Assembly: GCF_004005845.1 (NCBI RefSeq)
Contig: NZ_SADE01000001.1
Location: 434,001 to 498,000, forward strand
Direction: 5' to 3'
Length of the DNA: 64,000 nt
DNA from: Hwanghaeella grinnelliae
GTDB taxonomy: Bacteria > Pseudomonadota > Alphaproteobacteria > UBA8366 > Aestuariispiraceae
The notes beneath the pieces are model-generated. The model did no database searches, was not told the DNA's origin, and saw only the letters and a list, made by a program, of their open reading frames with translations. Shown piece after piece: positions 1-64,000 of the stretch. Numbering within the stretch: position 1 is the stretch's first letter; each line of letters starts with the position of its first letter. The translations under genes were made by a program, and so were the position numbers.

Positions 1-296
1 CGGTGATTGTCGCCGCCAACAGCCCCCGGGTAGGCCATGTCTGTTGTGTTGCCCTTCCCGGTGTCCCCGCGGAAACGCAGGTCATGATGATGGATCTGGA
101 AGGCATTGCCGTCAGTGCGGGGGCAGCGTGCTCGTCCGGGAAGATCAAGACGAGCCATGTTTTGCGGGAGATGGGGCTGGGCGACGACATATCTGGTTCT
201 GCAATCCGGGTCAGTTTTGGCTGGAACAGCCGGGACGAGGATGTTGACGGTTTCCTGGAAGCCTTTCACCGCATGGCCGCCCGTATCGGCTCATAA
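1..296 (+). CDS. Cysteine desulfurase (IscS/NifS type), C-terminal part only
   Basis: Only the last 98 or so codons are in the window; the reading frame is open at the left edge, so the GTG at 3 is not a real start. The visible part carries the mobile catalytic-cysteine loop of class V aminotransferase-fold desulfurases (AGAACSSGK, then SHVLREMGL) and the family's C-terminal RVSFGW strand. These enzymes use PLP to take sulfur from cysteine as a persulfide for Fe-S cluster or tRNA thiolation. The next gene is a 2Fe-2S ferredoxin and a complete SUF operon lies 2.4 kb downstream, so a role in Fe-S assembly is likely. The PLP lysine and N-terminal half are outside the window, so the subclass cannot be fixed. 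Confidence 0.9.
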   Translation, partial: VIVAANSPRVGHVCCVALPGVPAETQVMMMDLEGIAVSAGAACSSGKIKTSHVLREMGLGDDISGSAIRVSFGWNSRDEDVDGFLEAFHRMAARIGS

Positions 297-393
297 TCGT
301 TAACGGTTTGGACGGATTTTTTCTTTACAGTCAGGGCCTCAAGGAACAAAAACCCAGCCCGAAAGCGTGTCTTGTGAAGTGTGGCGGTCAAAA

Positions 394-705
394 ATGGCGA
401 AAATTACTTTTGTAAACCGAGACGGCAGTGAAACAGTCGTGGACGCCCGCGACGGCCTGTCGGTCATGGAAGTCGCGATCGACAATGATGTCGATATTGA
501 GGCCGCCTGCGAAGGGTCTCTGGCTTGTGCGACCTGCCATATGGTTGTGGACTCTGATTGGTACGACAAACTGGATCCGCCGAGCGACGAAGAAGAAGAC
601 ATGCTCGATTTGGCCTTCGGATTGACCAGAACGTCCCGGCTTACCTGCCAAATCCGCGTCAGCGGCGCAATCGACGGTCTTCGGGTGAAACTGCCTGACG
701 AATAG
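394..705 (+). CDS. 2Fe-2S ferredoxin, adrenodoxin/ISC type
   Basis: This 103-residue protein matches the Fdx/adrenodoxin group. The four cluster ligands are Cys39, Cys45, Cys48 and Cys85, in the pattern C-x5-C-x2-C then a distal C. An acidic stretch (PPSDEEEDML, near residues 62-71) is the usual docking surface for a ferredoxin reductase or a P450/desulfurase partner. I chose the ATG at 394 because MAKITFVNRDG is the normal family beginning; an in-frame upstream start at 367 would add nine residues with no family match. Electrons from such ferredoxins serve Fe-S assembly, consistent with the desulfurase directly upstream (97 bp gap). Confidence 0.93.
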   Translation: MAKITFVNRDGSETVVDARDGLSVMEVAIDNDVDIEAACEGSLACATCHMVVDSDWYDKLDPPSDEEEDMLDLAFGLTRTSRLTCQIRVSGAIDGLRVKLPDE

Positions 706-907
706 GGGCCCCTCGCGCTGCAGGCGGGATTTTTCATGTCATTCCAACGCTTAGACCGATAACCCGGATCCTGGAAAATGACTCCAAGGTCAAAGGTGTC
801 ATTGTAAGCGATGCAAAAAGCCTGCTAGGCTTTGTCCCGTAGATCGTTTTCCGGTGGCGGGTCCCGCAAGTTTCCTACCTCCGGTCACGTCACGAAATGG
901 GTTTTGA

Positions 908-930
908 ACCCGGATCTCAAGGGTCCGGGT
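908..930. promoter_or_regulatory. Inverted repeat in the gdhA leader
   Basis: The 286-bp gap between the ferredoxin and gdhA holds no credible gene. Inside it is a perfect 7-bp inverted repeat, ACCCGGA at 908-914 and TCCGGGT at 924-930, with a 9-nt spacer, ending 61 bp before the gdhA ATG. There is no T-run after it, so it is more likely an operator or an mRNA leader hairpin than a terminator. I could not identify convincing -35/-10 boxes. Confidence 0.35.
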
Positions 931-991
931 ATTGTCGTCGTTACAATAACATACCGCCCAAACGGGCGTGCAGCTGGGGAAGGATACATCC

Positions 992-2350
992 ATGTCGGAA
1001 GTAGAGCAGAGACTTGAGAATTTTATGGACGGTCTCAAAAAACGGAATCCAGGGGAGCCTGAATTCCATCAGGCGGTTTTCGAGGTCGCCGCATCTTTGA
1101 TGCCGTATATCGTCGCGAATCCGACCTATGAAGATATGCAGATTCTGGAACGTATGACCGAGCCGGATCGTACGATTTCCTTCCGAGTCTGCTGGGAAGA
1201 CGATGAGGGCAATATCCGCGTTAACCGTGGTTTCCGTGTTCAGTTCAACAACGCGATCGGCCCTTATAAGGGCGGTTGCCGCTTCCACCCGACGGTGACG
1301 CAAAGCGTTTTGAAGTTCCTCGGCTTCGAACAGCAGTTCAAGAACTCGCTGACCGGTTTGCCGATGGGCGGCGGCAAGGGCGGCGCGAACTTCAACCCGA
1401 AGGGCAAGTCGGATCGGGAAGTGATGCGCTTCTGCCAGTCCTTCATGCACGAGCTTTTCCGTCACATCGGTCCGGATACGGATGTGCCGGCGGGGGATAT
1501 CGGGGTCGGTTCGCGCGAAATCGGCTATATGTTCGGTGCCTATAAGCAGCTGACCAACCGCTTCGAAGGCGTGTTGACCGGTAAGGGCCTGGAATTCGGC
1601 GGCTCGCTGATCCGGACCGAAGCCACCGGTTACGGCGCGGTTTATTTCCTGCAGAACATGCTGGATCAGAAAGGCGTCGACATGTCCGGCGCGAATGTCG
1701 TCCTGTCCGGTTCCGGGAACGTCGCGACGCATGCGGCTGAAAAGGTCAACCAGTTGGGCGGCAAGGTTCTGACAATGTCGGATTCGGCCGGTTTCATTCA
1801 CGACCCGGACGGGATCTCCGAGGAAAAGGTCAACTGGATCAAAAACCTCAAGAACGTCCGCCGCGGCCGGATCTCGGAGTATGCGGACCACTTCACCAAC
1901 GCGTCCTATCATGAAGGCAAGCGCCCGTGGAGCGTCTCCTGCGATTTCGCGCTGCCCTGCGCGACGCAAAACGAGATCGATATCTCGGATGCGAACGAGT
2001 TGATCAAGAACGGTGTCCGCGGGCTCGCGGAAGGCGCCAACATGCCGACCGAACTTGATGCCATGCACGCCTTCCAGGCCGCAGGTGTCCTGTTTGGCCC
2101 GGCGAAAGCTGCGAATGCGGGCGGTGTGGCTGTTTCCGGCTTGGAAATGAGCCAGAACTCAGCGCGCATTTCTTGGAAGGAAGGCGAGCTTCAGGACCTT
2201 CTGCAGAACATCATGAAGGGCATTCACGACAGCTGCCACAAATACGGCGAAGGCAAGGGCAAGGATGGCGATACCGATTATGTCGCTGGTGCGAATATTG
2301 CCGGTTTCGTGAAGGTCGCAGACGCCATGCTGGCATATGGCGTGATCTAA
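992..2350 (+). CDS. gdhA: NADP-type glutamate dehydrogenase, hexameric
   Basis: A 452-residue hexameric (small-subunit) glutamate dehydrogenase, which interconverts 2-oxoglutarate plus ammonia and glutamate. The family signature LPMGGGKGGANFNPKG (residues about 123-138, with the catalytic lysine) and the substrate loop GPYKGGCRFHP (90-100) are intact. The Rossmann strand SGSGNVA lies in the C-terminal half. The length is typical of the biosynthetic NADP form rather than the 110-kDa or 180-kDa classes, but cofactor choice is inferred. The ATG at 992 has GGGGAAGGA just upstream; the GTG at 968 would place that ribosome site inside the gene. It sits between Fe-S genes without an obvious functional link and is closed off by a terminator. 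Confidence 0.95.
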   Translation: MSEVEQRLENFMDGLKKRNPGEPEFHQAVFEVAASLMPYIVANPTYEDMQILERMTEPDRTISFRVCWEDDEGNIRVNRGFRVQFNNAIGPYKGGCRFHPTVTQSVLKFLGFEQQFKNSLTGLPMGGGKGGANFNPKGKSDREVMRFCQSFMHELFRHIGPDTDVPAGDIGVGSREIGYMFGAYKQLTNRFEGVLTGKGLEFGGSLIRTEATGYGAVYFLQNMLDQKGVDMSGANVVLSGSGNVATHAAEKVNQLGGKVLTMSDSAGFIHDPDGISEEKVNWIKNLKNVRRGRISEYADHFTNASYHEGKRPWSVSCDFALPCATQNEIDISDANELIKNGVRGLAEGANMPTELDAMHAFQAAGVLFGPAKAANAGGVAVSGLEMSQNSARISWKEGELQDLLQNIMKGIHDSCHKYGEGKGKDGDTDYVAGANIAGFVKVADAMLAYGVI

Positions 2351-2361
2351 GTTGGGATGAT

Positions 2362-2437
2362 CCAAGCCTCTCGGGGCTTGGGCCGATCCTTTGTTGATTG
2401 GATAACCGGGCCGAAGCGATGCTTCCGGCCCGGTTTT
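2362..2437 (+). terminator. Hairpins after gdhA, the second a likely rho-independent terminator
   Basis: Two stem-loops follow the gdhA stop. The first pairs CCAAGCC (2362-2368) with GGCTTGG (2375-2381) but has no T-run. The second pairs CCGGGCCGAAGC (2406-2417) with a right arm at 2421-2433 that differs by one bulged C, and runs into TTTT at 2434-2437. It separates gdhA from the Rrf2/suf promoter. The rest of the gap from 2438 to 2634 holds no gene that I can support. Confidence 0.7.
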
Positions 2438-2634
2438 CATGTCCGCGCGTGGCGCATGGCAATAGTCCTTGCCCCGGTGGCAGCGTGCAGATGGCCGGAG
2501 TGCCGAAAAGGCAGCACGTCTGGCGCCATGCTCTCGCAGGGTTCAAGGCCGAAAGTCGGTTTTGAACTCTTCCAGAACCGCTCCAAAATCACTTCTATAC
2601 GGTCGTTTTTCCGTCTCCGCGCTTGTCATGAGGC

Positions 2635-2685
2635 TAAATAGGACTAATATTGTCCTTAAGGATCGGACCAAATTGGTCCTATTTA
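2635..2685. promoter_or_regulatory. Paired palindromic operators ahead of the Rrf2-suf operon
   Basis: Two 15-bp dyads lie 24 bp apart. GGACTAATATTGTCC (2641-2655) is near-perfect, and GGACCAAATTGGTCC (2665-2679) is a perfect palindrome around one base. The pair is framed by TAAATAGGAC at 2635-2644 and its exact reverse complement GTCCTATTTA at 2676-2685, so the whole 51-bp block is symmetric. It ends 24 bp before the Rrf2 start codon. Palindromes of this size and position are what dimeric Rrf2 regulators such as IscR or SufR-like proteins bind, so autoregulation is the simplest reading (inference). Confidence 0.7.
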
Positions 2686-2709
2686 AATTCAAGCGCATTG
2701 GAAGTGACG

Positions 2710-3189
2710 ATGCTCAGATTGAGCCGGCTCACAGATTACGCGGTAGTGGTGCTCAGCCAGATGGCGGGGCGCTCAGGCGAGGTCATGACCGCGATCGATC
2801 TGGCGGAGGCGACGGCGCTTCCGCAACCGACTGTCGCGAAGGTGCTGAAATTGTTGGCGCGGAGCGAGGTGATCGAATCCCGGCGCGGCACTCAGGGTGG
2901 ATACGTCCTGGACCGATTGTCGTCCGAGGTGTCCGTGGCTGAGATCATTTCCGCGATTGATGGTCCGGTGGCGCTGACCGCTTGTGTGGACGAAGCGACA
3001 GGTGATTGCTCGGTTGAAACATGCTGCCCCATGCGTGGGCGCTGGGACCGGTTGAACACAGCGGTTCAGACAGCATTCGAATCCGTCAGTTTGGAAGAGA
3101 TACTGTCCGTGAACAGTGTCCCGAATTTTATCGATGTGCCGCCGGTGGCTGGGGTGAAGCCCGCTTCTGCGGTTGGTGAATTGGAGTAG
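2710..3189 (+). CDS. Rrf2-family Fe-S responsive regulator of the SUF operon
   Basis: A 159-residue winged-helix regulator. The N-terminus ([15 protein letters not shown]) and the recognition region with the R-G-x-x-G-G-Y wing (residues 59-65) are typical Rrf2. Four cysteines at 92, 100, 105 and 106 are placed like the cluster ligands of IscR-type proteins, so DNA binding probably depends on an Fe-S cluster. I took the ATG at 2710; the TTG at 2650 would start inside the operator block and adds residues without family match. It lies 5 bp before sufB and is almost certainly co-transcribed with it. It resembles the SUF-associated Rrf2 group of alpha- and gammaproteobacteria. The effector is inferred. 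Confidence 0.9.
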
Positions 3190-3194
3190 GTCCC

Positions 3195-4670
3195 ATGGTA
3201 GCGACAAAGGAAACCGTCCAGCAGGTCCGCGATCTCGGTACCGAGAAGTACAAATATGGTTTCTCGACGGATATTGAAATGGATATCGCGCCGAAGGGCG
3301 TGAACGAAGATATCGTCCGGATGATCTCCGCCAAGAAGGAGGAGCCGGAATGGCTGTTGGAATGGCGTTTGAAGGCGTTCCGGGCTTGGCAGGAAATGCC
3401 CGAGCCGAAGTGGCAGAAAGTCGCCTTCCCGGAAATCGACTATCAGGAAGCCTATTACTACGCGGCGCCTAAAGGGTCGGACAACAAACCCAAAAGCCTG
3501 GACGAAGTCGACCCCAAGCTGCTGGAAATGTATGAGAAACTGGGCATTCCGCTGCGCGAACAGGAAGTGCTCGCAGGCGTTGAAGGCGCGCCGAAGGTCG
3601 CGGTCGACGCGGTGTTCGATAGTGTCTCCGTCGCGACGACTTTCAAGAAGGAATTGGAAAAGCACGGGGTTATCTTCTGTTCGATTTCAGAAGCGGTAAA
3701 AAACCATCCGGATCTTGTCCGCAAATATATCGGATCCGTGGTTCCCTATTCGGACAATAAGCATGCCTGCTTGAACAGCGCTGTCTTCACCGATGGCAGC
3801 TTCGTCTATATTCCCAAGGGCGTCCGCTGCCCGATGGAATTGTCGACCTATTTCCGGATCAATGCGGAAAACACCGGCCAGTTCGAACGCACATTGATCA
3901 TCGCCGATGATGATTCCTATGTAAGCTATCTGGAAGGGTGTACCGCCCCGCAGCGGGACGAAAACCAGCTTCATGCGGCGGTCGTGGAATTGATTGCGCT
4001 GGATAATGCGGAAATCAAGTATTCGACGGTCCAGAACTGGTATCCGGGCGACGAAAACGGCAAGGGCGGGATCTATAATTTCGTCACCAAGCGCGGTGCA
4101 TGTCGGGGGCGCAGTTCCAAGATTTCCTGGACGCAAGTGGAAACCGGTTCGGCCGTTACCTGGAAGTATCCAAGCTGCATCCTGCAGGGTGATAATTCGG
4201 TAGGCGAGTTTTATTCGGTTGCCATTACCAATAATGCGCAGCAGGCCGATACGGGTACGAAAATGATCCATATCGGGAAGAATACGACCTCTAAGATCAT
4301 CTCGAAGGGGATTTCCGCCGGGCGTGCCGACCAGACCTATCGCGGTTTGGTGCGCATTATGCCCAAGGCGGAAGGTGCACGGAACTTCACCCAGTGTGAC
4401 AGCCTGCTGATCGGGGATACCTGCGGCGCGCATACGGTGCCCTATATCGAAAGCCGGAATCCTAATGCGAAGGTTGAGCACGAGGCGACGACCTCGAAGA
4501 TCAGCGACGATCAACTGTTCTATTGCCTGTCACGGGGAATGAGCGCGGAAGACGCGGTCGGACTCATCGTGAACGGGTTCTGCAAGGAAGTTATGCAGAC
4601 CCTGCCCATGGAGTTCGCCGTAGAGGCACAGAAACTTATCGGTATCAGTTTGGAAGGCAGCGTCGGATAG
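3195..4670 (+). CDS. sufB: SufB, Fe-S cluster scaffold subunit
   Basis: A 491-residue SufB, the scaffold subunit of the cytoplasmic SufBC2D complex on which nascent Fe-S clusters are built. The N-terminal helical region is followed by the beta-helix core, including [17 protein letters not shown] and the C-terminal part with the conserved [10 protein letters not shown] stretch that contacts SufC. The length equals that of the usual long SufB. The ATG at 3195 follows the Rrf2 stop by 5 bp. It is the first structural gene of the sufBCDS-T-A operon. Confidence 0.97.
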
Positions 4671-4671
4671 C

Positions 4672-4694
4672 GGTTTCGGGCGAAAGCCGAAACC
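4672..4694 (+). promoter_or_regulatory. Intercistronic hairpin between sufB and sufC
   Basis: Directly after the sufB stop codon, GGTTTCGG (4672-4679) pairs perfectly with CCGAAACC (4687-4694) around a 7-nt loop. No T-run follows, so it is not a standard terminator. It occupies the 71-bp sufB-sufC gap and may stabilise the sufB message or tune downstream expression (inference). Confidence 0.5.
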
Positions 4695-4741
4695 AACCCC
4701 GGGACGGGGGGAATATTCGATGCACCAAGGAGTAAGCGACG

Positions 4742-5497
4742 ATGGCCTTGTTGGAAATACGTGACCTGCATGCGGAAGTGGATGGGAAGGAAATCCTGAA
4801 AGGGATCAATCTGACCGTCGAACCGGGTGAGGTTCATGCGATCATGGGTCCGAATGGATCGGGCAAAAGCACTTTGTCCTATGTGCTGGCCGGCCGCGAT
4901 GGCTATGAGGTCACGGGCGGTGAAGTGATCTATGACGGCAAGAACCTGCTGGACCTGGCACCGGAAGAACGCGCCTGCGAAGGCGTCTTCCTGGCCTTTC
5001 AATACCCGGTGGAGATCCCGGGTGTGGCAGGAACGACCTTCCTGCGGCATTCGGTGAACGCCAAGCGAAAGTACCAGGGTGAAGCCGAATTCGATGCGAT
5101 GGAGTTCGTGAAGTTCGTTCGCGGCAAGGCCAAGGATCTGAACATGCCGGACGACATGCTGAAGCGCGCGGTGAATGTCGGCTTTTCAGGCGGTGAGAAA
5201 AAGCGGAACGAGACCCTGCAGATGGCCGTTCTGGAACCGAAGCTCGCCATTCTGGACGAAACGGATAGTGGCCTGGATATCGATGCGCTGAAACTTGTCG
5301 CCGATGGTGTAAATGCGTTGCGCGCGCCGGAACGCGCGATGTTGGTCATTACCCATTACCAGCGTCTGTTGGACTATGTGGTGCCCGACAAGGTGCATGT
5401 TCTGGCCAATGGCCGGATTATCAAATCCGGGGACAAGTCCCTTGCCCTGGAACTTGAGGAACACGGCTACGCCCATATCCTGGAAGCGGCGGCCTAA
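4742..5497 (+). CDS. sufC: SufC, ATPase of the SUF scaffold
   Basis: A 251-residue ABC-type ATPase that drives conformational change of the SufBC2D scaffold; it is soluble, not a transporter. Walker A GPNGSGKST is at residues 36-44, the signature FSGGE at 148-152, and Walker B runs into LDETDSGLD near 171-179, the SufC-specific form. An AAGGAG ribosome site precedes the ATG. It is separated from sufD by 3 bp. Confidence 0.97.
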   Translation: MALLEIRDLHAEVDGKEILKGINLTVEPGEVHAIMGPNGSGKSTLSYVLAGRDGYEVTGGEVIYDGKNLLDLAPEERACEGVFLAFQYPVEIPGVAGTTFLRHSVNAKRKYQGEAEFDAMEFVKFVRGKAKDLNMPDDMLKRAVNVGFSGGEKKRNETLQMAVLEPKLAILDETDSGLDIDALKLVADGVNALRAPERAMLVITHYQRLLDYVVPDKVHVLANGRIIKSGDKSLALELEEHGYAHILEAAA

Positions 5498-5500
5498 ACC

Positions 5501-6841
5501 ATGAGCGGAAATGTACAAGAACAGACGCTGGAGCCGGTACTCGAGCGGTTGCTCGACGCGGCCCCTGGCGGTCGTCCGGCGGATGAAGGCGCTCGCGGAC
5601 CATTGGCGGCGCTGCGGGCCGAAGGCAGGCGTGCTATTGCCGCAGCGGGTTTGCCGACACAAAAATCAGAGCCCTGGAAATACACCAGCCTGAACGCATT
5701 GCGGAAGGTCGAATGGAGTGGTCCCGCCGGTGACGGCGCCGATTTCGATACGGTTAAATCCGCGCTGCCGGTTTTGGATGCGTATACGGTCGTCCTTCTG
5801 AACGGGCGGTTCGATTCGGTCTTGTCGGATTTGAACGGCCTGCCGAAGGGCGTTCGCGTCCTGCCGCTTCCCGAAGCGATGTCCGACTCGGCCGTAACCG
5901 ATACATTGGCATCTCTCATCCCGCTCGACATGGCGCCGATGGCTGCGTTGAATACGGCACATTTGGATGACGGGGTTCTGGTGCGAATTGACGCCGGCAA
6001 GGCGCTGGACAAGCCGCTGCACATCGTTTCCGTCGGCTATGCCGGGAGTGCGCCGGCCGCGTATCACCCGCGGTTCCTGATACAGTTGGATGAAAATGCC
6101 GAAGCGACGGTTATCGAATCCCATATTGGGCTGAAGGGCGCGCCGACCTTTTCAAACACCGTTACGGAAGTTGTCTTGGCACCGTCCGCGCGCTTGGGGC
6201 ACTACAAGCTTCAAGATCAGGCAGTGGACGGGTTCGACTTGTCGACGACGGCGATCCGCTGTTCGGATAAGTCCGTCTATGACGGATTCACGCTTAGCCT
6301 GGGTCTGGGGACGGTCCGCAACGATGTGCGGATGACGCTGGACGGGGAACACGTGGAAGGCCGGTTGAACGGGGCTTACCTGGGACATGGCGGGTCCCAT
6401 GTCGACAACACGACCTTTATCGACCACGCCAAGCCGAACAGCACCAGCCGGGAGGTCTTCAAGGGTGTCCTGGCGGATGAGTCCCGCGGCGTTTTCCAGG
6501 GAAAGATCCTGGTCAGGCCGGATGCGCAGAACACGGACGGACATCAGCTGAACAAGTCCTTGCTGCTTTCAGACAAGGCTGAAGCGGATTCAAAGCCCGA
6601 ACTGGAAATCTATGCAGATGATGTTCGGTGCAGCCATGGCGCGACGATCGGGGCCTTGGATGATGAACAGCTGTTTTATTTGCGGGCCCGTGGGATCGAC
6701 GCGGTGACCGCGCGCGCGATACTGGTTCAAGCCTTCCTGATGGAAGCGTTGGATGAGATTCAGAAGGCGTCCGTCAGAGACGCCCTGCACGAACATCTGG
6801 CTGCACGATTGCAGCCGTTGTTCAAAGGAGGACTGGTATGA
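5501..6841 (+). CDS. sufD: SufD, scaffold partner of SufB and SufC
   Basis: A 446-residue SufD, paralogous to SufB. The N-terminal part contains the KSEPWKYTSLNAL segment typical of SufD, the middle is a beta-helix, and the C-terminus carries CSHGATIGALDDEQLFYLRARGI, shortened here in the real protein context, which contacts SufC. SufD is needed for iron entry to the scaffold. The stop codon overlaps the sufS start by 4 bp (ATGA), so the two are translationally coupled. Confidence 0.95.
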   Translation: MSGNVQEQTLEPVLERLLDAAPGGRPADEGARGPLAALRAEGRRAIAAAGLPTQKSEPWKYTSLNALRKVEWSGPAGDGADFDTVKSALPVLDAYTVVLLNGRFDSVLSDLNGLPKGVRVLPLPEAMSDSAVTDTLASLIPLDMAPMAALNTAHLDDGVLVRIDAGKALDKPLHIVSVGYAGSAPAAYHPRFLIQLDENAEATVIESHIGLKGAPTFSNTVTEVVLAPSARLGHYKLQDQAVDGFDLSTTAIRCSDKSVYDGFTLSLGLGTVRNDVRMTLDGEHVEGRLNGAYLGHGGSHVDNTTFIDHAKPNSTSREVFKGVLADESRGVFQGKILVRPDAQNTDGHQLNKSLLLSDKAEADSKPELEIYADDVRCSHGATIGALDDEQLFYLRARGIDAVTARAILVQAFLMEALDEIQKASVRDALHEHLAARLQPLFKGGLV

Positions 6842-8085
6842 GTGCGGCAGCAGGCGCGGTAAATCCGGTTTACGATGTAGAGGCCGTGCGCGCGGACTTC
6901 CCGATCCTGTCGACGGAAGTTCACGGCAAGCCCTTGTGCTTCCTGGATAGCGGCGCATCCGCCCAGAAGCCCAAGCAGGTCATCGATCTGATGCGCTGGC
7001 ACTACGAGAATGAATACGCCAACGTCCATCGCGGCGCCTATGCCTACAGTGAGAATATCACCGGGGCTTATGAGGCTGCGCGGGAAAAGGTGCGTGCCTT
7101 CCTGAACGCACCCTCGGAACGGAATATCGTCTTCTGCAGCAATACGACAGCTGCGATCAATCTGGTCGCCTATAGTTTCGGGCGTGGCTGCATGAAGGAA
7201 GGGGATGAGGTCATCATCTCCGACATGGAACATCACTCCAACATCGTTCCCTGGCAGTTGCTGCGGGACATGATGGGAATCGTCCTGAAAGTCGCGCCGA
7301 TCACCGATGACGGTGAATTGCGGATGGATGCGTTTCGCGACCTGCTGACCGACCGAACGAAACTGGTCGCTATCACGCATGTTTCGAATGTGCTGGGCAG
7401 CGTCACACCGGCGAAGCAGATTGTCGATGCCGCCCACCAGGCGGGCGCGAAAGTGTTGTTCGACGGCAGTCAAGCCGTGATGCACATGCCGATCGATGTG
7501 CAGGATCTGGATTGCGACTTCTACGCCTTCACCGGCCACAAGCTATACGGACCGTCAGGGATCGGCGTACTCTATGGCAAGGAAGATGTCCTGGACGCGA
7601 TGCCTCCCTTTTTCGGGGGTGGGGACATGATTTCCACGGTTGCCTATGAAGGATCGACCTGGGCGGAACTGCCCGCGAAATTCGAAGCTGGAACACCGCC
7701 GATCGTTCAGGCGATCGGGCTTGGTGCTGCGATCGACTATGTGACGGGCGTCGGGCTGGACGGGATCGCCATGCATGAGGCGGATCTGCTGCAATACGCA
7801 ACCCAACGGCTGTCTGCCATCGACGGCTTGCGCATCTACGGGACCGCCGGTCACAAGGCGGCGGTGATTTCCTTCACCATGGGCGATGCGCATCCACACG
7901 ATATTGCGACGATCGTCGACCGGGAAGGTGTTTGCGTGCGCGCAGGGCACCATTGCGCGGAACCGCTGATGCACCGGTTCGGTGTAACGGGAACGACACG
8001 GGCCAGTTTCGGCATGTACAACACGCGCGCTGAGGTCGACACCCTTGCCAATGCGCTTGAGAAAGTGAAACGGATTTTTGGCTAG
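6838..8085 (+). CDS. sufS: SufS, group II cysteine desulfurase
   Basis: A 415-residue class V aminotransferase-fold enzyme that supplies persulfide sulfur to the SUF scaffold. The PLP lysine is Lys235 in TGHKLYGPSG, and the catalytic cysteine is Cys373 in RAGHHCAEPLM, the short ordered loop of group II (SufS/CsdA) enzymes. This distinguishes it from the IscS-like fragment at the left edge, which has a longer SSGK loop. No SufE or SufU partner gene is visible in the window. Confidence 0.96.
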   Translation: MSAAAGAVNPVYDVEAVRADFPILSTEVHGKPLCFLDSGASAQKPKQVIDLMRWHYENEYANVHRGAYAYSENITGAYEAAREKVRAFLNAPSERNIVFCSNTTAAINLVAYSFGRGCMKEGDEVIISDMEHHSNIVPWQLLRDMMGIVLKVAPITDDGELRMDAFRDLLTDRTKLVAITHVSNVLGSVTPAKQIVDAAHQAGAKVLFDGSQAVMHMPIDVQDLDCDFYAFTGHKLYGPSGIGVLYGKEDVLDAMPPFFGGGDMISTVAYEGSTWAELPAKFEAGTPPIVQAIGLGAAIDYVTGVGLDGIAMHEADLLQYATQRLSAIDGLRIYGTAGHKAAVISFTMGDAHPHDIATIVDREGVCVRAGHHCAEPLMHRFGVTGTTRASFGMYNTRAEVDTLANALEKVKRIFG

Positions 8086-8121
8086 GGATAGCCGAACCGA
8101 TATCGAACGGGAATAGTAGCG

Positions 8122-8529
8122 ATGTTAAGTCCATACCCAGGATACGACTTGTTCGGCGATGGCGGGCAAGCCGCCGAGGAAGGGACGCAGGCGCGCGCCG
8201 GCTACCCCTTGCCCGAAGGCACGCAAAAAGCCAAACCGGAAGAATTGGAAGCCGCGTTGCGCACCGTGCACGACCCGGAAATTCCGGTAAACATCTACGA
8301 TCTTGGCCTGATTTACGAATGTACGATGCAGGACAATGGGGATGTTGATGTTACTATGACCCTGACCGCGCCGGCCTGCCCGGTGGCCGGTGAGATGCCG
8401 GGCCAAGTCGCTCAGGCGTTGGCCGGGGTTGAAGGGGTCGGTGAGGTCGTGGTGACACTGACGTGGACACCGCCGTGGACGCCCGACCAGATGTCCGACG
8501 ACGCGAAGATGGCCTTGGACTTTTTCTAA
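8122..8529 (+). CDS. sufT: SufT, DUF59/MIP18-type Fe-S assembly protein
   Basis: A 135-residue protein with a MIP18/DUF59 domain. The domain starts at DPEIPVNIYDLGLIY (51-65) and holds the conserved TAPACPVAGEMP segment with Cys86. The first 35 residues are a poorly conserved extension, also seen in other alphaproteobacterial members. SufT proteins assist maturation of Fe-S enzymes. Its position between sufS and sufA supports the assignment. It begins 36 bp after sufS. Confidence 0.9.
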   Translation: MLSPYPGYDLFGDGGQAAEEGTQARAGYPLPEGTQKAKPEELEAALRTVHDPEIPVNIYDLGLIYECTMQDNGDVDVTMTLTAPACPVAGEMPGQVAQALAGVEGVGEVVVTLTWTPPWTPDQMSDDAKMALDFF

Positions 8530-8620
8530 CGGGAATTCTTTTGGCTGATTCCCATGGCCCCTGGTTGTCGAACGCTTGAGCAGACACAATTTATCGGTTT
8601 GAGCATGATGGAGAGTAAAA

Positions 8621-8968
8621 ATGTTCGGTGATGGTACCCCAATCGTGACCTTGACTGACGCTGCCGCGCAGCGCGTTCAGGCATTGGTGGAAAAGGGAGG
8701 CGAGGACGTCCTGGGCCTTCGCGTCGCCGTGGCGAACAAGGGGTGTTCCGGCCTCTCCTACGTGGTCGAATACGCCAAGGACAAGAAGCAGTTCGAAGAG
8801 GTTGTGGAAGACAAGGGCGTGAAGGTTTTCATCGACCCTGCTGCGGTCATGTTCCTGATCGGCGCGGAAATGGACTACGAGGAAAGCAAATTCGCGTCCG
8901 GCTTCACCTTCGCCAATCCGAACGAGACGGCCCGATGCGGCTGTGGTGAAAGCTTCAGCGTTTCCTGA
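8621..8968 (+). CDS. sufA: SufA/IscA-type A-type carrier
   Basis: A 115-residue HesB/IscA-fold protein. The three ligand cysteines are Cys42 (GCSGLSY) and Cys106 and Cys108 (CGCGESF near the C-terminus), the hallmark of A-type carriers that receive clusters from the scaffold and pass them to targets. A GGAGAG ribosome site precedes the ATG. It is the last SUF gene and follows sufT by 91 bp. SufA and ErpA cannot be told apart from sequence alone, but operon position favours SufA. Confidence 0.92.
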   Translation: MFGDGTPIVTLTDAAAQRVQALVEKGGEDVLGLRVAVANKGCSGLSYVVEYAKDKKQFEEVVEDKGVKVFIDPAAVMFLIGAEMDYEESKFASGFTFANPNETARCGCGESFSVS

Positions 8969-9064
8969 CGGTACCGGCCAGCGCTGGTATTTCCGACTAT
9001 TTTTCTCCTACAATGTAGTGGCCATCGGATCGAAACTCCGGCAAGTGCGTGGGAGTCTTGAGAA

Positions 9065-9430
9065 TTGGACATTCAGGTCAATCCGGAATTCGAAGACCTC
9101 CTCGAATATGCGGGGGTCGATGGGGCCTTGTTTGCGCTGAAGGAAATGGAGGCCGAAGGTCCCCGGCTGATCGGTTTGATTGATGTGGGGGGGAAGTCCG
9201 GAAACCTTTCTGCTGTCGCGGAAGCGGCCCATTCCCTGAAATCTTCCTGTGCGGCGCTTAGTATGAATGCCAGCGCTGAATTGGCCAAAACTATTGAAAC
9301 TGCGGCACGTTCCGGCGGCGGGGTCGTATTGGCGGATACAGCTGTCGAATTGCGAACGCTTTTCGATCAGGAACTTGCAGCGATCCGTAACTTTGTGGAG
9401 CGTAGGGCCGGCAATGGCGCGTCTCGGTAA
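9065..9430 (+). CDS. Stand-alone Hpt (histidine phosphotransfer) protein
   Basis: A 121-residue single-domain Hpt protein. The phosphoacceptor is His56 in AAHSLKSSCAALS, followed by the expected helices of a four-helix bundle. Such proteins shuttle phosphate between receiver domains in phosphorelays. No histidine kinase or receiver is visible nearby, so the partners are elsewhere. The start appears to be the TTG at 9065. Its 3' end overlaps the class II aldolase gene by 17 bp. The Hpt assignment is firm from the motif; the partners are unknown. Confidence 0.82.
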   Translation: MDIQVNPEFEDLLEYAGVDGALFALKEMEAEGPRLIGLIDVGGKSGNLSAVAEAAHSLKSSCAALSMNASAELAKTIETAARSGGGVVLADTAVELRTLFDQELAAIRNFVERRAGNGASR

Positions 9431-10115
9431 TTTAAAGTCCAGGAAAGCGGTTATCGAAACCTGCCTGGCGATGAATGCCAGCGGCATCAACCAGGGAACA
9501 TCCGGTAATGTCAGCCTGCGCAGCGATAAAGGTTTCCTGATCACCGCTTCGGGCGTGCCCTATGATGCAATGACGCCGGATCAGGTCGTCGAGATGGATT
9601 TGGACGGCGGATATTACGGCGAATGGGCGCCGTCGTCGGAATGGCGGATGCATTTGGACATCTATCGCAGCCGACCGGAAGCCCAGGCCATTGTCCATAC
9701 GCACTCCACCCATGCCACGGCGCTTTCCTGTCTGCGCAAGGACATCCCGCCGTTCCACTACATGATTGCGGTGGCCGGTGGGGCCGACCTGCGATGCGCT
9801 GATTATGCGACCTTCGGCACCAAGGAATTGTCCGAAAACATGCTGCGGGCATTGGAGGGCCGAAAAGCCTGCCTTCTGGCGAACCATGGCACGATCTGTT
9901 TCGGTCCGAACCTGGCAAAAGCCCTGTGGTTGGCAATTGAGGTGGAGGCCCTCTGCCATCAATACTTCCTGGCCTGCGAGGCGGGTGAACCGATTCTTCT
10001 GGACCCGGCCGAAATGGCCCGGGTGCTCGACAAATTCTCGACCTATGGCAAGCAGGACGCCGAAGCGCTCGCCAAGGCGCAGGCTAGCGGTGAGGCGCCA
10101 GTCAAACGCGACTGA
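9414..10115 (+). CDS. Class II aldolase/adducin-family protein
   Basis: A 233-residue protein of the class II aldolase/adducin fold (fuculose-phosphate aldolase, ribulose-phosphate epimerase-like group). It shows TSGNVSLR near the N-terminus, the zinc-binding VHTHSTHA segment and the ANHGTICFG strand. These enzymes use zinc to cleave or epimerise sugar phosphates; the substrate cannot be read from sequence. The ATG at 9414 lies inside the end of the Hpt gene and gives a family-like N-terminus, whereas an upstream start at 9267 would be entirely inside the Hpt gene. Confidence 0.88.
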   Translation: MARLGNLKSRKAVIETCLAMNASGINQGTSGNVSLRSDKGFLITASGVPYDAMTPDQVVEMDLDGGYYGEWAPSSEWRMHLDIYRSRPEAQAIVHTHSTHATALSCLRKDIPPFHYMIAVAGGADLRCADYATFGTKELSENMLRALEGRKACLLANHGTICFGPNLAKALWLAIEVEALCHQYFLACEAGEPILLDPAEMARVLDKFSTYGKQDAEALAKAQASGEAPVKRD

Positions 10116-10263
10116 CGGCGCGCGACTGAAGCGGTGGATCATATTTTCGCCATTGCCGCTTGCCCCTGAACAGCAACCCAAACAAAATGTTCCCCAACAA
10201 GAGTGGTTCGTCGGTAGGCGCAAGTCCGGGACGAATTGAAGAAAAATACATCAGGGTACGGGT

Positions 10264-11811
10264 ATGTCTGATTTGGATGCGTGGCGTTCGTTCCACCGAA
10301 TACATGACTTGGTGGACCGCCTTCCGGACCTTGCCGGTGAAGAGGTCATTATCAGGGCATTGGACCACGTTTTCACCGGCAATGAGCTTAAGGCAGCGGT
10401 AGATTCGGCAGAAACCGCCTTGCGCGCCCACGGCATTCGTCAAGGTGACCGGGTCTTGCTTGTGAACGAAAATTGCGCGGCGCTATGCGTGTTGATTTTT
10501 GCCGTCAGCAGGATCGGCGCGTGGTCCGCGATTGTGAACGCCAGAATCGCGAAGGCTGAGATCGACCGGATCGCGGCACACTGCAAGGCCAGGGCCCGGT
10601 TCTATACAGGCGCGATTTCGGAACCGGCGGCGGCTATGGCGGTGGCTGATGGCGCGGATGACATCGACCTGGGCCCCACTACCGGCATACAGGCGACCCC
10701 TGCGGTGGATGAGGTGCCGGAGGCAGGGGAGCCGGAAGATGGTTCCGCTGTTGCCGTTCTGCTTTATACGTCCGGCACGACCGGGCAACCGAAGGGGGTG
10801 ATGCTCACCCATTGGAATCTGCTTTTCACCGCCCAACGGTCAGCGGAGTTGCGCGGCACCAAGCCCGGCGAGAGGACGCTTGGCGTTCTGCCGATTTCCC
10901 ATGTCTTCGGTCTTTCATCGGTGTTCATCGGCACGGTTTTCGGCGCTGGAGAACTCATCCTGCGATCGCGCTTTGTGCCGCGTGATATCGCTGACCTGCT
11001 TGAGAACGACGATGTGACGATCTTTCAGGGCGTACCCGCGATGTACGCCCATTTCCTCGAGCTGGCGACCGTCCGGGGCACGCCTATGGCGCCACCGAAG
11101 ATACGGTATACCTCTGCCGGCGGTGCACCGCTGGACCTGTCCATCAAGCAACGGATCGAAGCGATGTGGAAGGTGCAGTTGAAGAACGGCTACGGCTTGA
11201 CGGAAACCACAGCCGGCGTATGTGCGACGACGTTGGAGTATCCCGCTGACGATGACAGCGTCGGCGTTCTGTTCAAATCGGTCGAAGCTCGAATTGTCGA
11301 CGCGAATACTTTGGAAGACATGCCGAACGGGGAGATTGGGGAGTTTTGGGTGCGCAGCCCGGGTAATATGAAGGGCTATTACCACAATCCGGAAGAGACG
11401 GCGAAAGTCCTCTTGCCGGATGGATGGTATCGTACCGGCGATTTCGCGAAACGTACGGCGGACGGCTATTTCTATATTGTCGGGCGTTTGAAGGAGTTGA
11501 TCATTCGGTCCGGCTTCAACGTCTATCCCATTGATGTGGAAACCGCACTGAACAGCCATCCCGACGTGGCGCTCTCTGCGGTTGTTGGCCGGTCGGTTGA
11601 CGGCAATGAAGAGGTAGTCGCCTTTGTCCAACCGATCGCGGGTAGGACGATAACGATGGAGGCGCTGCGGGCGCATGCGGAAGCCAGCCTTGCTCCCTAC
11701 AAGCGGCCGTCTGAGTACATCTTCAGCGATAACCTGCCGGTAACGCCCGCAGGTAAGATCCTTAAGAATTCCCTGCGCGAGGAGGCCCAAACCCGGGCCG
11801 CAGCCGGCTAG
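10264..11811 (+). CDS. Class I AMP-forming acyl-CoA synthetase
   Basis: A 515-residue ANL-superfamily ligase that activates a carboxylic acid through an acyl-adenylate to its CoA thioester. The P-loop YTSGTTGQPKG, the A5 motif GYGLTET, the TGD motif (YRTGDF) with GRLKELI, and the C-terminal catalytic lysine in PAGKILKN are all present. The substrate is not evident. It is followed at 20 bp by the nitronate monooxygenase-like gene and then the MDR reductase, suggesting one operon. The start is an ATG preceded by a weak GGGTACGGGT site. Confidence 0.92.
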   Translation: MSDLDAWRSFHRIHDLVDRLPDLAGEEVIIRALDHVFTGNELKAAVDSAETALRAHGIRQGDRVLLVNENCAALCVLIFAVSRIGAWSAIVNARIAKAEIDRIAAHCKARARFYTGAISEPAAAMAVADGADDIDLGPTTGIQATPAVDEVPEAGEPEDGSAVAVLLYTSGTTGQPKGVMLTHWNLLFTAQRSAELRGTKPGERTLGVLPISHVFGLSSVFIGTVFGAGELILRSRFVPRDIADLLENDDVTIFQGVPAMYAHFLELATVRGTPMAPPKIRYTSAGGAPLDLSIKQRIEAMWKVQLKNGYGLTETTAGVCATTLEYPADDDSVGVLFKSVEARIVDANTLEDMPNGEIGEFWVRSPGNMKGYYHNPEETAKVLLPDGWYRTGDFAKRTADGYFYIVGRLKELIIRSGFNVYPIDVETALNSHPDVALSAVVGRSVDGNEEVVAFVQPIAGRTITMEALRAHAEASLAPYKRPSEYIFSDNLPVTPAGKILKNSLREEAQTRAAAG

Positions 11812-11831
11812 TACCGTTTGAGGAGAGTTTT

Positions 11832-12845
11832 ATGGCTCAACTGTTCAAAACCCGGATCACTGACCTTTTCGGTATAGAACACCCTTTGATTTGCGGCGGG
11901 CTGATGTGGTTGTCGGATGCCAATTACGTGGCGGCGAGTGTTAACGCGGGCGGCATGGGCTTCATGACCGCGAAGACCTTCCCGGACCCGGAAGCCTTCC
12001 GGGCGGAACTGCAGAAATGCCGCGAACTGACCGGCGGCAAGCGTTTCGGCGTGAACCTGTATCTGTCGATGCAGCCGGGATCGAACGACATGCTGCATAC
12101 CCATGTCGATATCATGTTGGACGAAGGCGTCGACATCGTCGAAACCGCCGGCATGCCCCCGCAGGAATTCCTGGGCGATTTGAAGTCGGCCGGCGTAATC
12201 ATCAATCACAAGGTTGCTTCCATCAAACACGCGGCGAAGGCCGAAAGCCTCGGCGTCGACGCGGTCACCATCGTGGGCGCCGAATGCGGCGGTCACCCGG
12301 GCTTGGACCTGGTCGGCACCATGGTTCAGACGGCGGCAGCAGCGCAAAGCCTCACCATCCCCTATATCGTCGGCGGTGGGATCGGCCATGGCAGCCAGGT
12401 AGCCGCCGCCCTTGCCATGGGGGCGGATGCGGTCGTAATGGGATCACGCATGACGGTGTCGGAGGAGATTTGGGCCCATCGCGCCTACAAGGACAAAGTC
12501 GTTGAAGCGAGTGAGAGGGACACGCGGCTTATCATGTCGTCCTTCCGAAATACGTACCGTGCCTATGACAACGAAGACGCAAGGTCGGTTTCAAAATTGG
12601 AGTCCGAAGGCGTTACGGATTACGAGGAATACAAGCCCTTCGTCGCCGGCATTCACCAGAAGGAAGCCTATACCAGCGGCGATTGGAACAAGGGTGTACT
12701 TTCCCTTGGGCAGTCGGCGGTCTTCGCGACTGAAGTGAAACCGGTCGCGGACATCTTCGCCGATATTCTGGAAGAAGCCAGACTGGCTGCCGAACGGCTC
12801 GACAATATGCGTTTCCCAGCCGCTGCCGCAGGGCAGGTTGCGTGA
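11832..12845 (+). CDS. Nitronate monooxygenase / 2-nitropropane dioxygenase-family flavoprotein
   Basis: A 337-residue FMN-binding TIM barrel. GAECGGHPG carries the family's active-site histidine, and GGGIGHGSQVAAALAMGADAV is the FMN phosphate-binding region, given here as the stretch near residues 181-200. Family members oxidise alkyl nitronates such as propionate-3-nitronate, but many act as enoyl reductases, so the reaction is uncertain. AGGAGAG precedes the ATG. The stop overlaps the region just before the next gene, consistent with an operon with the acyl-CoA ligase and MDR reductase. Confidence 0.88.
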   Translation: MAQLFKTRITDLFGIEHPLICGGLMWLSDANYVAASVNAGGMGFMTAKTFPDPEAFRAELQKCRELTGGKRFGVNLYLSMQPGSNDMLHTHVDIMLDEGVDIVETAGMPPQEFLGDLKSAGVIINHKVASIKHAAKAESLGVDAVTIVGAECGGHPGLDLVGTMVQTAAAAQSLTIPYIVGGGIGHGSQVAAALAMGADAVVMGSRMTVSEEIWAHRAYKDKVVEASERDTRLIMSSFRNTYRAYDNEDARSVSKLESEGVTDYEEYKPFVAGIHQKEAYTSGDWNKGVLSLGQSAVFATEVKPVADIFADILEEARLAAERLDNMRFPAAAAGQVA

Positions 12846-12858
12846 GGAGGATACCAAG

Positions 12859-13893
12859 ATGACGACGATGAATACGCAGGTGCTGCTCGCCTCTCGGCCG
12901 ACAGGCGAACCCATACCGGAAAACTTCGACATCGTCCAAAGCCCGATACCTGAGGCGGGGGAGGGCGAGATCGTCGTCCGCACGATATATCTTTCCATCG
13001 ATCCCTATATGCGCGGGCGGATGGACGATGCGAAGTCCTATGCAGCCTCCGTGCAAATCGGCGACGTGATGACCGGCGGGGTCGTGGGCCAGGTTGTGCA
13101 GTCTCGGAATCCCAAATTCTCGGAAGGCGACTTCGTCCTTGGTATGTTCGGCTGGCAGAGCTTTTCGGTCAGCGACGGTTCCCTGGTCCGGAAGCTGGAT
13201 CCGGCGGTTGCGCCGATTTCGACTGCTGTGGGCGTCTTGGGCATGCCGGGGCTGACGGCCTATGTCGGGTTGCTCGACATCGGGGAACCGAAACCCGGTG
13301 ATACGGTTGTCGTCGCTGCCGCTTCCGGCGCGGTCGGATCGGTCGTGGGACAGATCGCCAAGATCAAAGGGTGTCGCGTGGTCGGGATAGCGGGCCCGGC
13401 AGACAAGTGCGCCTATGTGATGGAGGAGCTGGGTTTCGATGCCTGTGTCAGCCACCGAAGCGAAACGCTGAAGACGGATCTTGAAAAGGCATGCCCCGAT
13501 GGCATCGACGTCTATTTCGAGAATGTCGGCGGCAAGGTTTTCGCGGCGGTCCTGCCGTTGATGAACGATTTCGGTCGGATCCCGGTCTGCGGGTTGATCG
13601 CGAACTACAACCTCACCGAACTGCCGCCGGGCCCGGATATGTCGGCGCGGGTGATGCGGAACATTCTGACCAAACGGCTGAAGATCCAAGGCTTCATCGT
13701 CACCGATCGCTACGACCGTTTCCCAGCCTTTGAAAAAGAGGTCGGCGGCTGGATTCGTGACGGTTCCCTGAAATACCGTGAAGACATCATCGAAGGATTG
13801 GAAAATGCGCCCGCCGCTTTGATCGGTGTGCTGGCCGGCCGGAATTTCGGCAAGATGCTGGTGCGCGTTTCCGACGATCCCAGCCGTCCCTAA
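12859..13893 (+). CDS. NADP-dependent MDR oxidoreductase (CurA / leukotriene-B4 dehydrogenase type)
   Basis: A 344-residue zinc-free medium-chain reductase. IDPYMRGRM near the N-terminus and the nucleotide-binding AAASGAVGSVVGQ segment are typical of the double-bond reductases (CurA, PTGR-like). They reduce alpha,beta-unsaturated ketones or aldehydes with NADPH. GAGGA lies before the ATG at 12859; the GTG at 12838 overlaps the previous gene and would place that site inside the coding region. It is the last gene of the three-gene operon and faces the next ligase gene across 41 bp. Confidence 0.9.
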   Translation: MTTMNTQVLLASRPTGEPIPENFDIVQSPIPEAGEGEIVVRTIYLSIDPYMRGRMDDAKSYAASVQIGDVMTGGVVGQVVQSRNPKFSEGDFVLGMFGWQSFSVSDGSLVRKLDPAVAPISTAVGVLGMPGLTAYVGLLDIGEPKPGDTVVVAAASGAVGSVVGQIAKIKGCRVVGIAGPADKCAYVMEELGFDACVSHRSETLKTDLEKACPDGIDVYFENVGGKVFAAVLPLMNDFGRIPVCGLIANYNLTELPPGPDMSARVMRNILTKRLKIQGFIVTDRYDRFPAFEKEVGGWIRDGSLKYREDIIEGLENAPAALIGVLAGRNFGKMLVRVSDDPSRP

Positions 13894-13917
13894 TCAACCT
13901 GCCCCGGTTTACGCGCC

Positions 13918-13943
13918 CGGTCTAGGCGCTCGGTCTAGGCGCT
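13918..13943. repeat. Perfect 13-bp tandem duplication
   Basis: CGGTCTAGGCGCT occurs at 13918-13930 and again at 13931-13943. The second copy contains the stop codon of the minus-strand acyl-CoA ligase (TAG, read at 13937-13935). The first copy supplies an identical in-register sequence just beyond it. It looks like a recent slippage duplication. Confidence 0.8.
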
Positions 13944-15569
13944 AGGCAGCGTGTAATCCTTGAACATGTCGCGCAGTTCGGTCTTGCGGATTTTACCTGT
14001 GGCGGAATGGGGAATGGCCTCAACGAAGGCAATATCATCGGGCAACCACCATTTCGCGACCCTGCTTGCCAGATGATCCAGGATACTCTCCTTGGAAACA
14101 GTCGCCCCTTCGCGCGGGACGACGACCAATAGGGGGCGTTCGTCCCATTTCGGGTGCGGCAGGCCGATTGCCGCGGCTTCGACGATATCCGGATGACCGA
14201 TGGCCGCGTTCTCCAAATCGATTGAGCTGATCCACTCGCCGCCTGATTTGATCAGGTCCTTGGAACGGTCGACGATCAACAGGAAGCCTTCTGGGTCGAT
14301 GGTCGCGACATCGCCTGTCTTGAACCATCCCTCGGCGTCAAAACACCCGGCACTGGCACTTTCGTCGTTGTAGTATCCAGCCGTAATGAAGGGGCCGCGG
14401 ACATACAGCTCGCCCGATGTCTTTCCATCATGCGGCTGCCTGTTGCCGTCTTCGTCGACGATTTTCATATCAACCTGGAACAAGCGCCGGCCCTGCTTTG
14501 CCTTCAGGTTAATGCGTTCATCCATATCGGTCTCGTCGTAGCGGGACGGAAGGACGCCGATGGTGCCGATCGGGCTCATCTCCGTCATGCCCCAGCCATG
14601 GACGATATCCAAGCCGTGTTGCTTCTCGAAAGTCTCGATCATGGCGCGTGGTGCGGCTGACCCGCCGATCAACATCGATTTCAGATGGGCGGGTTTGCGC
14701 CCCTGTTTCTGCATTTCACCGATCAGGCCCAACCAAACTGTCGGGACGCCCCATGCCGCCGTCACATTTTCCTTGTCCATCAAGTCGAAAAGGCTGGCGC
14801 CGTCCAGATTGGGGCCGGGGAAAACCAAGCTGGTCCCGGTGACGAAACAGATATAGGGCAGCCCCCACGCGTTCACATGGAACAGCGGCACGACGGGTAG
14901 GACAACATCCCGGCTTTCCAAATAAAACCCGTCCACCGACGCAACCGAAAGCGCGTGCAACACGTGCGAGCGATGAGAATAGAGAACGCCCTTCGGATTG
15001 CCCGTGGTGCCGGACGTATAGCAAAGCCCTGCCGCCGTGTTCTCGTCCATGTCCGGCCAATCATACGATGTCGGCTGGCCATCCAGCAGATCTTCGAAAC
15101 ACAGTGCGTTTTCGATTGTCGTGTCGGGCATATGGGCCCTGTCGGTCATGATCACCACATGTTCGACAGAGGGGAATCTACCCTGCATTTTCTCAACGAT
15201 GGGAACGAAGGTCAGGTCGATGAACAGTGCACGGTCGGCCGCATGATTGACGATATAGTCCAACTGCTCGGCAAAAAGCCGGGGATTGATCGTGTGGCAG
15301 ACAGCCCCGATGCCTGAGATGGCGTAGTAGAGTTCCAGATGCCGGTGCCCATTCCAAGCGATGGTCGCGACGCGGTCTTCCTCGTTGATGCCCAAGGCCT
15401 TCAAGGCATGGGCCAGTTGGGCAACCCTGTCCCTGGTTTCAGCGAATGTTTGATGATGGACATCGCCTTCGACCCGGCGGGAAACGACCAGTTTGTCGGC
15501 ATGATTCTCCGCCCCGAACTCGATCAACGACGAGACGAGCAACGGCCTGTTCATCATCAAGCCACGCAT
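13935..15569 (-). CDS. Medium/long-chain fatty acyl-CoA ligase (AlkK/FadD type)
   Basis: A 544-residue AMP-forming ligase with [28 protein letters not shown] followed by [14 protein letters not shown], and the C-terminal SATGKIRK lysine. The layout and length match AlkK-type medium-chain and related ligases, and the LvaE ligase of levulinate catabolism. The first ATG at 15569 has GGGAGG at ideal spacing; the ATG pair four codons later is an alternative. It is transcribed away from the SDR/kinase genes, so 184 bp form a shared promoter region. Confidence 0.9.
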
Positions 15570-15753
15570 GGCATCCTCCCTAGTACATTTTGTGGCACGC
15601 TATACTGGCGCGGCCAATTCTCAATTCTTGGTCGGAATCTTGGCTGCGGCGGGACGGTTAGGCAAGCAGCTTTCATCGGGCTCGACAGGGTGGCGGGCCA
15701 GTCTGTACTCTTTGGACAATTGAACAAGAACAGTAGAACTGGGGGAAGACCGG

Positions 15754-16521
15754 ATGATTTTCGATCTAACGGGAAAGACTGCGTTGATCACGGGATCATC
15801 GCGTGGCATCGGCCGGGCGATTGCCGAGGCGATGGGCGGATTGGGTGCCAATGTGGTGATTTCCAGCCGAACGGCGGAAGATTGCGACAAAACCGCCGCC
15901 GAGCTTAAAGCGACAGGTATTTCTGCGGCGTCAATCCCCTGCCATATCGGCCGGAACGAGGAATTGCAGTCGTTGGTCGACAAGACGCGGGACGCGTTCG
16001 GCCAGGTCGATATTCTGGTCTGCAATGCGGCGATCAACCCGGTTTACGGCCCGCTCGCAGAGGTTTCGGACGAAGCCTTCGACAAGATCATGACCACGAA
16101 TGTCCGCTCCGCCTTCACGCTTTGCAAAATGGTCCTGCCCGATATGGCGAAACGCGGCGAGGGATCGATCATCGTCATATCCTCCATCGCCGGGCTCTAC
16201 GGCAATGACCGGATTGGCGCCTATGGCGTTTCGAAGGCGGCCGAAGCCCAGTTGGTGCGGAACCTGGCGGTTGAGTGGGGTCCGAAGAACATTCGCGTGA
16301 ACGCGATTTCTCCCGGTCTGATCAAAACGGATTTCGCCCGTGCCCTCTGGGAGGATCCGGAAGTTCGCAGCCGTTCCGAACGTAAGGCGCCGCTGCATCG
16401 CATCGGTGAGCCGGAGGAAATCGGCGGGCTTGCCGCCTTCCTGGCGTCGCCGGCGGCGAGTTTCATAACCGGACAGAACATTGTCGCGGATGGCGGTCAG
16501 ACGATTTCCGGCGGAGCGTAA
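15754..16521 (+). CDS. Short-chain dehydrogenase/reductase
   Basis: A 255-residue classical SDR. TGSSRGIGRA binds the cofactor, CNAA follows the fourth strand, and the catalytic Ser-Tyr-Lys set is visible in ISSIAG and AYGVSKAA. It ends in the C-terminal VADGGQTISGG typical of the FabG-like group. It is 3 bp upstream of the APH-type kinase gene and certainly co-transcribed. By analogy with LvaD and DHRS4-like enzymes, it could interconvert a keto- and hydroxyacyl substrate (inference). Confidence 0.92.
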   Translation: MIFDLTGKTALITGSSRGIGRAIAEAMGGLGANVVISSRTAEDCDKTAAELKATGISAASIPCHIGRNEELQSLVDKTRDAFGQVDILVCNAAINPVYGPLAEVSDEAFDKIMTTNVRSAFTLCKMVLPDMAKRGEGSIIVISSIAGLYGNDRIGAYGVSKAAEAQLVRNLAVEWGPKNIRVNAISPGLIKTDFARALWEDPEVRSRSERKAPLHRIGEPEEIGGLAAFLASPAASFITGQNIVADGGQTISGGA

Positions 16522-16524
16522 GAC

Positions 16525-17574
16525 ATGGGAACGCTTGGCCCCGTAAGCGAGGCACATCGACTGGATGAGGGCCGTCTGACCGACTATCTCGTCGGCGCTG
16601 GACTGGATGACTTCCGGCAGCCCATGACGGTTCAGCAGTATCAAGGCGGACAATCAAACCCGACCTATCTGCTGGAAGCGGCCGGGACGCGATATGTTCT
16701 GCGCAAGAAGCCGCCGGGGAAATTGCTGCCCTCGGCGCATCTGGTGGAACGGGAATATCGGGTCATGAAGGCATTGGCGCAAACGGACGTGCCGGTGCCG
16801 GCCATGCATCTGCTGTGTGAGGACGATGAGGTCATCGGCACGACCTTTTTCGTGATGGAGTTTCTTGAAGGCCGGGTTCTGCCCGACCCTTCCATCCCCG
16901 AAGCGTCGGTGGCCGAACGGCAGGCGATCTATGAGTCGCTCTGCGATACCTTGGCGAAACTTCATAACGTGGATTACGAGGCGATCGGGTTGGGCGATTT
17001 CGGCAAGCCCGCCAACTATGTTCAGCGGCAGCTCGACCGTTGGACCAAACAGTTCCATGCGGCGAAGACCGACGAAATGCCGGCCATGGATGCGCTGATC
17101 GACTGGCTGCCCGCAAACATGCCGGACGAGGACGAGACCGCCATCGCTCATGGGGATTTCCGGCTGGAAAATACGATCCTGCATCCGACGGAACCGCGGG
17201 TGATTGCTGTGCTGGATTGGGAATTGGCGACGCTTGGCCATCCGTTGGGTGACCTGGCCTATAACTGTATGACCTTTCACCTGCCACATGGGGCGCCGTC
17301 CCTGAAAGGGATTGCGGGCCTGGACTTGAAAGGTCTGGGCATCCCGACGGAAGAGGAATATGTCGCGCGCTATTGCCGCATGACGGGACGGGGGAACATC
17401 CCCGACTTTTCCTTCTATGTTGTCTTCGCGATGTTCCGCCTGGCCTCCATCTGCCAAGGCGTCTACGCCCGCGCGCTCCAAGGCAATGCCAGTTCCGACA
17501 ACGCGCTCGTCGTCGGCAAGAAGGCCGCCGTTCTGGCGGATATCGCCTGGGAAATTGCGCAGAAACGGGGATAG
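16525..17574 (+). CDS. APH-type phosphotransferase (ACAD10/11 or LvaA kinase-like)
   Basis: A 349-residue protein-kinase-like fold enzyme. The catalytic [13 protein letters not shown] and metal-binding [17 protein letters not shown] segments are intact. This subgroup equals the N-terminal kinase domain of animal ACAD10/ACAD11 and bacterial LvaA, which phosphorylates the hydroxyl of 4-hydroxyacyl-CoA. An acyl-CoA dehydrogenase of the ACAD11 type lies convergently just beyond the terminator, and an SDR lies upstream. The context thus favours hydroxyacyl-CoA over antibiotic phosphorylation. The substrate remains inferred. Confidence 0.88.
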
Positions 17575-17586
17575 AGGACCGAATTG

Positions 17587-17615
17587 AAAAGGGCCCCTGA
17601 ATGGGGCCCTTTTTT
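17587..17615. terminator. Bidirectional rho-independent terminator
   Basis: AAAAGGGCCCC at 17587-17597 pairs with GGGGCCC plus a run of six T at 17603-17615 around a 5-nt loop. The A-run on one side and T-run on the other let it serve both the kinase gene on the plus strand and the dehydrogenase on the minus strand. Confidence 0.93.
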
Positions 17616-17616
17616 G

Positions 17617-18816
17617 TCAGTTCTTCTTGAATTCCATCTTGGCGATGGATTCCAGATGGACCTCGTCCGGACCGTCGGCCAGCCGCAATGTCCGTGAATG
17701 GCCATAGGCATGCGCCAGCGGGAAGTCTTGGCTGACACCGCCGCCGCCATGCACTTGGATCGCCCGGTCAATGACGCGGCCCGCCACGCGGGGCGCGACC
17801 ACCTTGATCATGGCGATTTCCGCGCGCGCGGCCTTGTTGCCCACCTTGTCCATCTTGTCCGCGGCATGGAGGGTTAGCAGGCGGGCTTGGTCGATCTCAA
17901 TCCGGCATTCGGCGACCATGTGGCGCAACGCGCCCTGTTCCGCCAGCGGCTTGCCGAAAGCAACACGTTCCATTGCCCGGGCGCGGATCGATTCCAGGGC
18001 GCGCTCCGCCTGACCGATCTGGCGCATGCAATGGTGGATACGGCCTGGCCCCAGGCGACCTTGGGCGATCTCGAACCCGCGGCCTTCGCCGAGCAGCATG
18101 TTGGTGGCGGGCACACGGACATTCGTGAAGGTGACTTCCGCATGGCCGTGGGGCGCATGATCGTAACCGAAGACGGTGAGGCCGCGTTCGACTTTCACGC
18201 CGGGCGTATCCATCGGCACAAGGATCATGGATTGCTGTTTGTGCTTTTCGGCATTCGGGTCGGTCTTGCCCATGAAGATGGAAATCTTGCAGCGCTTGTC
18301 CATTGCGCCGGATGTCCACCATTTGCGCGCGTTGATGACATAGTCGTCGCCGTCACGGGTGATGGAGGCTTCGATATTCGTCGCATCTGAGGAAGCAACG
18401 GCGGGTTCCGTCATCGCGAAGCAGGACCGGATCTTGCCGTCCAACAGAGGTTCCAGCCATTGCTTGCGCTGTTCCGGCGTACCATAGCGGACCAACACTT
18501 CCATATTGCCGGTGTCGGGGGCGGAGCAGTTGAAGGCTTCCGGCCCGATCGGCGACCGGCCCATGATTTCGCACAGACCCGCATATTCCAGGTTGGTTAG
18601 CCCTGCGCCGTAATCGCTTTCCGGCAGGAATAGGTTCCACAGGCCCGCCTCGCGCGCCTTCGCCTTCAAGTCTTCCATGATCGGTGGCACCTGCCAGCGG
18701 TCGCCTTGGCTTTCCAGCTGTTCTTCGAAGACGGCTTCCGCCGGGTAGACGTGTTCGTCCATGAAGGCGGTCAGCTTGTTGGCCAGTTTCGTGGCCCGTT
18801 CGGTTGTTTCAAACAT
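17617..18816 (-). CDS. Acyl-CoA dehydrogenase, ACAD10/11 type
   Basis: A 399-residue FAD-dependent acyl-CoA dehydrogenase. [16 protein letters not shown] is the FAD/substrate-binding segment. [13 protein letters not shown] and the C-terminal [13 protein letters not shown] region are characteristic of the ACAD11 subgroup rather than short-chain FadE. In mammals that subgroup works with the kinase domain encoded here as a separate gene 40 bp away on the opposite strand. I chose the ATG at 18816 because upstream in-frame sequence lies inside the preceding gene and has no family match. It is last in a long minus-strand array. Confidence 0.92.
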
Positions 18817-18824
18817 GGCGTTTC

Positions 18825-19961
18825 CTATTCCGACTTCATCGCGGTGTATCGCTTCAGGTGATACTGCGCGTTGCCGAACAATGCGTTGATCATGGTCAAG
18901 CGTTTGAAGTAGTGGCCGATCGGCATATCGGCGGTCATGCCCATCCCGCCATGCAGCTGGATTGCTTCCTCGCCCACCAGTTTCGCCGACTGACCGCATT
19001 TCACCTTCACCGCCGCCGCAGCTTCGGCGCGTTCTGCCGGGCTGCAATCGTCCAACAAGGCGGCAGCCCGATAGGTCAAGGCGCGTGAGAATTGATGCGC
19101 GGAATACATGTCCGCCATCTTGTGCTGCAGGGCCTGGAAGCTGGAAAGCGGGCGGCCGAACTGTTTGCGTTCCTTGGTATAGTCGACGGTGAGGGCCACC
19201 GCTTGTTCCATTGCGCCGGACGCTTCGGCCGCGAAAAAGACACAGGCCCGGTCAACGACGGCTTCGATGATCGATAGCCCTTTGTCTTTCACCCCCAGGA
19301 TGGCATCCGCGCCCACCCGTACATCGGTGAAGGTGACTTCCGCCGCGCGCAATCCGTCGACGGTTTGGTGGCCACGCACGGAAACGCCTTCGGCGGCGCG
19401 GTCCAGCACGAAGAGGGTAATGCCGTCCCGGTCGCGTTGGGCGCCGGATGTCCGGGCCGACACGATCAGGCTGTCCGCCGACCCGCCGTGATAGACCAGC
19501 ATCTTTTGTCCGTTGATCTTGAAGCCGTCCCCATCGGTAGCAGCCGTCACGGCAACGTCGTTCAAATTGAACCGTGATTTGGGTTCGCTATGGGCGAAGG
19601 CCAGCAAGCGTTCGCCCGCGATCATTTCCGGCAGCAGCCGTTCGGCCAGCGGACCGCCCGCAAGGTCCAAAGCGGTCCCGGCGAGAATGACGGAGGACGC
19701 GAAGGGCTCAACTACCAAGCCCTTGCCCAACGCCTCCATCAACACCGCCATGTCGACACCTGTGCCGCCGAAGCCGCCATGTTCTTCCTTGAAGGGCAAG
19801 CCCAGCCAGCCGAGTTCGGCAAAGGTCGCCCAGTTTTCGCGGCTGAAGCCTTCCTCGCTGTCGATCAGTTTCTGGCGCGCTTCGATGGTGTAGTCGTTCT
19901 GCACCAACCGTTCGGCAGAATCCTTGATGAGTTGCTGTTCGTCCGTCAGCCAAACCGACAT
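18825..19961 (-). CDS. Acyl-CoA dehydrogenase small subunit (PimD-like)
   Basis: A 378-residue acyl-CoA dehydrogenase-fold protein. At the C-terminal position where homotetrameric enzymes have the base glutamate (Y-E-G-T), this protein reads F-G-N-A. That is the pattern of a non-catalytic or second-type subunit in heteromeric dehydrogenases. Immediately upstream lies a longer, different acyl-CoA dehydrogenase, so the two probably form an alpha2-beta2 enzyme such as pimeloyl-CoA dehydrogenase PimCD or the mycobacterial steroid FadE pairs. Two further functions cannot be excluded. It starts with ATG at 19961, 38 bp after the large-subunit stop. Confidence 0.88.
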
Positions 19962-19999
19962 GGTTTCCGTTCCCCTTGGCCTTAGTTTTTTGGTTGGCC

Positions 20000-21196
20000 T
20001 TACAGGCCAAGCACGCGCTTGGCGATGATTTCACGTTGGATCTCGTTGGACCCGCCATAGATCGAGGCCTTGCGCCAATTGAAGTAAATCGGCGCGGCCG
20101 TCGCGGCATAGTCAGGGCCGATGCCCGGCTCGTTCGCGTGGATGTCCCAGGTGTCCGGCGCAAAGGCATGGGCATGGTTGCCGACCGCCTCGACCGCCAA
20201 TTCGGTGATGGCCTGTTGAACCTCGACACCCTTGATCTTCAGAATGGAGGCTTCAGGCCCCGGCGGGTTGCCGCGCGCTTCGCCTTCCAAGGCCCCGATG
20301 ACCATGGCTTCCAATGCGAACAATTCGATTTCGACTTGCGATACCCGTTCTTGGAAATCGGTGTCTTCGGCCAGTGTGATGTCGCCGTTGACCTCATGTT
20401 CCGCGATGGTCTTCAAGCGCGCCAACTGCCGTTTCGACCGGCCGACGGCGGCAATGCCCGTGCGTTCGTGACCCAGCAGGAACTTGGCATAGGTCCAGCC
20501 CTTGCCTTCCTCGCCGACCAGGTTTTCGACCGGTACGCGGACATCCTCGAAGAAGACGCTGTTGATCTCCACGTCCCCGTCAATCGTCTCGATTGGGGTG
20601 ACGCTGATTCCCGGCGTCTTCATGTCGATCAACAGGAAGCTGATGCCTTCCTGCTGCTTGCCGCTATCATCTGTGCGGACCAGGCAGAAAATCATGTCCG
20701 CATATTGCGCCAATGTGGTCCAGGTCTTCTGGCCGTTGACGATATAGTGGTCGCCGTCCCGCACCGCCTTAGTCCGCAGCGAGGACAAGTCGGACCCCGA
20801 TCCCGGTTCCGAATATCCTTGGCACCACCAGTCGTCGAAGGACAGGATGCGCGGCAGGTATTTGGCTTTCTGTTCAGCCGACCCGAAAGTGTAGATCACC
20901 GGGGCCACCATGCTGACACCGAAGGGTATGACGCGCGGGGTGCTGCCCAGCGCCAATTCCTCGTCATAGATATGGCGCTGGATCGGCGTCCAACCCGGGC
21001 CGCCGTATTCGACCGGCCAGTTGGGCGCGGCCCAGCCCTGCTCGAACATACGTTTGTGCCATTGAACGTAGTCGTTCTTATCGAGCGGATAGCCCAACTC
21101 CACTTTCCGCTTCGTCTCGGGGTCGAGTTTGTCGCGGATAAAGGCGCGGACTTCCTGCCGGAAAGCCTCGTCCTCGGCACTCAGAACCAATTCCAT
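20000..21196 (-). CDS. Acyl-CoA dehydrogenase large subunit (PimC-like)
   Basis: A 398-residue acyl-CoA dehydrogenase of the FadE17/PimC group. WCQGYSEPGSGSDLSS is the FAD/substrate segment, and the C-terminal end has SIYGGSNEIQREIIAKRVLGL, with the last part given as residues about 378-398. This class carries its catalytic base at the isovaleryl-CoA-dehydrogenase-like position rather than in the C-terminal loop. Paired with the adjacent small subunit, it would introduce the 2,3-double bond into a CoA-activated acid. It lies 31 bp downstream of the thiolase gene in the same array. Confidence 0.9.
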   Translation of the reverse strand: MELVLSAEDEAFRQEVRAFIRDKLDPETKRKVELGYPLDKNDYVQWHKRMFEQGWAAPNWPVEYGGPGWTPIQRHIYDEELALGSTPRVIPFGVSMVAPVIYTFGSAEQKAKYLPRILSFDDWWCQGYSEPGSGSDLSSLRTKAVRDGDHYIVNGQKTWTTLAQYADMIFCLVRTDDSGKQQEGISFLLIDMKTPGISVTPIETIDGDVEINSVFFEDVRVPVENLVGEEGKGWTYAKFLLGHERTGIAAVGRSKRQLARLKTIAEHEVNGDITLAEDTDFQERVSQVEIELFALEAMVIGALEGEARGNPPGPEASILKIKGVEVQQAITELAVEAVGNHAHAFAPDTWDIHANEPGIGPDYAATAAPIYFNWRKASIYGGSNEIQREIIAKRVLGL

Positions 21197-21227
21197 TATT
21201 TTCCTCCCTGCCGGGTTTTATACCCGG

Positions 21228-22409
21228 TCAGATAACCTCGAACAGGCCGGCCGCACCTTGGCCGCCGCCAATGCACATGGTGACGACGACATTCTTCGCG
21301 CCACGGCGCTTGCCTTCGATCAGCGCATGGCCGACCAGACGTGCGGCGGTCATGCCGAAGGGATGCCCGACGGCAATCGATCCGCCGTTCACATTCAGGA
21401 TGTCGTTCGGAATGCCCAGCTTGTCGCGGCAGTAAAGAACCTGAACCGCAAAAGCTTCGTTCAATTCCCAAAGGTCGATGTCGTCCATCTTCAGGCCGGT
21501 CCGTTCCAACAGGCGTGGCACCGCGTAGATCGGGCCGATCCCCATTTCATCGGGTTCGCAGCCGGCAACGGCGAAGCCGCGGAAGTAACCCAGCGGTTCA
21601 ATTCCGAGGCGCTCTGCTTCCTTCGCGTCCATGACGACGGAGGCGGATGCACCGTCAGAGAGCTGGCTGGCATTGCCGGCGGTGACGAACTTGTCCGGCC
21701 CCATGACCGGCTGCAGGCCGGCAAGACCTTCAAGCTTCGTGTCCGGCCGGTTGCATTCGTCCTGGGCGATCGTGACTTCTTCTTCCCAGGACTCTTTGGT
21801 TTCCTTGTTGGTCACGATCTTGGTCGTGGTGATAGGGACGATTTCGTCGTCGAATTTGCCGGCCTGTTGGGCGGCGGCGGTGCGCTGCTGGGACTGCAGG
21901 CCGAATTCGTCCTGCGCCTCGCGGCTGACGCCATAGCGTTTGGCTACCACATCGGCGGTGTCGATCATGCTCATCCACAGATCCGGCTTATGTTCCATAA
22001 GCCAGGCTTCTTTGTAGAAATGATTGTTCCGGTGCGGTTGAACCAGGCTGATCGATTCGACCCCGCCCGCGACCATGGCCGGTGCCCCTTCCATCACCAC
22101 CCGTTGGGCCGCCATGGCGATTGCCTGCATGCCGGAACTGCAGAACCGGTTGACGGTTGTGCCTGCGGCGGTCACCGGAAGGCCGGCGCGGATCGCGGCC
22201 AGACGCGCGACGTTCTCACCGGTTGCCCCTTCGGGGAAACCGCAGCCCAGGACCACGTCTTCGATCATGCTCGGGTCTATGCCGGCTTTCGCGACTGCAT
22301 GCTGAATGGCATGTCCCGCCATCGTCGCACCATGGGTGTTGTTGAAGGCGCCGCGGAACGCTTTGCCGATGGCGGTACGGGCCGTTGAGGCGATAACGGC
22401 TTCACGCAT
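21228..22409 (-). CDS. Acetyl-CoA acyltransferase (thiolase)
   Basis: A 393-residue thiolase. The nucleophilic cysteine is in [11 protein letters not shown] near residue 88, the active-site histidine in [17 protein letters not shown], and the second cysteine in [11 protein letters not shown] close to the C-terminus. It carries out the thiolytic cleavage that ends beta-oxidation. It lies 29 bp after the FadB-like gene and upstream of the paired dehydrogenases, making a complete beta-oxidation set, in line with a PimB-type role. Confidence 0.95.
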
Positions 22410-22438
22410 GGATATATCCTCCTGTAAATGCGCTTCGC

Positions 22439-24535
22439 TTAGAGATCGGCGAAGCGTTTGTCTGCCTTGGCCAATTTTTCGAGGAGCGGTGCGGGCTTCA
22501 TCAGATCGCCATGCTGCTCGTGGAATTCACACATTTTGTCATAGACCGTCTTCACACCGACGGTGTCCGCATAGAACATCGGGCCGCCGCGATACCGCGG
22601 GAAGCCATAGCCGAACAGCCAGACGATATCGATGTCGCAAGGGCGCATGGCGATGCCTTCTTCCAGCACTTTCGCGCCCTCGTTGATCAACGGATAAAGA
22701 CAGCGTTCGACGATCTCCTGATCCGAAATCTTCCGTCGTTCGATGCCCAGGCGCTTGGACGTCTCGACCACGATTTCCTCGACCTTGGCGGAGGGCGTCG
22801 GCGTCCTGCCGTCGTCGTAATCGTGCCAGCCGCCCCCGGTCTTCTGGCCGAACCGGCCTAATTCGCAAATCTGATCGGCAATGTCCGAATAGCGCAGGTT
22901 GTTCGGGTTCTCGGCGCGTTGCCGTTTGCGAATCCGCCAACCGACATCGTTGCCGGCAAGGTCCATCATGGCGAACGGCCCCATCGGAAAGCCAAAGTCA
23001 TAGATCGCCTTGTCCACTTGGGCGGGCAGGGCGCCTTCCTCAAGCAGGAAACCGGCTTCGCGCAAATATGGGCCCAGCATCCGATTGCCGACAAATCCGT
23101 CGCAGACGCCGACCAGAACGCCAACCTTCTTCAGCTTTTTCGACAGGTCCATGACCGTCGCGATGGTTTCCGGCGCGGTTTTCTCCCCCCGCACGTTTTC
23201 CATCAGCTTCATGACATTCGCAGGGCTGAAGAAGTGGGTGCCGATCACCGATTCCGGCCGGCTGGTGGCGGCCGCGATGACGTTGATATCCAGCATCGAG
23301 GTGTTGGTTGCCAGGATCGCGCCGGGCTTGGCGACGCTGTCCAAGGCCCCGAAGATCTGTTTCTTCAGGTCCATTTCCTCGAAAACCGCTTCGACGATGA
23401 CATCGGCCTCCGACAGGGCGGCCATATCGGTCGCCCCGGTGATCAACGTCATTCGGGAATCCATGTCTTCCTGGGTCATCCGGCCTTTGTCCACGGTCGC
23501 CTGATAGTTCTTGGCGATCGTCTCCAATCCCCTGTCCAGGGCCGCCGGATCGTTCTCGACCACGGTCACGGGGATGCCCGCATTGGCGAAGTTCATGGTA
23601 ATCCCACCACCCATTGTGCCGCAGCCGATGACACCGGCAGTCGCGATTTCCTTGACCGGCGTGTCTTTCGGGACATCGGGGATTTTGGCGACTTCCCGTT
23701 CGGCGAAAAAGGCATGGCGCTGGGATGCAGCCTGGCTGGAACCCACCAACCCCTTGAAAATTTCGCGCTCCTTGGCGAGGCCTTCCGGCCCGGGCAGGGT
23801 CGCCGCGGCTTTTACGGCCTCAATGCAGGCGAAAGGCGCGTCGAAACCGCGGGCCTTCTTAGCGATTGATTTGGCGAATTCGTCGAAGACCCCCGGATTG
23901 GCGCGGGCCTCGGCAATTTTCTCTTCGATTTCCATGGTTCGGCGCAGCGCACCGCTTGCCGCCAGCCGTTCCGCCGCGGCGAGGGCGGCTTCCAAGGGGT
24001 CGCCTTCGACGACCTCGTCCACGTAACCCAGCTTCTGTGCCTTCGCGGCCGGGGCCAGTTCCCCCGACGTGATCAGCTTCAATGCGGCCTCAACCCCGGT
24101 CAGGCGCGGCAGGCGCTGGGTGCCCCCGGCGCCCGGAATGATGCCAAGCGTCACTTCCGGCAGGCCCAGGCGCGTTTTTGTTGAGGCAACCCGGTAATGG
24201 CAGGAAAGGGCGGTTTCCAGACCGCCGCCGGCCGCGACCCCGTGGATCGCCGCGACGACCGGTTTTTTCGAATTTTCGATGCGCAGGCAGACGCTGGGCA
24301 GGTTCGGATCGGCCAGCGAGCGCGGGGTGCCGAATTCGCTGATGTCGGCGCCGGCGCTGAACATGCGCCCGGCCCCCTTTATGACGACAGCGGTGACCGC
24401 GTCGTCCGCTTCGGCCTGGTCCAGGGCTTCCGAAATACCGGTCCGAAGTGCCAGACCCAGGCCGTTTACCGGCGGATTGTTCAGCGACAGGACAAGAATC
24501 GACCCATGCCGCTCAATCAGAACCGCATCACTCAT
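22439..24535 (-). CDS. Bifunctional enoyl-CoA hydratase / 3-hydroxyacyl-CoA dehydrogenase (FadB/PimF-like)
   Basis: A 698-residue fusion. The N-terminal crotonase domain spans about 1-190 ([10 protein letters not shown] oxyanion region, [15 protein letters not shown]). The central NAD-binding domain begins at [12 protein letters not shown] near residue 300 and is followed by two 3-hydroxyacyl-CoA dehydrogenase C-terminal domains ([28 protein letters not shown]). It hydrates and then oxidises enoyl-CoAs. I took the ATG at 24535, which has GGGGGGAAAG upstream; nine further in-frame codons exist. It lies 48 bp after livF, linking transport and beta-oxidation. Confidence 0.95.
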
Positions 24536-24583
24536 GACAGGACTTTCCCCCCAATTACCCAAAAAAGCGTGCCCAACAGCGTT

Positions 24584-25279
24584 CTAGACCTCAAGCCATT
24601 CAGACCGGATCTGCGCGTCGTTGAGTAAGGCTTCCGGCGTTCCGTCGAACACCATATGGCCGTGCCCCATAACATAGACACGATGCGAAATACGCAACGC
24701 TATTGTCAGTTTCTGCTCGACCAGAAGGATGGAAACCTTGCGTCTCGCAATCTCTTCGAGCAAGCCTGCAACCTTCTCAACCATTTGCGGGCTAAGCCCT
24801 TCCGTGGGCTCGTCGATCATGATCAGATCCGGATCGCCCATCAATGTGCGACACATTGTCAGCATCTGCTGTTCGCCACCCGACAATGCGCCGGCGCGGA
24901 TATCGGCACGTTCCCGAAGGTTGGAGAACAGGTCGAACATGTCATCGATTGACCAACGCCCCTCCTGCTTCATGCTTTTCATGCCCAGAACCAGATTCTG
25001 GCGCACGGTCAGCGTCGGGAAGACGTCCCGGTTTTCCGGCACATAACCAATGCCCAGGCGGGCGATTTCATGCTGTTTCTTGCCCACCAGTTCGGTGCCG
25101 CGGAACTTGATGGAACCCTGTGGCGGCACTTCGCCCATGACGGCCTTGCAGGTGGTCGACCGACCGACGCCGTTACGCCCCAGCAGGCTGACGATTTCGC
25201 CTTCGGCTATGTCGAAGGAAACACCCTGCAGGATATGGCTCTTGCCATAGAAGGCTTGAAGATCGCGGACTTCCAACAT
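24584..25279 (-). CDS. livF: Liv-type ABC transporter ATPase LivF, with arginine in Walker A
   Basis: A 231-residue ABC ATPase, one of two nucleotide-binding subunits of a branched-chain amino acid/organic acid importer. The signature LSGGEQQM and Walker B LIMIDEPTEGL are intact. The Walker A reads GRNGVGRST: the invariant lysine is an arginine (codon CGG at the corresponding place, near 25158). This is unlikely to be a sequencing artefact in isolation because the rest of the domain is perfect. The start overlaps the livG stop by one base. Confidence 0.93.
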   Translation of the reverse strand: MLEVRDLQAFYGKSHILQGVSFDIAEGEIVSLLGRNGVGRSTTCKAVMGEVPPQGSIKFRGTELVGKKQHEIARLGIGYVPENRDVFPTLTVRQNLVLGMKSMKQEGRWSIDDMFDLFSNLRERADIRAGALSGGEQQMLTMCRTLMGDPDLIMIDEPTEGLSPQMVEKVAGLLEEIARRKVSILLVEQKLTIALRISHRVYVMGHGHMVFDGTPEALLNDAQIRSEWLEV

Positions 25280-26061
25280 CAGTGGGCGCCCCCAACCGTT
25301 TCGGTCTCTTCTTCCGGGGCCTCGCCAAGATAGGCCTCCTGGACCGCCTTGTTGTTGCGGATTTCCTCCGGCTTGCCGGTGGCGATGATCTCGCCATAGA
25401 CCAGGACCGAAATTCGATCCGCCAGGTCGAAGACGACGCCCATGTCATGTTCAACCATGACCAGGGTCTTGCCCTCCGTCACCCGGCGAATCAGCTCCAC
25501 CGTCTGGTCCGTTTCCGATGCGCTCATTCCCGCCGTCGGCTCGTCCAGCATGATGACATTCGCGCCGCCGGCGATGGTGATCCCGATTTCCAAGGTGCGT
25601 TGTTCCGCATATGTCAGCACCCCGGCCGGGATCGCCTGCCGATCGGTCAGGCCGATCATTTCCAGGATTTCGGATGTCCGCTCGTTTAAATCCTTCTGCC
25701 GGCCGACCAGTTTCCAGAAAGCGTATTTCAGCCCCATGCTCCACAACAGACCGCAGCGCACGTTTTCGAAAACCGTCATGCGCGGGAAGATATTGGTGAT
25801 CTGGAAGCTCCGGCTTAGCCCTTTGCGGGCGATTGCATAGGGTTCCAGCGTGGTGACGTCTTCTCCGTTCAGACCTATGCGCCCGCCAGTCTTGCTGTAT
25901 TTGCCGCTGATCAGGTGGAAAAGGGTCGATTTGCCCGCACCGTTCGGCCCGATAATGGCATGACGTTCGCCCGCCGGAATCTCCAGATCCACGCCCCGGA
26001 TGATCTGTGTTTCACCGAAATCCTTGCGGATCCCTTGCAGGCTCAAAGCGGAAGCGCTCAT
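25279..26061 (-). CDS. livG: Liv-type ABC transporter ATPase LivG
   Basis: A 260-residue ABC ATPase with a canonical Walker A (GPNGAGKST), Walker B VIMLDEPTAGMS and the C-terminal extension of LivG subunits. The signature motif reads LTYAEQR in place of LSGGQ, a variant seen in this subfamily. It would pair with the adjacent LivF, so the ATPase dimer has one ordinary and one arginine Walker A. The start overlaps the livM stop (ATGA). Confidence 0.95.
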   Translation of the reverse strand: MSASALSLQGIRKDFGETQIIRGVDLEIPAGERHAIIGPNGAGKSTLFHLISGKYSKTGGRIGLNGEDVTTLEPYAIARKGLSRSFQITNIFPRMTVFENVRCGLLWSMGLKYAFWKLVGRQKDLNERTSEILEMIGLTDRQAIPAGVLTYAEQRTLEIGITIAGGANVIMLDEPTAGMSASETDQTVELIRRVTEGKTLVMVEHDMGVVFDLADRISVLVYGEIIATGKPEEIRNNKAVQEAYLGEAPEEETETVGGAH

Positions 26062-27353
26062 CGGTCGCCTCCCTTTTCCGAGAAGTCATTGGCTTCCGCC
26101 CAGGCTTCCCTGACCTGCGGTGTCGCGCGGTAGGTCGTGTATGCGCCAATGGCGGTCACGGCCAAGGCCACGGCCCAGTTGGCCGGGTTATGGGTGTCGA
26201 CCGCCATCCAAAAGAAATGCGCCACGTTGTCGCCGACCGGCGCGTTGTTGTAGTGATTCAGCATCTCAAGCACAGCGACACCGCCGGCCAGGGCGACCAG
26301 CAGCGGAATACCGGCGATCATATAAGGTTTTGCAAGCTGGCCGAGCCGCCCGGCTTTCATGGCCGGCCCGTGCATCATCATCAAGCCGGTCAGGCCCGAA
26401 GGCACATACATCACCGTCAGGACGAAGAGCAGGCCGACATAAAGCAGCCAAAGTTCCGTGTGATTGCTCAAGACCGTTTGCAGCAGGGTCAGCAGTACCG
26501 CGCCGACGATCGGGCCGATGAAGAAGCCGATGCCCCCGATATAGGCCATCAATAGCACCCAGCCTGAGGTCGTCAGATTCAGGTTTTCCTCGGTCAGTAT
26601 TTCGTAGTTGATCGCGAACAATCCGCCCGCGATTCCGGCGAAGAAGCCCGACGCGCAGAAGGACATGAAGCGAACCTGACGCTGGCTGTACCCGACGAAT
26701 TCGGCCCGTTCCGGATTGTCCCGCACCGCGTTCGCCATACGCCCGGCGGGCGTGAGGGAGAAGAGGTACATCAGCGCCGCCGCGACGAAGACGATGACCG
26801 CGGTGAGGTAATAAACTTCGATCTCCTTCAGGAACTCGGTGCCGAAGACCGGTGGGCCCATGGTGCGGTCGCCGCTGACCCCTTCCTCACCGCCGAAAAA
26901 GACGACGAAGATGATTGAACAGGCCGCGATCAATTCGCCCACGCCGAGCGAGATCATCGCGAAGACCGTTCCGGCGCGTCTGGTCGAGAAACTGCCGATA
27001 ATGATGGCGAAGGCCAAGCCGAAGAGCCCGCCGATGAAAGGCAGAAACGGCAGCGGAATAGGCCAGCCGTCAACCTCGATATAATTCATGACATGGACGG
27101 AGAAGAATCCGCCCAGGCCGAAATATACCGCATGCCCGAATGACAGCATGCCGCCCTGGCCGAGCATCATGTTGTAGCTCAGTGCGAAGACGATGGAGAT
27201 GCCCATCTGGTTCATGATGGTGACCGAGACGGGCGAGGAGAAAATCACCGGCATCACCGCCAGCACGATCGCACAGACAATCCATATGCCGAAGGGGCCG
27301 AGAAGCGCCGGCATCCGCGCCGGTCCGGACGTGTTCGTTGAAGACCGCATCAT
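26058..27353 (-). CDS. livM: Liv-type ABC transporter permease LivM
   Basis: A 431-residue inner-membrane permease with about ten hydrophobic segments. The LSYNMMLGQGGMLSFGHAVYFGLG stretch, near residues 58-80, is the LivM/LivH EAA-like region. It is longer than LivM of E. coli-type systems because of a C-terminal extension of about 90 residues containing two extra hydrophobic helices (after MHGPAMKAG). It overlaps livH by 4 bp. Confidence 0.93.
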   Translation of the reverse strand: MMRSSTNTSGPARMPALLGPFGIWIVCAIVLAVMPVIFSSPVSVTIMNQMGISIVFALSYNMMLGQGGMLSFGHAVYFGLGGFFSVHVMNYIEVDGWPIPLPFLPFIGGLFGLAFAIIIGSFSTRRAGTVFAMISLGVGELIAACSIIFVVFFGGEEGVSGDRTMGPPVFGTEFLKEIEVYYLTAVIVFVAAALMYLFSLTPAGRMANAVRDNPERAEFVGYSQRQVRFMSFCASGFFAGIAGGLFAINYEILTEENLNLTTSGWVLLMAYIGGIGFFIGPIVGAVLLTLLQTVLSNHTELWLLYVGLLFVLTVMYVPSGLTGLMMMHGPAMKAGRLGQLAKPYMIAGIPLLVALAGGVAVLEMLNHYNNAPVGDNVAHFFWMAVDTHNPANWAVALAVTAIGAYTTYRATPQVREAWAEANDFSEKGGDR

Positions 27354-28297
27354 GTTTCCCGCTTACCCATAAGGCCGGTCGGCCGGAAAATCAGGATCAG
27401 GATCAACAATAGATAGGGCAAGATCGGCGCCACCTGCGGCAGGGACAGCGACCAGAGGTCCCGCAGGACATGATCGTCGCTGAAACTGACGCCGAGTAGA
27501 TCCAGCAGATCGGTCATCGAGTAGTCGAGCGCGATGGCGAAGGTTTGCAGCCAGCCGATCAGCAGCGAGGCCACGAAGGCGCCCGCCAGCGACCCCAGCC
27601 CGCCGACAACGATCACCACGAAAACAATGCTGCCCAATACGAAGGCCATGCCGGGGAAAGTGCCCAGGGCCGGTCCCGCGATGACGCCCGCCAACCCTGC
27701 CAGGGCGGAACCGACGCCGAAGACGCCCATGAACACCAGCGGCACGTTGTGACCCAAATTCGCGACGGTGTTCGGATGGGTGATCGCGGCTTGGATGATT
27801 AGGCCGACGCGCGTGCGTGTAAGCATCATCAGCAAGGCGATGAATATCCCGATAGAGATAAAGATCATAAAGGCCTTATAGGCCGGGAAGGATTGACCGA
27901 AGAGGGTGAACAGCGGGAAATCCAGCAACTCGGGCTCGTGGTAGTCCTTCGTTGCCTTGCCCCAGAAGAACTGCACCACTTCTTCAATCAGGAAGGCGAG
28001 GCCGAAGGTGAAGACAAGCTCTGCAACATGGCCCCAGCGGTGCACATAGCGCAGGCCGTAACGCTGGATTAACGCGCCGACTACGCCCACCAGGATCGGC
28101 GCGAATATCAACCCGACCCAAAAGCCCATATAGCCGCTGATCGTATAGGCGAAATACGCGCCCAGCATATAGAAGCTGGCATGTGCGAAATTGAGAACGC
28201 CCATCATGCTGAAGATCAGCGTCAATCCGCTGGACAGCATGAACAGAAGCAGGCCCGTCACCAGACCGTTCAATAAGGAAAAGACGACTAACTCCAC
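27350..28297 (-). CDS. livH: Liv-type ABC transporter permease LivH
   Basis: A 315-residue permease with eight or so transmembrane segments. GLTLIFSMMGVLNFAHASFYMLG, at about residues 24-46, and the late GGLGSLAGAFVASLLIG stretch are characteristic of LivH. It follows the first substrate-binding gene by 144 bp, a gap that holds short GC-rich dyads but no gene, and is coupled to livM by ATGA. Confidence 0.95.
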   Translation of the reverse strand: MELVVFSLLNGLVTGLLLFMLSSGLTLIFSMMGVLNFAHASFYMLGAYFAYTISGYMGFWVGLIFAPILVGVVGALIQRYGLRYVHRWGHVAELVFTFGLAFLIEEVVQFFWGKATKDYHEPELLDFPLFTLFGQSFPAYKAFMIFISIGIFIALLMMLTRTRVGLIIQAAITHPNTVANLGHNVPLVFMGVFGVGSALAGLAGVIAGPALGTFPGMAFVLGSIVFVVIVVGGLGSLAGAFVASLLIGWLQTFAIALDYSMTDLLDLLGVSFSDDHVLRDLWSLSLPQVAPILPYLLLILILIFRPTGLMGKRET

Positions 28298-28441
28298 CGT
28301 ACCCCCGCGTGGCTTGTTCCCGACTTAAAGCGTTGATGATCCGGGTGACGAGGAACCCGCCCCTTGTCCCGGTAGTGAAACGGCGGCTCGGCGATAAGGT
28401 CGAATGACGTCACGCCGGGCCGCCCTTTCGGTCGGCGCGCC

Positions 28442-29692
28442 TTATGACGGCCGTTTCATCTCGCAACTGGTCGGAAGGTCCTTACCGGCTTCCTTGACCG
28501 TTTTCTCGGTCAATAGGCCATAGCCGGAATTGTCGGCATCGACCTCGATGTTTTTATCCGTATGGACGGTGATATTTACGTCCTGGATAATTTGGTGGTC
28601 GCTGGCCCGCATATGAACCTTGCGGCCATAGATGTTGGTGAAGTCCATGCCTTCCAGCGCGGTTGCGACCGCTACGGGATCGTCCGTTCCGGCAGCTTCC
28701 ATCGCCTTCGCCAGCATCTGGATCGTGCCGATGATGCGCGGCTGGTTCAGATCCTTGTCCGGATTGACCTTCTTGAAACCCTCGTTGAAGGCTTTGAACT
28801 CGGCGCTGGGTGGGTTGAAGGTGCCTTCGTGAACGACGCGGATGACGTCCACGCCCTTGTCCGCGAAGGTCGCGGTGATACCGTCATGGGCCCCGTAATA
28901 GGTGAAGATCGGCGCGTCCACGCCGGCTTCCACGATGGCCTTGCCCAGGCCGACCATGTCCGCCCCCCAGTTGCCGGTGATAACCGCGTCCGCGCCCGAT
29001 GATTTGATTTTGGTGGCGTAGGGCGTGAAGTCCTTCACTTTGCCGATCGGGTGCAACTCGTTCCCGACGATTTCGATATCGGGGCGTTTGGCACCGATGA
29101 ACTTCACCGCGGCGGCGGCCACGGCTTTCCCGAAGGAATAGTCCTGCCCGATGATGTAGACCTTTTTGATGTCCTGGTCTTCGGCGATGACGTCGGTCAG
29201 CGCGTCCATCTTGATGTCCGCATTGGCGTCGAAGCGGAAGTGCCAGAAATTGCACTTCTCGTTGGTCAGCGCCGGGTCGACCGCCGAATAGTTCAGGAAG
29301 ATGATGCGCTGGTCCGGATTACGCCGGTTATGCTTGTTGATGGCATCGGTCAATGCGTTGGCGACGCCGGAGCTGTTCCCCTGGACGATATAGTGGATGC
29401 CTTCGCTGATCGCGCGCTTCAACTGGATCAGGCTTTCCTTCGGGCTGATCTTGTTGTCCATCGGAACAATTTCGAACATCCGACCGCCAAGCACGCCACC
29501 TTTGTCGTTGACCAAGGTCTGCGCTGCATATTCGAAGGTTCGGTAGCCGGATTCACCTGTTGTAGCGAAGGGACCCGACAGCGGGTCGATGAAGGCGATA
29601 CGGATATTGTCTGCCGCGAAAGACGCGCCGGTAAAGCTTGCGGCCAGTAACGCGGTCGCAGTTAGAGTCCTGACTTTCTTGATAATTCCCAT
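28442..29692 (-). CDS. ABC transporter substrate-binding protein, LivK-like (copy 1)
   Basis: A 416-residue periplasmic-binding-protein type I protein. A signal peptide ends near residue 26-27 (TGASFA). The mature part begins IAFIDPLSGPFATTG, the usual ligand-lobe opening. It is the closer of two tandem paralogues upstream of livH and most likely the main receptor of this transporter. Both copies keep a pair of cysteines (CNFWHFRFDA and LPTSC near the C-terminus), which could form a disulfide. The ligand cannot be read from sequence; the operon suggests an organic acid. Confidence 0.92.
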   Translation of the reverse strand: MGIIKKVRTLTATALLAASFTGASFAADNIRIAFIDPLSGPFATTGESGYRTFEYAAQTLVNDKGGVLGGRMFEIVPMDNKISPKESLIQLKRAISEGIHYIVQGNSSGVANALTDAINKHNRRNPDQRIIFLNYSAVDPALTNEKCNFWHFRFDANADIKMDALTDVIAEDQDIKKVYIIGQDYSFGKAVAAAAVKFIGAKRPDIEIVGNELHPIGKVKDFTPYATKIKSSGADAVITGNWGADMVGLGKAIVEAGVDAPIFTYYGAHDGITATFADKGVDVIRVVHEGTFNPPSAEFKAFNEGFKKVNPDKDLNQPRIIGTIQMLAKAMEAAGTDDPVAVATALEGMDFTNIYGRKVHMRASDHQIIQDVNITVHTDKNIEVDADNSGYGLLTEKTVKEAGKDLPTSCEMKRPS

Positions 29693-29879
29693 AATTTCCT
29701 CCCGTCTAAGGTGAAGCGGCGCTTTGTTTTGATGCCCAACCTTTTCGATTGGATCTGTGCCGTTTCGTTGGCCTTGTTCGACCGTTGGACGAAAGTAGAC
29801 CCCTAGTGTCGACGAGAATCAAGAAATGACTTTAGGACTAATGCAAAGCCAGGTTGTTGAACACGCGTTCGAAAGCGGA

Positions 29880-31115
29880 TTATTCCGGCCGTTCCATGCG
29901 GCAGGATGTGGGCAGAGAAGCACCTGCGGCCGGTACGGTCGATTCGGTCATCAACCCAAAACCTGAATTATCCGCGTCGATCACAATTTCGCGGTTGGTG
30001 TGGGTCAGGACGTTGATGTCCTGGATGATCTGATGGTCCGTGGGTCGCATATACAGCTTTCGGCCATAGATATTGGTCATCTCCAGTCCTTCCATAGCGC
30101 GTGCAACGGCCACCGGGGTATCGGTCCTGGCCTTTTCCATGGCCTTCGCCAGGAACTGCAGCACGCCGATGATGCGCGGCTGGTTGATGTCCATTTCCGG
30201 ATTCGCGGTCTTGAAGGCTTTGTTGAAGGTTTCGAAAGCCGGGCTTGGCGGGTTGAATGCGCCTTCGTGGACGACGCGTATCCGGCCTAGCCCCTTTTCG
30301 CCGAAGGTCGCAGTAATGCCGTCATGGGCGGCGTAGAAGGTGAAAATCGGCACATCCAGTCCGGTCTCGATGATGGCCTTGCCAAGGCCGACCATATCGA
30401 CGCCCCAATTGCCCGTGATGACCGCGTCGGCGTGCGAGGCCGCGATTTTCGTCGCATAGGCGGAAAAGTCCTTCACCTTGCCGATCGGGTGCAATTCATT
30501 GCCGACGATGGCGATATCCGGCCGTTTGGCGGTCAGGAATTTGACCGCGGCATCGGCGACGGCCTTCCCGAAGGAATAGTCCTGTCCAATGATGTAGACT
30601 TTCTTGATGGCCTGGTTCTGGGCGATGACGTCGGTGATCGCGTCCATTTTCATATCCGCATGTGCATCGAAGCGGAAATGCCAGAAATTGCATTTGTCGT
30701 TGGTCAGGGCCGGGTCGTTGGCGGAATAGTTCAGGAACAGGACGCGTCGATCCGGATGGCGCCGGTTGTGTTTCTCGACCGCTTCGGTGATGGCGCTGGC
30801 GACAGCGGAACTGGCCCCCTGGGCAATATATCGGATACCGTCATCGATGGCGCGTTTCAGTTGGATCAGGCTTTCCTTCGGGCTGCCCTGATTGTCCATC
30901 GGGACGATCTCGAACTGTTTCCCGCCCAGAACGCCACCCTTGTCGTTCACCATAAGTTTCGCGGCCAGTTCGAATGTCCGATACCCGGCCTGGCCTGATC
31001 GCGCGAAGGGGCCGGACAACGGATCGATGAAGGCGATCCGAATACTTTCGGACGCGTGGGCGGCGCTGATCATTAGGAAAGCAGAAAGGAACAAGGCAAA
31101 TGCGTTTCGAAACAC
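29880..31115 (-). CDS. ABC transporter substrate-binding protein, LivK-like (copy 2)
   Basis: A 411-residue paralogue of the neighbouring binding protein, similar over the whole length by eye. The signal peptide ends near residue 21 (ISAAHA). Differences cluster in the signal peptide and in the middle of the second lobe, for example FTFYAAHDGITATFGEKGL against FTYYGAHDGITATFADKGV in the other copy, each a stretch of under 20 residues. It is separated from copy 1 by 187 bp that show no gene, and it heads the array, 210 bp from a divergent gene. Confidence 0.92.
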   Translation of the reverse strand: MFRNAFALFLSAFLMISAAHASESIRIAFIDPLSGPFARSGQAGYRTFELAAKLMVNDKGGVLGGKQFEIVPMDNQGSPKESLIQLKRAIDDGIRYIAQGASSAVASAITEAVEKHNRRHPDRRVLFLNYSANDPALTNDKCNFWHFRFDAHADMKMDAITDVIAQNQAIKKVYIIGQDYSFGKAVADAAVKFLTAKRPDIAIVGNELHPIGKVKDFSAYATKIAASHADAVITGNWGVDMVGLGKAIIETGLDVPIFTFYAAHDGITATFGEKGLGRIRVVHEGAFNPPSPAFETFNKAFKTANPEMDINQPRIIGVLQFLAKAMEKARTDTPVAVARAMEGLEMTNIYGRKLYMRPTDHQIIQDINVLTHTNREIVIDADNSGFGLMTESTVPAAGASLPTSCRMERPE

Positions 31116-31325
31116 GGCAAACCTTCAAATGAGTTGGTGTCTGTTGGGGCTCTGGGCGGTTCTTGTCCCTGCGTCACGGCAGTTTTGCAAGCGAAGCCTC
31201 ATCACTTTCCGGGCAAAGACGGCGATACTCCGAACCGTCTGGTTGATTGACCGGCGCAACGGGTCTTGTACCCTTGTGGTCGATACCGGACCCAGGAACA
31301 CAAGAACAAGCCCGCAACCGGGCAT

Positions 31326-32123
31326 TTGATAGAGGGAGACGGAACGCTGAGCGAACTGCTTTACGAAGTCCACGGGGAAATCGGCGTGGTAACGCTGAAC
31401 AGGCCCGAGGCACGGAACGCGCTGACTTTCGGCATGTATGAAGGCTTGGCCAAAATCTGCCGGGAAACGGAAATCGGCGGGCCGGTCAAAGCCATCGTGG
31501 TGCAGGGCGCCGGTGGCAAAGCCTTTGCGGCCGGAACGGATATTTCCCAATTCCGGGCCTTTGGCGAGCCGGACGACGCGCGGCGTTATGAATCCACCAT
31601 GGACGAAGTGCTGACCGATATCGAGAAATGCCCGGTGCCGACCATCGCGGCGATCACCGGTGCTTGCACCGGCGGCGGGGCCGCCATCGCGGCGACCTGC
31701 GATATACGGATCACGGATGAGCGCCTACGCTATGGGTTCCCCATCGCCCGCACGCTGGGCAATTGCCTTTCGATCGCCAATCTCGGCCGGCTGGCGCCGC
31801 TGATCGGCGTCGGGCGCTTGAAGGAGATCCTGCTGACGACACGGTTGATAGAGGCGCAGGAAGCGCTTGCCATCGGCTTGGTGTCCGAAGTTCTGCCGGA
31901 TGCGGACGCGGTCCGGGCCCGCGCAATGGAGTTGGCCGAAATGCTCGCCGGAAATGCGCCGCTTTGCATGCGGGCGACCAAGGAAGGGATTCGCCGCCTT
32001 CGCGTCGACGGTACCGAAGCGAGCGGCGACGACTTCATCGTCGAATGCTATATGAGCGATGATTTCAAGGAGGGTATCGAGGCTTTCCTGGGCAAGCGCA
32101 AACCCACCTGGCGGGGGCGCTGA
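31326..32123 (+). CDS. Enoyl-CoA hydratase/isomerase-family protein
   Basis: A crotonase-fold protein of about 258-265 residues. EARNALTF and AFAAGTDISQF form the oxyanion-hole regions, and GACTGGGAAIAATCDIRI is the second. The two glutamates of classical enoyl-CoA hydratases are not at their usual places, so another CoA-thioester reaction is possible. The start is unclear: in-frame TTG codons lie at 31266 and 31326, but the best ribosome site (GAGGGAG, 31332-31338) sits 8 nt before a CTG at 31347, where family members usually begin (SELLYEVHG). It is followed by the CoA-transferase after 1 bp. Confidence 0.85.
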   Translation: MIEGDGTLSELLYEVHGEIGVVTLNRPEARNALTFGMYEGLAKICRETEIGGPVKAIVVQGAGGKAFAAGTDISQFRAFGEPDDARRYESTMDEVLTDIEKCPVPTIAAITGACTGGGAAIAATCDIRITDERLRYGFPIARTLGNCLSIANLGRLAPLIGVGRLKEILLTTRLIEAQEALAIGLVSEVLPDADAVRARAMELAEMLAGNAPLCMRATKEGIRRLRVDGTEASGDDFIVECYMSDDFKEGIEAFLGKRKPTWRGR

Positions 32124-32124
32124 C

Positions 32125-33333
32125 ATGGTTGGACCGTTAGAAGGCTGCCGGGTACTGGAACTGACCCATATCATGGCGGGACCGACCTGCGGGATGATGC
32201 TGGCGGATATGGGGGCCGACGTCATCAAGGTCGAAAAGCCGACCGGTGATGACACGCGACGCCTTACACCGCCCACCATCAACGGCGAAAGCGCCGCGTT
32301 CCTGATGATGAACCGCAATAAGCGGGGCCTGGCATTGGACCTGAAGCAGGATTCCGCGCGCGATGCGCTGAAGACGCTGTTGAAGGACGCGGATGTGGTG
32401 ATCGAGAATTTCCGCGGCGGCACGATGGAACGCCTGGGCCTCGGTTACGAAACGCTGAAGGAGGAAAACCCGGGGCTGATTTTCGTTTCGATATCCGGCT
32501 TCGGACGTACCGGCCCTTATGCCGCCCGCGGCGGATTCGACCTGATCGCGCAGGGCATGTCCGGCATCATGACGATCACCGGCGAAGGACCCGGTCGGCC
32601 GCCGGTGAAGGTCGGCGCGCCTCTGTCGGACATCACCGCCGGAATCATCGCGGCGATGGCGGTGTCGGCCGCCTATGCCCATAAGCTTAAGACGGGGGAG
32701 GGGCAAAAGGTCGATACGTCCCTTTTCGAAGCGGCGATCACACATACCTATTGGCAATCGGCAATCGCTTTCGCGACGGGTGAGACGCCGCATCCGCTGG
32801 GCTCGGCCCATCCGTTGAGTGCGCCCTACCAAGCGTTCCAGACATCCGACGGCTGGATCAACCTTGGGGCCGCGAACCAAAGGAACTGGGAAAAGCTGGT
32901 CACCTGCATCGGTGCGCCCGAATTGAACGAAGACCCGCGTTTCGTAAGCAATCACGAGCGCATGCATAACCTGCCGGCTTTGGAGGAAGAGTTGAACAAG
33001 GTCTTCCGGCAACGCACGACGGAAGATTGGTTGGCCGCGCTTGAGGAAGCGGGCGTGCCTGCCGGTCCGGTATTGACGGTCAATGAAATGCACGAGGACC
33101 CCCAGGCCTTGGCCCGGGAAATGATCGTGGAAACGGACCATCCCGTGGCGGGCATGACGAAGGCGCTCGGTCTGCCGGTCAAGTTTTCTGAAACGCCGGG
33201 GGGCATCGAACGGCCGGCGCCGCTATTGGGTCAACACTCCGTCGAGGTTTTGGCGGAAGGCGGCTACGGCGCCGATGAGATCGAGGCGATGATCGCGTCC
33301 GGCGCCGTTATCCAGACCTTACCGCCAGGTTAG
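32125..33333 (+). CDS. CaiB/BaiF family CoA-transferase
   Basis: A 402-residue class III CoA-transferase. LTHIMAGPTCGMMLADMGADVIKVE is the N-terminal CoA-binding part (residues about 11-35), and the catalytic aspartate is expected in GGFDLIAQGMSG. These enzymes swap CoA between carboxylic acids. The ATG at 32125 begins one base after the hydratase stop, so both are one operon. It may activate the acid that the neighbouring transporter imports (inference). Confidence 0.93.
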   Translation: MVGPLEGCRVLELTHIMAGPTCGMMLADMGADVIKVEKPTGDDTRRLTPPTINGESAAFLMMNRNKRGLALDLKQDSARDALKTLLKDADVVIENFRGGTMERLGLGYETLKEENPGLIFVSISGFGRTGPYAARGGFDLIAQGMSGIMTITGEGPGRPPVKVGAPLSDITAGIIAAMAVSAAYAHKLKTGEGQKVDTSLFEAAITHTYWQSAIAFATGETPHPLGSAHPLSAPYQAFQTSDGWINLGAANQRNWEKLVTCIGAPELNEDPRFVSNHERMHNLPALEEELNKVFRQRTTEDWLAALEEAGVPAGPVLTVNEMHEDPQALAREMIVETDHPVAGMTKALGLPVKFSETPGGIERPAPLLGQHSVEVLAEGGYGADEIEAMIASGAVIQTLPPG

Positions 33334-33367
33334 AGAGGCCAGTAAACAAGCAGGTTGCAAAACCGGG

Positions 33368-34180
33368 CTAGAGCGGGATGTGGAAAATCGCGCCCTCACC
33401 CCAGGTTGCGGTCATGACCGCCGTTTCATCCGGCGTAACGACCAGACCGACCGGGCTGGACAATCCGCCGGCCAGGGGCTTGGACCCGCCATCCATCAGG
33501 ATCTCTCGAACCGTCGTGCCGCCGTAGTCGACGACGAAGACGCGGCCGGTCTTTGTCATCGCGACGCCCGGGCCGGGTGTCCTGAATTCCTGTCCCGCCT
33601 CGACCCGCGTCCCGTCCGGACGCAGGATCGTGACGCCGCCGCCGATATTGGAGACGACGAATCCGCCATCCGGTGTCTGGACGACTCCGACGGGCGTGCG
33701 CAAGTCATCGATGACGGGGGTGAGCGTGCCGTCCTCGACCGCGAGGATCTGGTTCGTTCGGCGGTTCGCCACCATCAGCCGGCCGGCGAGGTCGAAGCTC
33801 AATCCCGCCGGCGTCGCCAGGCCCGTCACATGAGTGCCGCGGACACCGTCCGCCGAGAAACGCCAGATCACGTCAGTGGAATAGGAGGCGACGAAGATCG
33901 TCCCATCGGGCGCGATGGCGAGGCCGGAGGGCCCCGCCAATCCTTCGGCGAAGACCTCCCGCCCACCGTCGGGGGCGAACCGGCTGATCCGACCCGGCCC
34001 CCATTCGGCGACGAACAGGTGGCCCTGGGCGTCGAAGGCCATACCGACGGGCGATCCGATGCCGTCCCAAAGGCGCCTGGGCGTTGCGGCGGTGGCATGA
34101 GCCGGACCCGCAAGGCCGCCGGTTAGGATGAAGGGCGCGGCGAGTGCCTGCGCGATGATACGGCGTCGCGTCGTCTTCAT
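33368..34180 (-). CDS. Exported NHL/SMP-30-type beta-propeller protein
   Basis: A 270-residue protein with about six repeats of the form G-L/V-A-x-D-x-x-G, for example VGMAFDAQGHLFVAEWG and SGLAIAPDGTIFVASYS. The N-terminus MKTTRRRIIAQALAAPF has the twin-arginine pattern, with cleavage likely after PAHA near residue 29, so Tat export to the periplasm is likely. NHL/SMP-30-like propellers include lactonases and Vgb-type lyases; no catalytic residues stand out. It overlaps the upstream gene by 4 bp. Confidence 0.85.
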   Translation of the reverse strand: MKTTRRRIIAQALAAPFILTGGLAGPAHATAATPRRLWDGIGSPVGMAFDAQGHLFVAEWGPGRISRFAPDGGREVFAEGLAGPSGLAIAPDGTIFVASYSTDVIWRFSADGVRGTHVTGLATPAGLSFDLAGRLMVANRRTNQILAVEDGTLTPVIDDLRTPVGVVQTPDGGFVVSNIGGGVTILRPDGTRVEAGQEFRTPGPGVAMTKTGRVFVVDYGGTTVREILMDGGSKPLAGGLSSPVGLVVTPDETAVMTATWGEGAIFHIPL

Positions 34181-34632
34181 GGCCGTGCCTCGATCTTCTC
34201 CGCGTCCCTGGACGCAAAGACTTCCTTCGCCGCGAACAATCCGTTCAGGGCCGCGGGAAAGCCTGCATAGACGGCCATTTGCATCAGGATTTCCGTGATC
34301 TCCTCCCGCGACAGGCCGACGTTCAATCCCGCCGCGATATGGATCTTCAACTGCGGTTGGGCCGTGCCCATGGCCGCCAGCGCGGCGATGGTCGAGACCT
34401 CCCGATCCCGCCGCGCAAGCCCGGGGCGGGAATAGATGTCGCCGAAGGGGAATTCGAACAGATAGTCGGCAAAGTCCGGAGAGATATCGGCCAGCGCGTC
34501 GATCACGGCCTGGCCGGCCGCGCCGTCGATAGCCTCAAGTGCGCGCCGCCCGCGTGCCAATCTTGTTTCGGGATCCGGTCTGTTTTCCGGCGCGGCTCCG
34601 GTTTCCCGGGGAAGGGGGTCGTGTATCGTCAT
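34177..34632 (-). CDS. Carboxymuconolactone decarboxylase (AhpD-fold) family protein
   Basis: A 151-residue AhpD-like protein. LARRDREVSTIAALAAMG and GLSREEITEILMQMAVYAGFPA, each a known CMD stretch, are visible. The CxxC of redox-active AhpD is absent, which favours the gamma-carboxymuconolactone decarboxylase-type role. The ATG at 34632 has AAAAAGGA upstream, which makes it overlap the MerR gene by 98 bp. A TTG at 34560 would reduce the overlap to 26 bp but remove part of the N-terminus. Confidence 0.88.
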   Translation of the reverse strand: MTIHDPLPRETGAAPENRPDPETRLARGRRALEAIDGAAGQAVIDALADISPDFADYLFEFPFGDIYSRPGLARRDREVSTIAALAAMGTAQPQLKIHIAAGLNVGLSREEITEILMQMAVYAGFPAALNGLFAAKEVFASRDAEKIEARP

Positions 34633-34996
34633 GCTTTCGCGTCCTTTTTTCGAGATCGACATAAGTGTCGATCTTGGTGTCGAGGACGAGAAGCGAGGCT
34701 TGCAGATCGGCCAGATGGGCGCGCACCCGGTCACGGTGCATTTCCAAAATCTCCCGTCGTTCCGGACCGGTATGATCACCCTTTGTGCGAAGCTCCGCAT
34801 ACCGCAGCATTTCGCGGATCGGCATGCCGGTGGTCTTCAGGCGTTCCAAGAACCCGATCCAGACAAGAACCGAACCGTCATAGTCACGTTGCCCGCTGGC
34901 ATCGCGGTCTGCGGGCGGCAGCAGCCCGATCCGCTCATAGTAGCGGATTGTGTGGACCGATAACCCAGTGCGTTTTCCAAGCTCGCCGATCTTCAT
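34535..34996 (-). CDS. MerR-family transcriptional regulator
   Basis: A 153-residue regulator. The N-terminal winged helix (KIGELGKRTGLSVHTIRYYE) is perfect MerR, followed by a dimerisation helix around residues 80-120. No cysteines lie in the effector region, so it is not a metal sensor of the classical kind. It resembles NolA/AdhR-like members. It heads an operon with the CMD and propeller genes. Its own promoter has the diagnostic 19-bp spacer. Confidence 0.93.
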   Translation of the reverse strand: MKIGELGKRTGLSVHTIRYYERIGLLPPADRDASGQRDYDGSVLVWIGFLERLKTTGMPIREMLRYAELRTKGDHTGPERREILEMHRDRVRAHLADLQASLLVLDTKIDTYVDLEKRTRKHDDTRPPSPGNRSRAGKQTGSRNKIGTRAART

Positions 34997-35026
34997 GACA
35001 CCTTGCTTCTCATCAAGACGCGACCG

Positions 35027-35057
35027 ACCCTAGGGGTTCGAGTGTACTCTAAGTCAA
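35027..35057 (-). promoter_or_regulatory. MerR-type promoter with 19-bp spacer
   Basis: Read on the minus strand, TTGACT (35057-35052) and TAGGGT (35032-35027) are separated by exactly 19 bp. The spacer carries the near-perfect dyad TTAGAGT-AC-ACTCGAA, the standard operator of AdhR/NolA-type MerR proteins. The MerR start codon follows after 30 bp. It strongly suggests that the MerR protein twists this promoter to activate its own operon. The rest of the 34997-35135 gap shows nothing else. Confidence 0.85.
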
Positions 35058-35135
35058 GAAGTTTCTTGTACGGATAGCATGGGCCGTCACCCACCCTGGT
35101 GAGCGGGTGTCACATGTACGTCCTTGGGCTGGATA

Positions 35136-36500
35136 TCAGGCGGTCCGGCGATGTTCGTAGGCGCCCAGTTCCGGGGCCTTGTGGAACTTGCCGTCCTTCA
35201 TGATGGCGACAAGGCGCGCATGGTCCTGCAGCAGCTTCACGTCGCGGGACGGGTCGCCATCCACCAGCAGCATATCGGCAAGGTTGCCTTCGCGGATCGT
35301 GCCCAGGCCATTCTCTTTTCCCAGACGCAGGCCCATCAATTGGCCGCCATACATGGTGGCCGCACGGATCGCTTCCAGCGGCGTGAAGCCCAGCATGTCG
35401 ACGAAATATTCCAGGTCCGTGGCATTGGTGCCGTGCGGGGTCCAGGCGAAACCGTAGTCGCCGCCGATCAAGACGCGGATGCCGCGCTTGTGCATCTCCT
35501 TCATGGACTCGATGGCGTGTTCCAACTCGCGCTCGTACATGTCGGTCAGCGGCGTGCCGGGCGTGATGCCGTATTCTCCGGCATTGCGGGCCGTGTTGAT
35601 CAGCCAGGCGATGGCGGGGGCGACGAAATGCTTGTCCTTGTTCGCCTCCAGCATGTCCATGCTTTCATTGTCATGGAACGAGGCATGGTAGATTACTTCG
35701 ATCCCGTATTTAACGCAGCGCTTGACCGATTCCTTCGACCGGGCATGCGCGGCCATGGCGCGGTGACGTCCCTTGGCTTCCGCCGCGATGATGGCAAGCT
35801 CGTCGTCGGCAAATTGGTTTTCTTCCGCGCCCATACCGGTGATCTCTTCACCGGACAAATTGATCTTGATGGTGTCGACGCCGATTTTCATCATCTCGCG
35901 CGTTTTCCGGCGGCAATCCTCGACGCCGGACACGACGATCCCCAGATTGAGGCCCTCATGCGGGATATGCGGCAGGGATGCATCGCCCAAACCGCCGACG
36001 GAGGTCAGTTCCGGTGTCGCCGCGGTATAGCGCGGGCCGGGCACCTTGCCTGCGTTGATCGCATCGCGGATGACGACATCCAGCCGGGGTTTCGCGGCGG
36101 CTGCGCCGTAACCGGCGGTGAAGCCGGAATCCAGCAGGATTTTCGCCATATAGACGCAATTCAGCATATGTTCTTCGATCGGCATCATCTGGATCGGGTT
36201 AATGCCGGGCGCGTTGTTCCAGCTGAGGTGCAGATGCGCGTCGATCAGGCCGGGCATCAGGGTCATGCCGCGACCGTCGATCCGCTGACCGCCATTGCTG
36301 TTCCAGCCATAGCTGCCTTGGCCGAAGCCGCCGCCTGAGCGCTGGACCGATTTGATACGGTTACCGGAAACGGTCACCTCGCCGTTGAACGGCTGTTCGC
36401 CGGTGCCGTCGATGATCCGAACATTGGTGAAGACAATATCGGACGACCCGTTGCCGTTACCGTTGCCGCCGCCCCATCCGCCAAAAGTCGACTCAGCCAT
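35136..36500 (-). CDS. Amidohydrolase with glycine/asparagine-rich insertions
   Basis: A 454-residue amidohydrolase of the imidazolonepropionase/prolidase-like group. The metal-binding HxH is His89-Leu-His91 in GLIDAHLHLSW. Further metal or catalytic positions are visible as YHASF and GGDYGFAWTPHG. Residues 7-18 (GGWGGGNGNGNG) and 56-72 (GGGFGQGSYGWNSNGG) are low-complexity stretches absent from ordinary members. They frame the first beta-sandwich strands. It lies 56 bp after the alpha/beta hydrolase and ends the 14-kb operon. The substrate is not known; hydrolysis of a C-N bond in a cyclic amide or similar is inferred. Confidence 0.88.
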   Translation of the reverse strand: MAESTFGGWGGGNGNGNGSSDIVFTNVRIIDGTGEQPFNGEVTVSGNRIKSVQRSGGGFGQGSYGWNSNGGQRIDGRGMTLMPGLIDAHLHLSWNNAPGINPIQMMPIEEHMLNCVYMAKILLDSGFTAGYGAAAAKPRLDVVIRDAINAGKVPGPRYTAATPELTSVGGLGDASLPHIPHEGLNLGIVVSGVEDCRRKTREMMKIGVDTIKINLSGEEITGMGAEENQFADDELAIIAAEAKGRHRAMAAHARSKESVKRCVKYGIEVIYHASFHDNESMDMLEANKDKHFVAPAIAWLINTARNAGEYGITPGTPLTDMYERELEHAIESMKEMHKRGIRVLIGGDYGFAWTPHGTNATDLEYFVDMLGFTPLEAIRAATMYGGQLMGLRLGKENGLGTIREGNLADMLLVDGDPSRDVKLLQDHARLVAIMKDGKFHKAPELGAYEHRRTA

Positions 36501-36556
36501 GGTTCAATCTCCTCCATAGGGCCGCGTTCGATGCGCGGCCGCCTTCAGATGCTTGT

Positions 36557-37330
36557 TCAATGCAAATGTTCTTTTAATAGGGACGCCGTTCTTCCGGGCG
36601 CTTCCATCATCATCCAATGGGCGACGTCTGGAATGACTTCCAGTCGTGCGCCCGTAATCGCCTGCGCCAGGGCTTTGCCCATTGGCACTGGCGCTACGGG
36701 GTCCTTTTCCCCCGCTATCAGCAAGGTGGGCGCCTTGATCGCATCGTGGCGCGCCGGTTTCGCCTCGCTTAAGGCGATGCAATGGTCCGCATAGCCACGC
36801 GGGTCCTGCCGCATCAGGCTCTCCCGCACAAAGGCAGGGACCACCGGGTTGGCCTTGCGTGAGGCTTCCGAAACGCTGCCGTGCGACACGGCATCGGCAA
36901 TGCCCGCCATACCGTTCGTCCGCGCCGCTTCCGCCCGCTCTTTCAAGCCGGCCCGCGCGGCAATAGGCGGTTCCAGTATAGGCCCCATCAGGGTGAGGGC
37001 AGTGACGCATTCAGGGTGCTGGGCGGCGATGTATTGGCACACCAGCGTTCCCATGGAATGGCCGACGAAATGGGCCTTGGCGACGCCGGCGGCGCGCAAG
37101 GCGTCCAGAACGTTGTCGGCCATGCCCTGTATGCCGGACCGGCCGGGCCGGATCGGGGAGCGCCCCGCGCCGGGCAGGTCCGGGCGCAGGACGCGGAATC
37201 CTTCCATGATCCCCATCAGGGGCTGGAAGCTGTTTGAATCCCCACCCAGGCCATGCACCATCACAACCGCCGGCCCGGTATCCGGCCCGGTAACTTCCAT
37301 GATCATGCTGCCCAGGCTGCGATCGGTCAT
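36557..37330 (-). CDS. Alpha/beta hydrolase
   Basis: A 257-residue alpha/beta hydrolase. MVHGLGGDSNSF gives the oxyanion region, GHSMGTLV the nucleophile elbow (serine), and the late histidine lies in PDVAHWMMMEAPG. The size and the PDLPGAGRSP strand resemble 3-oxoadipate enol-lactonase and C-C hydrolases. The ATG at 37330 comes two bases after the stop of the FAH gene; a TTG six bases earlier is possible. The preferred substrate is unknown. Confidence 0.9.
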   Translation of the reverse strand: MTDRSLGSMIMEVTGPDTGPAVVMVHGLGGDSNSFQPLMGIMEGFRVLRPDLPGAGRSPIRPGRSGIQGMADNVLDALRAAGVAKAHFVGHSMGTLVCQYIAAQHPECVTALTLMGPILEPPIAARAGLKERAEAARTNGMAGIADAVSHGSVSEASRKANPVVPAFVRESLMRQDPRGYADHCIALSEAKPARHDAIKAPTLLIAGEKDPVAPVPMGKALAQAITGARLEVIPDVAHWMMMEAPGRTASLLKEHLH

Positions 37331-37332
37331 GA

Positions 37333-38193
37333 TCAAATCGCCTCGACTGGGTTTTCCAAGGTACCGATACCGGCGATCTCGACCTTCACATTATCACCGG
37401 GGGTCAGGTATTTCGGCGGTTTGAAACCGATGCCGACGCCCGCCGGTGTGCCGGTGGCGATAACGTCGCCCGGCATAAGCGTGATGCCGTTCGAAATTGC
37501 CGCGATGATCGTTGGGACATCGAAGATCAGCAGGCTGGTATTCGAATCCTGACGAAGTTCTCCGTTGACCCAGCACTTGACCGTCGTGTCGCCCAGGTCG
37601 ATCTCATCCGCAGTGACGGCGACGGGACCCATGGGGCAGAACGTGTCCTGCGACTTTCCGATCAGCCATTGGCTGTGTTTGCCTTGCAGATCGCGGGCCG
37701 TGACATCGTTGATGACCGTGTATCCCCAAACATGGGAAAGAGCATCTTCCTTGGATATGTTGCGGCCGGACTTGCCGATGATGACGCCCAGTTCCGCTTC
37801 ATAGTCGACGGCGGTCGTGACCGAGGAATCCATCTTGATGGCGGCGCCGTCCGGAACCACCGTTTCCGGCAATTTGGAGAAAACGATGGGCGCTTCCGGG
37901 ACCGCACCCTTGGCGGCGGAACTGTCGAAACCGGAATTCGCAAATTCGTGGGCGTGTTCGTGATAATTCTTGCCGACGCAGAAGATGTTCCGATGTGGCC
38001 GGGGGATCGGCGCGCAGATTTTCACGTCGCCGATGGGAATGGTGTCCAAGGTGCCTGGAACATCGCGCCCAATCAGGGCGGCGACGCCGTTGCCATCCGC
38101 GGCAAGATCAAGGCGGTCAACCGTGTCGCCATTGCCCGACAGTTTGCCCAAATGGGTGCCGCCTTGCCATTCGAATACGCAGAACTTCATCAC
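37333..38193 (-). CDS. Fumarylacetoacetate hydrolase (FAH)-family protein
   Basis: A 286-residue FAH-fold enzyme. The metal-binding glutamates are visible in DYEAELGVIIG, with the NDVTARDLQ helix and the TGTPAGVGIG strand that line the active site. This group includes 2-keto-3-deoxy-acid hydratases, acylpyruvases and oxaloacetate decarboxylases, usually acting in catabolism of ring-cleavage or sugar-acid products. GxNYHEHAHEF is present near residue 75. It lies 9 bp after the fusion reductase gene. The exact reaction is unknown. Confidence 0.92.
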   Translation of the reverse strand: MMKFCVFEWQGGTHLGKLSGNGDTVDRLDLAADGNGVAALIGRDVPGTLDTIPIGDVKICAPIPRPHRNIFCVGKNYHEHAHEFANSGFDSSAAKGAVPEAPIVFSKLPETVVPDGAAIKMDSSVTTAVDYEAELGVIIGKSGRNISKEDALSHVWGYTVINDVTARDLQGKHSQWLIGKSQDTFCPMGPVAVTADEIDLGDTTVKCWVNGELRQDSNTSLLIFDVPTIIAAISNGITLMPGDVIATGTPAGVGIGFKPPKYLTPGDNVKVEIAGIGTLENPVEAI

Positions 38194-38202
38194 TTATCCT
38201 CT

Positions 38203-39678
38203 TCAGGTTTGGTCCGGTATCAGGATGGTTGATCCGGTGGTTTCGCGTGCTTCCAAAGCGCGATGCGCTTCCGCGGCGTCGCTCAATTTATACTTCTGTC
38301 CGATTTCGACTTTGACGGTGCCGCTTCGGATCGCGTCGAAAAGGTCGGCTGAAATCGCGGCGATCTTTTCCGGCGTGTCGGTGTAGTGACCGTAATTGGG
38401 GCGCGACAGCGTGACCGATTTGGACGCCAGGGAACTGACATTCCAGGACCCGATATCGCCGGACGCCTGACCGAAACTGACCAAGTGCCCGGGGGTCGCG
38501 AGCGCGGCAATGGAATGCGCGAAGCTGTCCTTGCCGACTGCATCGTAAATGACATCCGCGCCATGCCCTTTGGTCAGGTCCATGACTTGTTCTTCCAGGC
38601 TCTTCTCGCCCGGCGTAACGACGTGGTGGGCGCCGGCGGCGCGTGCGATCCGGGCCTTCGCTTCGGATGAGGTCGCGCCGATGACGGTCGCGCCCATTCG
38701 GTTTGCCCATTGGCACAGCATCCGGCCGACACCGCCCGCCGGCGCGTAGATCAGAACGGTCTGCTTCGGGCGCACGGCATGAACCTGATGCAGCAGAAAT
38801 TGGGCCGTCATGCCTTTCAACAAGCCTGCCGCTGCCGTCTCATCGTCGATCCAGTCAGGCAGAGGAATAACCAGCGCCGCACCCATGGTGCGGTGGCTGG
38901 TATAGGCACCGACCGGCGGGCAGGCATAGGCGACGCGCTGACCTTCACGCAGATGGCTGACGCCGGGCCCGATATCGATAACCTCGCCGGCGGCTTCCAT
39001 GCCGGGCGCCTGCGGCGGTTCCAACAGCTTGAAGTAACCGGTGCGGCAATAGACGTCGATATAGTTGACGCCGATGGCTGTTTGTTTGATCCGAACCTGG
39101 CCGGGCCCGGGTGCCGGTGCCTTGATCTTGGCCGCGTGCAGCTCTTCCGGTCCGCCGTGACGGTCGATAACCATGGCCGTCCCGTCGATTCCGTTGCCTG
39201 CCGAAAGGGCCGGAGCGGCGATACCTGTGCCGGGTCTGGTCCGTTCGACCCGTTCGCGGACGGCTTCGAACCCGGCTTCGTAGACGCCCTGGGTAACCAA
39301 ATCCCGCAATTCGTTTTCCTGGCCGGGCGGCGTATCGAATTTGGATGACCAGTGCCAGAAGGTTCTGTTGCCATCGGTGATCGGTTTGAGGCGCACCTCC
39401 GCCAAGTAGTTCTGCAACGGTACGTCCGCGTCGACGATGGCGTAACGGAACCGGTGTTCCTTGTCGGACAGGGACAGCAATTGTTCGCGGATCCGCTCGC
39501 CGCCTTGAAGCGTGAAGTTCCGGACCGCGCCGACTTGGTCGGTCTGTCGTCCGGCTTCCAGGCTGCTGCGGCGCACCGCCGGGTGCCAGCGGTCGTGGCC
39601 GTTGAAATCGCGCAGCACGTCCCAGACCGCCGCAATGGGCGCGTCTATGACTGTGCTGCACTCGACCTTGACCGACAT
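38203..39678 (-). CDS. SRPBCC domain fused to a quinone oxidoreductase (MDR)
   Basis: A 491-residue two-domain protein. Residues 1-147 form an SRPBCC/START-like ligand-binding domain, closely related to the stand-alone protein encoded 3 bp upstream. Residues 168-491 form a zinc-free quinone oxidoreductase of the QorA type, with APAGGVGR at 312-319 for NADPH binding. The frame is open and uninterrupted across the junction (39237-39170). The SRPBCC part may present a hydrophobic substrate to the reductase. I have not seen this pairing as a common architecture. The reaction is unknown. Confidence 0.9.
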   Translation of the reverse strand: MSVKVECSTVIDAPIAAVWDVLRDFNGHDRWHPAVRRSSLEAGRQTDQVGAVRNFTLQGGERIREQLLSLSDKEHRFRYAIVDADVPLQNYLAEVRLKPITDGNRTFWHWSSKFDTPPGQENELRDLVTQGVYEAGFEAVRERVERTRPGTGIAAPALSAGNGIDGTAMVIDRHGGPEELHAAKIKAPAPGPGQVRIKQTAIGVNYIDVYCRTGYFKLLEPPQAPGMEAAGEVIDIGPGVSHLREGQRVAYACPPVGAYTSHRTMGAALVIPLPDWIDDETAAAGLLKGMTAQFLLHQVHAVRPKQTVLIYAPAGGVGRMLCQWANRMGATVIGATSSEAKARIARAAGAHHVVTPGEKSLEEQVMDLTKGHGADVIYDAVGKDSFAHSIAALATPGHLVSFGQASGDIGSWNVSSLASKSVTLSRPNYGHYTDTPEKIAAISADLFDAIRSGTVKVEIGQKYKLSDAAEAHRALEARETTGSTILIPDQT

Positions 39679-39681
39679 GGA

Positions 39682-40119
39682 TCAGCTCCCGAATTTTTCT
39701 TTCAGGGCGTTGAAGCCGCCCTGGAAGACGCCGTTGCCGACCAGGTCGGTCAGCTCGGATTCGCGACCGGGCGCGCAGTCGAATTCCGCCGACCATTCGG
39801 CGAAGGTGCGGTTGCCGTCGGTGATCGGGGTCAGTTTCAGGGTCGCGACATAGTTTTCCACGCCCATCGGGCTTTCCAGGATCGAATAGGTGCAGGAAAA
39901 ATCATAGTCGCTGAGTGCCAGCAACTGCTCGCGGATAAAGCCGCCATCCTTCAGACGGAAGGCGCGGACGCATCCGACCTGGTCCGATGGCTGGCCGCCC
40001 TCAATCCGGCTTTCGGCAATCGCCGGATGCCAGTTGGGCAGGGCGTTGAAGTCCCGCACGGCCGCCCAGAGGCGGTCGGCGGGCGCTTCGATGACGGAAG
40101 ATGTATAGACCTCGACCAT
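39682..40119 (-). CDS. SRPBCC-family (polyketide cyclase/START-like) protein
   Basis: A 145-residue single SRPBCC domain. It shares the pattern DFNALPNWHPAI, IREQLLALSD and LTPITDGNRTF with the N-terminal domain of the next gene (DFNGHDRWHPAV, IREQLLSLSD, LKPITDGNRTF), so the two are paralogues. These domains have a deep hydrophobic pocket and bind lipids, polyketides or aromatic compounds, sometimes catalysing cyclisation. The ATG at 40119 is two bases after the flotillin stop. Confidence 0.9.
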   Translation of the reverse strand: MVEVYTSSVIEAPADRLWAAVRDFNALPNWHPAIAESRIEGGQPSDQVGCVRAFRLKDGGFIREQLLALSDYDFSCTYSILESPMGVENYVATLKLTPITDGNRTFAEWSAEFDCAPGRESELTDLVGNGVFQGGFNALKEKFGS

Positions 40120-40121
40120 GA

Positions 40122-42176
40122 TCAATCGTCCGACTTATCGGTCTTGTTGGACTTGGCGAGACTTTGGGCGTCCTTCGCGCTGCGGAAGATATCACCCATC
40201 TTGGCGACATTCGGATTTTCGACGCCGATCTCCTTCATCAACTCGTCGATCAGCGGGGCCTGGGCCCGATAGCGCAGCGCGCTTTCGATGACTTCGTCCG
40301 TCGGCGACCGACTGCCGCCGCCACCGCCGCCGGTCAGCCCGTCCACATGCAGGATCTTGATGCCTTCGATGTTCTCCATCGGCTTGACGCTTTCCCGCAC
40401 GATACCTTCCAAACGGTCGATCATCTTCGACCGCAGCTGGCCGGCGCGCGCATCCTCGGTCAGGATGTTCTCCGCCTCGTTCTTCAGGCGTTGTGCTTCG
40501 GCCGCGACCGCCGCCGTGACCTTGTCGGCCTCGGCCGCGATTTGGCGGGTGTCCGCGTCCTTGCGGGCGATCATGCGATCGATGGATGCAAGGCGTTCGG
40601 CAACTTCGGTTTCGCGCGTGGTGTTGACCTTTTCCTCGGCCTCCACCGCGCGGGCACGGACCGCTTCCACACCGACGCGGGTTTCCGCTTCCTCGGCCTG
40701 CTTCTGCAGCACGGCGATCTGACGTTCGATTTCCGCCAGTTCCAGAACCTGCGCGCGCTCGACCTCAAGCCGCTTCAAATCGCGGTCCTGCACGATGCGC
40801 GCTTCTTCCAAACCACGGTCGGACGCGATACGGGCGCGTTCGATTTCCTCGCGGGCTGAGATCTCCGCTTCCTCGATGGTTTGACGCTGGGCGATCTGTT
40901 GCGAGCGCAGCAGGCGGTCGCGTTCGATGCGGGCCTTGTCCAAGGTCTGGTCCAGGGAAATCCGGGCGGTTTCGACGGCCTTGTTGGCGCCGATCTTGGC
41001 GGTCTCGATTTCCTGGCCGCGGGCGATGTCGCGGGCCTCGGTTTCCTGATCGGCCATGATCCGCGCTTCGCGCAACTGACGCTCGGACACGATTTTCGAC
41101 CGCTCAAGATCTTCGTTCGCAGTAATTTCGGAGCTTTCGACGTCGTGGCGCTGTTTGATCTGTTCCTGACGGATCAACCGTTCGCGCTCGATGCGGGATT
41201 TCTCCAGGGATTGTTCCTGCGCGATGCGGGCCTGTTCGACCTCCTGATGCGCCTTGATTTCTTCTTCTTCCAGCGACCGGCGCTGTTCGATTTCGTAGGT
41301 CCGGGTTTCCCGGTCCGTCGTGATACGGGACCGTTCGATTTCCGCCTGGCGGGTGACGCGGGTGCGTTCTATCTCCGCCCGTTGCTCGGCCCGCAAGGAT
41401 TCCAGCGTGCGTTCCTGGTTCAGGCGGGAGCTTTCGCTCTCCTCCTCAAGCTTCAGGGTTTCCTTTTCCGCTTCCAAATTCCGGGTACGGATCGCCAGCA
41501 TGGAGGACTGTTCAATATCGTTGCGCAACTTGCGGCGGGACTCGATGGTCTCGATCAGCTGCGTCAAACCTTCGGCGTCGAACCGGTTGGCCGGGTTGAA
41601 GAATTCCAGGTTGGTCTGGTCCAGATCCGTGATCGCGACCGATTCAAGTTCCAATCCGTTCTTGGCCAAGGCTTCAGCCGCACGTTTCTCGACGATCTCG
41701 ACATAGTCGCCGCGCTTCTCGTGCATTTCGTCCAGGCTCAGTTCCGCTGCGACGGACCGCAACGCACTGATGAATTTCCCGGACAACAGTTCGGCCAGTT
41801 GGGCCGGATCCGTCGTGCGGCGACCGAGGGTCGAGGCCGCGGCTGCAACCGCCGTCTTTTCCTGCACCACGCGGACGAAGAAGTCGGCTTCGATATCGAC
41901 CCGCATGCGGTCACGGGTGATGACCGCCTCTTCCTTGGTGCGGGCGATTGGGATGCGGACGACGTTCAGGTTGACCGGCGTCACCTCGTGGACGATCGGC
42001 AACACCAGTGCGCCGCCATTTATCACGACCTTTTCCCCGCCGAAGCCGGTGCGGACGAAGGCTTCTTCCTTGGTGGAGCGGTGATATAGCCAGTTCAGCA
42101 AATAGACGGCCACGACGATCACGATGATCGCGACGATGAGCCAGAGAATGATCGATCCTATCAGACCGGTAGTCAT
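40122..42176 (-). CDS. Flotillin-like SPFH protein with hendecad coiled coil
   Basis: A 684-residue flotillin-like protein. A transmembrane helix (about 9-30) anchors it, and an SPFH/band-7 domain spans about 35-225 (GGALVLPIVHEVTPVNL, SLDEMHEKRGDYVEIV). A coiled coil runs from 230 to 600, and a Gly-rich tail (TGGGGGGS) precedes the C-terminus. From residue 241 to 483 a hydrophobic residue recurs every 11 positions, 22 steps without a break. SPFH proteins assemble into membrane cages or microdomains. No NfeD-type partner gene is adjacent. It sits between the PEP-hydrolase-like and SRPBCC genes in the 12-gene operon, so a tie to the transporter or to membrane handling of a hydrophobic substrate is plausible. 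Confidence 0.92.
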   Translation of the reverse strand: MTTGLIGSIILWLIVAIIVIVVAVYLLNWLYHRSTKEEAFVRTGFGGEKVVINGGALVLPIVHEVTPVNLNVVRIPIARTKEEAVITRDRMRVDIEADFFVRVVQEKTAVAAAASTLGRRTTDPAQLAELLSGKFISALRSVAAELSLDEMHEKRGDYVEIVEKRAAEALAKNGLELESVAITDLDQTNLEFFNPANRFDAEGLTQLIETIESRRKLRNDIEQSSMLAIRTRNLEAEKETLKLEEESESSRLNQERTLESLRAEQRAEIERTRVTRQAEIERSRITTDRETRTYEIEQRRSLEEEEIKAHQEVEQARIAQEQSLEKSRIERERLIRQEQIKQRHDVESSEITANEDLERSKIVSERQLREARIMADQETEARDIARGQEIETAKIGANKAVETARISLDQTLDKARIERDRLLRSQQIAQRQTIEEAEISAREEIERARIASDRGLEEARIVQDRDLKRLEVERAQVLELAEIERQIAVLQKQAEEAETRVGVEAVRARAVEAEEKVNTTRETEVAERLASIDRMIARKDADTRQIAAEADKVTAAVAAEAQRLKNEAENILTEDARAGQLRSKMIDRLEGIVRESVKPMENIEGIKILHVDGLTGGGGGGSRSPTDEVIESALRYRAQAPLIDELMKEIGVENPNVAKMGDIFRSAKDAQSLAKSNKTDKSDD
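40698..41456 (-). repeat. Region encoding 22 steps of an 11-residue (hendecad) repeat
   Basis: In the flotillin-like protein, positions 241, 252, 263, 274, 285 and so on to 483, always +11, are L, L, A, V, then Ile at every step from 285 to 461, then V and I. A second hydrophobic residue is usually present six positions later (I-x5-L/I/V-x4). The register never slips by a residue over about 250 residues, which predicts a right-handed or straight hendecad coiled coil rather than a heptad one. Confidence 0.9.
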
Positions 42177-42190
42177 GGTCTTTCTCCCCC

Positions 42191-43039
42191 TCAGCCGGTT
42201 TTGCCCGAGGCAGTGGTAATTGCCTTGAAGGCTTTTGTTTGTTCGGTAAGCGCGATTTCGGTCGGCAGACGCTCCATCGAGGAGGCGCCGTAGAAACCGT
42301 GGCAGTGATCGGTATTGTCCAAGATGTACTGGGCGTCATCGGGCATCGCGACTGGGCCCCCATGAACAAGCACGAGGACTTCCGGGTTAACCCGCCGCGC
42401 GGCCTCGGACCAGGCGTTCACCATGGCAGGGCAATCTTCCAGCTTCAGCGAGGTTTCGGCCCCGATGGAACCACCGGTCGTCAATCCCATATGGCAGACG
42501 ATGATATCCGCGCCGGCCGCTGCCATGGCGGTGGCCTCGTCCTCATTGAAGACGTAAGGCGTGGTCAGCAGGTCCTTTTCGTGGGCCATGCGGATCATGT
42601 CGACCTCCTGACCATAGGACATGCCGGTTTCTTCCAGATTGGCGCGGAAGGTGCCGTCGATCAGCCCGACCGTCGGGAAGTTCTGGACGCCGGAAAACCC
42701 GACGGCTTTCACCCGGTCGAGATATTCGTCGAAGATGCAGAAGGGATCGGTACCGTTCACGCCCGCCAGGACCGGCGTGTTTTGCACCACCGGCAGAACT
42801 TCATGCGCCATTTCCATGACGATGTCGTTGGCGTTGCCATAGGCCATCAGGCCCGAGAGCGACCCGCGGCCCGCCATCCGGTAACGGCCGGAGTTGTAAA
42901 TCACGATCAGGTCGATGCCGCCGGCTTCTTCACACTTGGCCGACAGGCCCGTGCCCGCGCCGCCGCCGATTATCGGCTGGCCGTTCCGCCGCATGGTGTG
43001 AAACTTTTCAAGAAGTGTCTTTCGCTCAATGCGCGGCAT
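42191..43039 (-). CDS. PEP-hydrolase-family TIM-barrel protein (Tm-1 C-terminal-half homologue)
   Basis: A 282-residue TIM barrel of the PEP_hydrolase / TIM-barrel signal transduction family. Characteristic segments are [44 protein letters not shown] and [15 protein letters not shown]. In many organisms this domain forms the C-terminal half of Tm-1-like proteins; here it is a separate gene that overlaps by 14 bp the gene encoding the other half. It also has two relatives within 10 kb, at 50817 and 51525. The enzyme activity is not established for the family. It lies 14 bp before the flotillin gene. Confidence 0.92.
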
Positions 43040-45311
43040 TGCGGGCCTCTCTTCTCATCGGATTGATTTCGTCCAACGCCCTGACGGCCGCATCCGCGAA
43101 GCCGGGGTCGTTGATGTGATGGGGAACCCGGACCAAACGCCGGTTCGGGCTTTCCTGGAAGTTGCGGGCGATCGCCTCGAACAGGGCTGCGTCGGCTTCC
43201 GGATCGTGGAAAGCCTGGCCCGGCGCGTCGAGCGCGGAAACGCCTTTTTCTGGGATCAGGAAACGCACCGGTCCGTCCATGCGATTCAGGCGTTCGACGA
43301 TCCATTCGCCCATGCGGACATTCTCGTCCCGCGTGGTGCGCATCAGGGTGACCTGCGGATTATGTTCGACGAAGGTCCGGTTGTTGTATTTCTCGGGCAC
43401 GGTATCGCGCGCGCCGAAGTTCACCATGTCGAGTGCGCCGACGGAACCGACATAGGGAATGCGGGTGCGGATGAAGGCGCCGAAACGGTCCTCGTCGGCC
43501 GCGAACACGCCGCCCATCATCATGTCGCAGACCTCGGTCGTGGTCAGGTCGATGGCCGCCGACAGCATGCCGCTATCGGCCAGTTTTTCCATCGACTTTC
43601 CGCCGACCCCGGTGGCGTGGAAGACCAGGCAATCGTAGCGGTCTTCCAATTGCGCCGTGATCTGCTGGACCGCCGTTGTGGTGACCCCGAACATGGTCAG
43701 TCCAAGGCCGGGTTTGTCTGTAGAGGCCGGACGCTCGGTGCGGGCCGATTTGACCATCCCGGCGATGGCGTTAGCGCCGTTGGCCAAAACGCGGCGGGAG
43801 ATTTGGTTCAAGCCCTGCACGTCGGTGACGGAATACATCATCATGATGTCAGCCGGGCCGACATACTGGCCGACATCGCCGGAAGCGACGGTGGAGATCA
43901 TGACCTTAGGCACGCCGATGGGCAGGCGCCGCATTGCTGGCGTGGCGAGCGCCGTGCCGCCGGACCCGGCCGCCGAGATCACGCCGCCGATGCCGCGTTG
44001 CCGGGGCAGCCAGTTTTCGAACGCCTCCTGCATGGCGCGGATGGATGCACCGCGATCACCGCTGAAGACCGATCCCGCGCCACCGCGCGCATAGGCCGCG
44101 ACCATGTGCGGCGGGACGTCGGCTGAGGATGGTTTGCCAGATGTGGACAGGTCTACGGTGCGGACGCTGAGGCCCCGCTCGACGATCCGGTCGCGGATAT
44201 AGTTCAATTCCGCGCCCTTGGTATCGAAGGTGCCGACGACATAGACATCGTCGCCGCGCAACAATTCCAGCGGGGTCAGCGGTTCCGCGAAAACCGGTTC
44301 CGGCTTCGCGTCGAAGGGGCGGGCCGGTTTCGCCACGGTTTGCTTCGCCGGGCGTTCGCCCGGTTTGCCGTCCTGCCAATGGGCGCTCGACCAACGGGTC
44401 GGCGGCACATAGACCAGTGTCGATTTTTCGTCCGGCGCGGTTTCTTCCGTCCGGTCGTCTTGGGGTTCCTCCCGCTCCACGACCGGTTCTTCGGTGTCAT
44501 CGGGCTTTGCAGCGGATGTTTCCTGTGGTGCTGATGCGGGGATCATCGGCAGGTCGACATCGTCGTGCGAATGGCGCCCGACACCCAGAAGACGTTCTTG
44601 CAAGGTGCGGTCGGCGGCCAATTGCTTGGCGGGCATCACATTGCCCACGCGCCCGTTCACCATGATCGCGACGTCTTCGGAGACGGAGGTGGCGACGGCA
44701 ATATTCTGTTCGATCAACAGGATCGTCACATCGCTTTCTTCCGCCAATGTCCGCAGCAGGTTTTCGACCTGATCGACGATGACGGGGGCGAGTCCTTCGG
44801 TGGGCTCATCCAGGATCAACAGGCTTGGGTCCTGCAGCAAGGCGCGGGAGATCGCGACCATCTGCTGTTCGCCGCCGGAAAGCTGACCGGCCCCATTGCG
44901 ACGGCGTTCGTATAGGCGGGGGAATGTGTCGTAGACGCGGTCGATGGTCCAACTGCGGCCGCTGCCGGAAACCAAGCGCAAATGCTCTTCCACCGTTAGC
45001 GAGGGCCACAGGCGGCGCCCCTGTGGGCAATAGCCGACCCCGATGGACGAAATCCGATGGGTTGGCTGGCCGGTGATTTCCTGGCCTTCGAACTGAACCG
45101 ATCCGCGCCGTGCGGGCAGCAGCCCCATGATGGCGTTGCACAGTGTCGTCTTGCCCATGCCGTTCCGGCCGACGATGGACAGCACGCCGCGGTCGAGCGT
45201 CAGGTTCACGCCCTGCAGCGCATGCGAATGCCCGTAATAGACATGCAGGTCCCGAACCTGCAGGACCGGGGCGTTGGAATTTCCGCGGCGGTTGCGATCA
45301 GCCATGACCAT
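43026..45311 (-). CDS. LivF ABC ATPase fused to a Tm-1-like (UPF0261) domain
   Basis: A 761-residue fusion. Residues 15-245 are a LivF-type ATPase with Walker [10 protein letters not shown] (48-56), signature LSGGE (144-148) and Walker B LLILDEP (164-170). A charged, proline-rich linker spans 246-352. Residues 353 to about 755 are a UPF0261/Tm-1-like domain ([32 protein letters not shown], then [13 protein letters not shown]). The frame is open throughout. It fills the LivF slot of the operon, directly after livG, and is followed by the TIM-barrel gene that normally pairs with UPF0261. The transporter ATPase thus carries a probable nucleotide-binding metabolic or sensor domain on the cytoplasmic side. 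Either of two ATGs, 45311 or 45305, may start it. Confidence 0.92.
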
Positions 45312-46083
45312 GCCCCAGATAAAGTTCCTGTACCTCCGGATCGTTTTCGATCTCTTCCGGTGTGCCTTCCTTAAAGATCCGGCCGTTATGCATCATGGTG
45401 ACCGACTCCGAGACGCGCAGCGCCACATCCATGTCGTGTTCGATGATGATGAAGCCGATATGGTCTGGCAGCGCCTGAAGGATTTCGACCAGTTCGGTTC
45501 GCTCCGTCGGGGAAAGACCGGCGGCGGGTTCGTCGAACAGGATCAGACGCGGCGCGCCGGCCAGCGCCAGCGCGATTTCCAACTGCCGCTGCTGGCCGTG
45601 GCTCAAATCCCCGACGGGCGTGTCGCGTACATTGTCCAGATGGACGGCGGAAAGAAGGGTTTCGGCGGCTTCCATGCCGCTGTCGTCCTTGCGGGGGCGG
45701 CGCAGGGAGAATCTCCCGCGGCTCACGCCCCGGCAGGCGAGATAGATATTGTCGATGACGCTGAGGCCGCCGAACAGAAGGGAAATCTGGTAGGTGCGGC
45801 GAAGGCCGCGACGGATCCGCTCATGAACCGGCAGATCCGTCACGTCTTCTCCGAACAGACGCACGCGACCGGTGGTCGGGGGAAAGTCCCCGGTGATCGC
45901 GTTGAACAGGGTGGTCTTGCCCGCACCGTTGGACCCCAGGACCGCCCGCCGCTCACCCGCCTTGACGGTCAGGTTGATGTCCGCCAGCGCCACGAGCGCG
46001 CCGAAATGGCGGCTCACGGCCTCAAGTTCCAGCGCGTAAAGGCCGGCACTTTGCAGACGGGAGAGGGCGGAGGTCGAAGGCAT
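45298..46083 (-). CDS. Liv-type ABC transporter ATPase LivG (second system)
   Basis: A 261-residue ABC ATPase. Walker [10 protein letters not shown], the signature LSHGQQR and Walker [14 protein letters not shown] are all present, and the C-terminal LivG extension ends in GHGHG. It should dimerise with the LivF part of the fused protein, whose gene it overlaps by 14 bp. The first 20 residues before [12 protein letters not shown] are an extension of unclear purpose; an internal start is possible. Confidence 0.94.
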
Positions 46084-46119
46084 TGTCTTTATTCTTCCAA
46101 CGATGCTGGTGTTTTCGGC

Positions 46120-47370
46120 TTAGTTGCAGGGCGGGTTTTCACGACCGACCTGGCCATATTCCAGGAACTTGTCGTAGGAAACGCCCAGGGTTTGGTTGAC
46201 CTGCGGAATGACCTTGACGGTCTTGTTAACCAGATTGCCGTCCGGCCCTTCGATGACTTCCGTCAGGAAGATGTCGGCGACGGCCTGGCGGCGTTCGTCC
46301 AGATGGACTTTGCCGGTCGGTGTTTCGAACTCAAGGCTCGACAGGGCTTCACGATACTTCTTGCCGCCGTCGGAAAGATCGCCATTCACTTCGTTGAGCG
46401 CCAGCAGGGCTGCCTTCGTGTTGATGTAATAGGCGTGGGCGAACAGCGAAGGTGACGGGAATCCGTCCGGGAACTGCTTTTTGTAGGCAGCCACGAACTT
46501 GTTCCAGCGTGGGTCGTCCCAGGTATCCGACACCGGTCCGGCCGACGGTGTGCCGATGATGAAGTCACGCGTCCGGCCTTTGGAGCCCAGAACCGTTTGG
46601 TCGACCGTGATCGAACCGCCGATCAGGGGCAGTTCGCCGCCGGCCTGCTCGTACTGGGTCAGGAAGTTGACCGCGTCCGCGCCACCAAGCGCGACGTAGA
46701 TGGCGTCGACATCGTCGGGCAATGCGGCAATGACCGAGGAATAGTCCTTGTTGCCGATCGGAACCCAGAAACGGGCATCGACCGGGGCGCTACCGCCGAG
46801 ACGGCAGAACGGCTCAAGGAAACCGAAGACCTGCGTATAGGGGAAGGAATAGTCTTCCGCCAGGACGGCCACGGACCGATAGCCCTTGTCGTTATAGACA
46901 TACTCGCCCAAGCCGGCCATCCACTGCGCGCCTTCAGTCGAGAAACGGAAGAAGTTGTCCGCCGGGCTGCGCAACGTCGTGTCCTGCGCGGCGGACGAGC
47001 CGTTCAGGAAAGTGACGTCGGGCTGGGTCTTGGCATAGTCCTTGACCGCCAGGCCTTCAGACCCGGAAAGCGGCCCGACCAAAATCTGGACCCCGTCCTG
47101 TTCCACTAGTTTACGCGTGGCGCGGATCGCGCTGTCCGGCGATGCGTCGGACGAGCCCGTGATCAGTTCGATCTTCTTGCCGCCGGCGGAATAGCCGAAT
47201 TCTTCCAGCGCCAGTTTGACGCCGCGCATGCTGTCTTCGCCCAGGACCGTGAAGGCCCCTTCCAAGGTCGCAAGCGCACCCATCTTGATGCTGTCCTGCG
47301 CCATGGCGCCGGTACCAGCGAACGACAGCAGCGCCGCCGCCGCTAGGCTTTTACCCAAATTACCGATCAT
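46120..47370 (-). CDS. ABC transporter substrate-binding protein (second system)
   Basis: A 416-residue type I periplasmic binding protein. The signal peptide ends at GTGAMA, near residue 24. The mature part starts SIKMGALATLEGAFTVLGED. It is clearly different from the two LivK copies of the first system. GGGAGGTAACG precedes the ATG at 47370, which fixes the start; upstream codons lack a signal sequence. The ligand is unknown. It ends in NPPCN. It lies between the permease and ATPase genes of the operon, so it is the receptor for this transporter. Confidence 0.93.
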   Translation of the reverse strand: MIGNLGKSLAAAALLSFAGTGAMAQDSIKMGALATLEGAFTVLGEDSMRGVKLALEEFGYSAGGKKIELITGSSDASPDSAIRATRKLVEQDGVQILVGPLSGSEGLAVKDYAKTQPDVTFLNGSSAAQDTTLRSPADNFFRFSTEGAQWMAGLGEYVYNDKGYRSVAVLAEDYSFPYTQVFGFLEPFCRLGGSAPVDARFWVPIGNKDYSSVIAALPDDVDAIYVALGGADAVNFLTQYEQAGGELPLIGGSITVDQTVLGSKGRTRDFIIGTPSAGPVSDTWDDPRWNKFVAAYKKQFPDGFPSPSLFAHAYYINTKAALLALNEVNGDLSDGGKKYREALSSLEFETPTGKVHLDERRQAVADIFLTEVIEGPDGNLVNKTVKVIPQVNQTLGVSYDKFLEYGQVGRENPPCN

Positions 47371-47404
47371 CGTTACCTCCCAAACACGGTTATAGAAACT
47401 CGGT

Positions 47405-48472
47405 TTATTGTTCGAACGATGGGGCAGTTTGCCCGTCGTCCCGTTCTGCCCGGGCATTTCTGCGCCGCGCATTCCAGTTGAGCCCGATGCGGTTGCGCAC
47501 CTTGCTCCAAATTCCAAGAAGTCCATCCGGCGAGAACAGCACCACCAGCAGAAAGGCCAGGCCGATCACGGTGTTGAACCGTTCGCGGTCGATCAGGTCG
47601 ATGGCGAAGTTCTCCAGCAGAACGAAGGCGATGGCCCCCAAGAAGGGACCGACCGGATGCCGCATGCCGCCGACGACCGCGATCACCAGAATATCGATGG
47701 CGACGTCGACGCCGACGGAACCGGGTGATATCCGGCCGTTGAACCAGACCAGCAATACGCCCGCGGTGCCGGCGATGATGCCGGACATGAAATAGGCGAC
47801 GATCCGATGCACGGTCACGTCATAACCGAGCGCGTGCATGCGGCGGGGATTGTCGCGGATGGCTTGCAGGCTGAGGCCGAAATTCGCCCGCGCGCCGTAC
47901 AGCACCATGAAGAAGAAGAAGGCGGCCAGGGCCAGGGTCAGGTAATAGAAGGGAATTGGGGCGCGCCAATAGACACCGAACAATGTAGGGGGCTCGACCC
48001 CGGCATAGCCGGTAAACCCGTTGAACAGCGCATAGTTCTGCCGCACGAAGTAGAAGAACGCGACCGCGATCGCCAATGTGATCATGATCGTGTAGATGCC
48101 CTCGGTCCTGACCGAGATCGCACCGATCAAGGCGCTGAAGACAGCCGCGCCCAGGATCGCGACCGGGATGGTCAACCACCAGGGCCAGCCCAATCCCATC
48201 ACGCCGACACTGTTGTCGCCAAAGATCGCCATCAGGTACCCGGCGAAACCGGCGACGGTCAGCTGTGCCAGGCTGACCATGCCGCCATAGCCAGCCAGCA
48301 TCATCAGCGACAGCGCGACCATGCCCAGGATCAGCGAATACGCGCCGATCTGATAGGTGAAAAAGTCGGAGGTGAAGGTCGGGTAGGCGAGCAGGAAGAC
48401 GGCCACGACGATTTTCGCCGGATGGATGTCCGTCCACGCACTGTTGCCGGAAAAGAGGCCGCCTGTCGCCAT
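47405..48472 (-). CDS. Liv-type ABC transporter permease LivM (second system)
   Basis: A 355-residue inner-membrane permease with about ten hydrophobic segments. LAGYGGMVSLAQLTVAGFAGYL and GGMRHPVGPFLGA are typical LivM landmarks. The C-terminal tail is hydrophilic and basic (RRRNARAERDDGQ), probably cytoplasmic. It starts 3 bp after the livH stop and ends 34 bp before the binding-protein start. Confidence 0.94.
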   Translation of the reverse strand: MATGGLFSGNSAWTDIHPAKIVVAVFLLAYPTFTSDFFTYQIGAYSLILGMVALSLMMLAGYGGMVSLAQLTVAGFAGYLMAIFGDNSVGVMGLGWPWWLTIPVAILGAAVFSALIGAISVRTEGIYTIMITLAIAVAFFYFVRQNYALFNGFTGYAGVEPPTLFGVYWRAPIPFYYLTLALAAFFFFMVLYGARANFGLSLQAIRDNPRRMHALGYDVTVHRIVAYFMSGIIAGTAGVLLVWFNGRISPGSVGVDVAIDILVIAVVGGMRHPVGPFLGAIAFVLLENFAIDLIDRERFNTVIGLAFLLVVLFSPDGLLGIWSKVRNRIGLNWNARRRNARAERDDGQTAPSFEQ

Positions 48473-48475
48473 TGC

Positions 48476-49486
48476 TCAGCGCCCTCCCATGATGCCCTGC
48501 GGGCGGACGGCCAGCACGACGACCATGATCAGGAAGGTCAGGACCACCCCGTAGGTCGGGAAATAGGCCAGGCCGAACTGTTCCGCCAATCCGACGAGCA
48601 GCGCGCCGATGGCGGCCCCCGTCACGGAGCCGAGACCGCCGACGATGACGACGATGAGCGAGGCCAGCAGATAACGGATATCCTCGCCGGGCGCGATGGA
48701 AAGGGCGGTCCCCCCGACGACGCCGGCAAACCCGGCGAGGCCCGCGCCGATGGCGAAGACCAGGGCGAAGACCAGTTGCACGTTGACGCCGCTGGCGGCC
48801 AGCATCTGCCGGTCGTTCACGCCCGCACGGATCATCATGCCGATCCGCGTGCGGTTGAGGAACAGCCACAGCCCGATGCCGACCGCGACAGCGGCGACCA
48901 GCACGGCCAGGCGATAGATTGGGTATTTGATATAGACGGCGGCGCCGGATGATTTGACGACCGAGATGATCGGCAGTTGGGTCGCGCCGAACAGCCATTC
49001 GGGCGGCTGGAACTGATAGGTCGTGCCGGTCCAGATCGCCAGCATCAGGTCCGCCGCGATGATGGATATGCCGATTGTGACCAGCGTTTGGCGCAAGTCA
49101 TCGCCTTCCATGCGGCGGAAGATCAACACCTGCAACAGAATGCCGCTGACCGCGATGGCGAGGAAGGCGACCAGCAGTCCGAAGAACCAGCTGCCGCTAG
49201 CTTCCGCGACTTCGTAGCCGATATACGCGCCCAATAGATACATTGAACCATGGGCGAGGTTCACGTTCCTCATAAGGCCGAAGACCAGCGTGAAGCCGCT
49301 GGCGACCAAAAAATACAAACCGCCCAGCGTCACGCCGTTGAAGAAGGTGTTGACGAAGGTCTTCTTCCGGCCGATCGCCGAGATCAACCAATCCGGCCAG
49401 ACGGCAAAAATCATCCATAGGAAGACGGCCGCGGCCAGGAAGATCACGATGGCCCAGAAGGTATGGCGTTCAACAAAACTGCGCAT
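48476..49486 (-). CDS. Liv-type ABC transporter permease LivH (second system)
   Basis: A 336-residue permease. LVFGLMRNVNLAHGSMYLLGAYIG and the late GGLGSVTGAAIGALLVG segments are LivH features. The N-terminus has an extra hydrophobic stretch (about 10-35) before the usual start of homology. It is the first gene of the 12-gene operon that runs to 35136 on the minus strand. The promoter should lie in the 626-bp gap beyond 49486. Confidence 0.94.
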   Translation of the reverse strand: MRSFVERHTFWAIVIFLAAAVFLWMIFAVWPDWLISAIGRKKTFVNTFFNGVTLGGLYFLVASGFTLVFGLMRNVNLAHGSMYLLGAYIGYEVAEASGSWFFGLLVAFLAIAVSGILLQVLIFRRMEGDDLRQTLVTIGISIIAADLMLAIWTGTTYQFQPPEWLFGATQLPIISVVKSSGAAVYIKYPIYRLAVLVAAVAVGIGLWLFLNRTRIGMMIRAGVNDRQMLAASGVNVQLVFALVFAIGAGLAGFAGVVGGTALSIAPGEDIRYLLASLIVVIVGGLGSVTGAAIGALLVGLAEQFGLAYFPTYGVVLTFLIMVVVLAVRPQGIMGGR

Positions 49487-49798
49487 CGACGCTTAACCCC
49501 GCCCGTATGTGGCGGCGATGGCCAATGCGTCGGCATATGACGCGATGATTGTTGGTGCGATGACGGGTTTCCCGCCCATGGCCGAAACGGACCACAGCAT
49601 CCTCAATTTCCTCCCCGCGGCGCCGGTTGGACGGCGGCTGGTTTTTGGTGTCTGGCTGCCTTTTCGGCGCCGGTCACGGTCCGGTCTTTTGCCGGACTTC
49701 CCATTGTTTGGTGAAAATATCTTGCGGCGACTTCTTTTTCGCTGCAATGGCCTGTTGAGATTAAGTGAGTAAAAATGGGTAAAACATGATCCAAAAAA

Positions 49799-49835
49799 TG
49801 AGAATCAATGGAGGGGAGGTTTCCATCAATTCTCA
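49799..49835. promoter_or_regulatory. Long inverted repeat (candidate operator)
   Basis: TGAGAATCAATGGA (49799-49812) is mirrored by TCCATCAATTCTCA (49822-49835), matching at 12 of 14 positions around a 9-nt spacer. It lies 313 bp before the livH start on the minus strand. It could be bound by the GntR or NtrC-like regulator encoded nearby, or form a hairpin in a transcript. Confidence 0.5.
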
Positions 49836-50014
49836 CAGATTTTCCCGGTTTCAGGCTTTGGAAAGCCATCCTTCCCCCCAAAAATGTGGCCGAAAATTGA
49901 GGGTTTCGACCTTTTTTTCGACAGTTATTGAACCAATTGATGGACCAATTCGCCGATTATTATGAAACAATAGCACCAATTCTAAGATTTACTAGGCACT
50001 TTGGTTCAAAAAAG

Positions 50015-50044
50015 TTGACTTAATATACCAATTGAACCTATTAT
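50015..50044 (+). promoter_or_regulatory. Predicted sigma-70 promoter of the GntR gene with flanking inverted repeat
   Basis: TTGACT (50015-50020) and TATTAT (50039-50044) are spaced by 18 bp. The inverted repeat GGTTCAA (50003-50009) and TTGAACC (50032-50038) surrounds the -35 box, the right arm touching the -10 box. That is a good place for repression, most simply by the GntR protein itself (inference). The start codon follows 68 bp later. Confidence 0.6.
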
Positions 50045-50112
50045 TTGAGGTGATTGGTCAGTGATTCGGGTTTTCCAGCGGCGAATCCTTATGGCTTTGA
50101 CGGGGAATTTTC

Positions 50113-50820
50113 ATGAGATCGACGATATCGGCACGAATTGCAGACCAGTTGCGGTCCGACATACGGGCGGGCGCGTTTTCCGGTGACGGCCGGATTCCGA
50201 CGGAACGGGAACTGGCGGCGCGCTTCGATGTCGCCCGCAATACAGTGCGCCGTGCGATCGAGGATTTGCGGGATGACGGCCTTGTTGTCTGTCATGTGGG
50301 CCGTGGCACCTTCGTCGCGGGGAATGATGGCCTGACACAGCTTGCCCCGACCCCTCAGAACGAGAATGAAACCACCTCCAAGGCGTACAACTTCGTCGCT
50401 GAGATCAGTCCTCGGGACTTGATCGAAGCCCGTTTGATGTTTGAGCCCGCCGTGGCTGCTGCTGCCGCGGCGAACGCCACGGAAGCGGATATCCAACAAC
50501 TGCTTCGCGCCCAGGCCGGATCGGAACAGACTGACGAGATGGAAACTTTCGAGAAGTATGACGCGGAAATCCACCGTCTGCTTTTTGCGATGAGCCAGAA
50601 CCAATTGGTCATCAAGATCGATGAGATGCTGTCGGCAATGCGGGCCAATGCGGAATGGCTTGCGGCGAAGCGTCGGGCCTATACGCCCGCGCTGAAAGCC
50701 CGCTATGTTTCTCAACATGCGGATATTATCGAAGGCATTCGTATGCGCTCGCCGAAAGCGGCGCGGGAAGCGATGACCGCCCATCTGGAAGAAGTCCGAC
50801 GCGCCTTGCTCGAAATATGA
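50113..50820 (+). CDS. GntR-family regulator, FadR/FCD subgroup
   Basis: A 235-residue regulator. The winged helix spans about 1-70 (LRSDIRAGAF, PTERELAARFDVARNTVRRAIEDL, the latter at residues 30-53), with GRGTFVA as the wing. The C-terminal all-helical FCD domain holds the probable metal and ligand residues (EARLMFEPAVAAAAA, DAEIHRLLFAMSQN). FCD proteins typically sense organic acids. It is divergent from the 12-gene operon and coupled by ATGA to a small TIM-barrel protein. Confidence 0.93.
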   Translation: MRSTISARIADQLRSDIRAGAFSGDGRIPTERELAARFDVARNTVRRAIEDLRDDGLVVCHVGRGTFVAGNDGLTQLAPTPQNENETTSKAYNFVAEISPRDLIEARLMFEPAVAAAAAANATEADIQQLLRAQAGSEQTDEMETFEKYDAEIHRLLFAMSQNQLVIKIDEMLSAMRANAEWLAAKRRAYTPALKARYVSQHADIIEGIRMRSPKAAREAMTAHLEEVRRALLEI

Positions 50821-51515
50821 GTGATACTGCGCGCCCGTGCCTGGCTTTGTGGCGGATCGTCGCCCCGAACCATGTCGATAGGTTGCCTTCCGGTTTTCTA
50901 ACCGCGACGCCGGGCCTGCCCGATGACCGGGTGCCTATGGAAGTGGGTTTGCTGCTGCCTGCGGGGCGGGGGCGCGGGGTCGTGACGGATACCGTTATTG
51001 CCGACCCTGCCGCTGCGGCGGGAAGGGGCGTCGGTCTATTCATGGCAAACCCGTTCCTGGCGGTCGACCGGGAAGCGGCACGGTTGCAGGCGGCCGGCAT
51101 CGGCTGGGTGTCGAACCTGCCCAGCACGCATCAACAGGATGCGGATTTCCAGCAGCAGCTGCAGGATGTTGGACTTGATTGGGCGCGGGAACTCGCCTGT
51201 TTGGCGAAGTTCGGCGACCTGGGCTTAAAGCGGCTGGCCGTGTTGTGTGACGAGGCGGCCTGTGAGGACGTCTTGGCGGCCAAACCCAATGCGGTCGCGA
51301 TTCTGCCGCGGGTTGCCGATTTCGCCGCCGGGTTCCCGTCGATGCTGCGCCGGGGCGGTTCGGCGCAGGCGGTTGCGAATACATTGTTGGATGCGGGATG
51401 GCAGGGGCCGGTGTTGGTGTTGGGGTCTGAGGCGGAAGCGGCATCACCTGCCCTGTGGCCACCGGGCGTCGATGGATTGCTTCTGCGGCCCGTGATTTGG
51501 CGAGCCGTTGTTTGA
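50817..51515 (+). CDS. Divergent, shortened PEP-hydrolase-like TIM-barrel protein
   Basis: A 232-residue protein I could place only through its neighbours. Residues about 75-145 align by eye with the TIM barrel at 42191: AGIGWVSNLPSTHQQDADF against [19 protein letters not shown], followed in both by L-x-x-x-G-x-x-x-x-x-E. The glycine-rich opening (GGAGTGLSA) and the NSGRYRMAG segment are not conserved, so it is probably inactive as an enzyme or serves as a ligand-binding accessory. The ATGA overlap with the GntR gene implies coupled expression and perhaps partnership with it. Weakly supported, but not a shadow frame. Confidence 0.7.
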   Translation: MSDTARPCLALWRIVAPNHVDRLPSGFLTATPGLPDDRVPMEVGLLLPAGRGRGVVTDTVIADPAAAAGRGVGLFMANPFLAVDREAARLQAAGIGWVSNLPSTHQQDADFQQQLQDVGLDWARELACLAKFGDLGLKRLAVLCDEAACEDVLAAKPNAVAILPRVADFAAGFPSMLRRGGSAQAVANTLLDAGWQGPVLVLGSEAEAASPALWPPGVDGLLLRPVIWRAVV

Positions 51516-51524
51516 GGATGCGCG

Positions 51525-53258
51525 TCAGCCTGTCAGGCCGAACTTCTTGATCTTGTTGTAGAGCGTCTTGCGGGACATGCCGAGGGCCTCGGCCGTACGG
51601 CTGCGGTTGAAGCCGTTTCGCCACAGGGCATCGACGATCCGTTCCTTCTCACCGCCCCGCGCGGTCGGGCCGGCTGCGGCGGCGCCATCCAGGCGGGACA
51701 AAACAGTGTCCTCCGCGATGGGGCCGCGCGCCGTTTCGGCTGACAGGTCGGTGAGCAGGGCGGTCAATTCAGCCTCGTTGCCGGGCCAGGCATGGGTTTC
51801 CAGCCGCCGCAGCGCACTGGCCGTGAAATCCTGCCGCGTGATGGCAAGGCCGGTTTCGACGCAATCGAACAGGTCTTCCACCCTTTCCCGCAAGGGCGGA
51901 ACTTTCAAAACTGCACCGCCCAAGGCTTCCGCCAATTGAGAATCCAGGCCAAGTACCGACGGGTCCAGGGTATCCGAACTGCCGGCCACCGCGCAGACGA
52001 GGACCACCCGCGTGGTGACGGGAACCGGGCGCCAGGACCCGGGCGCCCGAAATGTACCGTCGGTCAAGGCGCGCGCCAGCCGTCGCTGGGTCGCGACCGG
52101 CAGCCGTTCCGCCGCGCGGATCGCCAGCACGCTGATACCGGGATCGGAAAGGCCCGGCAGCCGTCGGTCGATCGTATCGCGATGGCCGAACAGAAGGTTG
52201 CGGGCGCGGCCCGGAAACTCCTCCCCCGCCAGGTCGATGGTGACGACCGGCGCTTGTCCCGGTTTCCGCGATGTCGGCTTGCCGGCAAGCGCGGTAAGGC
52301 TGGGTATGGTCGGGCTGCCTTTTTCCGCCAATAGCAGGACGGGGCGGTCCAATTCGGCCAGCGATCGAAGGCGTTCAAGGTAATTCAGCAGGGCGGGGGA
52401 ATGGCCGTTGAAACCAAAGCCCCGGCCCCAGGCCGTCAGCCGGTTTTCCTTTTCGTCCAGCGCGGCGCCCTTACTACTCGCCTGCCGGAACCGGTCGATC
52501 TGATCGGCGACGGAAATTTCCAGCGGCATGCGTTCGAAAGTGGAGCCTCCGACATAGCCGTCGATATCGGCGAGGCGCACCACCCGCGCCAAATCCTCCG
52601 CCGTTTCGATGGGGCCGCCTTCCAGCAGGAAGCGCGTCTTCGGGCTGATCCGTTTGATCAGGCGACCGATCTCCCGCGCCATGGCGGCCACTTCCTCAAG
52701 CGAGGCGCGGGCTTGGTGCCCGACGGACCCGCCGACATTCCAACCGAGGTTCAGACAGACGAGGTCGAGCCTCGCATCCGCCGCCAACCGCGCCTGGGTC
52801 CTGGTCGCGCAATAGAACATCGCGGTCAGACCCCGGTCCTGGACCGCGCGCAACTGTTCCACTTCGCGTTCGATGCCGCGGCCGGCACGCGAGAGGATCT
52901 GCTGCATCGGGCGGGAATAATGCATGCAACTGGGAAAGTTCACCGCGCCGGCGAAACCCTGTTCCTTGATCGCTGCGGCCGTGGCGGCGAAGTCGAGATC
53001 TTCTTCCCAAACATTCAGCCCGATCAGGACCGGTATGTTGCACTGGGTCAGAAGTTCGGTCCGCGCGAAACCGTCGGTCAGGGTACGGGCATCGAAAATC
53101 GGTAACATGCAGGCAATCGACGGCGCCCCCATGCTGCGCAGCCGCCCGGCATTGATGGCCAGCAGAAAGTCGGCGCCGCCGCGCTCCGCCGCCAGCCCGG
53201 TGCTGCCGGAGCCGATGGCCGCGCCGATCAGGAATTTTCCCTTAAGTCCCGCGTTCAC
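51525..53258 (-). CDS. TIM-barrel / degenerate NtrC-like regulator fusion
   Basis: A 577-residue protein. Residues 7-255 form a PEP-hydrolase-type TIM barrel (IGAAIGSGSTGLAAERGGAD, NAGRLRSMGAPS, GAVNFPSCMHYS). Residues about 300-505 resemble the AAA+ domain of sigma-54 activators, but Walker A is degraded to AEKGSP (311-316) and no GAFTGA loop exists. VPPLRERVEDL (453-463) and WPGNEAEL (491-498) remain. Residues 536-575 are a Fis-type helix-turn-helix (NRSRTAEALGMSRKTLYNKI). It probably binds DNA under control of a small molecule in the barrel, without driving sigma-54 polymerase (inference). It ends 10 bp from the convergent TIM-barrel gene. Confidence 0.9.
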   Translation of the reverse strand: MNAGLKGKFLIGAAIGSGSTGLAAERGGADFLLAINAGRLRSMGAPSIACMLPIFDARTLTDGFARTELLTQCNIPVLIGLNVWEEDLDFAATAAAIKEQGFAGAVNFPSCMHYSRPMQQILSRAGRGIEREVEQLRAVQDRGLTAMFYCATRTQARLAADARLDLVCLNLGWNVGGSVGHQARASLEEVAAMAREIGRLIKRISPKTRFLLEGGPIETAEDLARVVRLADIDGYVGGSTFERMPLEISVADQIDRFRQASSKGAALDEKENRLTAWGRGFGFNGHSPALLNYLERLRSLAELDRPVLLLAEKGSPTIPSLTALAGKPTSRKPGQAPVVTIDLAGEEFPGRARNLLFGHRDTIDRRLPGLSDPGISVLAIRAAERLPVATQRRLARALTDGTFRAPGSWRPVPVTTRVVLVCAVAGSSDTLDPSVLGLDSQLAEALGGAVLKVPPLRERVEDLFDCVETGLAITRQDFTASALRRLETHAWPGNEAELTALLTDLSAETARGPIAEDTVLSRLDGAAAAGPTARGGEKERIVDALWRNGFNRSRTAEALGMSRKTLYNKIKKFGLTG

Positions 53259-53288
53259 TCCAAATCCCGATAATCCGATTTCAATCGG

Positions 53289-54665
53289 TTACCAGTATCG
53301 CACGTCTTGCCGGTCGAGTTCACCCTGAACCGCGGAAATGTCGATCCGGTCCAGTTCGCTGTTGGATTTCAATGACAGGGCGGCCGCGATTCCGGCGCCT
53401 TGGCCGGTGACGGCGCAGCAGCTCATGTTCCGTGTCGCGGCGTGGCTGACCGGGTCGCCGCCGGTGGCGCGGCCCGCGACCAGCAGGTTCTTGACCTTCT
53501 TCGGCACAAGGTTGCGATACGGAATTTGGAAGTAGCGGCCGGTCGTCGGCAGAATCAAGATGCCATAGCCGTCGATGAATTCCGGGTAGATGCCGATGGA
53601 ATCCTCGAACCGGCCCTGCTCGCGCACATCGGTTTCGGTCATGTTGTAGGCCGCATCGATCTTGCGCGTATCGCGGATGCCCAGCGTCATGCCGAAATTG
53701 CGCAGGCGCATGCCTTCGCAGCCGGGCATGTATCGTTTCAGGGCCTCGATCGCCAACATGGACTGGCGCCGGCCTTCGATCTCGAACTTGGTCAAATCGT
53801 CCGGGTCGGTGCCGTCGCAGTCGTCCATATGGATCAGGTTCATATAGGTCAGTTCACCCGTGTCGTGCATCGCGCCCCAAGTGCCGGCGATGGTGTTCAG
53901 GTGCGGCGGAATCAAACCGTCCTCAATTGCTTTCTGGAACGGCTTCTTTACGAAGGGGGAGAACATGTCGTCTTCCTTGCCGGAGGTTTCGATGTTCCAT
54001 TCACCGCCGCCGCCCCAATCCTTATAGGTCTGGGGATCGTTACGGATGCCTTCCATGAACTTGGTCTTGTCGACGCCGGCGACGTGGAACATGACGGAGG
54101 CCGCCATCATTTTTTCTTTCGCCGTCTTGAAGACCGGCGCGCCGGCCCAATTGACAAGGTCCGCGTCCCCGGTCGCGTCGATCACGCGGTGGGCCAGGAT
54201 CGCCTCGCGCCCCGCCTTGGATTCGGTGATGATGCCGGTGATCGTGTCGCCGTCCATGATCGGAGCGACGACGAAGCGGTGCAGCATGGCGTGAATGCCT
54301 GCTTCCTCGACCAGCTTGTCGGCGACGATCTTGAAGCCTTCCGAGTCGATTTCATAGGACAGGCTTTGCGACTCCTGGACCGCGGCGCCCATTTCCTTGG
54401 CGCGGGTCTCAAACTCGCGGCCGATGCCGTTCGCCTCAATCGTCTCCTCGTGCCGGTACCAGGCCATGCCTTCGACGCCGACCACGGTCAGGTTGCCGCC
54501 GAAACAGCCGAAGCGCTCGACCAGGCAAACCTCCGCGCCCGCGCGCGCTGCGGCCAATGCCGCCGCCAACCCGCCGGGGCCGGAACCGACGACCAGAACG
54601 TCCGTCTTATGAATGACGTCGACGGAACGCGCCGGTTCCGTAATCGTGCCCAATGTCGCGCCCAT
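53289..54665 (-). CDS. FAD-dependent oxidoreductase (FAD_oxidored type)
   Basis: A 458-residue flavoprotein. The dinucleotide fold GSGPGGLAAALAAARAG (27-43) is followed by RFGCFGGNLT and DATGDADLVNWAGAP, as in the FAD_oxidored/fumarate-reductase-like family. The C-terminal GxGA stretch before AAALSL completes FAD binding. The substrate is unknown. I chose the ATG at 54665, which gives a 20-residue lead to the Rossmann fold; 14 more in-frame codons precede it. It lies 30 bp upstream of the regulator gene, probably in one transcript, so it may belong to the same pathway as the 12-gene operon. Confidence 0.9.
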   Translation of the reverse strand: MGATLGTITEPARSVDVIHKTDVLVVGSGPGGLAAALAAARAGAEVCLVERFGCFGGNLTVVGVEGMAWYRHEETIEANGIGREFETRAKEMGAAVQESQSLSYEIDSEGFKIVADKLVEEAGIHAMLHRFVVAPIMDGDTITGIITESKAGREAILAHRVIDATGDADLVNWAGAPVFKTAKEKMMAASVMFHVAGVDKTKFMEGIRNDPQTYKDWGGGGEWNIETSGKEDDMFSPFVKKPFQKAIEDGLIPPHLNTIAGTWGAMHDTGELTYMNLIHMDDCDGTDPDDLTKFEIEGRRQSMLAIEALKRYMPGCEGMRLRNFGMTLGIRDTRKIDAAYNMTETDVREQGRFEDSIGIYPEFIDGYGILILPTTGRYFQIPYRNLVPKKVKNLLVAGRATGGDPVSHAATRNMSCCAVTGQGAGIAAALSLKSNSELDRIDISAVQGELDRQDVRYW

Positions 54666-54715
54666 GTTTCGACCAACCCTTTCAACGCCTGAATGAAAAA
54701 CATCCAAATGGAAAA

Positions 54716-54743
54716 GTATCCGCTTTCGGATTTCTTCGGATAC
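54716..54743. promoter_or_regulatory. Inverted repeat upstream of the FAD oxidoreductase gene
   Basis: GTATCCG (54716-54722) is mirrored by CGGATAC (54737-54743), with an inner copy of CGGAT between them. It ends 51 bp from the minus-strand ATG at 54665 within a short AT-rich gap. It is a candidate operator for the oxidoreductase-regulator transcript. No clear promoter boxes could be assigned. Confidence 0.4.
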
Positions 54744-54861
54744 TGGAGACGGGCCGAGCGTTCGTCACCCCATAAAATGAGCGGATAAGTAAGATTTAAT
54801 TTTGCATTTCCGGGACTTATTCAAGGCAGAACGAAGAAGAGCGAAAATCGACGAAATGCGC

Positions 54862-55644
54862 TTAGTCTTGCGTTTGCGCCGCCGGGCCGGTTTTGGCACG
54901 GAATCGCCGCATCCAGTCCAGGCTGACCGCGTCGGCCAGTTTGGCGACGCCCGGTTTCAGCGTGCCGCGTGCAGGGGCGGGAACTTGCAACGCATCGCAG
55001 ATCCGACCGACAGGGGTGGCCGGATCTTCCGACAGATTTTCATAGCCGACGCGCAAGCGATCTATTCCTTGTTCCGCAAACCAATCCGTCCAGGCGGTGT
55101 CATAAGCATCCAATTCGGCCAGTTTCACCGCGATCCTGTCGAAATCGAAGACCGGGTCCGACGGCGGGGCCAGACGTTCCACCTCGGTTCCGTCCGGGGC
55201 GATATGCCAAAGGCCGGTCTGTTCGGCCTTCACCATGGAGACGGCCTGGGCCAGTTTGTCTTCCCGCGTCAGATGAATGTAGAGCACGTCGCCGAAAGCT
55301 GCGCCGAGGCGTTCGCGGTCGGCGGTCAATCCAGGATGCACCGTGCCGATCATGGCCGACAGGCCGGGCAGGTCTTTGCGCATCAGACGCAACCCGAAAA
55401 TGTCGGTATCGCCTTTTCCGGCTGCGATGGCGGCTTTCAGCACGGCGGCGCAGAAAGCCGGGTCGTCCGGTGTACCGGTCTTAGGCATTCCGGGCTGGGG
55501 CATGCCCAATTCAACCCACCATTCGGGATCCATATCGCCCATGAAATAGGAATCCGGCTTACCGGTCCTGCCGGTCGCGCTCAGCAAATCGCAAAGCAAG
55601 GTGCTGCCTGTGCGCGGCGTGGCGCAGATGATGAAGCTCTTCAT
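54862..55644 (-). CDS. Stf0-like sulfotransferase
   Basis: A 260-residue protein with the PAPS 5'-phosphosulfate loop at the N-terminus (ATPRTGSTLLCDLL) and the Stf0-type GKPDSYF and HLTREDKLAQAVS segments; the latter carries the 3'-phosphate-binding arginine region. Stf0 enzymes sulfate carbohydrates such as trehalose. Here the acceptor is unknown, and no PAPS synthesis genes are nearby. GGAG precedes the ATG at 55644; an upstream TTG/ATG extension has no family match. It is flanked by unrelated genes. Confidence 0.86.
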   Translation of the reverse strand: MKSFIICATPRTGSTLLCDLLSATGRTGKPDSYFMGDMDPEWWVELGMPQPGMPKTGTPDDPAFCAAVLKAAIAAGKGDTDIFGLRLMRKDLPGLSAMIGTVHPGLTADRERLGAAFGDVLYIHLTREDKLAQAVSMVKAEQTGLWHIAPDGTEVERLAPPSDPVFDFDRIAVKLAELDAYDTAWTDWFAEQGIDRLRVGYENLSEDPATPVGRICDALQVPAPARGTLKPGVAKLADAVSLDWMRRFRAKTGPAAQTQD

Positions 55645-55765
55645 GCCAGGGGACTCCAATTGGGCGGGCAATAGTGTCGTGCGCCGGGGTATCTTGTTTA
55701 AGTGATGTCCATCCAACAAGCTGTCGCCAACAAAACAAACGGTTTGACTATGGGAGGAACATGAA

Positions 55766-56689
55766 ATGGCGAAAATCGCGGTTGTCGGCGTTGGGGCGAT
55801 GGGCGGTGTCTATGCGGGCTTGCTGGCCGATGCGGGACATGAAGTCTGGGCGGTGGATGTCTGGCAGGACCATGTGGATGCGATCAAGTCCAAGGGACTT
55901 CGCGTCGAAGGGGCCAGCGGCGACCGTACCGTGACCTCGGTTCACGCGACGACCTCGCTTGCCGATGCTGGAACCTGCGACCTCTATATTATTGCGACCA
56001 AGGCGGACGGCGTCGGCCCTGCAGCGCAGGCGATCAAGCCGTTGGCCGGGCCGCAATCGGTGGTGCTGACGATCCAGAACGGGCTCGGCGCGGCGGAGCG
56101 GATAGAGCAATACATGCCGCTCGACAATGTGTTGCTGGGCGTGGCGGAAGGGTTCGGGGCCTCGATCAAGGGACCGGGCCATATTCATCACAACGCCATG
56201 AAGCGCATCCGCATCGGGGAATGTTCCGGCGGCATGACCGACCGGTTGCAGGCGGTTGAGAAGATTTGGCAGGAGGCCGGCTTCAACGTCCAGGCCTATG
56301 CGGATATCGAACAGCTGATCTGGGAGAAGTTCGTCTGTAACGTCACCTTCTCCGCCCCCTGCACCACCTTCAACAAGACAATCGGGGAGGTGATGGCCGA
56401 TCCCGCTTCCTGGCATATCGCGATGAATTGCGGGCGTGAGGCCTATGCCTGCGGTAAGGCCAAGGGCGTCAATTTCACCTTCGACGACGTCGATGCCTAT
56501 ATCACCGATTTCGGGTCGAAGATGCCCGACGCGCGGCCTTCCATGTTGCTCGACCATCTAAACAAGAAACGCTGCGAGATCGACGCCATCAACGGCATGG
56601 TCCCGGTGGTTGGCAAGGAACTGGGCATCCCGACCCCTTATAATGACGTGGTGTCCGGCGCGGTCCGGGCGCGAGAGGATGCATTTTGA
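55766..56689 (+). CDS. Ketopantoate reductase-family protein (ApbA/PanE-like)
   Basis: A 307-residue protein with GVGAMGGVYAGLLADAGHEV at the N-terminus (NADP-binding), IIATKADG and TIQNGLGAAERI in the Rossmann domain, and the all-helical C-terminal domain (WEKFVCNVTFSAPC). Such enzymes reduce 2-dehydropantoate in CoA synthesis, but many paralogues act on other 2-keto acids. The next gene, an AraC regulator, follows by 10 bp. Nothing nearby ties it to pantothenate, so a catabolic role is equally likely. GGAGGAAC precedes the ATG. Confidence 0.9.
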   Translation: MAKIAVVGVGAMGGVYAGLLADAGHEVWAVDVWQDHVDAIKSKGLRVEGASGDRTVTSVHATTSLADAGTCDLYIIATKADGVGPAAQAIKPLAGPQSVVLTIQNGLGAAERIEQYMPLDNVLLGVAEGFGASIKGPGHIHHNAMKRIRIGECSGGMTDRLQAVEKIWQEAGFNVQAYADIEQLIWEKFVCNVTFSAPCTTFNKTIGEVMADPASWHIAMNCGREAYACGKAKGVNFTFDDVDAYITDFGSKMPDARPSMLLDHLNKKRCEIDAINGMVPVVGKELGIPTPYNDVVSGAVRAREDAF

Positions 56690-56699
56690 GAGGTAAGGA

Positions 56700-57509
56700 G
56701 TGAAGGTTTCATTTTACCGGCCGGACCCGGCACTTACGGGGTTGGTGGAGGCCTATGTCTTGGTCGACGATCGGGACGGCGGGCTGCCTTTTTCCCCGGT
56801 TACAACGGCGCCGATGCCCTATGGGGTTTTGAGCGTCAATTTCTGCGACAGAAGTGTGGACAGTGACGGCAACCGTCATCCGGAAATCGCCTTTCTCGGC
56901 CTTCAGACAGCTATTCGCCATTGGGTCGCGGGCAACGCCACATTGTTTGCAATGGTGTTGCTTAGCCCTGTCGGTATGGCCGGGATGATGCCGGGCCTGG
57001 GACAACATACCGGAAATGCCTTGCGCAACCTGACCGACCTTCTGGGGCCTGGGCAGGCAGCGGGACTTCGCGCCGCCGCTGCGCGATTGATGGCTTTCGG
57101 CAAAACCGATCTTCTCGACCGTTGGTGCCTATCCGCCTTGTCGGCTCAAACCTTGCGCGCCTCGATGGGGGAAGCGTTGATCCAATCAATCGGCCGGCAC
57201 CGGACCTTGTACGCGGCTGCATCGTCGATGGATATTTCAGTGCGCGGCTTTCAACGCCGTTTCCATCGGGAATTCGGCACTTCCCCGACGGAACTGAGCA
57301 ATTTGGTCCGGCTGCAGAACAGCATGAAAACGGCGCGTCGGCCTGGTACTGGTCTGTTGGATGAGCGCTATGCGGATCAGTCACATCAGATCCGCCATTG
57401 GCGGCGCTATCTGGGGACGACGCCGGGGCGCTACCGGCGGTTCGAAGTATCCGCCGCGGCGCGCGCGCTGGAATGCGCCGACCCGGACGGCGCCGCCTTT
57501 TACATGTGA
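56700..57509 (+). CDS. AraC-family transcriptional regulator
   Basis: A 269-residue protein. The N-terminal half is a DUF6597-like ligand domain, and residues about 165-260 hold the AraC DNA-binding domain, with SSMDISVRGFQRRFHREFGTSP as the recognition region (residues about 178-199) and the second half ending in YLGTTPGRYRR. The start is a GTG at 56700 with GAGGTAAGGA upstream. It follows the PanE-like gene closely and may control it. Confidence 0.85.
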   Translation: MKVSFYRPDPALTGLVEAYVLVDDRDGGLPFSPVTTAPMPYGVLSVNFCDRSVDSDGNRHPEIAFLGLQTAIRHWVAGNATLFAMVLLSPVGMAGMMPGLGQHTGNALRNLTDLLGPGQAAGLRAAAARLMAFGKTDLLDRWCLSALSAQTLRASMGEALIQSIGRHRTLYAAASSMDISVRGFQRRFHREFGTSPTELSNLVRLQNSMKTARRPGTGLLDERYADQSHQIRHWRRYLGTTPGRYRRFEVSAAARALECADPDGAAFYM

Positions 57510-57599
57510 TCCCATTCCTGTCGCGATCGTTCAATACCGGCTCTGCACCACGGACCACACTCGACGCTGTTTTCAACGCGATAGCGGGAGTGTCAGGAG

Positions 57600-58361
57600 A
57601 TGTCGGACCTTAGGACAATAGCATATAGCGTGCGCGGACAACGGATGGAGAGTGTGGCCGTTTTGCCGGAAAACGACGGTAGCCTTCGTCCCTGTGTGCT
57701 CGTCTGTCACGATTGGAGCGGTATCAACGAATATACCTTGGAGACATGCGAGAAGCTGGTGGCGCTGGGCTATGCCGCCTTGGCGGTCGATGCCTATGGG
57801 GCGGGGTTGCGCGGGGACCCGGTCGGGGACAATTCCCATTTGATGACCCCGTGTCTGCAAGACCGGGACCTGTTGCAGGAGCGATTGTTGGCAGGTTTAG
57901 CCGCGGCGGCGGATCTGGCCGGCGTGAATGCGGAGAATATAGCCGCGCTTGGCTATTGTTTTGGCGGCCTATGCGCCTTGGACCTTGCGCGTCGCAACCC
58001 GGATGGTCTTCGGGGCGTGGTTACCGTGCATGGCGCGCTCAACCCTCCGCCGTCTCAATCTCCAACAGCATCGGCGCCAGCGCCTATGCGTGCGCGGGTG
58101 CTCATGTTGCATGGATGGGCCGATCCCATCGTCCCACCGGCGGAGGTGAAGGGCGCGTTCGAAGAGTTCACTGCGGCAGGGGCGAACTGGGAAATGCAGA
58201 TTTATGGGCATGCGATGCACGCCTTTACCTTTACCGGCGCGGCGTTTCCGGAGCGCGGTATCCAGCACCACCCACACGCGCATCGTCGGTCCTGGAAAAC
58301 CACCTGCACTTTCTTGGAAGAGACACTGATGGACGACGGAATTATCCGTACAAAATCATGA
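57600..58361 (+). CDS. Dienelactone hydrolase-family protein
   Basis: A 253-residue alpha/beta hydrolase with the cysteine nucleophile of dienelactone hydrolases at Cys120 in LGYCFGGLCAL. The aspartate lies in HGWADPIVPP, and the histidine in YGHAMHAFT. These enzymes hydrolyse dienelactones and related esters in aromatic catabolism, and many act on other esters. GAG lies before the ATG. Its 3' end overlaps by 6 bp the end of the convergent PAS-like gene. Confidence 0.9.
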   Translation: MSDLRTIAYSVRGQRMESVAVLPENDGSLRPCVLVCHDWSGINEYTLETCEKLVALGYAALAVDAYGAGLRGDPVGDNSHLMTPCLQDRDLLQERLLAGLAAAADLAGVNAENIAALGYCFGGLCALDLARRNPDGLRGVVTVHGALNPPPSQSPTASAPAPMRARVLMLHGWADPIVPPAEVKGAFEEFTAAGANWEMQIYGHAMHAFTFTGAAFPERGIQHHPHAHRRSWKTTCTFLEETLMDDGIIRTKS

Positions 58362-58913
58362 GACCCGAATGCCGTGGATAAGCCGGCCAACACCATCGCC
58401 ACCGTCGCGGCAGGGCAGTTCAATGACTTGGACGGTCAGGAAGCCCCTTGATTGGGCAGCCAATCTACCTTCAACAAGGCCAATGTTCCCGGTGTCGCGG
58501 ATGGTCTGAAAGTGATCGCGGAATTGGATGCCGAAGAGCCGTGGCCAATATGTGCTGAAGCGTGCGCCGGCGATATTGCTGTTGACCAAGCCGTTGAAGT
58601 TTTCCCCTGAGATGCGGAACAACGGGTCCGGCTCGGCATCTGGAAAGCACGAGATGACGATGTCGGAATGCCAGCCGCGGAAATCGACAAAGTCGAACCG
58701 GCTCCAATCCGGCAGGGCTTCGCCACCCCGCCGTTTTCCGTCCCAGACACCGATAAGGCTGCTGAATTCCGGCGCCGCCTCAAAGACCTTATCCATGGGC
58801 AGACGACGAAGATTGAACAGAGGTGCGTTCTCATCCTCCTCAATCTGGTTCAACAATCCGGTCACCGGGTTGGTTGCCGCCACGTAACGCACTCCTTGTG
58901 TATCTAAATCCAT
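58356..58913 (-). CDS. PAS-domain (PAS_5-like) protein
   Basis: A 185-residue protein resembling the PAS_5 family, which is common in Rhodospirillales. FDFVDFRGWHSDIVI and PDPLFRISGENFNGLVNSNIAG fit the beginning and centre of that domain, the second at about residues 95-116. There is no output domain, so it probably acts as a sensor partner. The assignment is by resemblance only. The first 60 residues are less conserved. Confidence 0.7.
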   Translation of the reverse strand: MDLDTQGVRYVAATNPVTGLLNQIEEDENAPLFNLRRLPMDKVFEAAPEFSSLIGVWDGKRRGGEALPDWSRFDFVDFRGWHSDIVISCFPDAEPDPLFRISGENFNGLVNSNIAGARFSTYWPRLFGIQFRDHFQTIRDTGNIGLVEGRLAAQSRGFLTVQVIELPCRDGGDGVGRLIHGIRVS

Positions 58914-59081
58914 CCAAAACTACTTAAATATTAGTAAAAATGAGTTAACAAAATCTGACCAGGGCTGGCGGGGGGCGGCCAGTGAAGCGGTATGGTGTAT
59001 GTAGGACGGCCCTCTACGCGCAGTAGAAGGAAATTATGCGAGATAAGCGTCAGCCGTGTTTCACGAACAGGGGCGAATGGT

Positions 59082-59576
59082 ATGACCGAAAAGGAACTGG
59101 ATAGAGTCCTAGAGAGAGGGTTCAAGGAATTGCCGGGTTTTTGTGATTGGTTCCTTTCCAGAACGCGATTTTCTGATCGGGGAGGAAGATGCGTCTTCTC
59201 CCGATCCGATCATCCTTGGGGGCGTTTTCCTGTCGAGTTTACAGACCCTGAAACGGGTCGAAACGAAGAAGTTCTAAGAGAAGGCGAAACGGATGTGCTT
59301 GTTGTTTTCGAGGCAAGCGATGGGATGATTTTTGCACTCCATATCGAAAACAAACTGGCCGATGGAAAATTTACTGCTTTCCAGCCGGAACTATATGCTG
59401 CCCGGGCCAAACATTGGTTGCATGACGTAAAGTATGGTCGCTATCAGGATTTTCAGACGGTTCTCGTTTCGCCGTCCACGTTTCGAAAAAAGAATGTACG
59501 GGAATCTGGGAAGTTCGACTGCTTTGTGTCCCATGAGGATATCGCAAAGTTTCTCCCTGAGTTCGGTTCGGAGTAG
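59082..59576 (+). CDS. Small PD-(D/E)XK nuclease-fold-like protein
   Basis: A 164-residue protein. GETDVLVVFE supplies a candidate catalytic Asp, IENK the E-x-K motif, and FQPELYAARA a Q-x-x-x-Y helix, in the order and spacing of PD-(D/E)XK enzymes. The gene and its flanks (about 58900-59600) are richer in A and T than the surroundings, which could indicate recent acquisition. I chose the ATG at 59082, preceded by CAGGGG. An upstream start at 58992 would add a basic segment. The function is unknown; nuclease or DNA-repair roles are possible. Confidence 0.68.
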   Translation: MTEKELDRVLERGFKELPGFCDWFLSRTRFSDRGGRCVFSRSDHPWGRFPVEFTDPETGRNEEVLREGETDVLVVFEASDGMIFALHIENKLADGKFTAFQPELYAARAKHWLHDVKYGRYQDFQTVLVSPSTFRKKNVRESGKFDCFVSHEDIAKFLPEFGSE

Positions 59577-59638
59577 GGTCTTCCGGAAGCGACGATTTAG
59601 AGCACAACCCAGCGGTGACGTTAGGACGGGAAAACCCG

Positions 59639-59995
59639 ATGACTTCCTTCTCAATGACGACAATGACCACCTATCTCTTCTTCGCCGCGGCGATCGTGGC
59701 GGAGGTGATCGGTACGACGGCACTGGCGCGGGTGGAGGGGTTTACCAGGCTCTGGCCCAGCGTGATCACTGTGGTCGGCTATGCGGCGGCCTTCTGGTTT
59801 CTATCTTATCCCTTGCGGGTCATGCCGACCGGGATCGTCTATGCGGTGTGGAGCGGGGCGGGGATCATCCTGATCACGCTGGTCGCTTGGCTGGGCTTCA
59901 ACCAGAAACTGGATATGCCCGCGCTGATCGGCCTCGCCCTGATCCTTGCCGGGGTGGTTGTGATCAATGTCTTCTCGAAATCGGTGGCGCATTAG
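59639..59995 (+). CDS. SMR-family small multidrug transporter
   Basis: A 118-residue protein with four transmembrane helices. The membrane-embedded glutamate essential for proton coupling is present in AAAIVAEVIGTTAL, and YAVWSGAGI in helix three is typical of EmrE-type members. It could export lipophilic cations or guanidinium. It has no clear partner gene. Starts at 59639 and 59654 are both possible; the first is preceded by GGACGGG. Confidence 0.9.
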   Translation: MTSFSMTTMTTYLFFAAAIVAEVIGTTALARVEGFTRLWPSVITVVGYAAAFWFLSYPLRVMPTGIVYAVWSGAGIILITLVAWLGFNQKLDMPALIGLALILAGVVVINVFSKSVAH

Positions 59996-60109
59996 TCAAG
60001 ACGCTGGACAGGGATGTAGCTGTGAACTAACCCCGAGCATTGGGGGGCTCGTTCCGTCGAGCCATAGGTAAGGGGGCAGAACCGACAGTGAAAAGGGATT
60101 GAAGCAGGT

Positions 60110-61723
60110 ATGGATTTCCAGTGGATCGCAATCGCGCTTGGTGACGTTACCTGGATCTCGATCGCCTTTGTGCTTGGCTTGCTTTCCCGCGCGGTCGGCT
60201 TACCGCCCCTGGTCGGCTTCCTCGCCGCCGGATTCGTCCTCAACGCTTATGGCATCACCAGCGGGGTCACGCTGGAACGGCTTTCGGACCTTGGCATCAC
60301 GCTGCTGCTTTTCACCGTCGGGCTGAAGCTGAATCTGCGCACCTTGGCCAAGCCGCAGGTCTGGGCGGTGACGGGCGTCCAAACCGGCGTCACCGTCGCA
60401 GTGCTGTTCATGGTGCTGACGGTGATGGCGTTGGCCGGCCTACCGCTTGCCGCGGATCTTGATTGGCCGCAGGCGCTTCTCGTCGCCTTCGCGCTCAGTT
60501 TTTCCAGCACGGTTTTTGTCGTGAAGGTCCTTGAACAGAAGGGGGAGATGAAATCCCTCCACGGTGGCATCGCCATCGGCATCCTGATCATGCAGGACAT
60601 TGCCGCCGTCATCTTTCTGGCGGTTTCGGCCGGTAAGATACCATCCCCCTGGGCCGCTTTGGTACTGCTGCTCATCCCGCTGCGGCCGGTACTGCACAAG
60701 CTGCTCGAACGCGTCGGTCATGACGAGCTGCTGGTGCTATATGGTTTTCTGCTCGCCATGGGCGGGGCAGAACTGTTTGAGATGCTGGAACTGAAAGGCG
60801 ATCTCGGCGCGCTCGTTCTCGGCGTGTTGATTGCCAACCATCCGAAAGCGGACGAGATGGCCAAGACCATGCTTGGCTTCAAGGATCTGTTCCTCCTCGG
60901 CTTTTTCCTTTCCATAGGCCTGTCGGGCGCGTTGACCTGGGAGACGGTTGCGATTGGCGTGTTGCTGACGCCTTTCGTCTTCCTCAAAGGCGCGTTGTTC
61001 TTTGCTTTGTTAACCCGGTTCCGCTTGCGCGCGCGCACGGCACTGCTCTCCTCGATCAACCTCACCAACTACAGTGAGTTCGGCTTGATTGTGGCGGCAA
61101 TCGGCATATCCAGCGGCTGGATCGGGAATGATTGGATGGTTGCGATTGCCGTTGCGCTCTCACTTTCCTTCGCTGTGGCGGCGGGGCTCAGCACCGTCTC
61201 CCAACCGCTATACACCAAGTACCGGAATCGTTGGAAACGGATGGAGCGGGACGACCTGATCTCGGATGACCGCCTGCTCGACATGCGGGGCGCGAAGATC
61301 GCGGTGATCGGCATGGGCGGTGTGGGAACCGGTGCTTTCGACATGATGCGGGAACGGGACGGCGACGTTGTCGTCGGTGTCGATATCGACCCGCAAACCG
61401 CCGCCAACCAGCGCGAGGAGGGCCGCCACGTCCTGCATGGCGACCCGTCCGACTCGGATTTTTGGGACCGTATGCAGGCCGGTCATTCGCTGGAACTGGT
61501 GATGCTCGCCCTGCCGCGCCACGCCACCAACATGGCCGTTCTGGAACAGTTGAAGGCCGCCGGATTCACCGGTCGCATTGCCGCTACTGCGCGGTTTCAG
61601 GATCAGGTCGAGGCGTTGGAGGAAGCCGGCGCCGATACGGTCTTCAATATTTACCGGGAGGCCGGCGCGGGCTTCGCCGCACATGTGGTAGGCAGGAATG
61701 CGGAGCGGGATGCCGGGCAGTAG
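60110..61723 (+). CDS. CPA2-family cation:proton antiporter with TrkA-N domain (KefB/YbaL type)
   Basis: A 537-residue inner-membrane protein. About 12 transmembrane segments (1-375) form the Na/H-exchanger fold. It is followed by a cytoplasmic TrkA-N/RCK domain starting at KIAVIGMGGVGTGAFD. The length matches KefB/YbaL-type antiporters but it lacks the longer KefC tail. It probably exchanges K or Na for H, gated by NAD(H) or a nucleotide. The start follows a 114-bp gap. Confidence 0.92.
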   Translation: MDFQWIAIALGDVTWISIAFVLGLLSRAVGLPPLVGFLAAGFVLNAYGITSGVTLERLSDLGITLLLFTVGLKLNLRTLAKPQVWAVTGVQTGVTVAVLFMVLTVMALAGLPLAADLDWPQALLVAFALSFSSTVFVVKVLEQKGEMKSLHGGIAIGILIMQDIAAVIFLAVSAGKIPSPWAALVLLLIPLRPVLHKLLERVGHDELLVLYGFLLAMGGAELFEMLELKGDLGALVLGVLIANHPKADEMAKTMLGFKDLFLLGFFLSIGLSGALTWETVAIGVLLTPFVFLKGALFFALLTRFRLRARTALLSSINLTNYSEFGLIVAAIGISSGWIGNDWMVAIAVALSLSFAVAAGLSTVSQPLYTKYRNRWKRMERDDLISDDRLLDMRGAKIAVIGMGGVGTGAFDMMRERDGDVVVGVDIDPQTAANQREEGRHVLHGDPSDSDFWDRMQAGHSLELVMLALPRHATNMAVLEQLKAAGFTGRIAATARFQDQVEALEEAGADTVFNIYREAGAGFAAHVVGRNAERDAGQ

Positions 61724-61771
61724 CCGCCTTCCATGTTATGGTCGACCGCTCACGGCAGGTTGGCTTCGTTC

Positions 61772-62935
61772 TCAATAGGCCGACCGGAACATGCTGATGA
61801 AATCCGCTTCCGTCGTGTGGCGCGGGTTCCAACGATTGTAGTTCAGCTGAAAGGCATGTTTGGCCATGGTATCCAGACTGTCTTCCGTCACGTCCAGATC
61901 CCGCAGCCGTTTCGGTACGGACAGGTCGTCGCAGAGTGTGCCGATGGCGTCCAATCCCATCTGGGCGGCCTCGCGTTCCGGTACACCTCGTACATTCATT
62001 CCCATGACACGCGCCACATCCCCAAAGCGGGCCGGATTGGCAATCAGATTGAACCGCGCCGCATGCGGCAGGCAGACCGCATTGGCCAATCCATGCGGCA
62101 CCGGATAGCGACTGCCCAGCACCATGGCCATGCAATGCACGTTGCCCAGCCCCGTCGTACCGAAGGACAGTGCCGCCAGCGCCGAGCCGTTTTGCATGCC
62201 GAGCGCAGCCTGTGTGTTCTCCCGGTTGGCCACATAGGGGCGAATGTTTTCGCTGATCAACCGCATGGCATGAAGATTCACCGCATCGGACCAGGGGTTC
62301 GCCAGTTTGGACAGGTAGCTTTCGAAGGCATGCACGAAGGCATCCACCCCGGCATGGACCGCTACATGGGCCGGCACGGTGCTGATCGCCAGCGGGTCGA
62401 GGATGGCATGCATCGCCGGGCCAAAACGGGCATGGCGGATCGCCATTTTCACATTACGCGCGGTATCGGTGATGACCGCCGCGCCGGAAACCTCCGACCC
62501 CGTTCCTGCGGTGCTGGGAATGGCGATCAAGGGGAGTGGCGCAATCGAGAACCTGTCCACCCCTTCAAGGTCGGCGACCACGCCGCCATTGGTGGCCAGG
62601 ATGCCAATGGTCTTGGCCACGTCGATGGCGCTGCCACCGCCGAGCGCGATGATCGCTTCTGACTTTTGGGTTTGGCATAGGGCAGCGCCGGCGACGACCG
62701 ACTTGTCCTTCGGTTCCGGGTCGATTTCGCTGAACTGGGTCAGAGTGACGCCCGCCGCTTCGGCGACTGCGGCGATGCGTGTCATGATCTTGCTGTCGAC
62801 CAGGGCCGGATCGACCACGCAGAGCACATTGCGCCAGCCGCCGTCGCCGAGAATATCCCGCAGTCCATCGATTGCGTTGACGCCGAAGCGGACCTGCGTC
62901 GGGCAGGAAAAGAAACCGGTTTTTTGGAGTGTCAT
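61772..62935 (-). CDS. Iron-containing alcohol dehydrogenase
   Basis: A 387-residue group III alcohol dehydrogenase. GGGSAIDVAK is the nucleotide-binding region, and metal ligands are expected in HAGVDAFVHAFES and LPHAARF. This group oxidises or reduces diverse alcohols with NAD(P). It is not part of an evident operon: the upstream 160 bp to the dioxygenase contain a 7-bp-arm dyad at 63033-63060 and no gene. Confidence 0.94.
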   Translation of the reverse strand: MTLQKTGFFSCPTQVRFGVNAIDGLRDILGDGGWRNVLCVVDPALVDSKIMTRIAAVAEAAGVTLTQFSEIDPEPKDKSVVAGAALCQTQKSEAIIALGGGSAIDVAKTIGILATNGGVVADLEGVDRFSIAPLPLIAIPSTAGTGSEVSGAAVITDTARNVKMAIRHARFGPAMHAILDPLAISTVPAHVAVHAGVDAFVHAFESYLSKLANPWSDAVNLHAMRLISENIRPYVANRENTQAALGMQNGSALAALSFGTTGLGNVHCMAMVLGSRYPVPHGLANAVCLPHAARFNLIANPARFGDVARVMGMNVRGVPEREAAQMGLDAIGTLCDDLSVPKRLRDLDVTEDSLDTMAKHAFQLNYNRWNPRHTTEADFISMFRSAY

Positions 62936-63096
62936 GGCGGGGCCTTTATGGTGTGGATTGGGATGCGTTTCCTTGCGGGGGTTATCGTAAGAACCGACCC
63001 CCTTTTCTTATCCACCCAGTAGAAAGCCGAAGTCGGCGGGCGACAATGCCGTCCCGCCGAATAGTGTTGTTTCCAATGATAGAGGTCTGCCGCGGT

Positions 63097-64000
63097 TTAC
63101 GCCGCTTCCTCTTTCACGTTTTCCATTGCGTGTAGGGTGACGCGCCACATCTCGCGTTGATGGGCGTCACTGTCGAAACCGGTCGCCGCATGCAAGGTGC
63201 AGCGGTTGTCCCAAACGACAATATCACCGGGGGACCAAGACCATTTCACGGTGAATTCCGGCCCGGTCACGAAGGGTAGCAGGTTGCGGTAGAGGGCGAC
63301 GCTTTCGTCCTCCACACCTTCCAGATCCCAAAGGTCCAGCTGTTCCTGGGAAATGGTCGCGCCCTTCGGCACCAGGGCGGCGGTGGAACTGTTCAAACCG
63401 TAAAGTGCCGGCTTTCCTGTTTCCGGATGGATCAGGACGACGGGCTGGCGATAGGGTGGGTTGGCCGCACGCTCTTCGGGCGTCAGTACCGGATAGCCCG
63501 GCGTGTAGAGGCTGATCTTCTTGTCGTGATGTGCCTGGGACATGACCGCTTCCATGCCCAGCAGTTTTTCGCGGGTTGCCGCATCCAACCGCTCGAAGGC
63601 GGTGCCGGCATCGGCGAACAGGGTTTCACCCCCACTGGGCGGGGTCTGCCGGCAATGCAGCACCGACCCGATCGTTGGCGTCGCACTGCCGATATCCGTA
63701 TGCCAGACCGGGCGGTGCGTCGTTGTGTCATAGCGCATATCCGCATCGTTCTTCAGCGCCGGCACATCCGATTGCTGGGCTATCGCACGGCCCTGTTCGT
63801 CACGAATATTTCCAATGCGCAGGATTTGCGTGCCGTCGACCATCATCAAGTCCCGGCCCGCGATCGGACGCACTTCAATCGCGCCGAAGACCTCGGCCCA
63901 GTTCAGCATGCCATCGGCGGTCAGCCCGGTCAGTTCATCCCCGCGCAGGGCGAGCAGTCCGCCATGCTTCTGCCACAGGGAAAAGGCCTGTTGCCGGAAA
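63097..64000 (-). CDS. TauD/TfdA-family Fe(II)/2-oxoglutarate dioxygenase, N-terminus outside the window
   Basis: 301 codons are visible and the frame stays open to the right edge, so the ATG at 63909 is internal. The iron-binding HxD is in VWHTDIGSA, the distal histidine in NRCTLHAATG, and the 2-oxoglutarate arginine in REMWRVTL. Family members hydroxylate taurine, 2,4-D, alkylsulfonates or gamma-butyrobetaine-like substrates using 2-oxoglutarate. The substrate is unknown. Confidence 0.92.
   Translation of the reverse strand, partial: FRQQAFSLWQKHGGLLALRGDELTGLTADGMLNWAEVFGAIEVRPIAGRDLMMVDGTQILRIGNIRDEQGRAIAQQSDVPALKNDADMRYDTTTHRPVWHTDIGSATPTIGSVLHCRQTPPSGGETLFADAGTAFERLDAATREKLLGMEAVMSQAHHDKKISLYTPGYPVLTPEERAANPPYRQPVVLIHPETGKPALYGLNSSTAALVPKGATISQEQLDLWDLEGVEDESVALYRNLLPFVTGPEFTVKWSWSPGDIVVWDNRCTLHAATGFDSDAHQREMWRVTLHAMENVKEEAA

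Follow-up and report, generated by a model that had tools for sequence, protein, structure and literature searches.

A LivF-type importer ATPase fused to a UPF0261 domain: a possible substrate kinase tethered to a Liv-type ABC importer

Why would the ATPase of an ABC importer carry a UPF0261 domain in the same polypeptide, and what might that domain do there? The question is posed by one gene of Hwanghaeella grinnelliae, located in a 64,000-nucleotide stretch of contig NZ_SADE01000001.1 (the window). This gene is a 761-residue open reading frame on the minus strand (45311..43026) that is free of internal stops and comprises the following parts.

43026..45311, minus strand: fusion gene of a LivF-type ABC ATPase, a linker, and a UPF0261/Tm-1 part (open reading frame, Pfam)
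44577..45311, minus strand: LivF-type ATPase part, residues 1-245 (Pfam, motif reading)
44250..44576, minus strand: linker, residues 246-354 (low complexity, predicted disorder)
43065..44249, minus strand: UPF0261 N- and C-terminal domains, residues 355-749 (kinase-family domain, putatively a kinase)

Pfam matches lie well above the cut-offs in both halves (ABC_tran at residues 32-171, 105.6 bits versus 25; UPF0261 N domain at residues 355-523, 206.6 bits versus 27; UPF0261_C at residues 533-749, 305.2 bits versus 27). The domain check proposed in the original prediction, and its claim of one uninterrupted frame joining the two halves, are thereby borne out. Also correct was its description of intact Walker A, signature, and Walker B motifs: read on the minus strand, which had been left unstated, the ATPase half contains Walker A, a Q-loop, an LSGGQ-type signature (LSGGEQQ), and Walker B (LLILDEP), and a Gln occupies the H-loop place (IEQN). 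The core residues of this half are invariant among 50 aligned fused proteins. Like LivF/UrtE-type ATPases, it has the full motif set and livH, livM, livG, and binding-protein genes as operon partners; unlike them, it bears a second, enzyme-family domain and scores under both equivalog cut-offs (155.8 versus 441 for NF008626, the E. coli-type LivF; 218 versus 285.8 for UrtE). On these sequence scores the ATPase half appears LivF-like with no implication of branched-chain amino acid transport, and a reading of the system as a branched-chain amino acid importer is unsupported. Two annotated fusion records, one from RefSeq and one from GenBank, are labelled "ABC transporter permease", which hides the fusion, and a literature search with subscription papers mostly outside its coverage found no paper describing it.

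The fused gene lies within an operon of importer and enzyme genes, all on the minus strand.

48476..49486, minus strand: LivH-type permease (BPD_transp_2; profile match)
47405..48472, minus strand: LivM-type permease (BPD_transp_2; profile match)
46120..47526, minus strand: periplasmic substrate-binding protein (Peripla_BP_6; profile match)
45298..46083, minus strand: LivG-type ATPase (profile match)
42191..43039, minus strand: PEP_hydrolase (PF09370) TIM barrel, 282 residues (profile match)
40122..42176, minus strand: flotillin-like protein (Band_7 and Flot; profile match)
39682..40125, minus strand: SRPBCC protein (Polyketide_cyc2)
38203..39678, minus strand: SRPBCC domain fused to a quinone oxidoreductase-like enzyme
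37333..38193, minus strand: fumarylacetoacetate hydrolase family
36557..37336, minus strand: alpha/beta hydrolase, PcaD-like, under the equivalog cut-off
35136..36500, minus strand: amidohydrolase
34177..34800, minus strand: carboxymuconolactone decarboxylase family

The conserved order is livH-livM-SBP-livG-[livF-UPF0261]-PEPH-flotillin-SRPBCC, where SBP is the binding protein and PEPH the PEP_hydrolase barrel. The window operon has two permeases, LivG, a binding protein, and no other livF, as expected for a LivF-type importer ATPase. The upstream livG (46083..45298) overlaps the fusion by 14 bp. Solved relatives of the binding protein (4zpj, 4ey3, and others) hint, we presume, at aromatic acids. 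The gene directly downstream (43039..42191) overlaps the fusion by 14 bp and is, as had been claimed, the TIM barrel: it matches PF09370 over its full length (440.2 bits versus a cut-off of 33.8), retains His183 and His226, and has 2p10 as a solved relative. Tm-1 is a plant virus-resistance protein that inhibits replication of a tomato virus. The UPF0261 part of the fusion, which has both family domains, adopts the Tm-1 fold (Z of 46.0 over 384 residues and 45% identity to tomato 3wrw_D), and the same-family partner barrel of Tm-1 is the next gene in the window. The earlier statement that UPF0261 and the barrel form the two halves of plant Tm-1 agrees with the accessible part of its description, in which both lie in one chain (PMC5028733). 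In the window, by contrast, UPF0261 and PEPH are separate, overlapping genes, and UPF0261 is joined to an ABC ATPase instead.

The fusion is real and no accident. It is in frame in 75 of the 80 named loci that make up the best 80 matches listed, a share valid for close relatives only, and in every further long frame fetched (20/20 in the class sample, 11/11 in the phylum sample). A stricter limit of 150 bits on the ATPase part lowers the number of fused named loci from 75 to 73, since L050 and L074 are truncated. Over the stretch examined, no separate livF was found on the operon strand at any of the 77 fused loci (75 named plus two plasmid records). In a tree of 130 rows, one clade (SH-aLRT 99) holds 97 fused and 2 unfused rows; the latter, L081 and L115, are nested within it and lack the LivF half, which is read as a single origin of the fusion with two later losses. 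This tree was rebuilt from 138 rows by removing three cut by contig ends (L050, L056, L074), L090, whose frame is broken, and four distant ones (L186, L136, L137, L187), with the root placed on L139. By record titles among the matches listed, the fused clade covers Alpha-, Beta-, and Gammaproteobacteria. The architecture is neither rare nor local but the rule within one clade. The original prediction would have been undone by close relatives encoding two separate genes; this was looked for and does not hold, as two-gene versions are found outside the fused clade, apart from the nested L081 and L115 and the broken L090. An origin in a frameshift, a faulty assembly, or the chance union of two genes, for which L090 is the one suggestive case and the window locus offers no support, is next to impossible given the in-frame fusions at 75 of the 80 named loci and in the 31 further frames, together with a linker motif common to the fused proteins.

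This linker of about 100 residues was rightly described as proline- and acid-rich, since its 109 residues include 17 Pro and 24 Asp/Glu, alongside 13 Lys/Arg. In the full-length model, pLDDT falls below 50 at residues 256-297, 306-308, and 315-328. The variable linker is nevertheless more than plain filler, for it carries a conserved RW motif (residues 306-307 in the window protein). RW is present in 74 of 74 readable linkers, drawn from a set of 75 fused proteins, with L118 left out as cut by a contig end. In script-parsed linkers it occurs in 72 of 72, versus a mean of 7.9 and a maximum of 16 over 200 rounds of shuffling, which rules out a chance motif; L069 and L093 fall outside the script pattern and show PTRW by eye. 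The motif may be a docking site. The full-length model shows no docking within the chain, because its pTM is 0.56, with the mutual placement of the two halves not fixed, and residues 306-308 are under pLDDT 50.

The neighbours of the fusion are similarly conserved. Of the fused loci in the best-80 scan and the two plasmid records, neighbour counts cover the 65 at which the match begins no earlier than position 9000; PEPH is missing at L098 and L128, and flotillin at L053, L084, L098, L127, and L128, because these stretches are cut downstream. At the fused locus L062, livG is present and livH, livM, the binding protein, PEPH, and a flotillin relative are absent within 10 kb, and at L099, L196, and L198 the fusion has no adjoining PEPH; each of these four genomes carries PEPH elsewhere. 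Two operon types are seen, the window type with hydrolases and a Bradyrhizobium type with a molybdenum hydroxylase; among the 77 fused loci (best-80 scan plus two plasmid records), L105 falls under both types owing to a weak match and 13 fall under neither. The link to Liv importers also recurs without the fusion. In Thermomicrobium the gene order is unchanged, with livF and UPF0261 as adjacent separate genes followed by PEPH, and two class-sample genomes (L172, L174) likewise encode livF, UPF0261, and PEPH as separate neighbours. Five more genomes (L181-L185) have a different layout in which PEPH, SRPBCC, and UPF0261 adjoin liv genes. In Vibrio and Serratia, UPF0261-PEPH pairs have no annotated importer nearby, so the pair can function independently of an importer.

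What the UPF0261 part does is suggested by a relative of solved structure. PDB 9mpy, titled Saro_1862, is a UPF0261 protein of Novosphingobium with bound acetovanillone, and the UPF0261 part superposes on it with a Z of 31.7 and an rmsd of 7.3 over 389 residues. Distant folds (PurE, UDP-GlcNAc 2-epimerases, cutinases, and others) reach a Z of 10.6 at most, may have only the arrangement in common, and were set aside. According to the available part of a 2026 report, acetovanillone catabolism in N. aromaticivorans starts with MarK, "a single-component kinase" (PMC13101465). From species, substrate, and family, MarK would be Saro_1862, and one UPF0261 relative is thus probably an aromatic kinase. 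The accessible text on the acetovanillone route describes phosphorylation followed by carboxylation, with the kinase acting first (PMC9618137), and such is the gene setting in Sphingomonas bisphenolicum, where the gene for a UPF0261 protein scoring 578 bits against 9mpy adjoins biotin-carboxylase, carboxylase, and HAD genes. Across 26 UPF0261 proteins from the PEPH-linked and MarK-like groups, ten fused ones included, 29 positions are invariant, among them Asp363, Lys365, Glu368, Lys469, His565, Asp588, and Glu593. Saro_1862 differs in being free-standing, about 30% identical to the window domain, and in a group without PEPH. Since identity between the window domain and a close relative of 9mpy is only about 31% (120/391 positions), and since MarK-like members sit with a carboxylase and the window group with PEPH, the reaction of the PEPH-linked group may differ. 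Judged from sequence and fold, the UPF0261 part may act as an ATP-dependent small-molecule kinase. Where the original prediction offered a nucleotide-binding metabolic or sensor domain, a kinase is the likelier half of that pair and a generic nucleotide sensor the less likely one, given acetovanillone in 9mpy and MarK as a single-component kinase; for the same reasons, the function of Tm-1-like proteins is not as largely open as had been stated.

UPF0261 and PEPH are also paired at the level of whole genomes. Of the 397 genomes in the phylum sample, 31 encode PEPH, the same 31 that have a UPF0261_C match of at least 285 bits, a limit set after inspecting the lists; none of those with only weaker, MarK-like matches encodes it. 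This pairing, like the single chain of plant Tm-1 (PMC5028733, as far as accessible), would suit a two-part enzyme in which PEPH-linked UPF0261 and the barrel catalyse another ATP-dependent reaction and no simple phenol kinase is involved. We consider this very unlikely, as family, fold, and invariant residues are common to the acetovanillone-binding protein.

A regulatory sensor, binding ATP or a pathway compound and tuning the ATPase without chemistry of its own, is distinctly unlikely as well. Importer ATPases often carry regulatory domains C-terminal to the ATPase, and the UPF0261 part has this position, behind a flexible linker. Such re-use does occur in this system, since PEPH domains with replaced residues serve in regulators.

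51525..53258, minus strand: likely regulator, PEP_hydrolase-like domain with a Fis-type HTH

In this protein, as in counterparts from NGR234 and Terrarubrum, likely catalytic residues are replaced; the PEPH regulator domains have lost His183 and His226. The ten fused UPF0261 proteins, by contrast, keep all 29 invariant positions of the 26-protein set, to which they themselves belong, in common with free-standing members of both groups, and many relatives outside the fused clade (L178, L186, and L187 excepted) are free-standing beside PEPH.

Alternatively, the UPF0261 enzyme might act on a later intermediate, the fusion merely setting its dose and keeping it at the membrane. The pairs away from liv genes and the several other enzymes encoded in the operon give this some weight, yet it is unlikely: UPF0261 and PEPH directly follow livF in unfused versions too, the window operon has no enzyme gene ahead of them, and the kinase comes first in the acetovanillone route as described in the accessible part of PMC9618137.

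The reading to which we give an even chance is an importer ATPase with a tethered UPF0261 kinase, such that import is followed by a phosphorylation trap and then by PEPH. The binding protein, LivH, LivM, LivG, and the LivF-type ATPase would import an aromatic or similar hydroxy compound; the kinase, carried by that ATPase on its flexible tether, would phosphorylate the compound at the cytoplasmic mouth, so that it is trapped and its breakdown begins; and the product would pass to the PEP_hydrolase-type barrel from the next gene. The SRPBCC and flotillin proteins would probably keep a poorly soluble substrate at the membrane or pass it on there, and hydrolases (window type) or the molybdenum hydroxylase (Bradyrhizobium type) would perform the last steps. 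The kinase activity, the aromatic nature of the substrate, the phosphorylation of the imported compound itself, and the place of PEPH as the next step are inferred. The original prediction coupled uptake to the first enzymatic or sensing step; its enzymatic half appears to be the best reading found, and its sensing half is less likely. The genuineness of the fusion, its place in a liv-type operon, and PEPH as the next gene are supported. More tentatively, and doubtful at present, this might be a group-translocating ABC importer, with the kinase on its own ATPase phosphorylating the compound on its exit from the permease. Pump and chemical trap would then form a single machine, held in a flotillin patch of the membrane, with RW docking to LivG, PEPH, or flotillin.

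PTS group translocation couples uptake to phosphorylation, as the proposed system likewise would; the window system is an ABC importer, and no PTS family was found among the operon genes scanned. Work-alikes exist in HpeHI, AcvAB, and phenylphosphate synthase, which phosphorylate an aromatic before its breakdown, a step suggested to retain the substrate inside the cell; these two-part kinases differ in having an unrelated fold (ATP-grasp and swivel domains; PMC12167813), and the accessible portions of the two sources make no mention of a transporter fusion (PMC9618137, PMC12167813). If the proposed reading is true, the substrate kinase would be an integral part of an ATP-driven importer. To our knowledge, coupled uptake of such a kind is otherwise known mainly from the PTS. 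It would also give a testable function to the UPF0261/PEPH pair, from haloarchaea to plant Tm-1, and would point to a pathway of uptake and breakdown that is widespread among proteobacteria, including Bradyrhizobium.

The fused gene and three further features of the window are as follows.

45311 to 43026, minus strand: livF-UPF0261 fusion, a stop-free open reading frame of 761 aa
38203-39678, minus strand: SRPBCC domain and quinone oxidoreductase-like enzyme in a single frame, with relatives in window-type operons
50655-51515, plus strand: weak PEP_hydrolase relative, below cut-off, after a GntR gene and likewise upstream of the operon
51525-53258, minus strand: likely regulator with a PEP_hydrolase domain and a Fis-type HTH, upstream of the operon

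In the fusion protein, Pfam places ABC_tran at residues 32-171 and the N and C domains of UPF0261 at 355-523 and 533-749 respectively, and all three score far above their cut-offs. The ATPase motifs are complete, with Gln at the place of the H-loop His (IEQN), as in the LivF family, where Gln stands instead of this His; LivG of the same operon has His at that place (IEHD). The original prediction that one frame joins an ATPase with intact motifs to UPF0261 is thus borne out, and the PEP_hydrolase (PEPH) gene was likewise found directly next to the fusion with the claimed 14-bp overlap. An overlap of equal length joins the fused gene to livG on its other flank. The operon holds a full transporter set (LivH, LivM, binding protein and LivG). 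A second liv-type gene group is present at 24584-31115 (minus strand), where a LivF-like frame of 45% identity to the fused LivF is accompanied by two substrate-binding proteins in tandem (29880-31115 and 28442-29692).

Among the best 80 loci from a scan of named species genomes, 75 carry an ABC ATPase piece and UPF0261 in one frame; of the remaining five, L056 is truncated by a contig end and L090 has a broken frame, and the others are L081, L115 and L123. Under a stricter score limit the count is 73 of 80, as L050 and L074, being cut, drop out. In the class sample, UPF0261_C is found in 55 of 387 genomes, 21 of which have a frame of at least 740 aa; all 20 of these frames that were fetched encode livF and UPF0261, and the twenty-first is that of the window. 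In the phylum sample, a UPF0261_C match is found in 51 of 397 genomes (above the cut-off in 49), and the 15 genomes with a frame of at least 740 aa all encode livF with UPF0261 (11 further loci, three from the class sample and the window), a count that omits a 1127-aa protein of genome G771 fused to a HAD domain instead. This different fusion (L187:4090-7470) has the HAD hydrolase domain at its C-terminus, while ~460 residues at the N-terminus match no Pfam family; an aldehyde dehydrogenase relative adjoins it, and liv-type genes lie on the opposite strand. The joining of livF to UPF0261 is no accident. At none of the 77 fused loci (the 75 named loci and two plasmid records) does the stretch examined contain another livF on the strand of the operon, so the fusion itself supplies the LivF of each transporter. 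A literature search found no description of the fusion, and two annotated records name the protein "ABC transporter permease".

The linker is of low complexity and spans 78 to 168 aa in the 72 examples parsed. An RW pair, mostly within P[TN]RW, is present in all 72, in two more by eye and in the 11 later phylum-sample loci; shuffled linkers gave a mean of 7.9 and a maximum of 16 of 72. The separate LivF of Thermomicrobium roseum stops at the point where the linker would start. The RW pair is taken as a putative docking motif. In an AlphaFold model of the whole fusion protein, both halves are well defined and the linker, RW motif included, is disordered, so docking within the chain is unsupported by the model.

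A tree of 130 UPF0261 domains, built by a quick method, rooted on L139 and leaving out eight rows (L050, L056, L074, L090, L186, L136, L137 and L187), places all 97 fused domains in a single clade (SH-aLRT 99) that also includes the unfused L081 and L115. A minimum of three changes is needed; given a root outside this clade, they are one gain and two losses. L115 (9719-11221), which has no LivF half, retains a linker-like piece before UPF0261, as loss of that half would leave. L085, a record titled Frankia sp. RB7, is placed within Bradyrhizobium, and its genome is probably mislabelled. Beyond the fused clade, livF and UPF0261 are two genes. The order in T. roseum is two permease genes, binding protein, livG, livF, UPF0261 and PEP_hydrolase, and the same order is observed, unfused, in L172 and L174 from the window's class. 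In five more loci of that class (L181-L185), PEPH, SRPBCC and UPF0261 accompany liv genes in a different order, and in Haloarcula the UPF0261-PEPH pair has liv genes some genes off. The tie of the pair to Liv-type importers therefore recurs beyond the fused clade. After the unfused T. roseum operon (L021:13386-18917) lie a PEP/pyruvate-binding protein and a PEP-utilizing enzyme, reminiscent of HpeHI and other aromatic kinases made of two parts.

Of the fused loci, 65 have at least 9 kb available upstream, some of them being cut downstream; their neighbours are livG (65), livM, livH and the binding protein (64 each), PEPH (61), flotillin (59) and SRPBCC (57). Contig ends explain most missing neighbours; the genuine exceptions are L099, without PEPH, and L062, where livG adjoins the fused gene (10001-11218) and the 10 kb searched contain no relative of livH, livM, the binding protein, PEPH or flotillin. 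The window-type operon, with an SRPBCC-quinone oxidoreductase fusion or an amidohydrolase, accounts for 22 of the 77 fused loci, and the Bradyrhizobium/Rhodobacter type, with a molybdenum hydroxylase and usually an AraC regulator, for 43, one locus being counted under both and 13 under neither. Judged by their enzyme families, both types look like operons that degrade an aromatic or heteroaromatic compound.

The UPF0261 domain modelled alone (mean pLDDT 89.5) matches tomato Tm-1 (384 residues aligned, Z 46.0, rmsd 1.6) and PDB 9mpy (389 residues aligned, Z 31.7, rmsd 7.3). By its title, 9mpy shows the UPF0261 protein Saro_1862 from Novosphingobium aromaticivorans with acetovanillone bound; Saro_1862 is presumably MarK, the single-component kinase that is reported (PMC13101465) to start acetovanillone catabolism in this organism. 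A close relative of 9mpy in Sphingomonas bisphenolicum (578 bits) has carboxylase, biotin carboxylase and HAD genes as neighbours, a setting that fits the phosphorylation-carboxylation-dephosphorylation route for acetovanillone described in excerpts of PMC9618137. Over 26 UPF0261 proteins from both groups, the window's included, 29 positions are invariant, among them Asp363, Lys365, Glu368, Lys469, Asp488, Asn502, His565, Asp588, Glu593 and Arg609 (window numbering). Two UPF0261 loci without PEPH nearby (L136 and L137) have as neighbours carboxylase and HAD genes, or a Tct transporter, aldehyde dehydrogenase and aminotransferase. An excerpt of PMC2364660 lists the Brucella UPF0261 gene BMEII0128 among the attenuating hits of a signature-tagged mutant screen, a result suggesting in vivo importance of the family in that organism.

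PEPH (PF09370) is present in 31 of the 397 phylum-sample genomes, the same 31 that have a UPF0261_C match of at least 285 bits, a limit picked after the lists were seen; none was found in genomes of this sample with matches under 285 bits. Co-evolution of the two families (PMC5028733) and their pairing by phylogenetic profile in fungi (PMC8963296) are stated in excerpts of earlier work. No PEPH adjoins the fusion at L099, L196 or L198; one lies elsewhere in each of these genomes (G774, G526 and G467) and in that of L062 (G775), and in G526 and G467 it adjoins a second, unfused UPF0261. His183, His226, Arg58, Gln119 and Thr187 are kept in the five PEPH enzymes compared and invariant in 31 aligned PEPH proteins. 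In three PEPH-domain regulators (the window's, NGR234 and Terrarubrum) these residues are replaced and Asp43, Arg52 and Arg257 retained, so regulators have taken over the barrel, where it probably senses a compound of the same pathway. In the enzyme form, His183 and His226 are probably the catalytic residues. Pfam finds no sigma-54 AAA domain in the likely regulator of the window.

In a mechanism to which we give about even credence, the Liv-type transporter would import the compound, the tethered UPF0261 domain, a putative kinase, would phosphorylate it, and PEPH would act next. Excerpts of the acetovanillone work (PMC9618137, PMC12167813) suggest that phosphorylation retains a diffusible aromatic inside the cell; in the fusion, a single molecule would be both pump and trap. 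This import-phosphorylation reading leans on the presumed identity of MarK with Saro_1862, and it is limited by the occurrence of UPF0261-PEPH pairs without an annotated importer nearby and by the absence of permeases at one fused locus (L062). What seems new is the joint of a known importer ATPase with a known enzyme family, which may change what the importer does.
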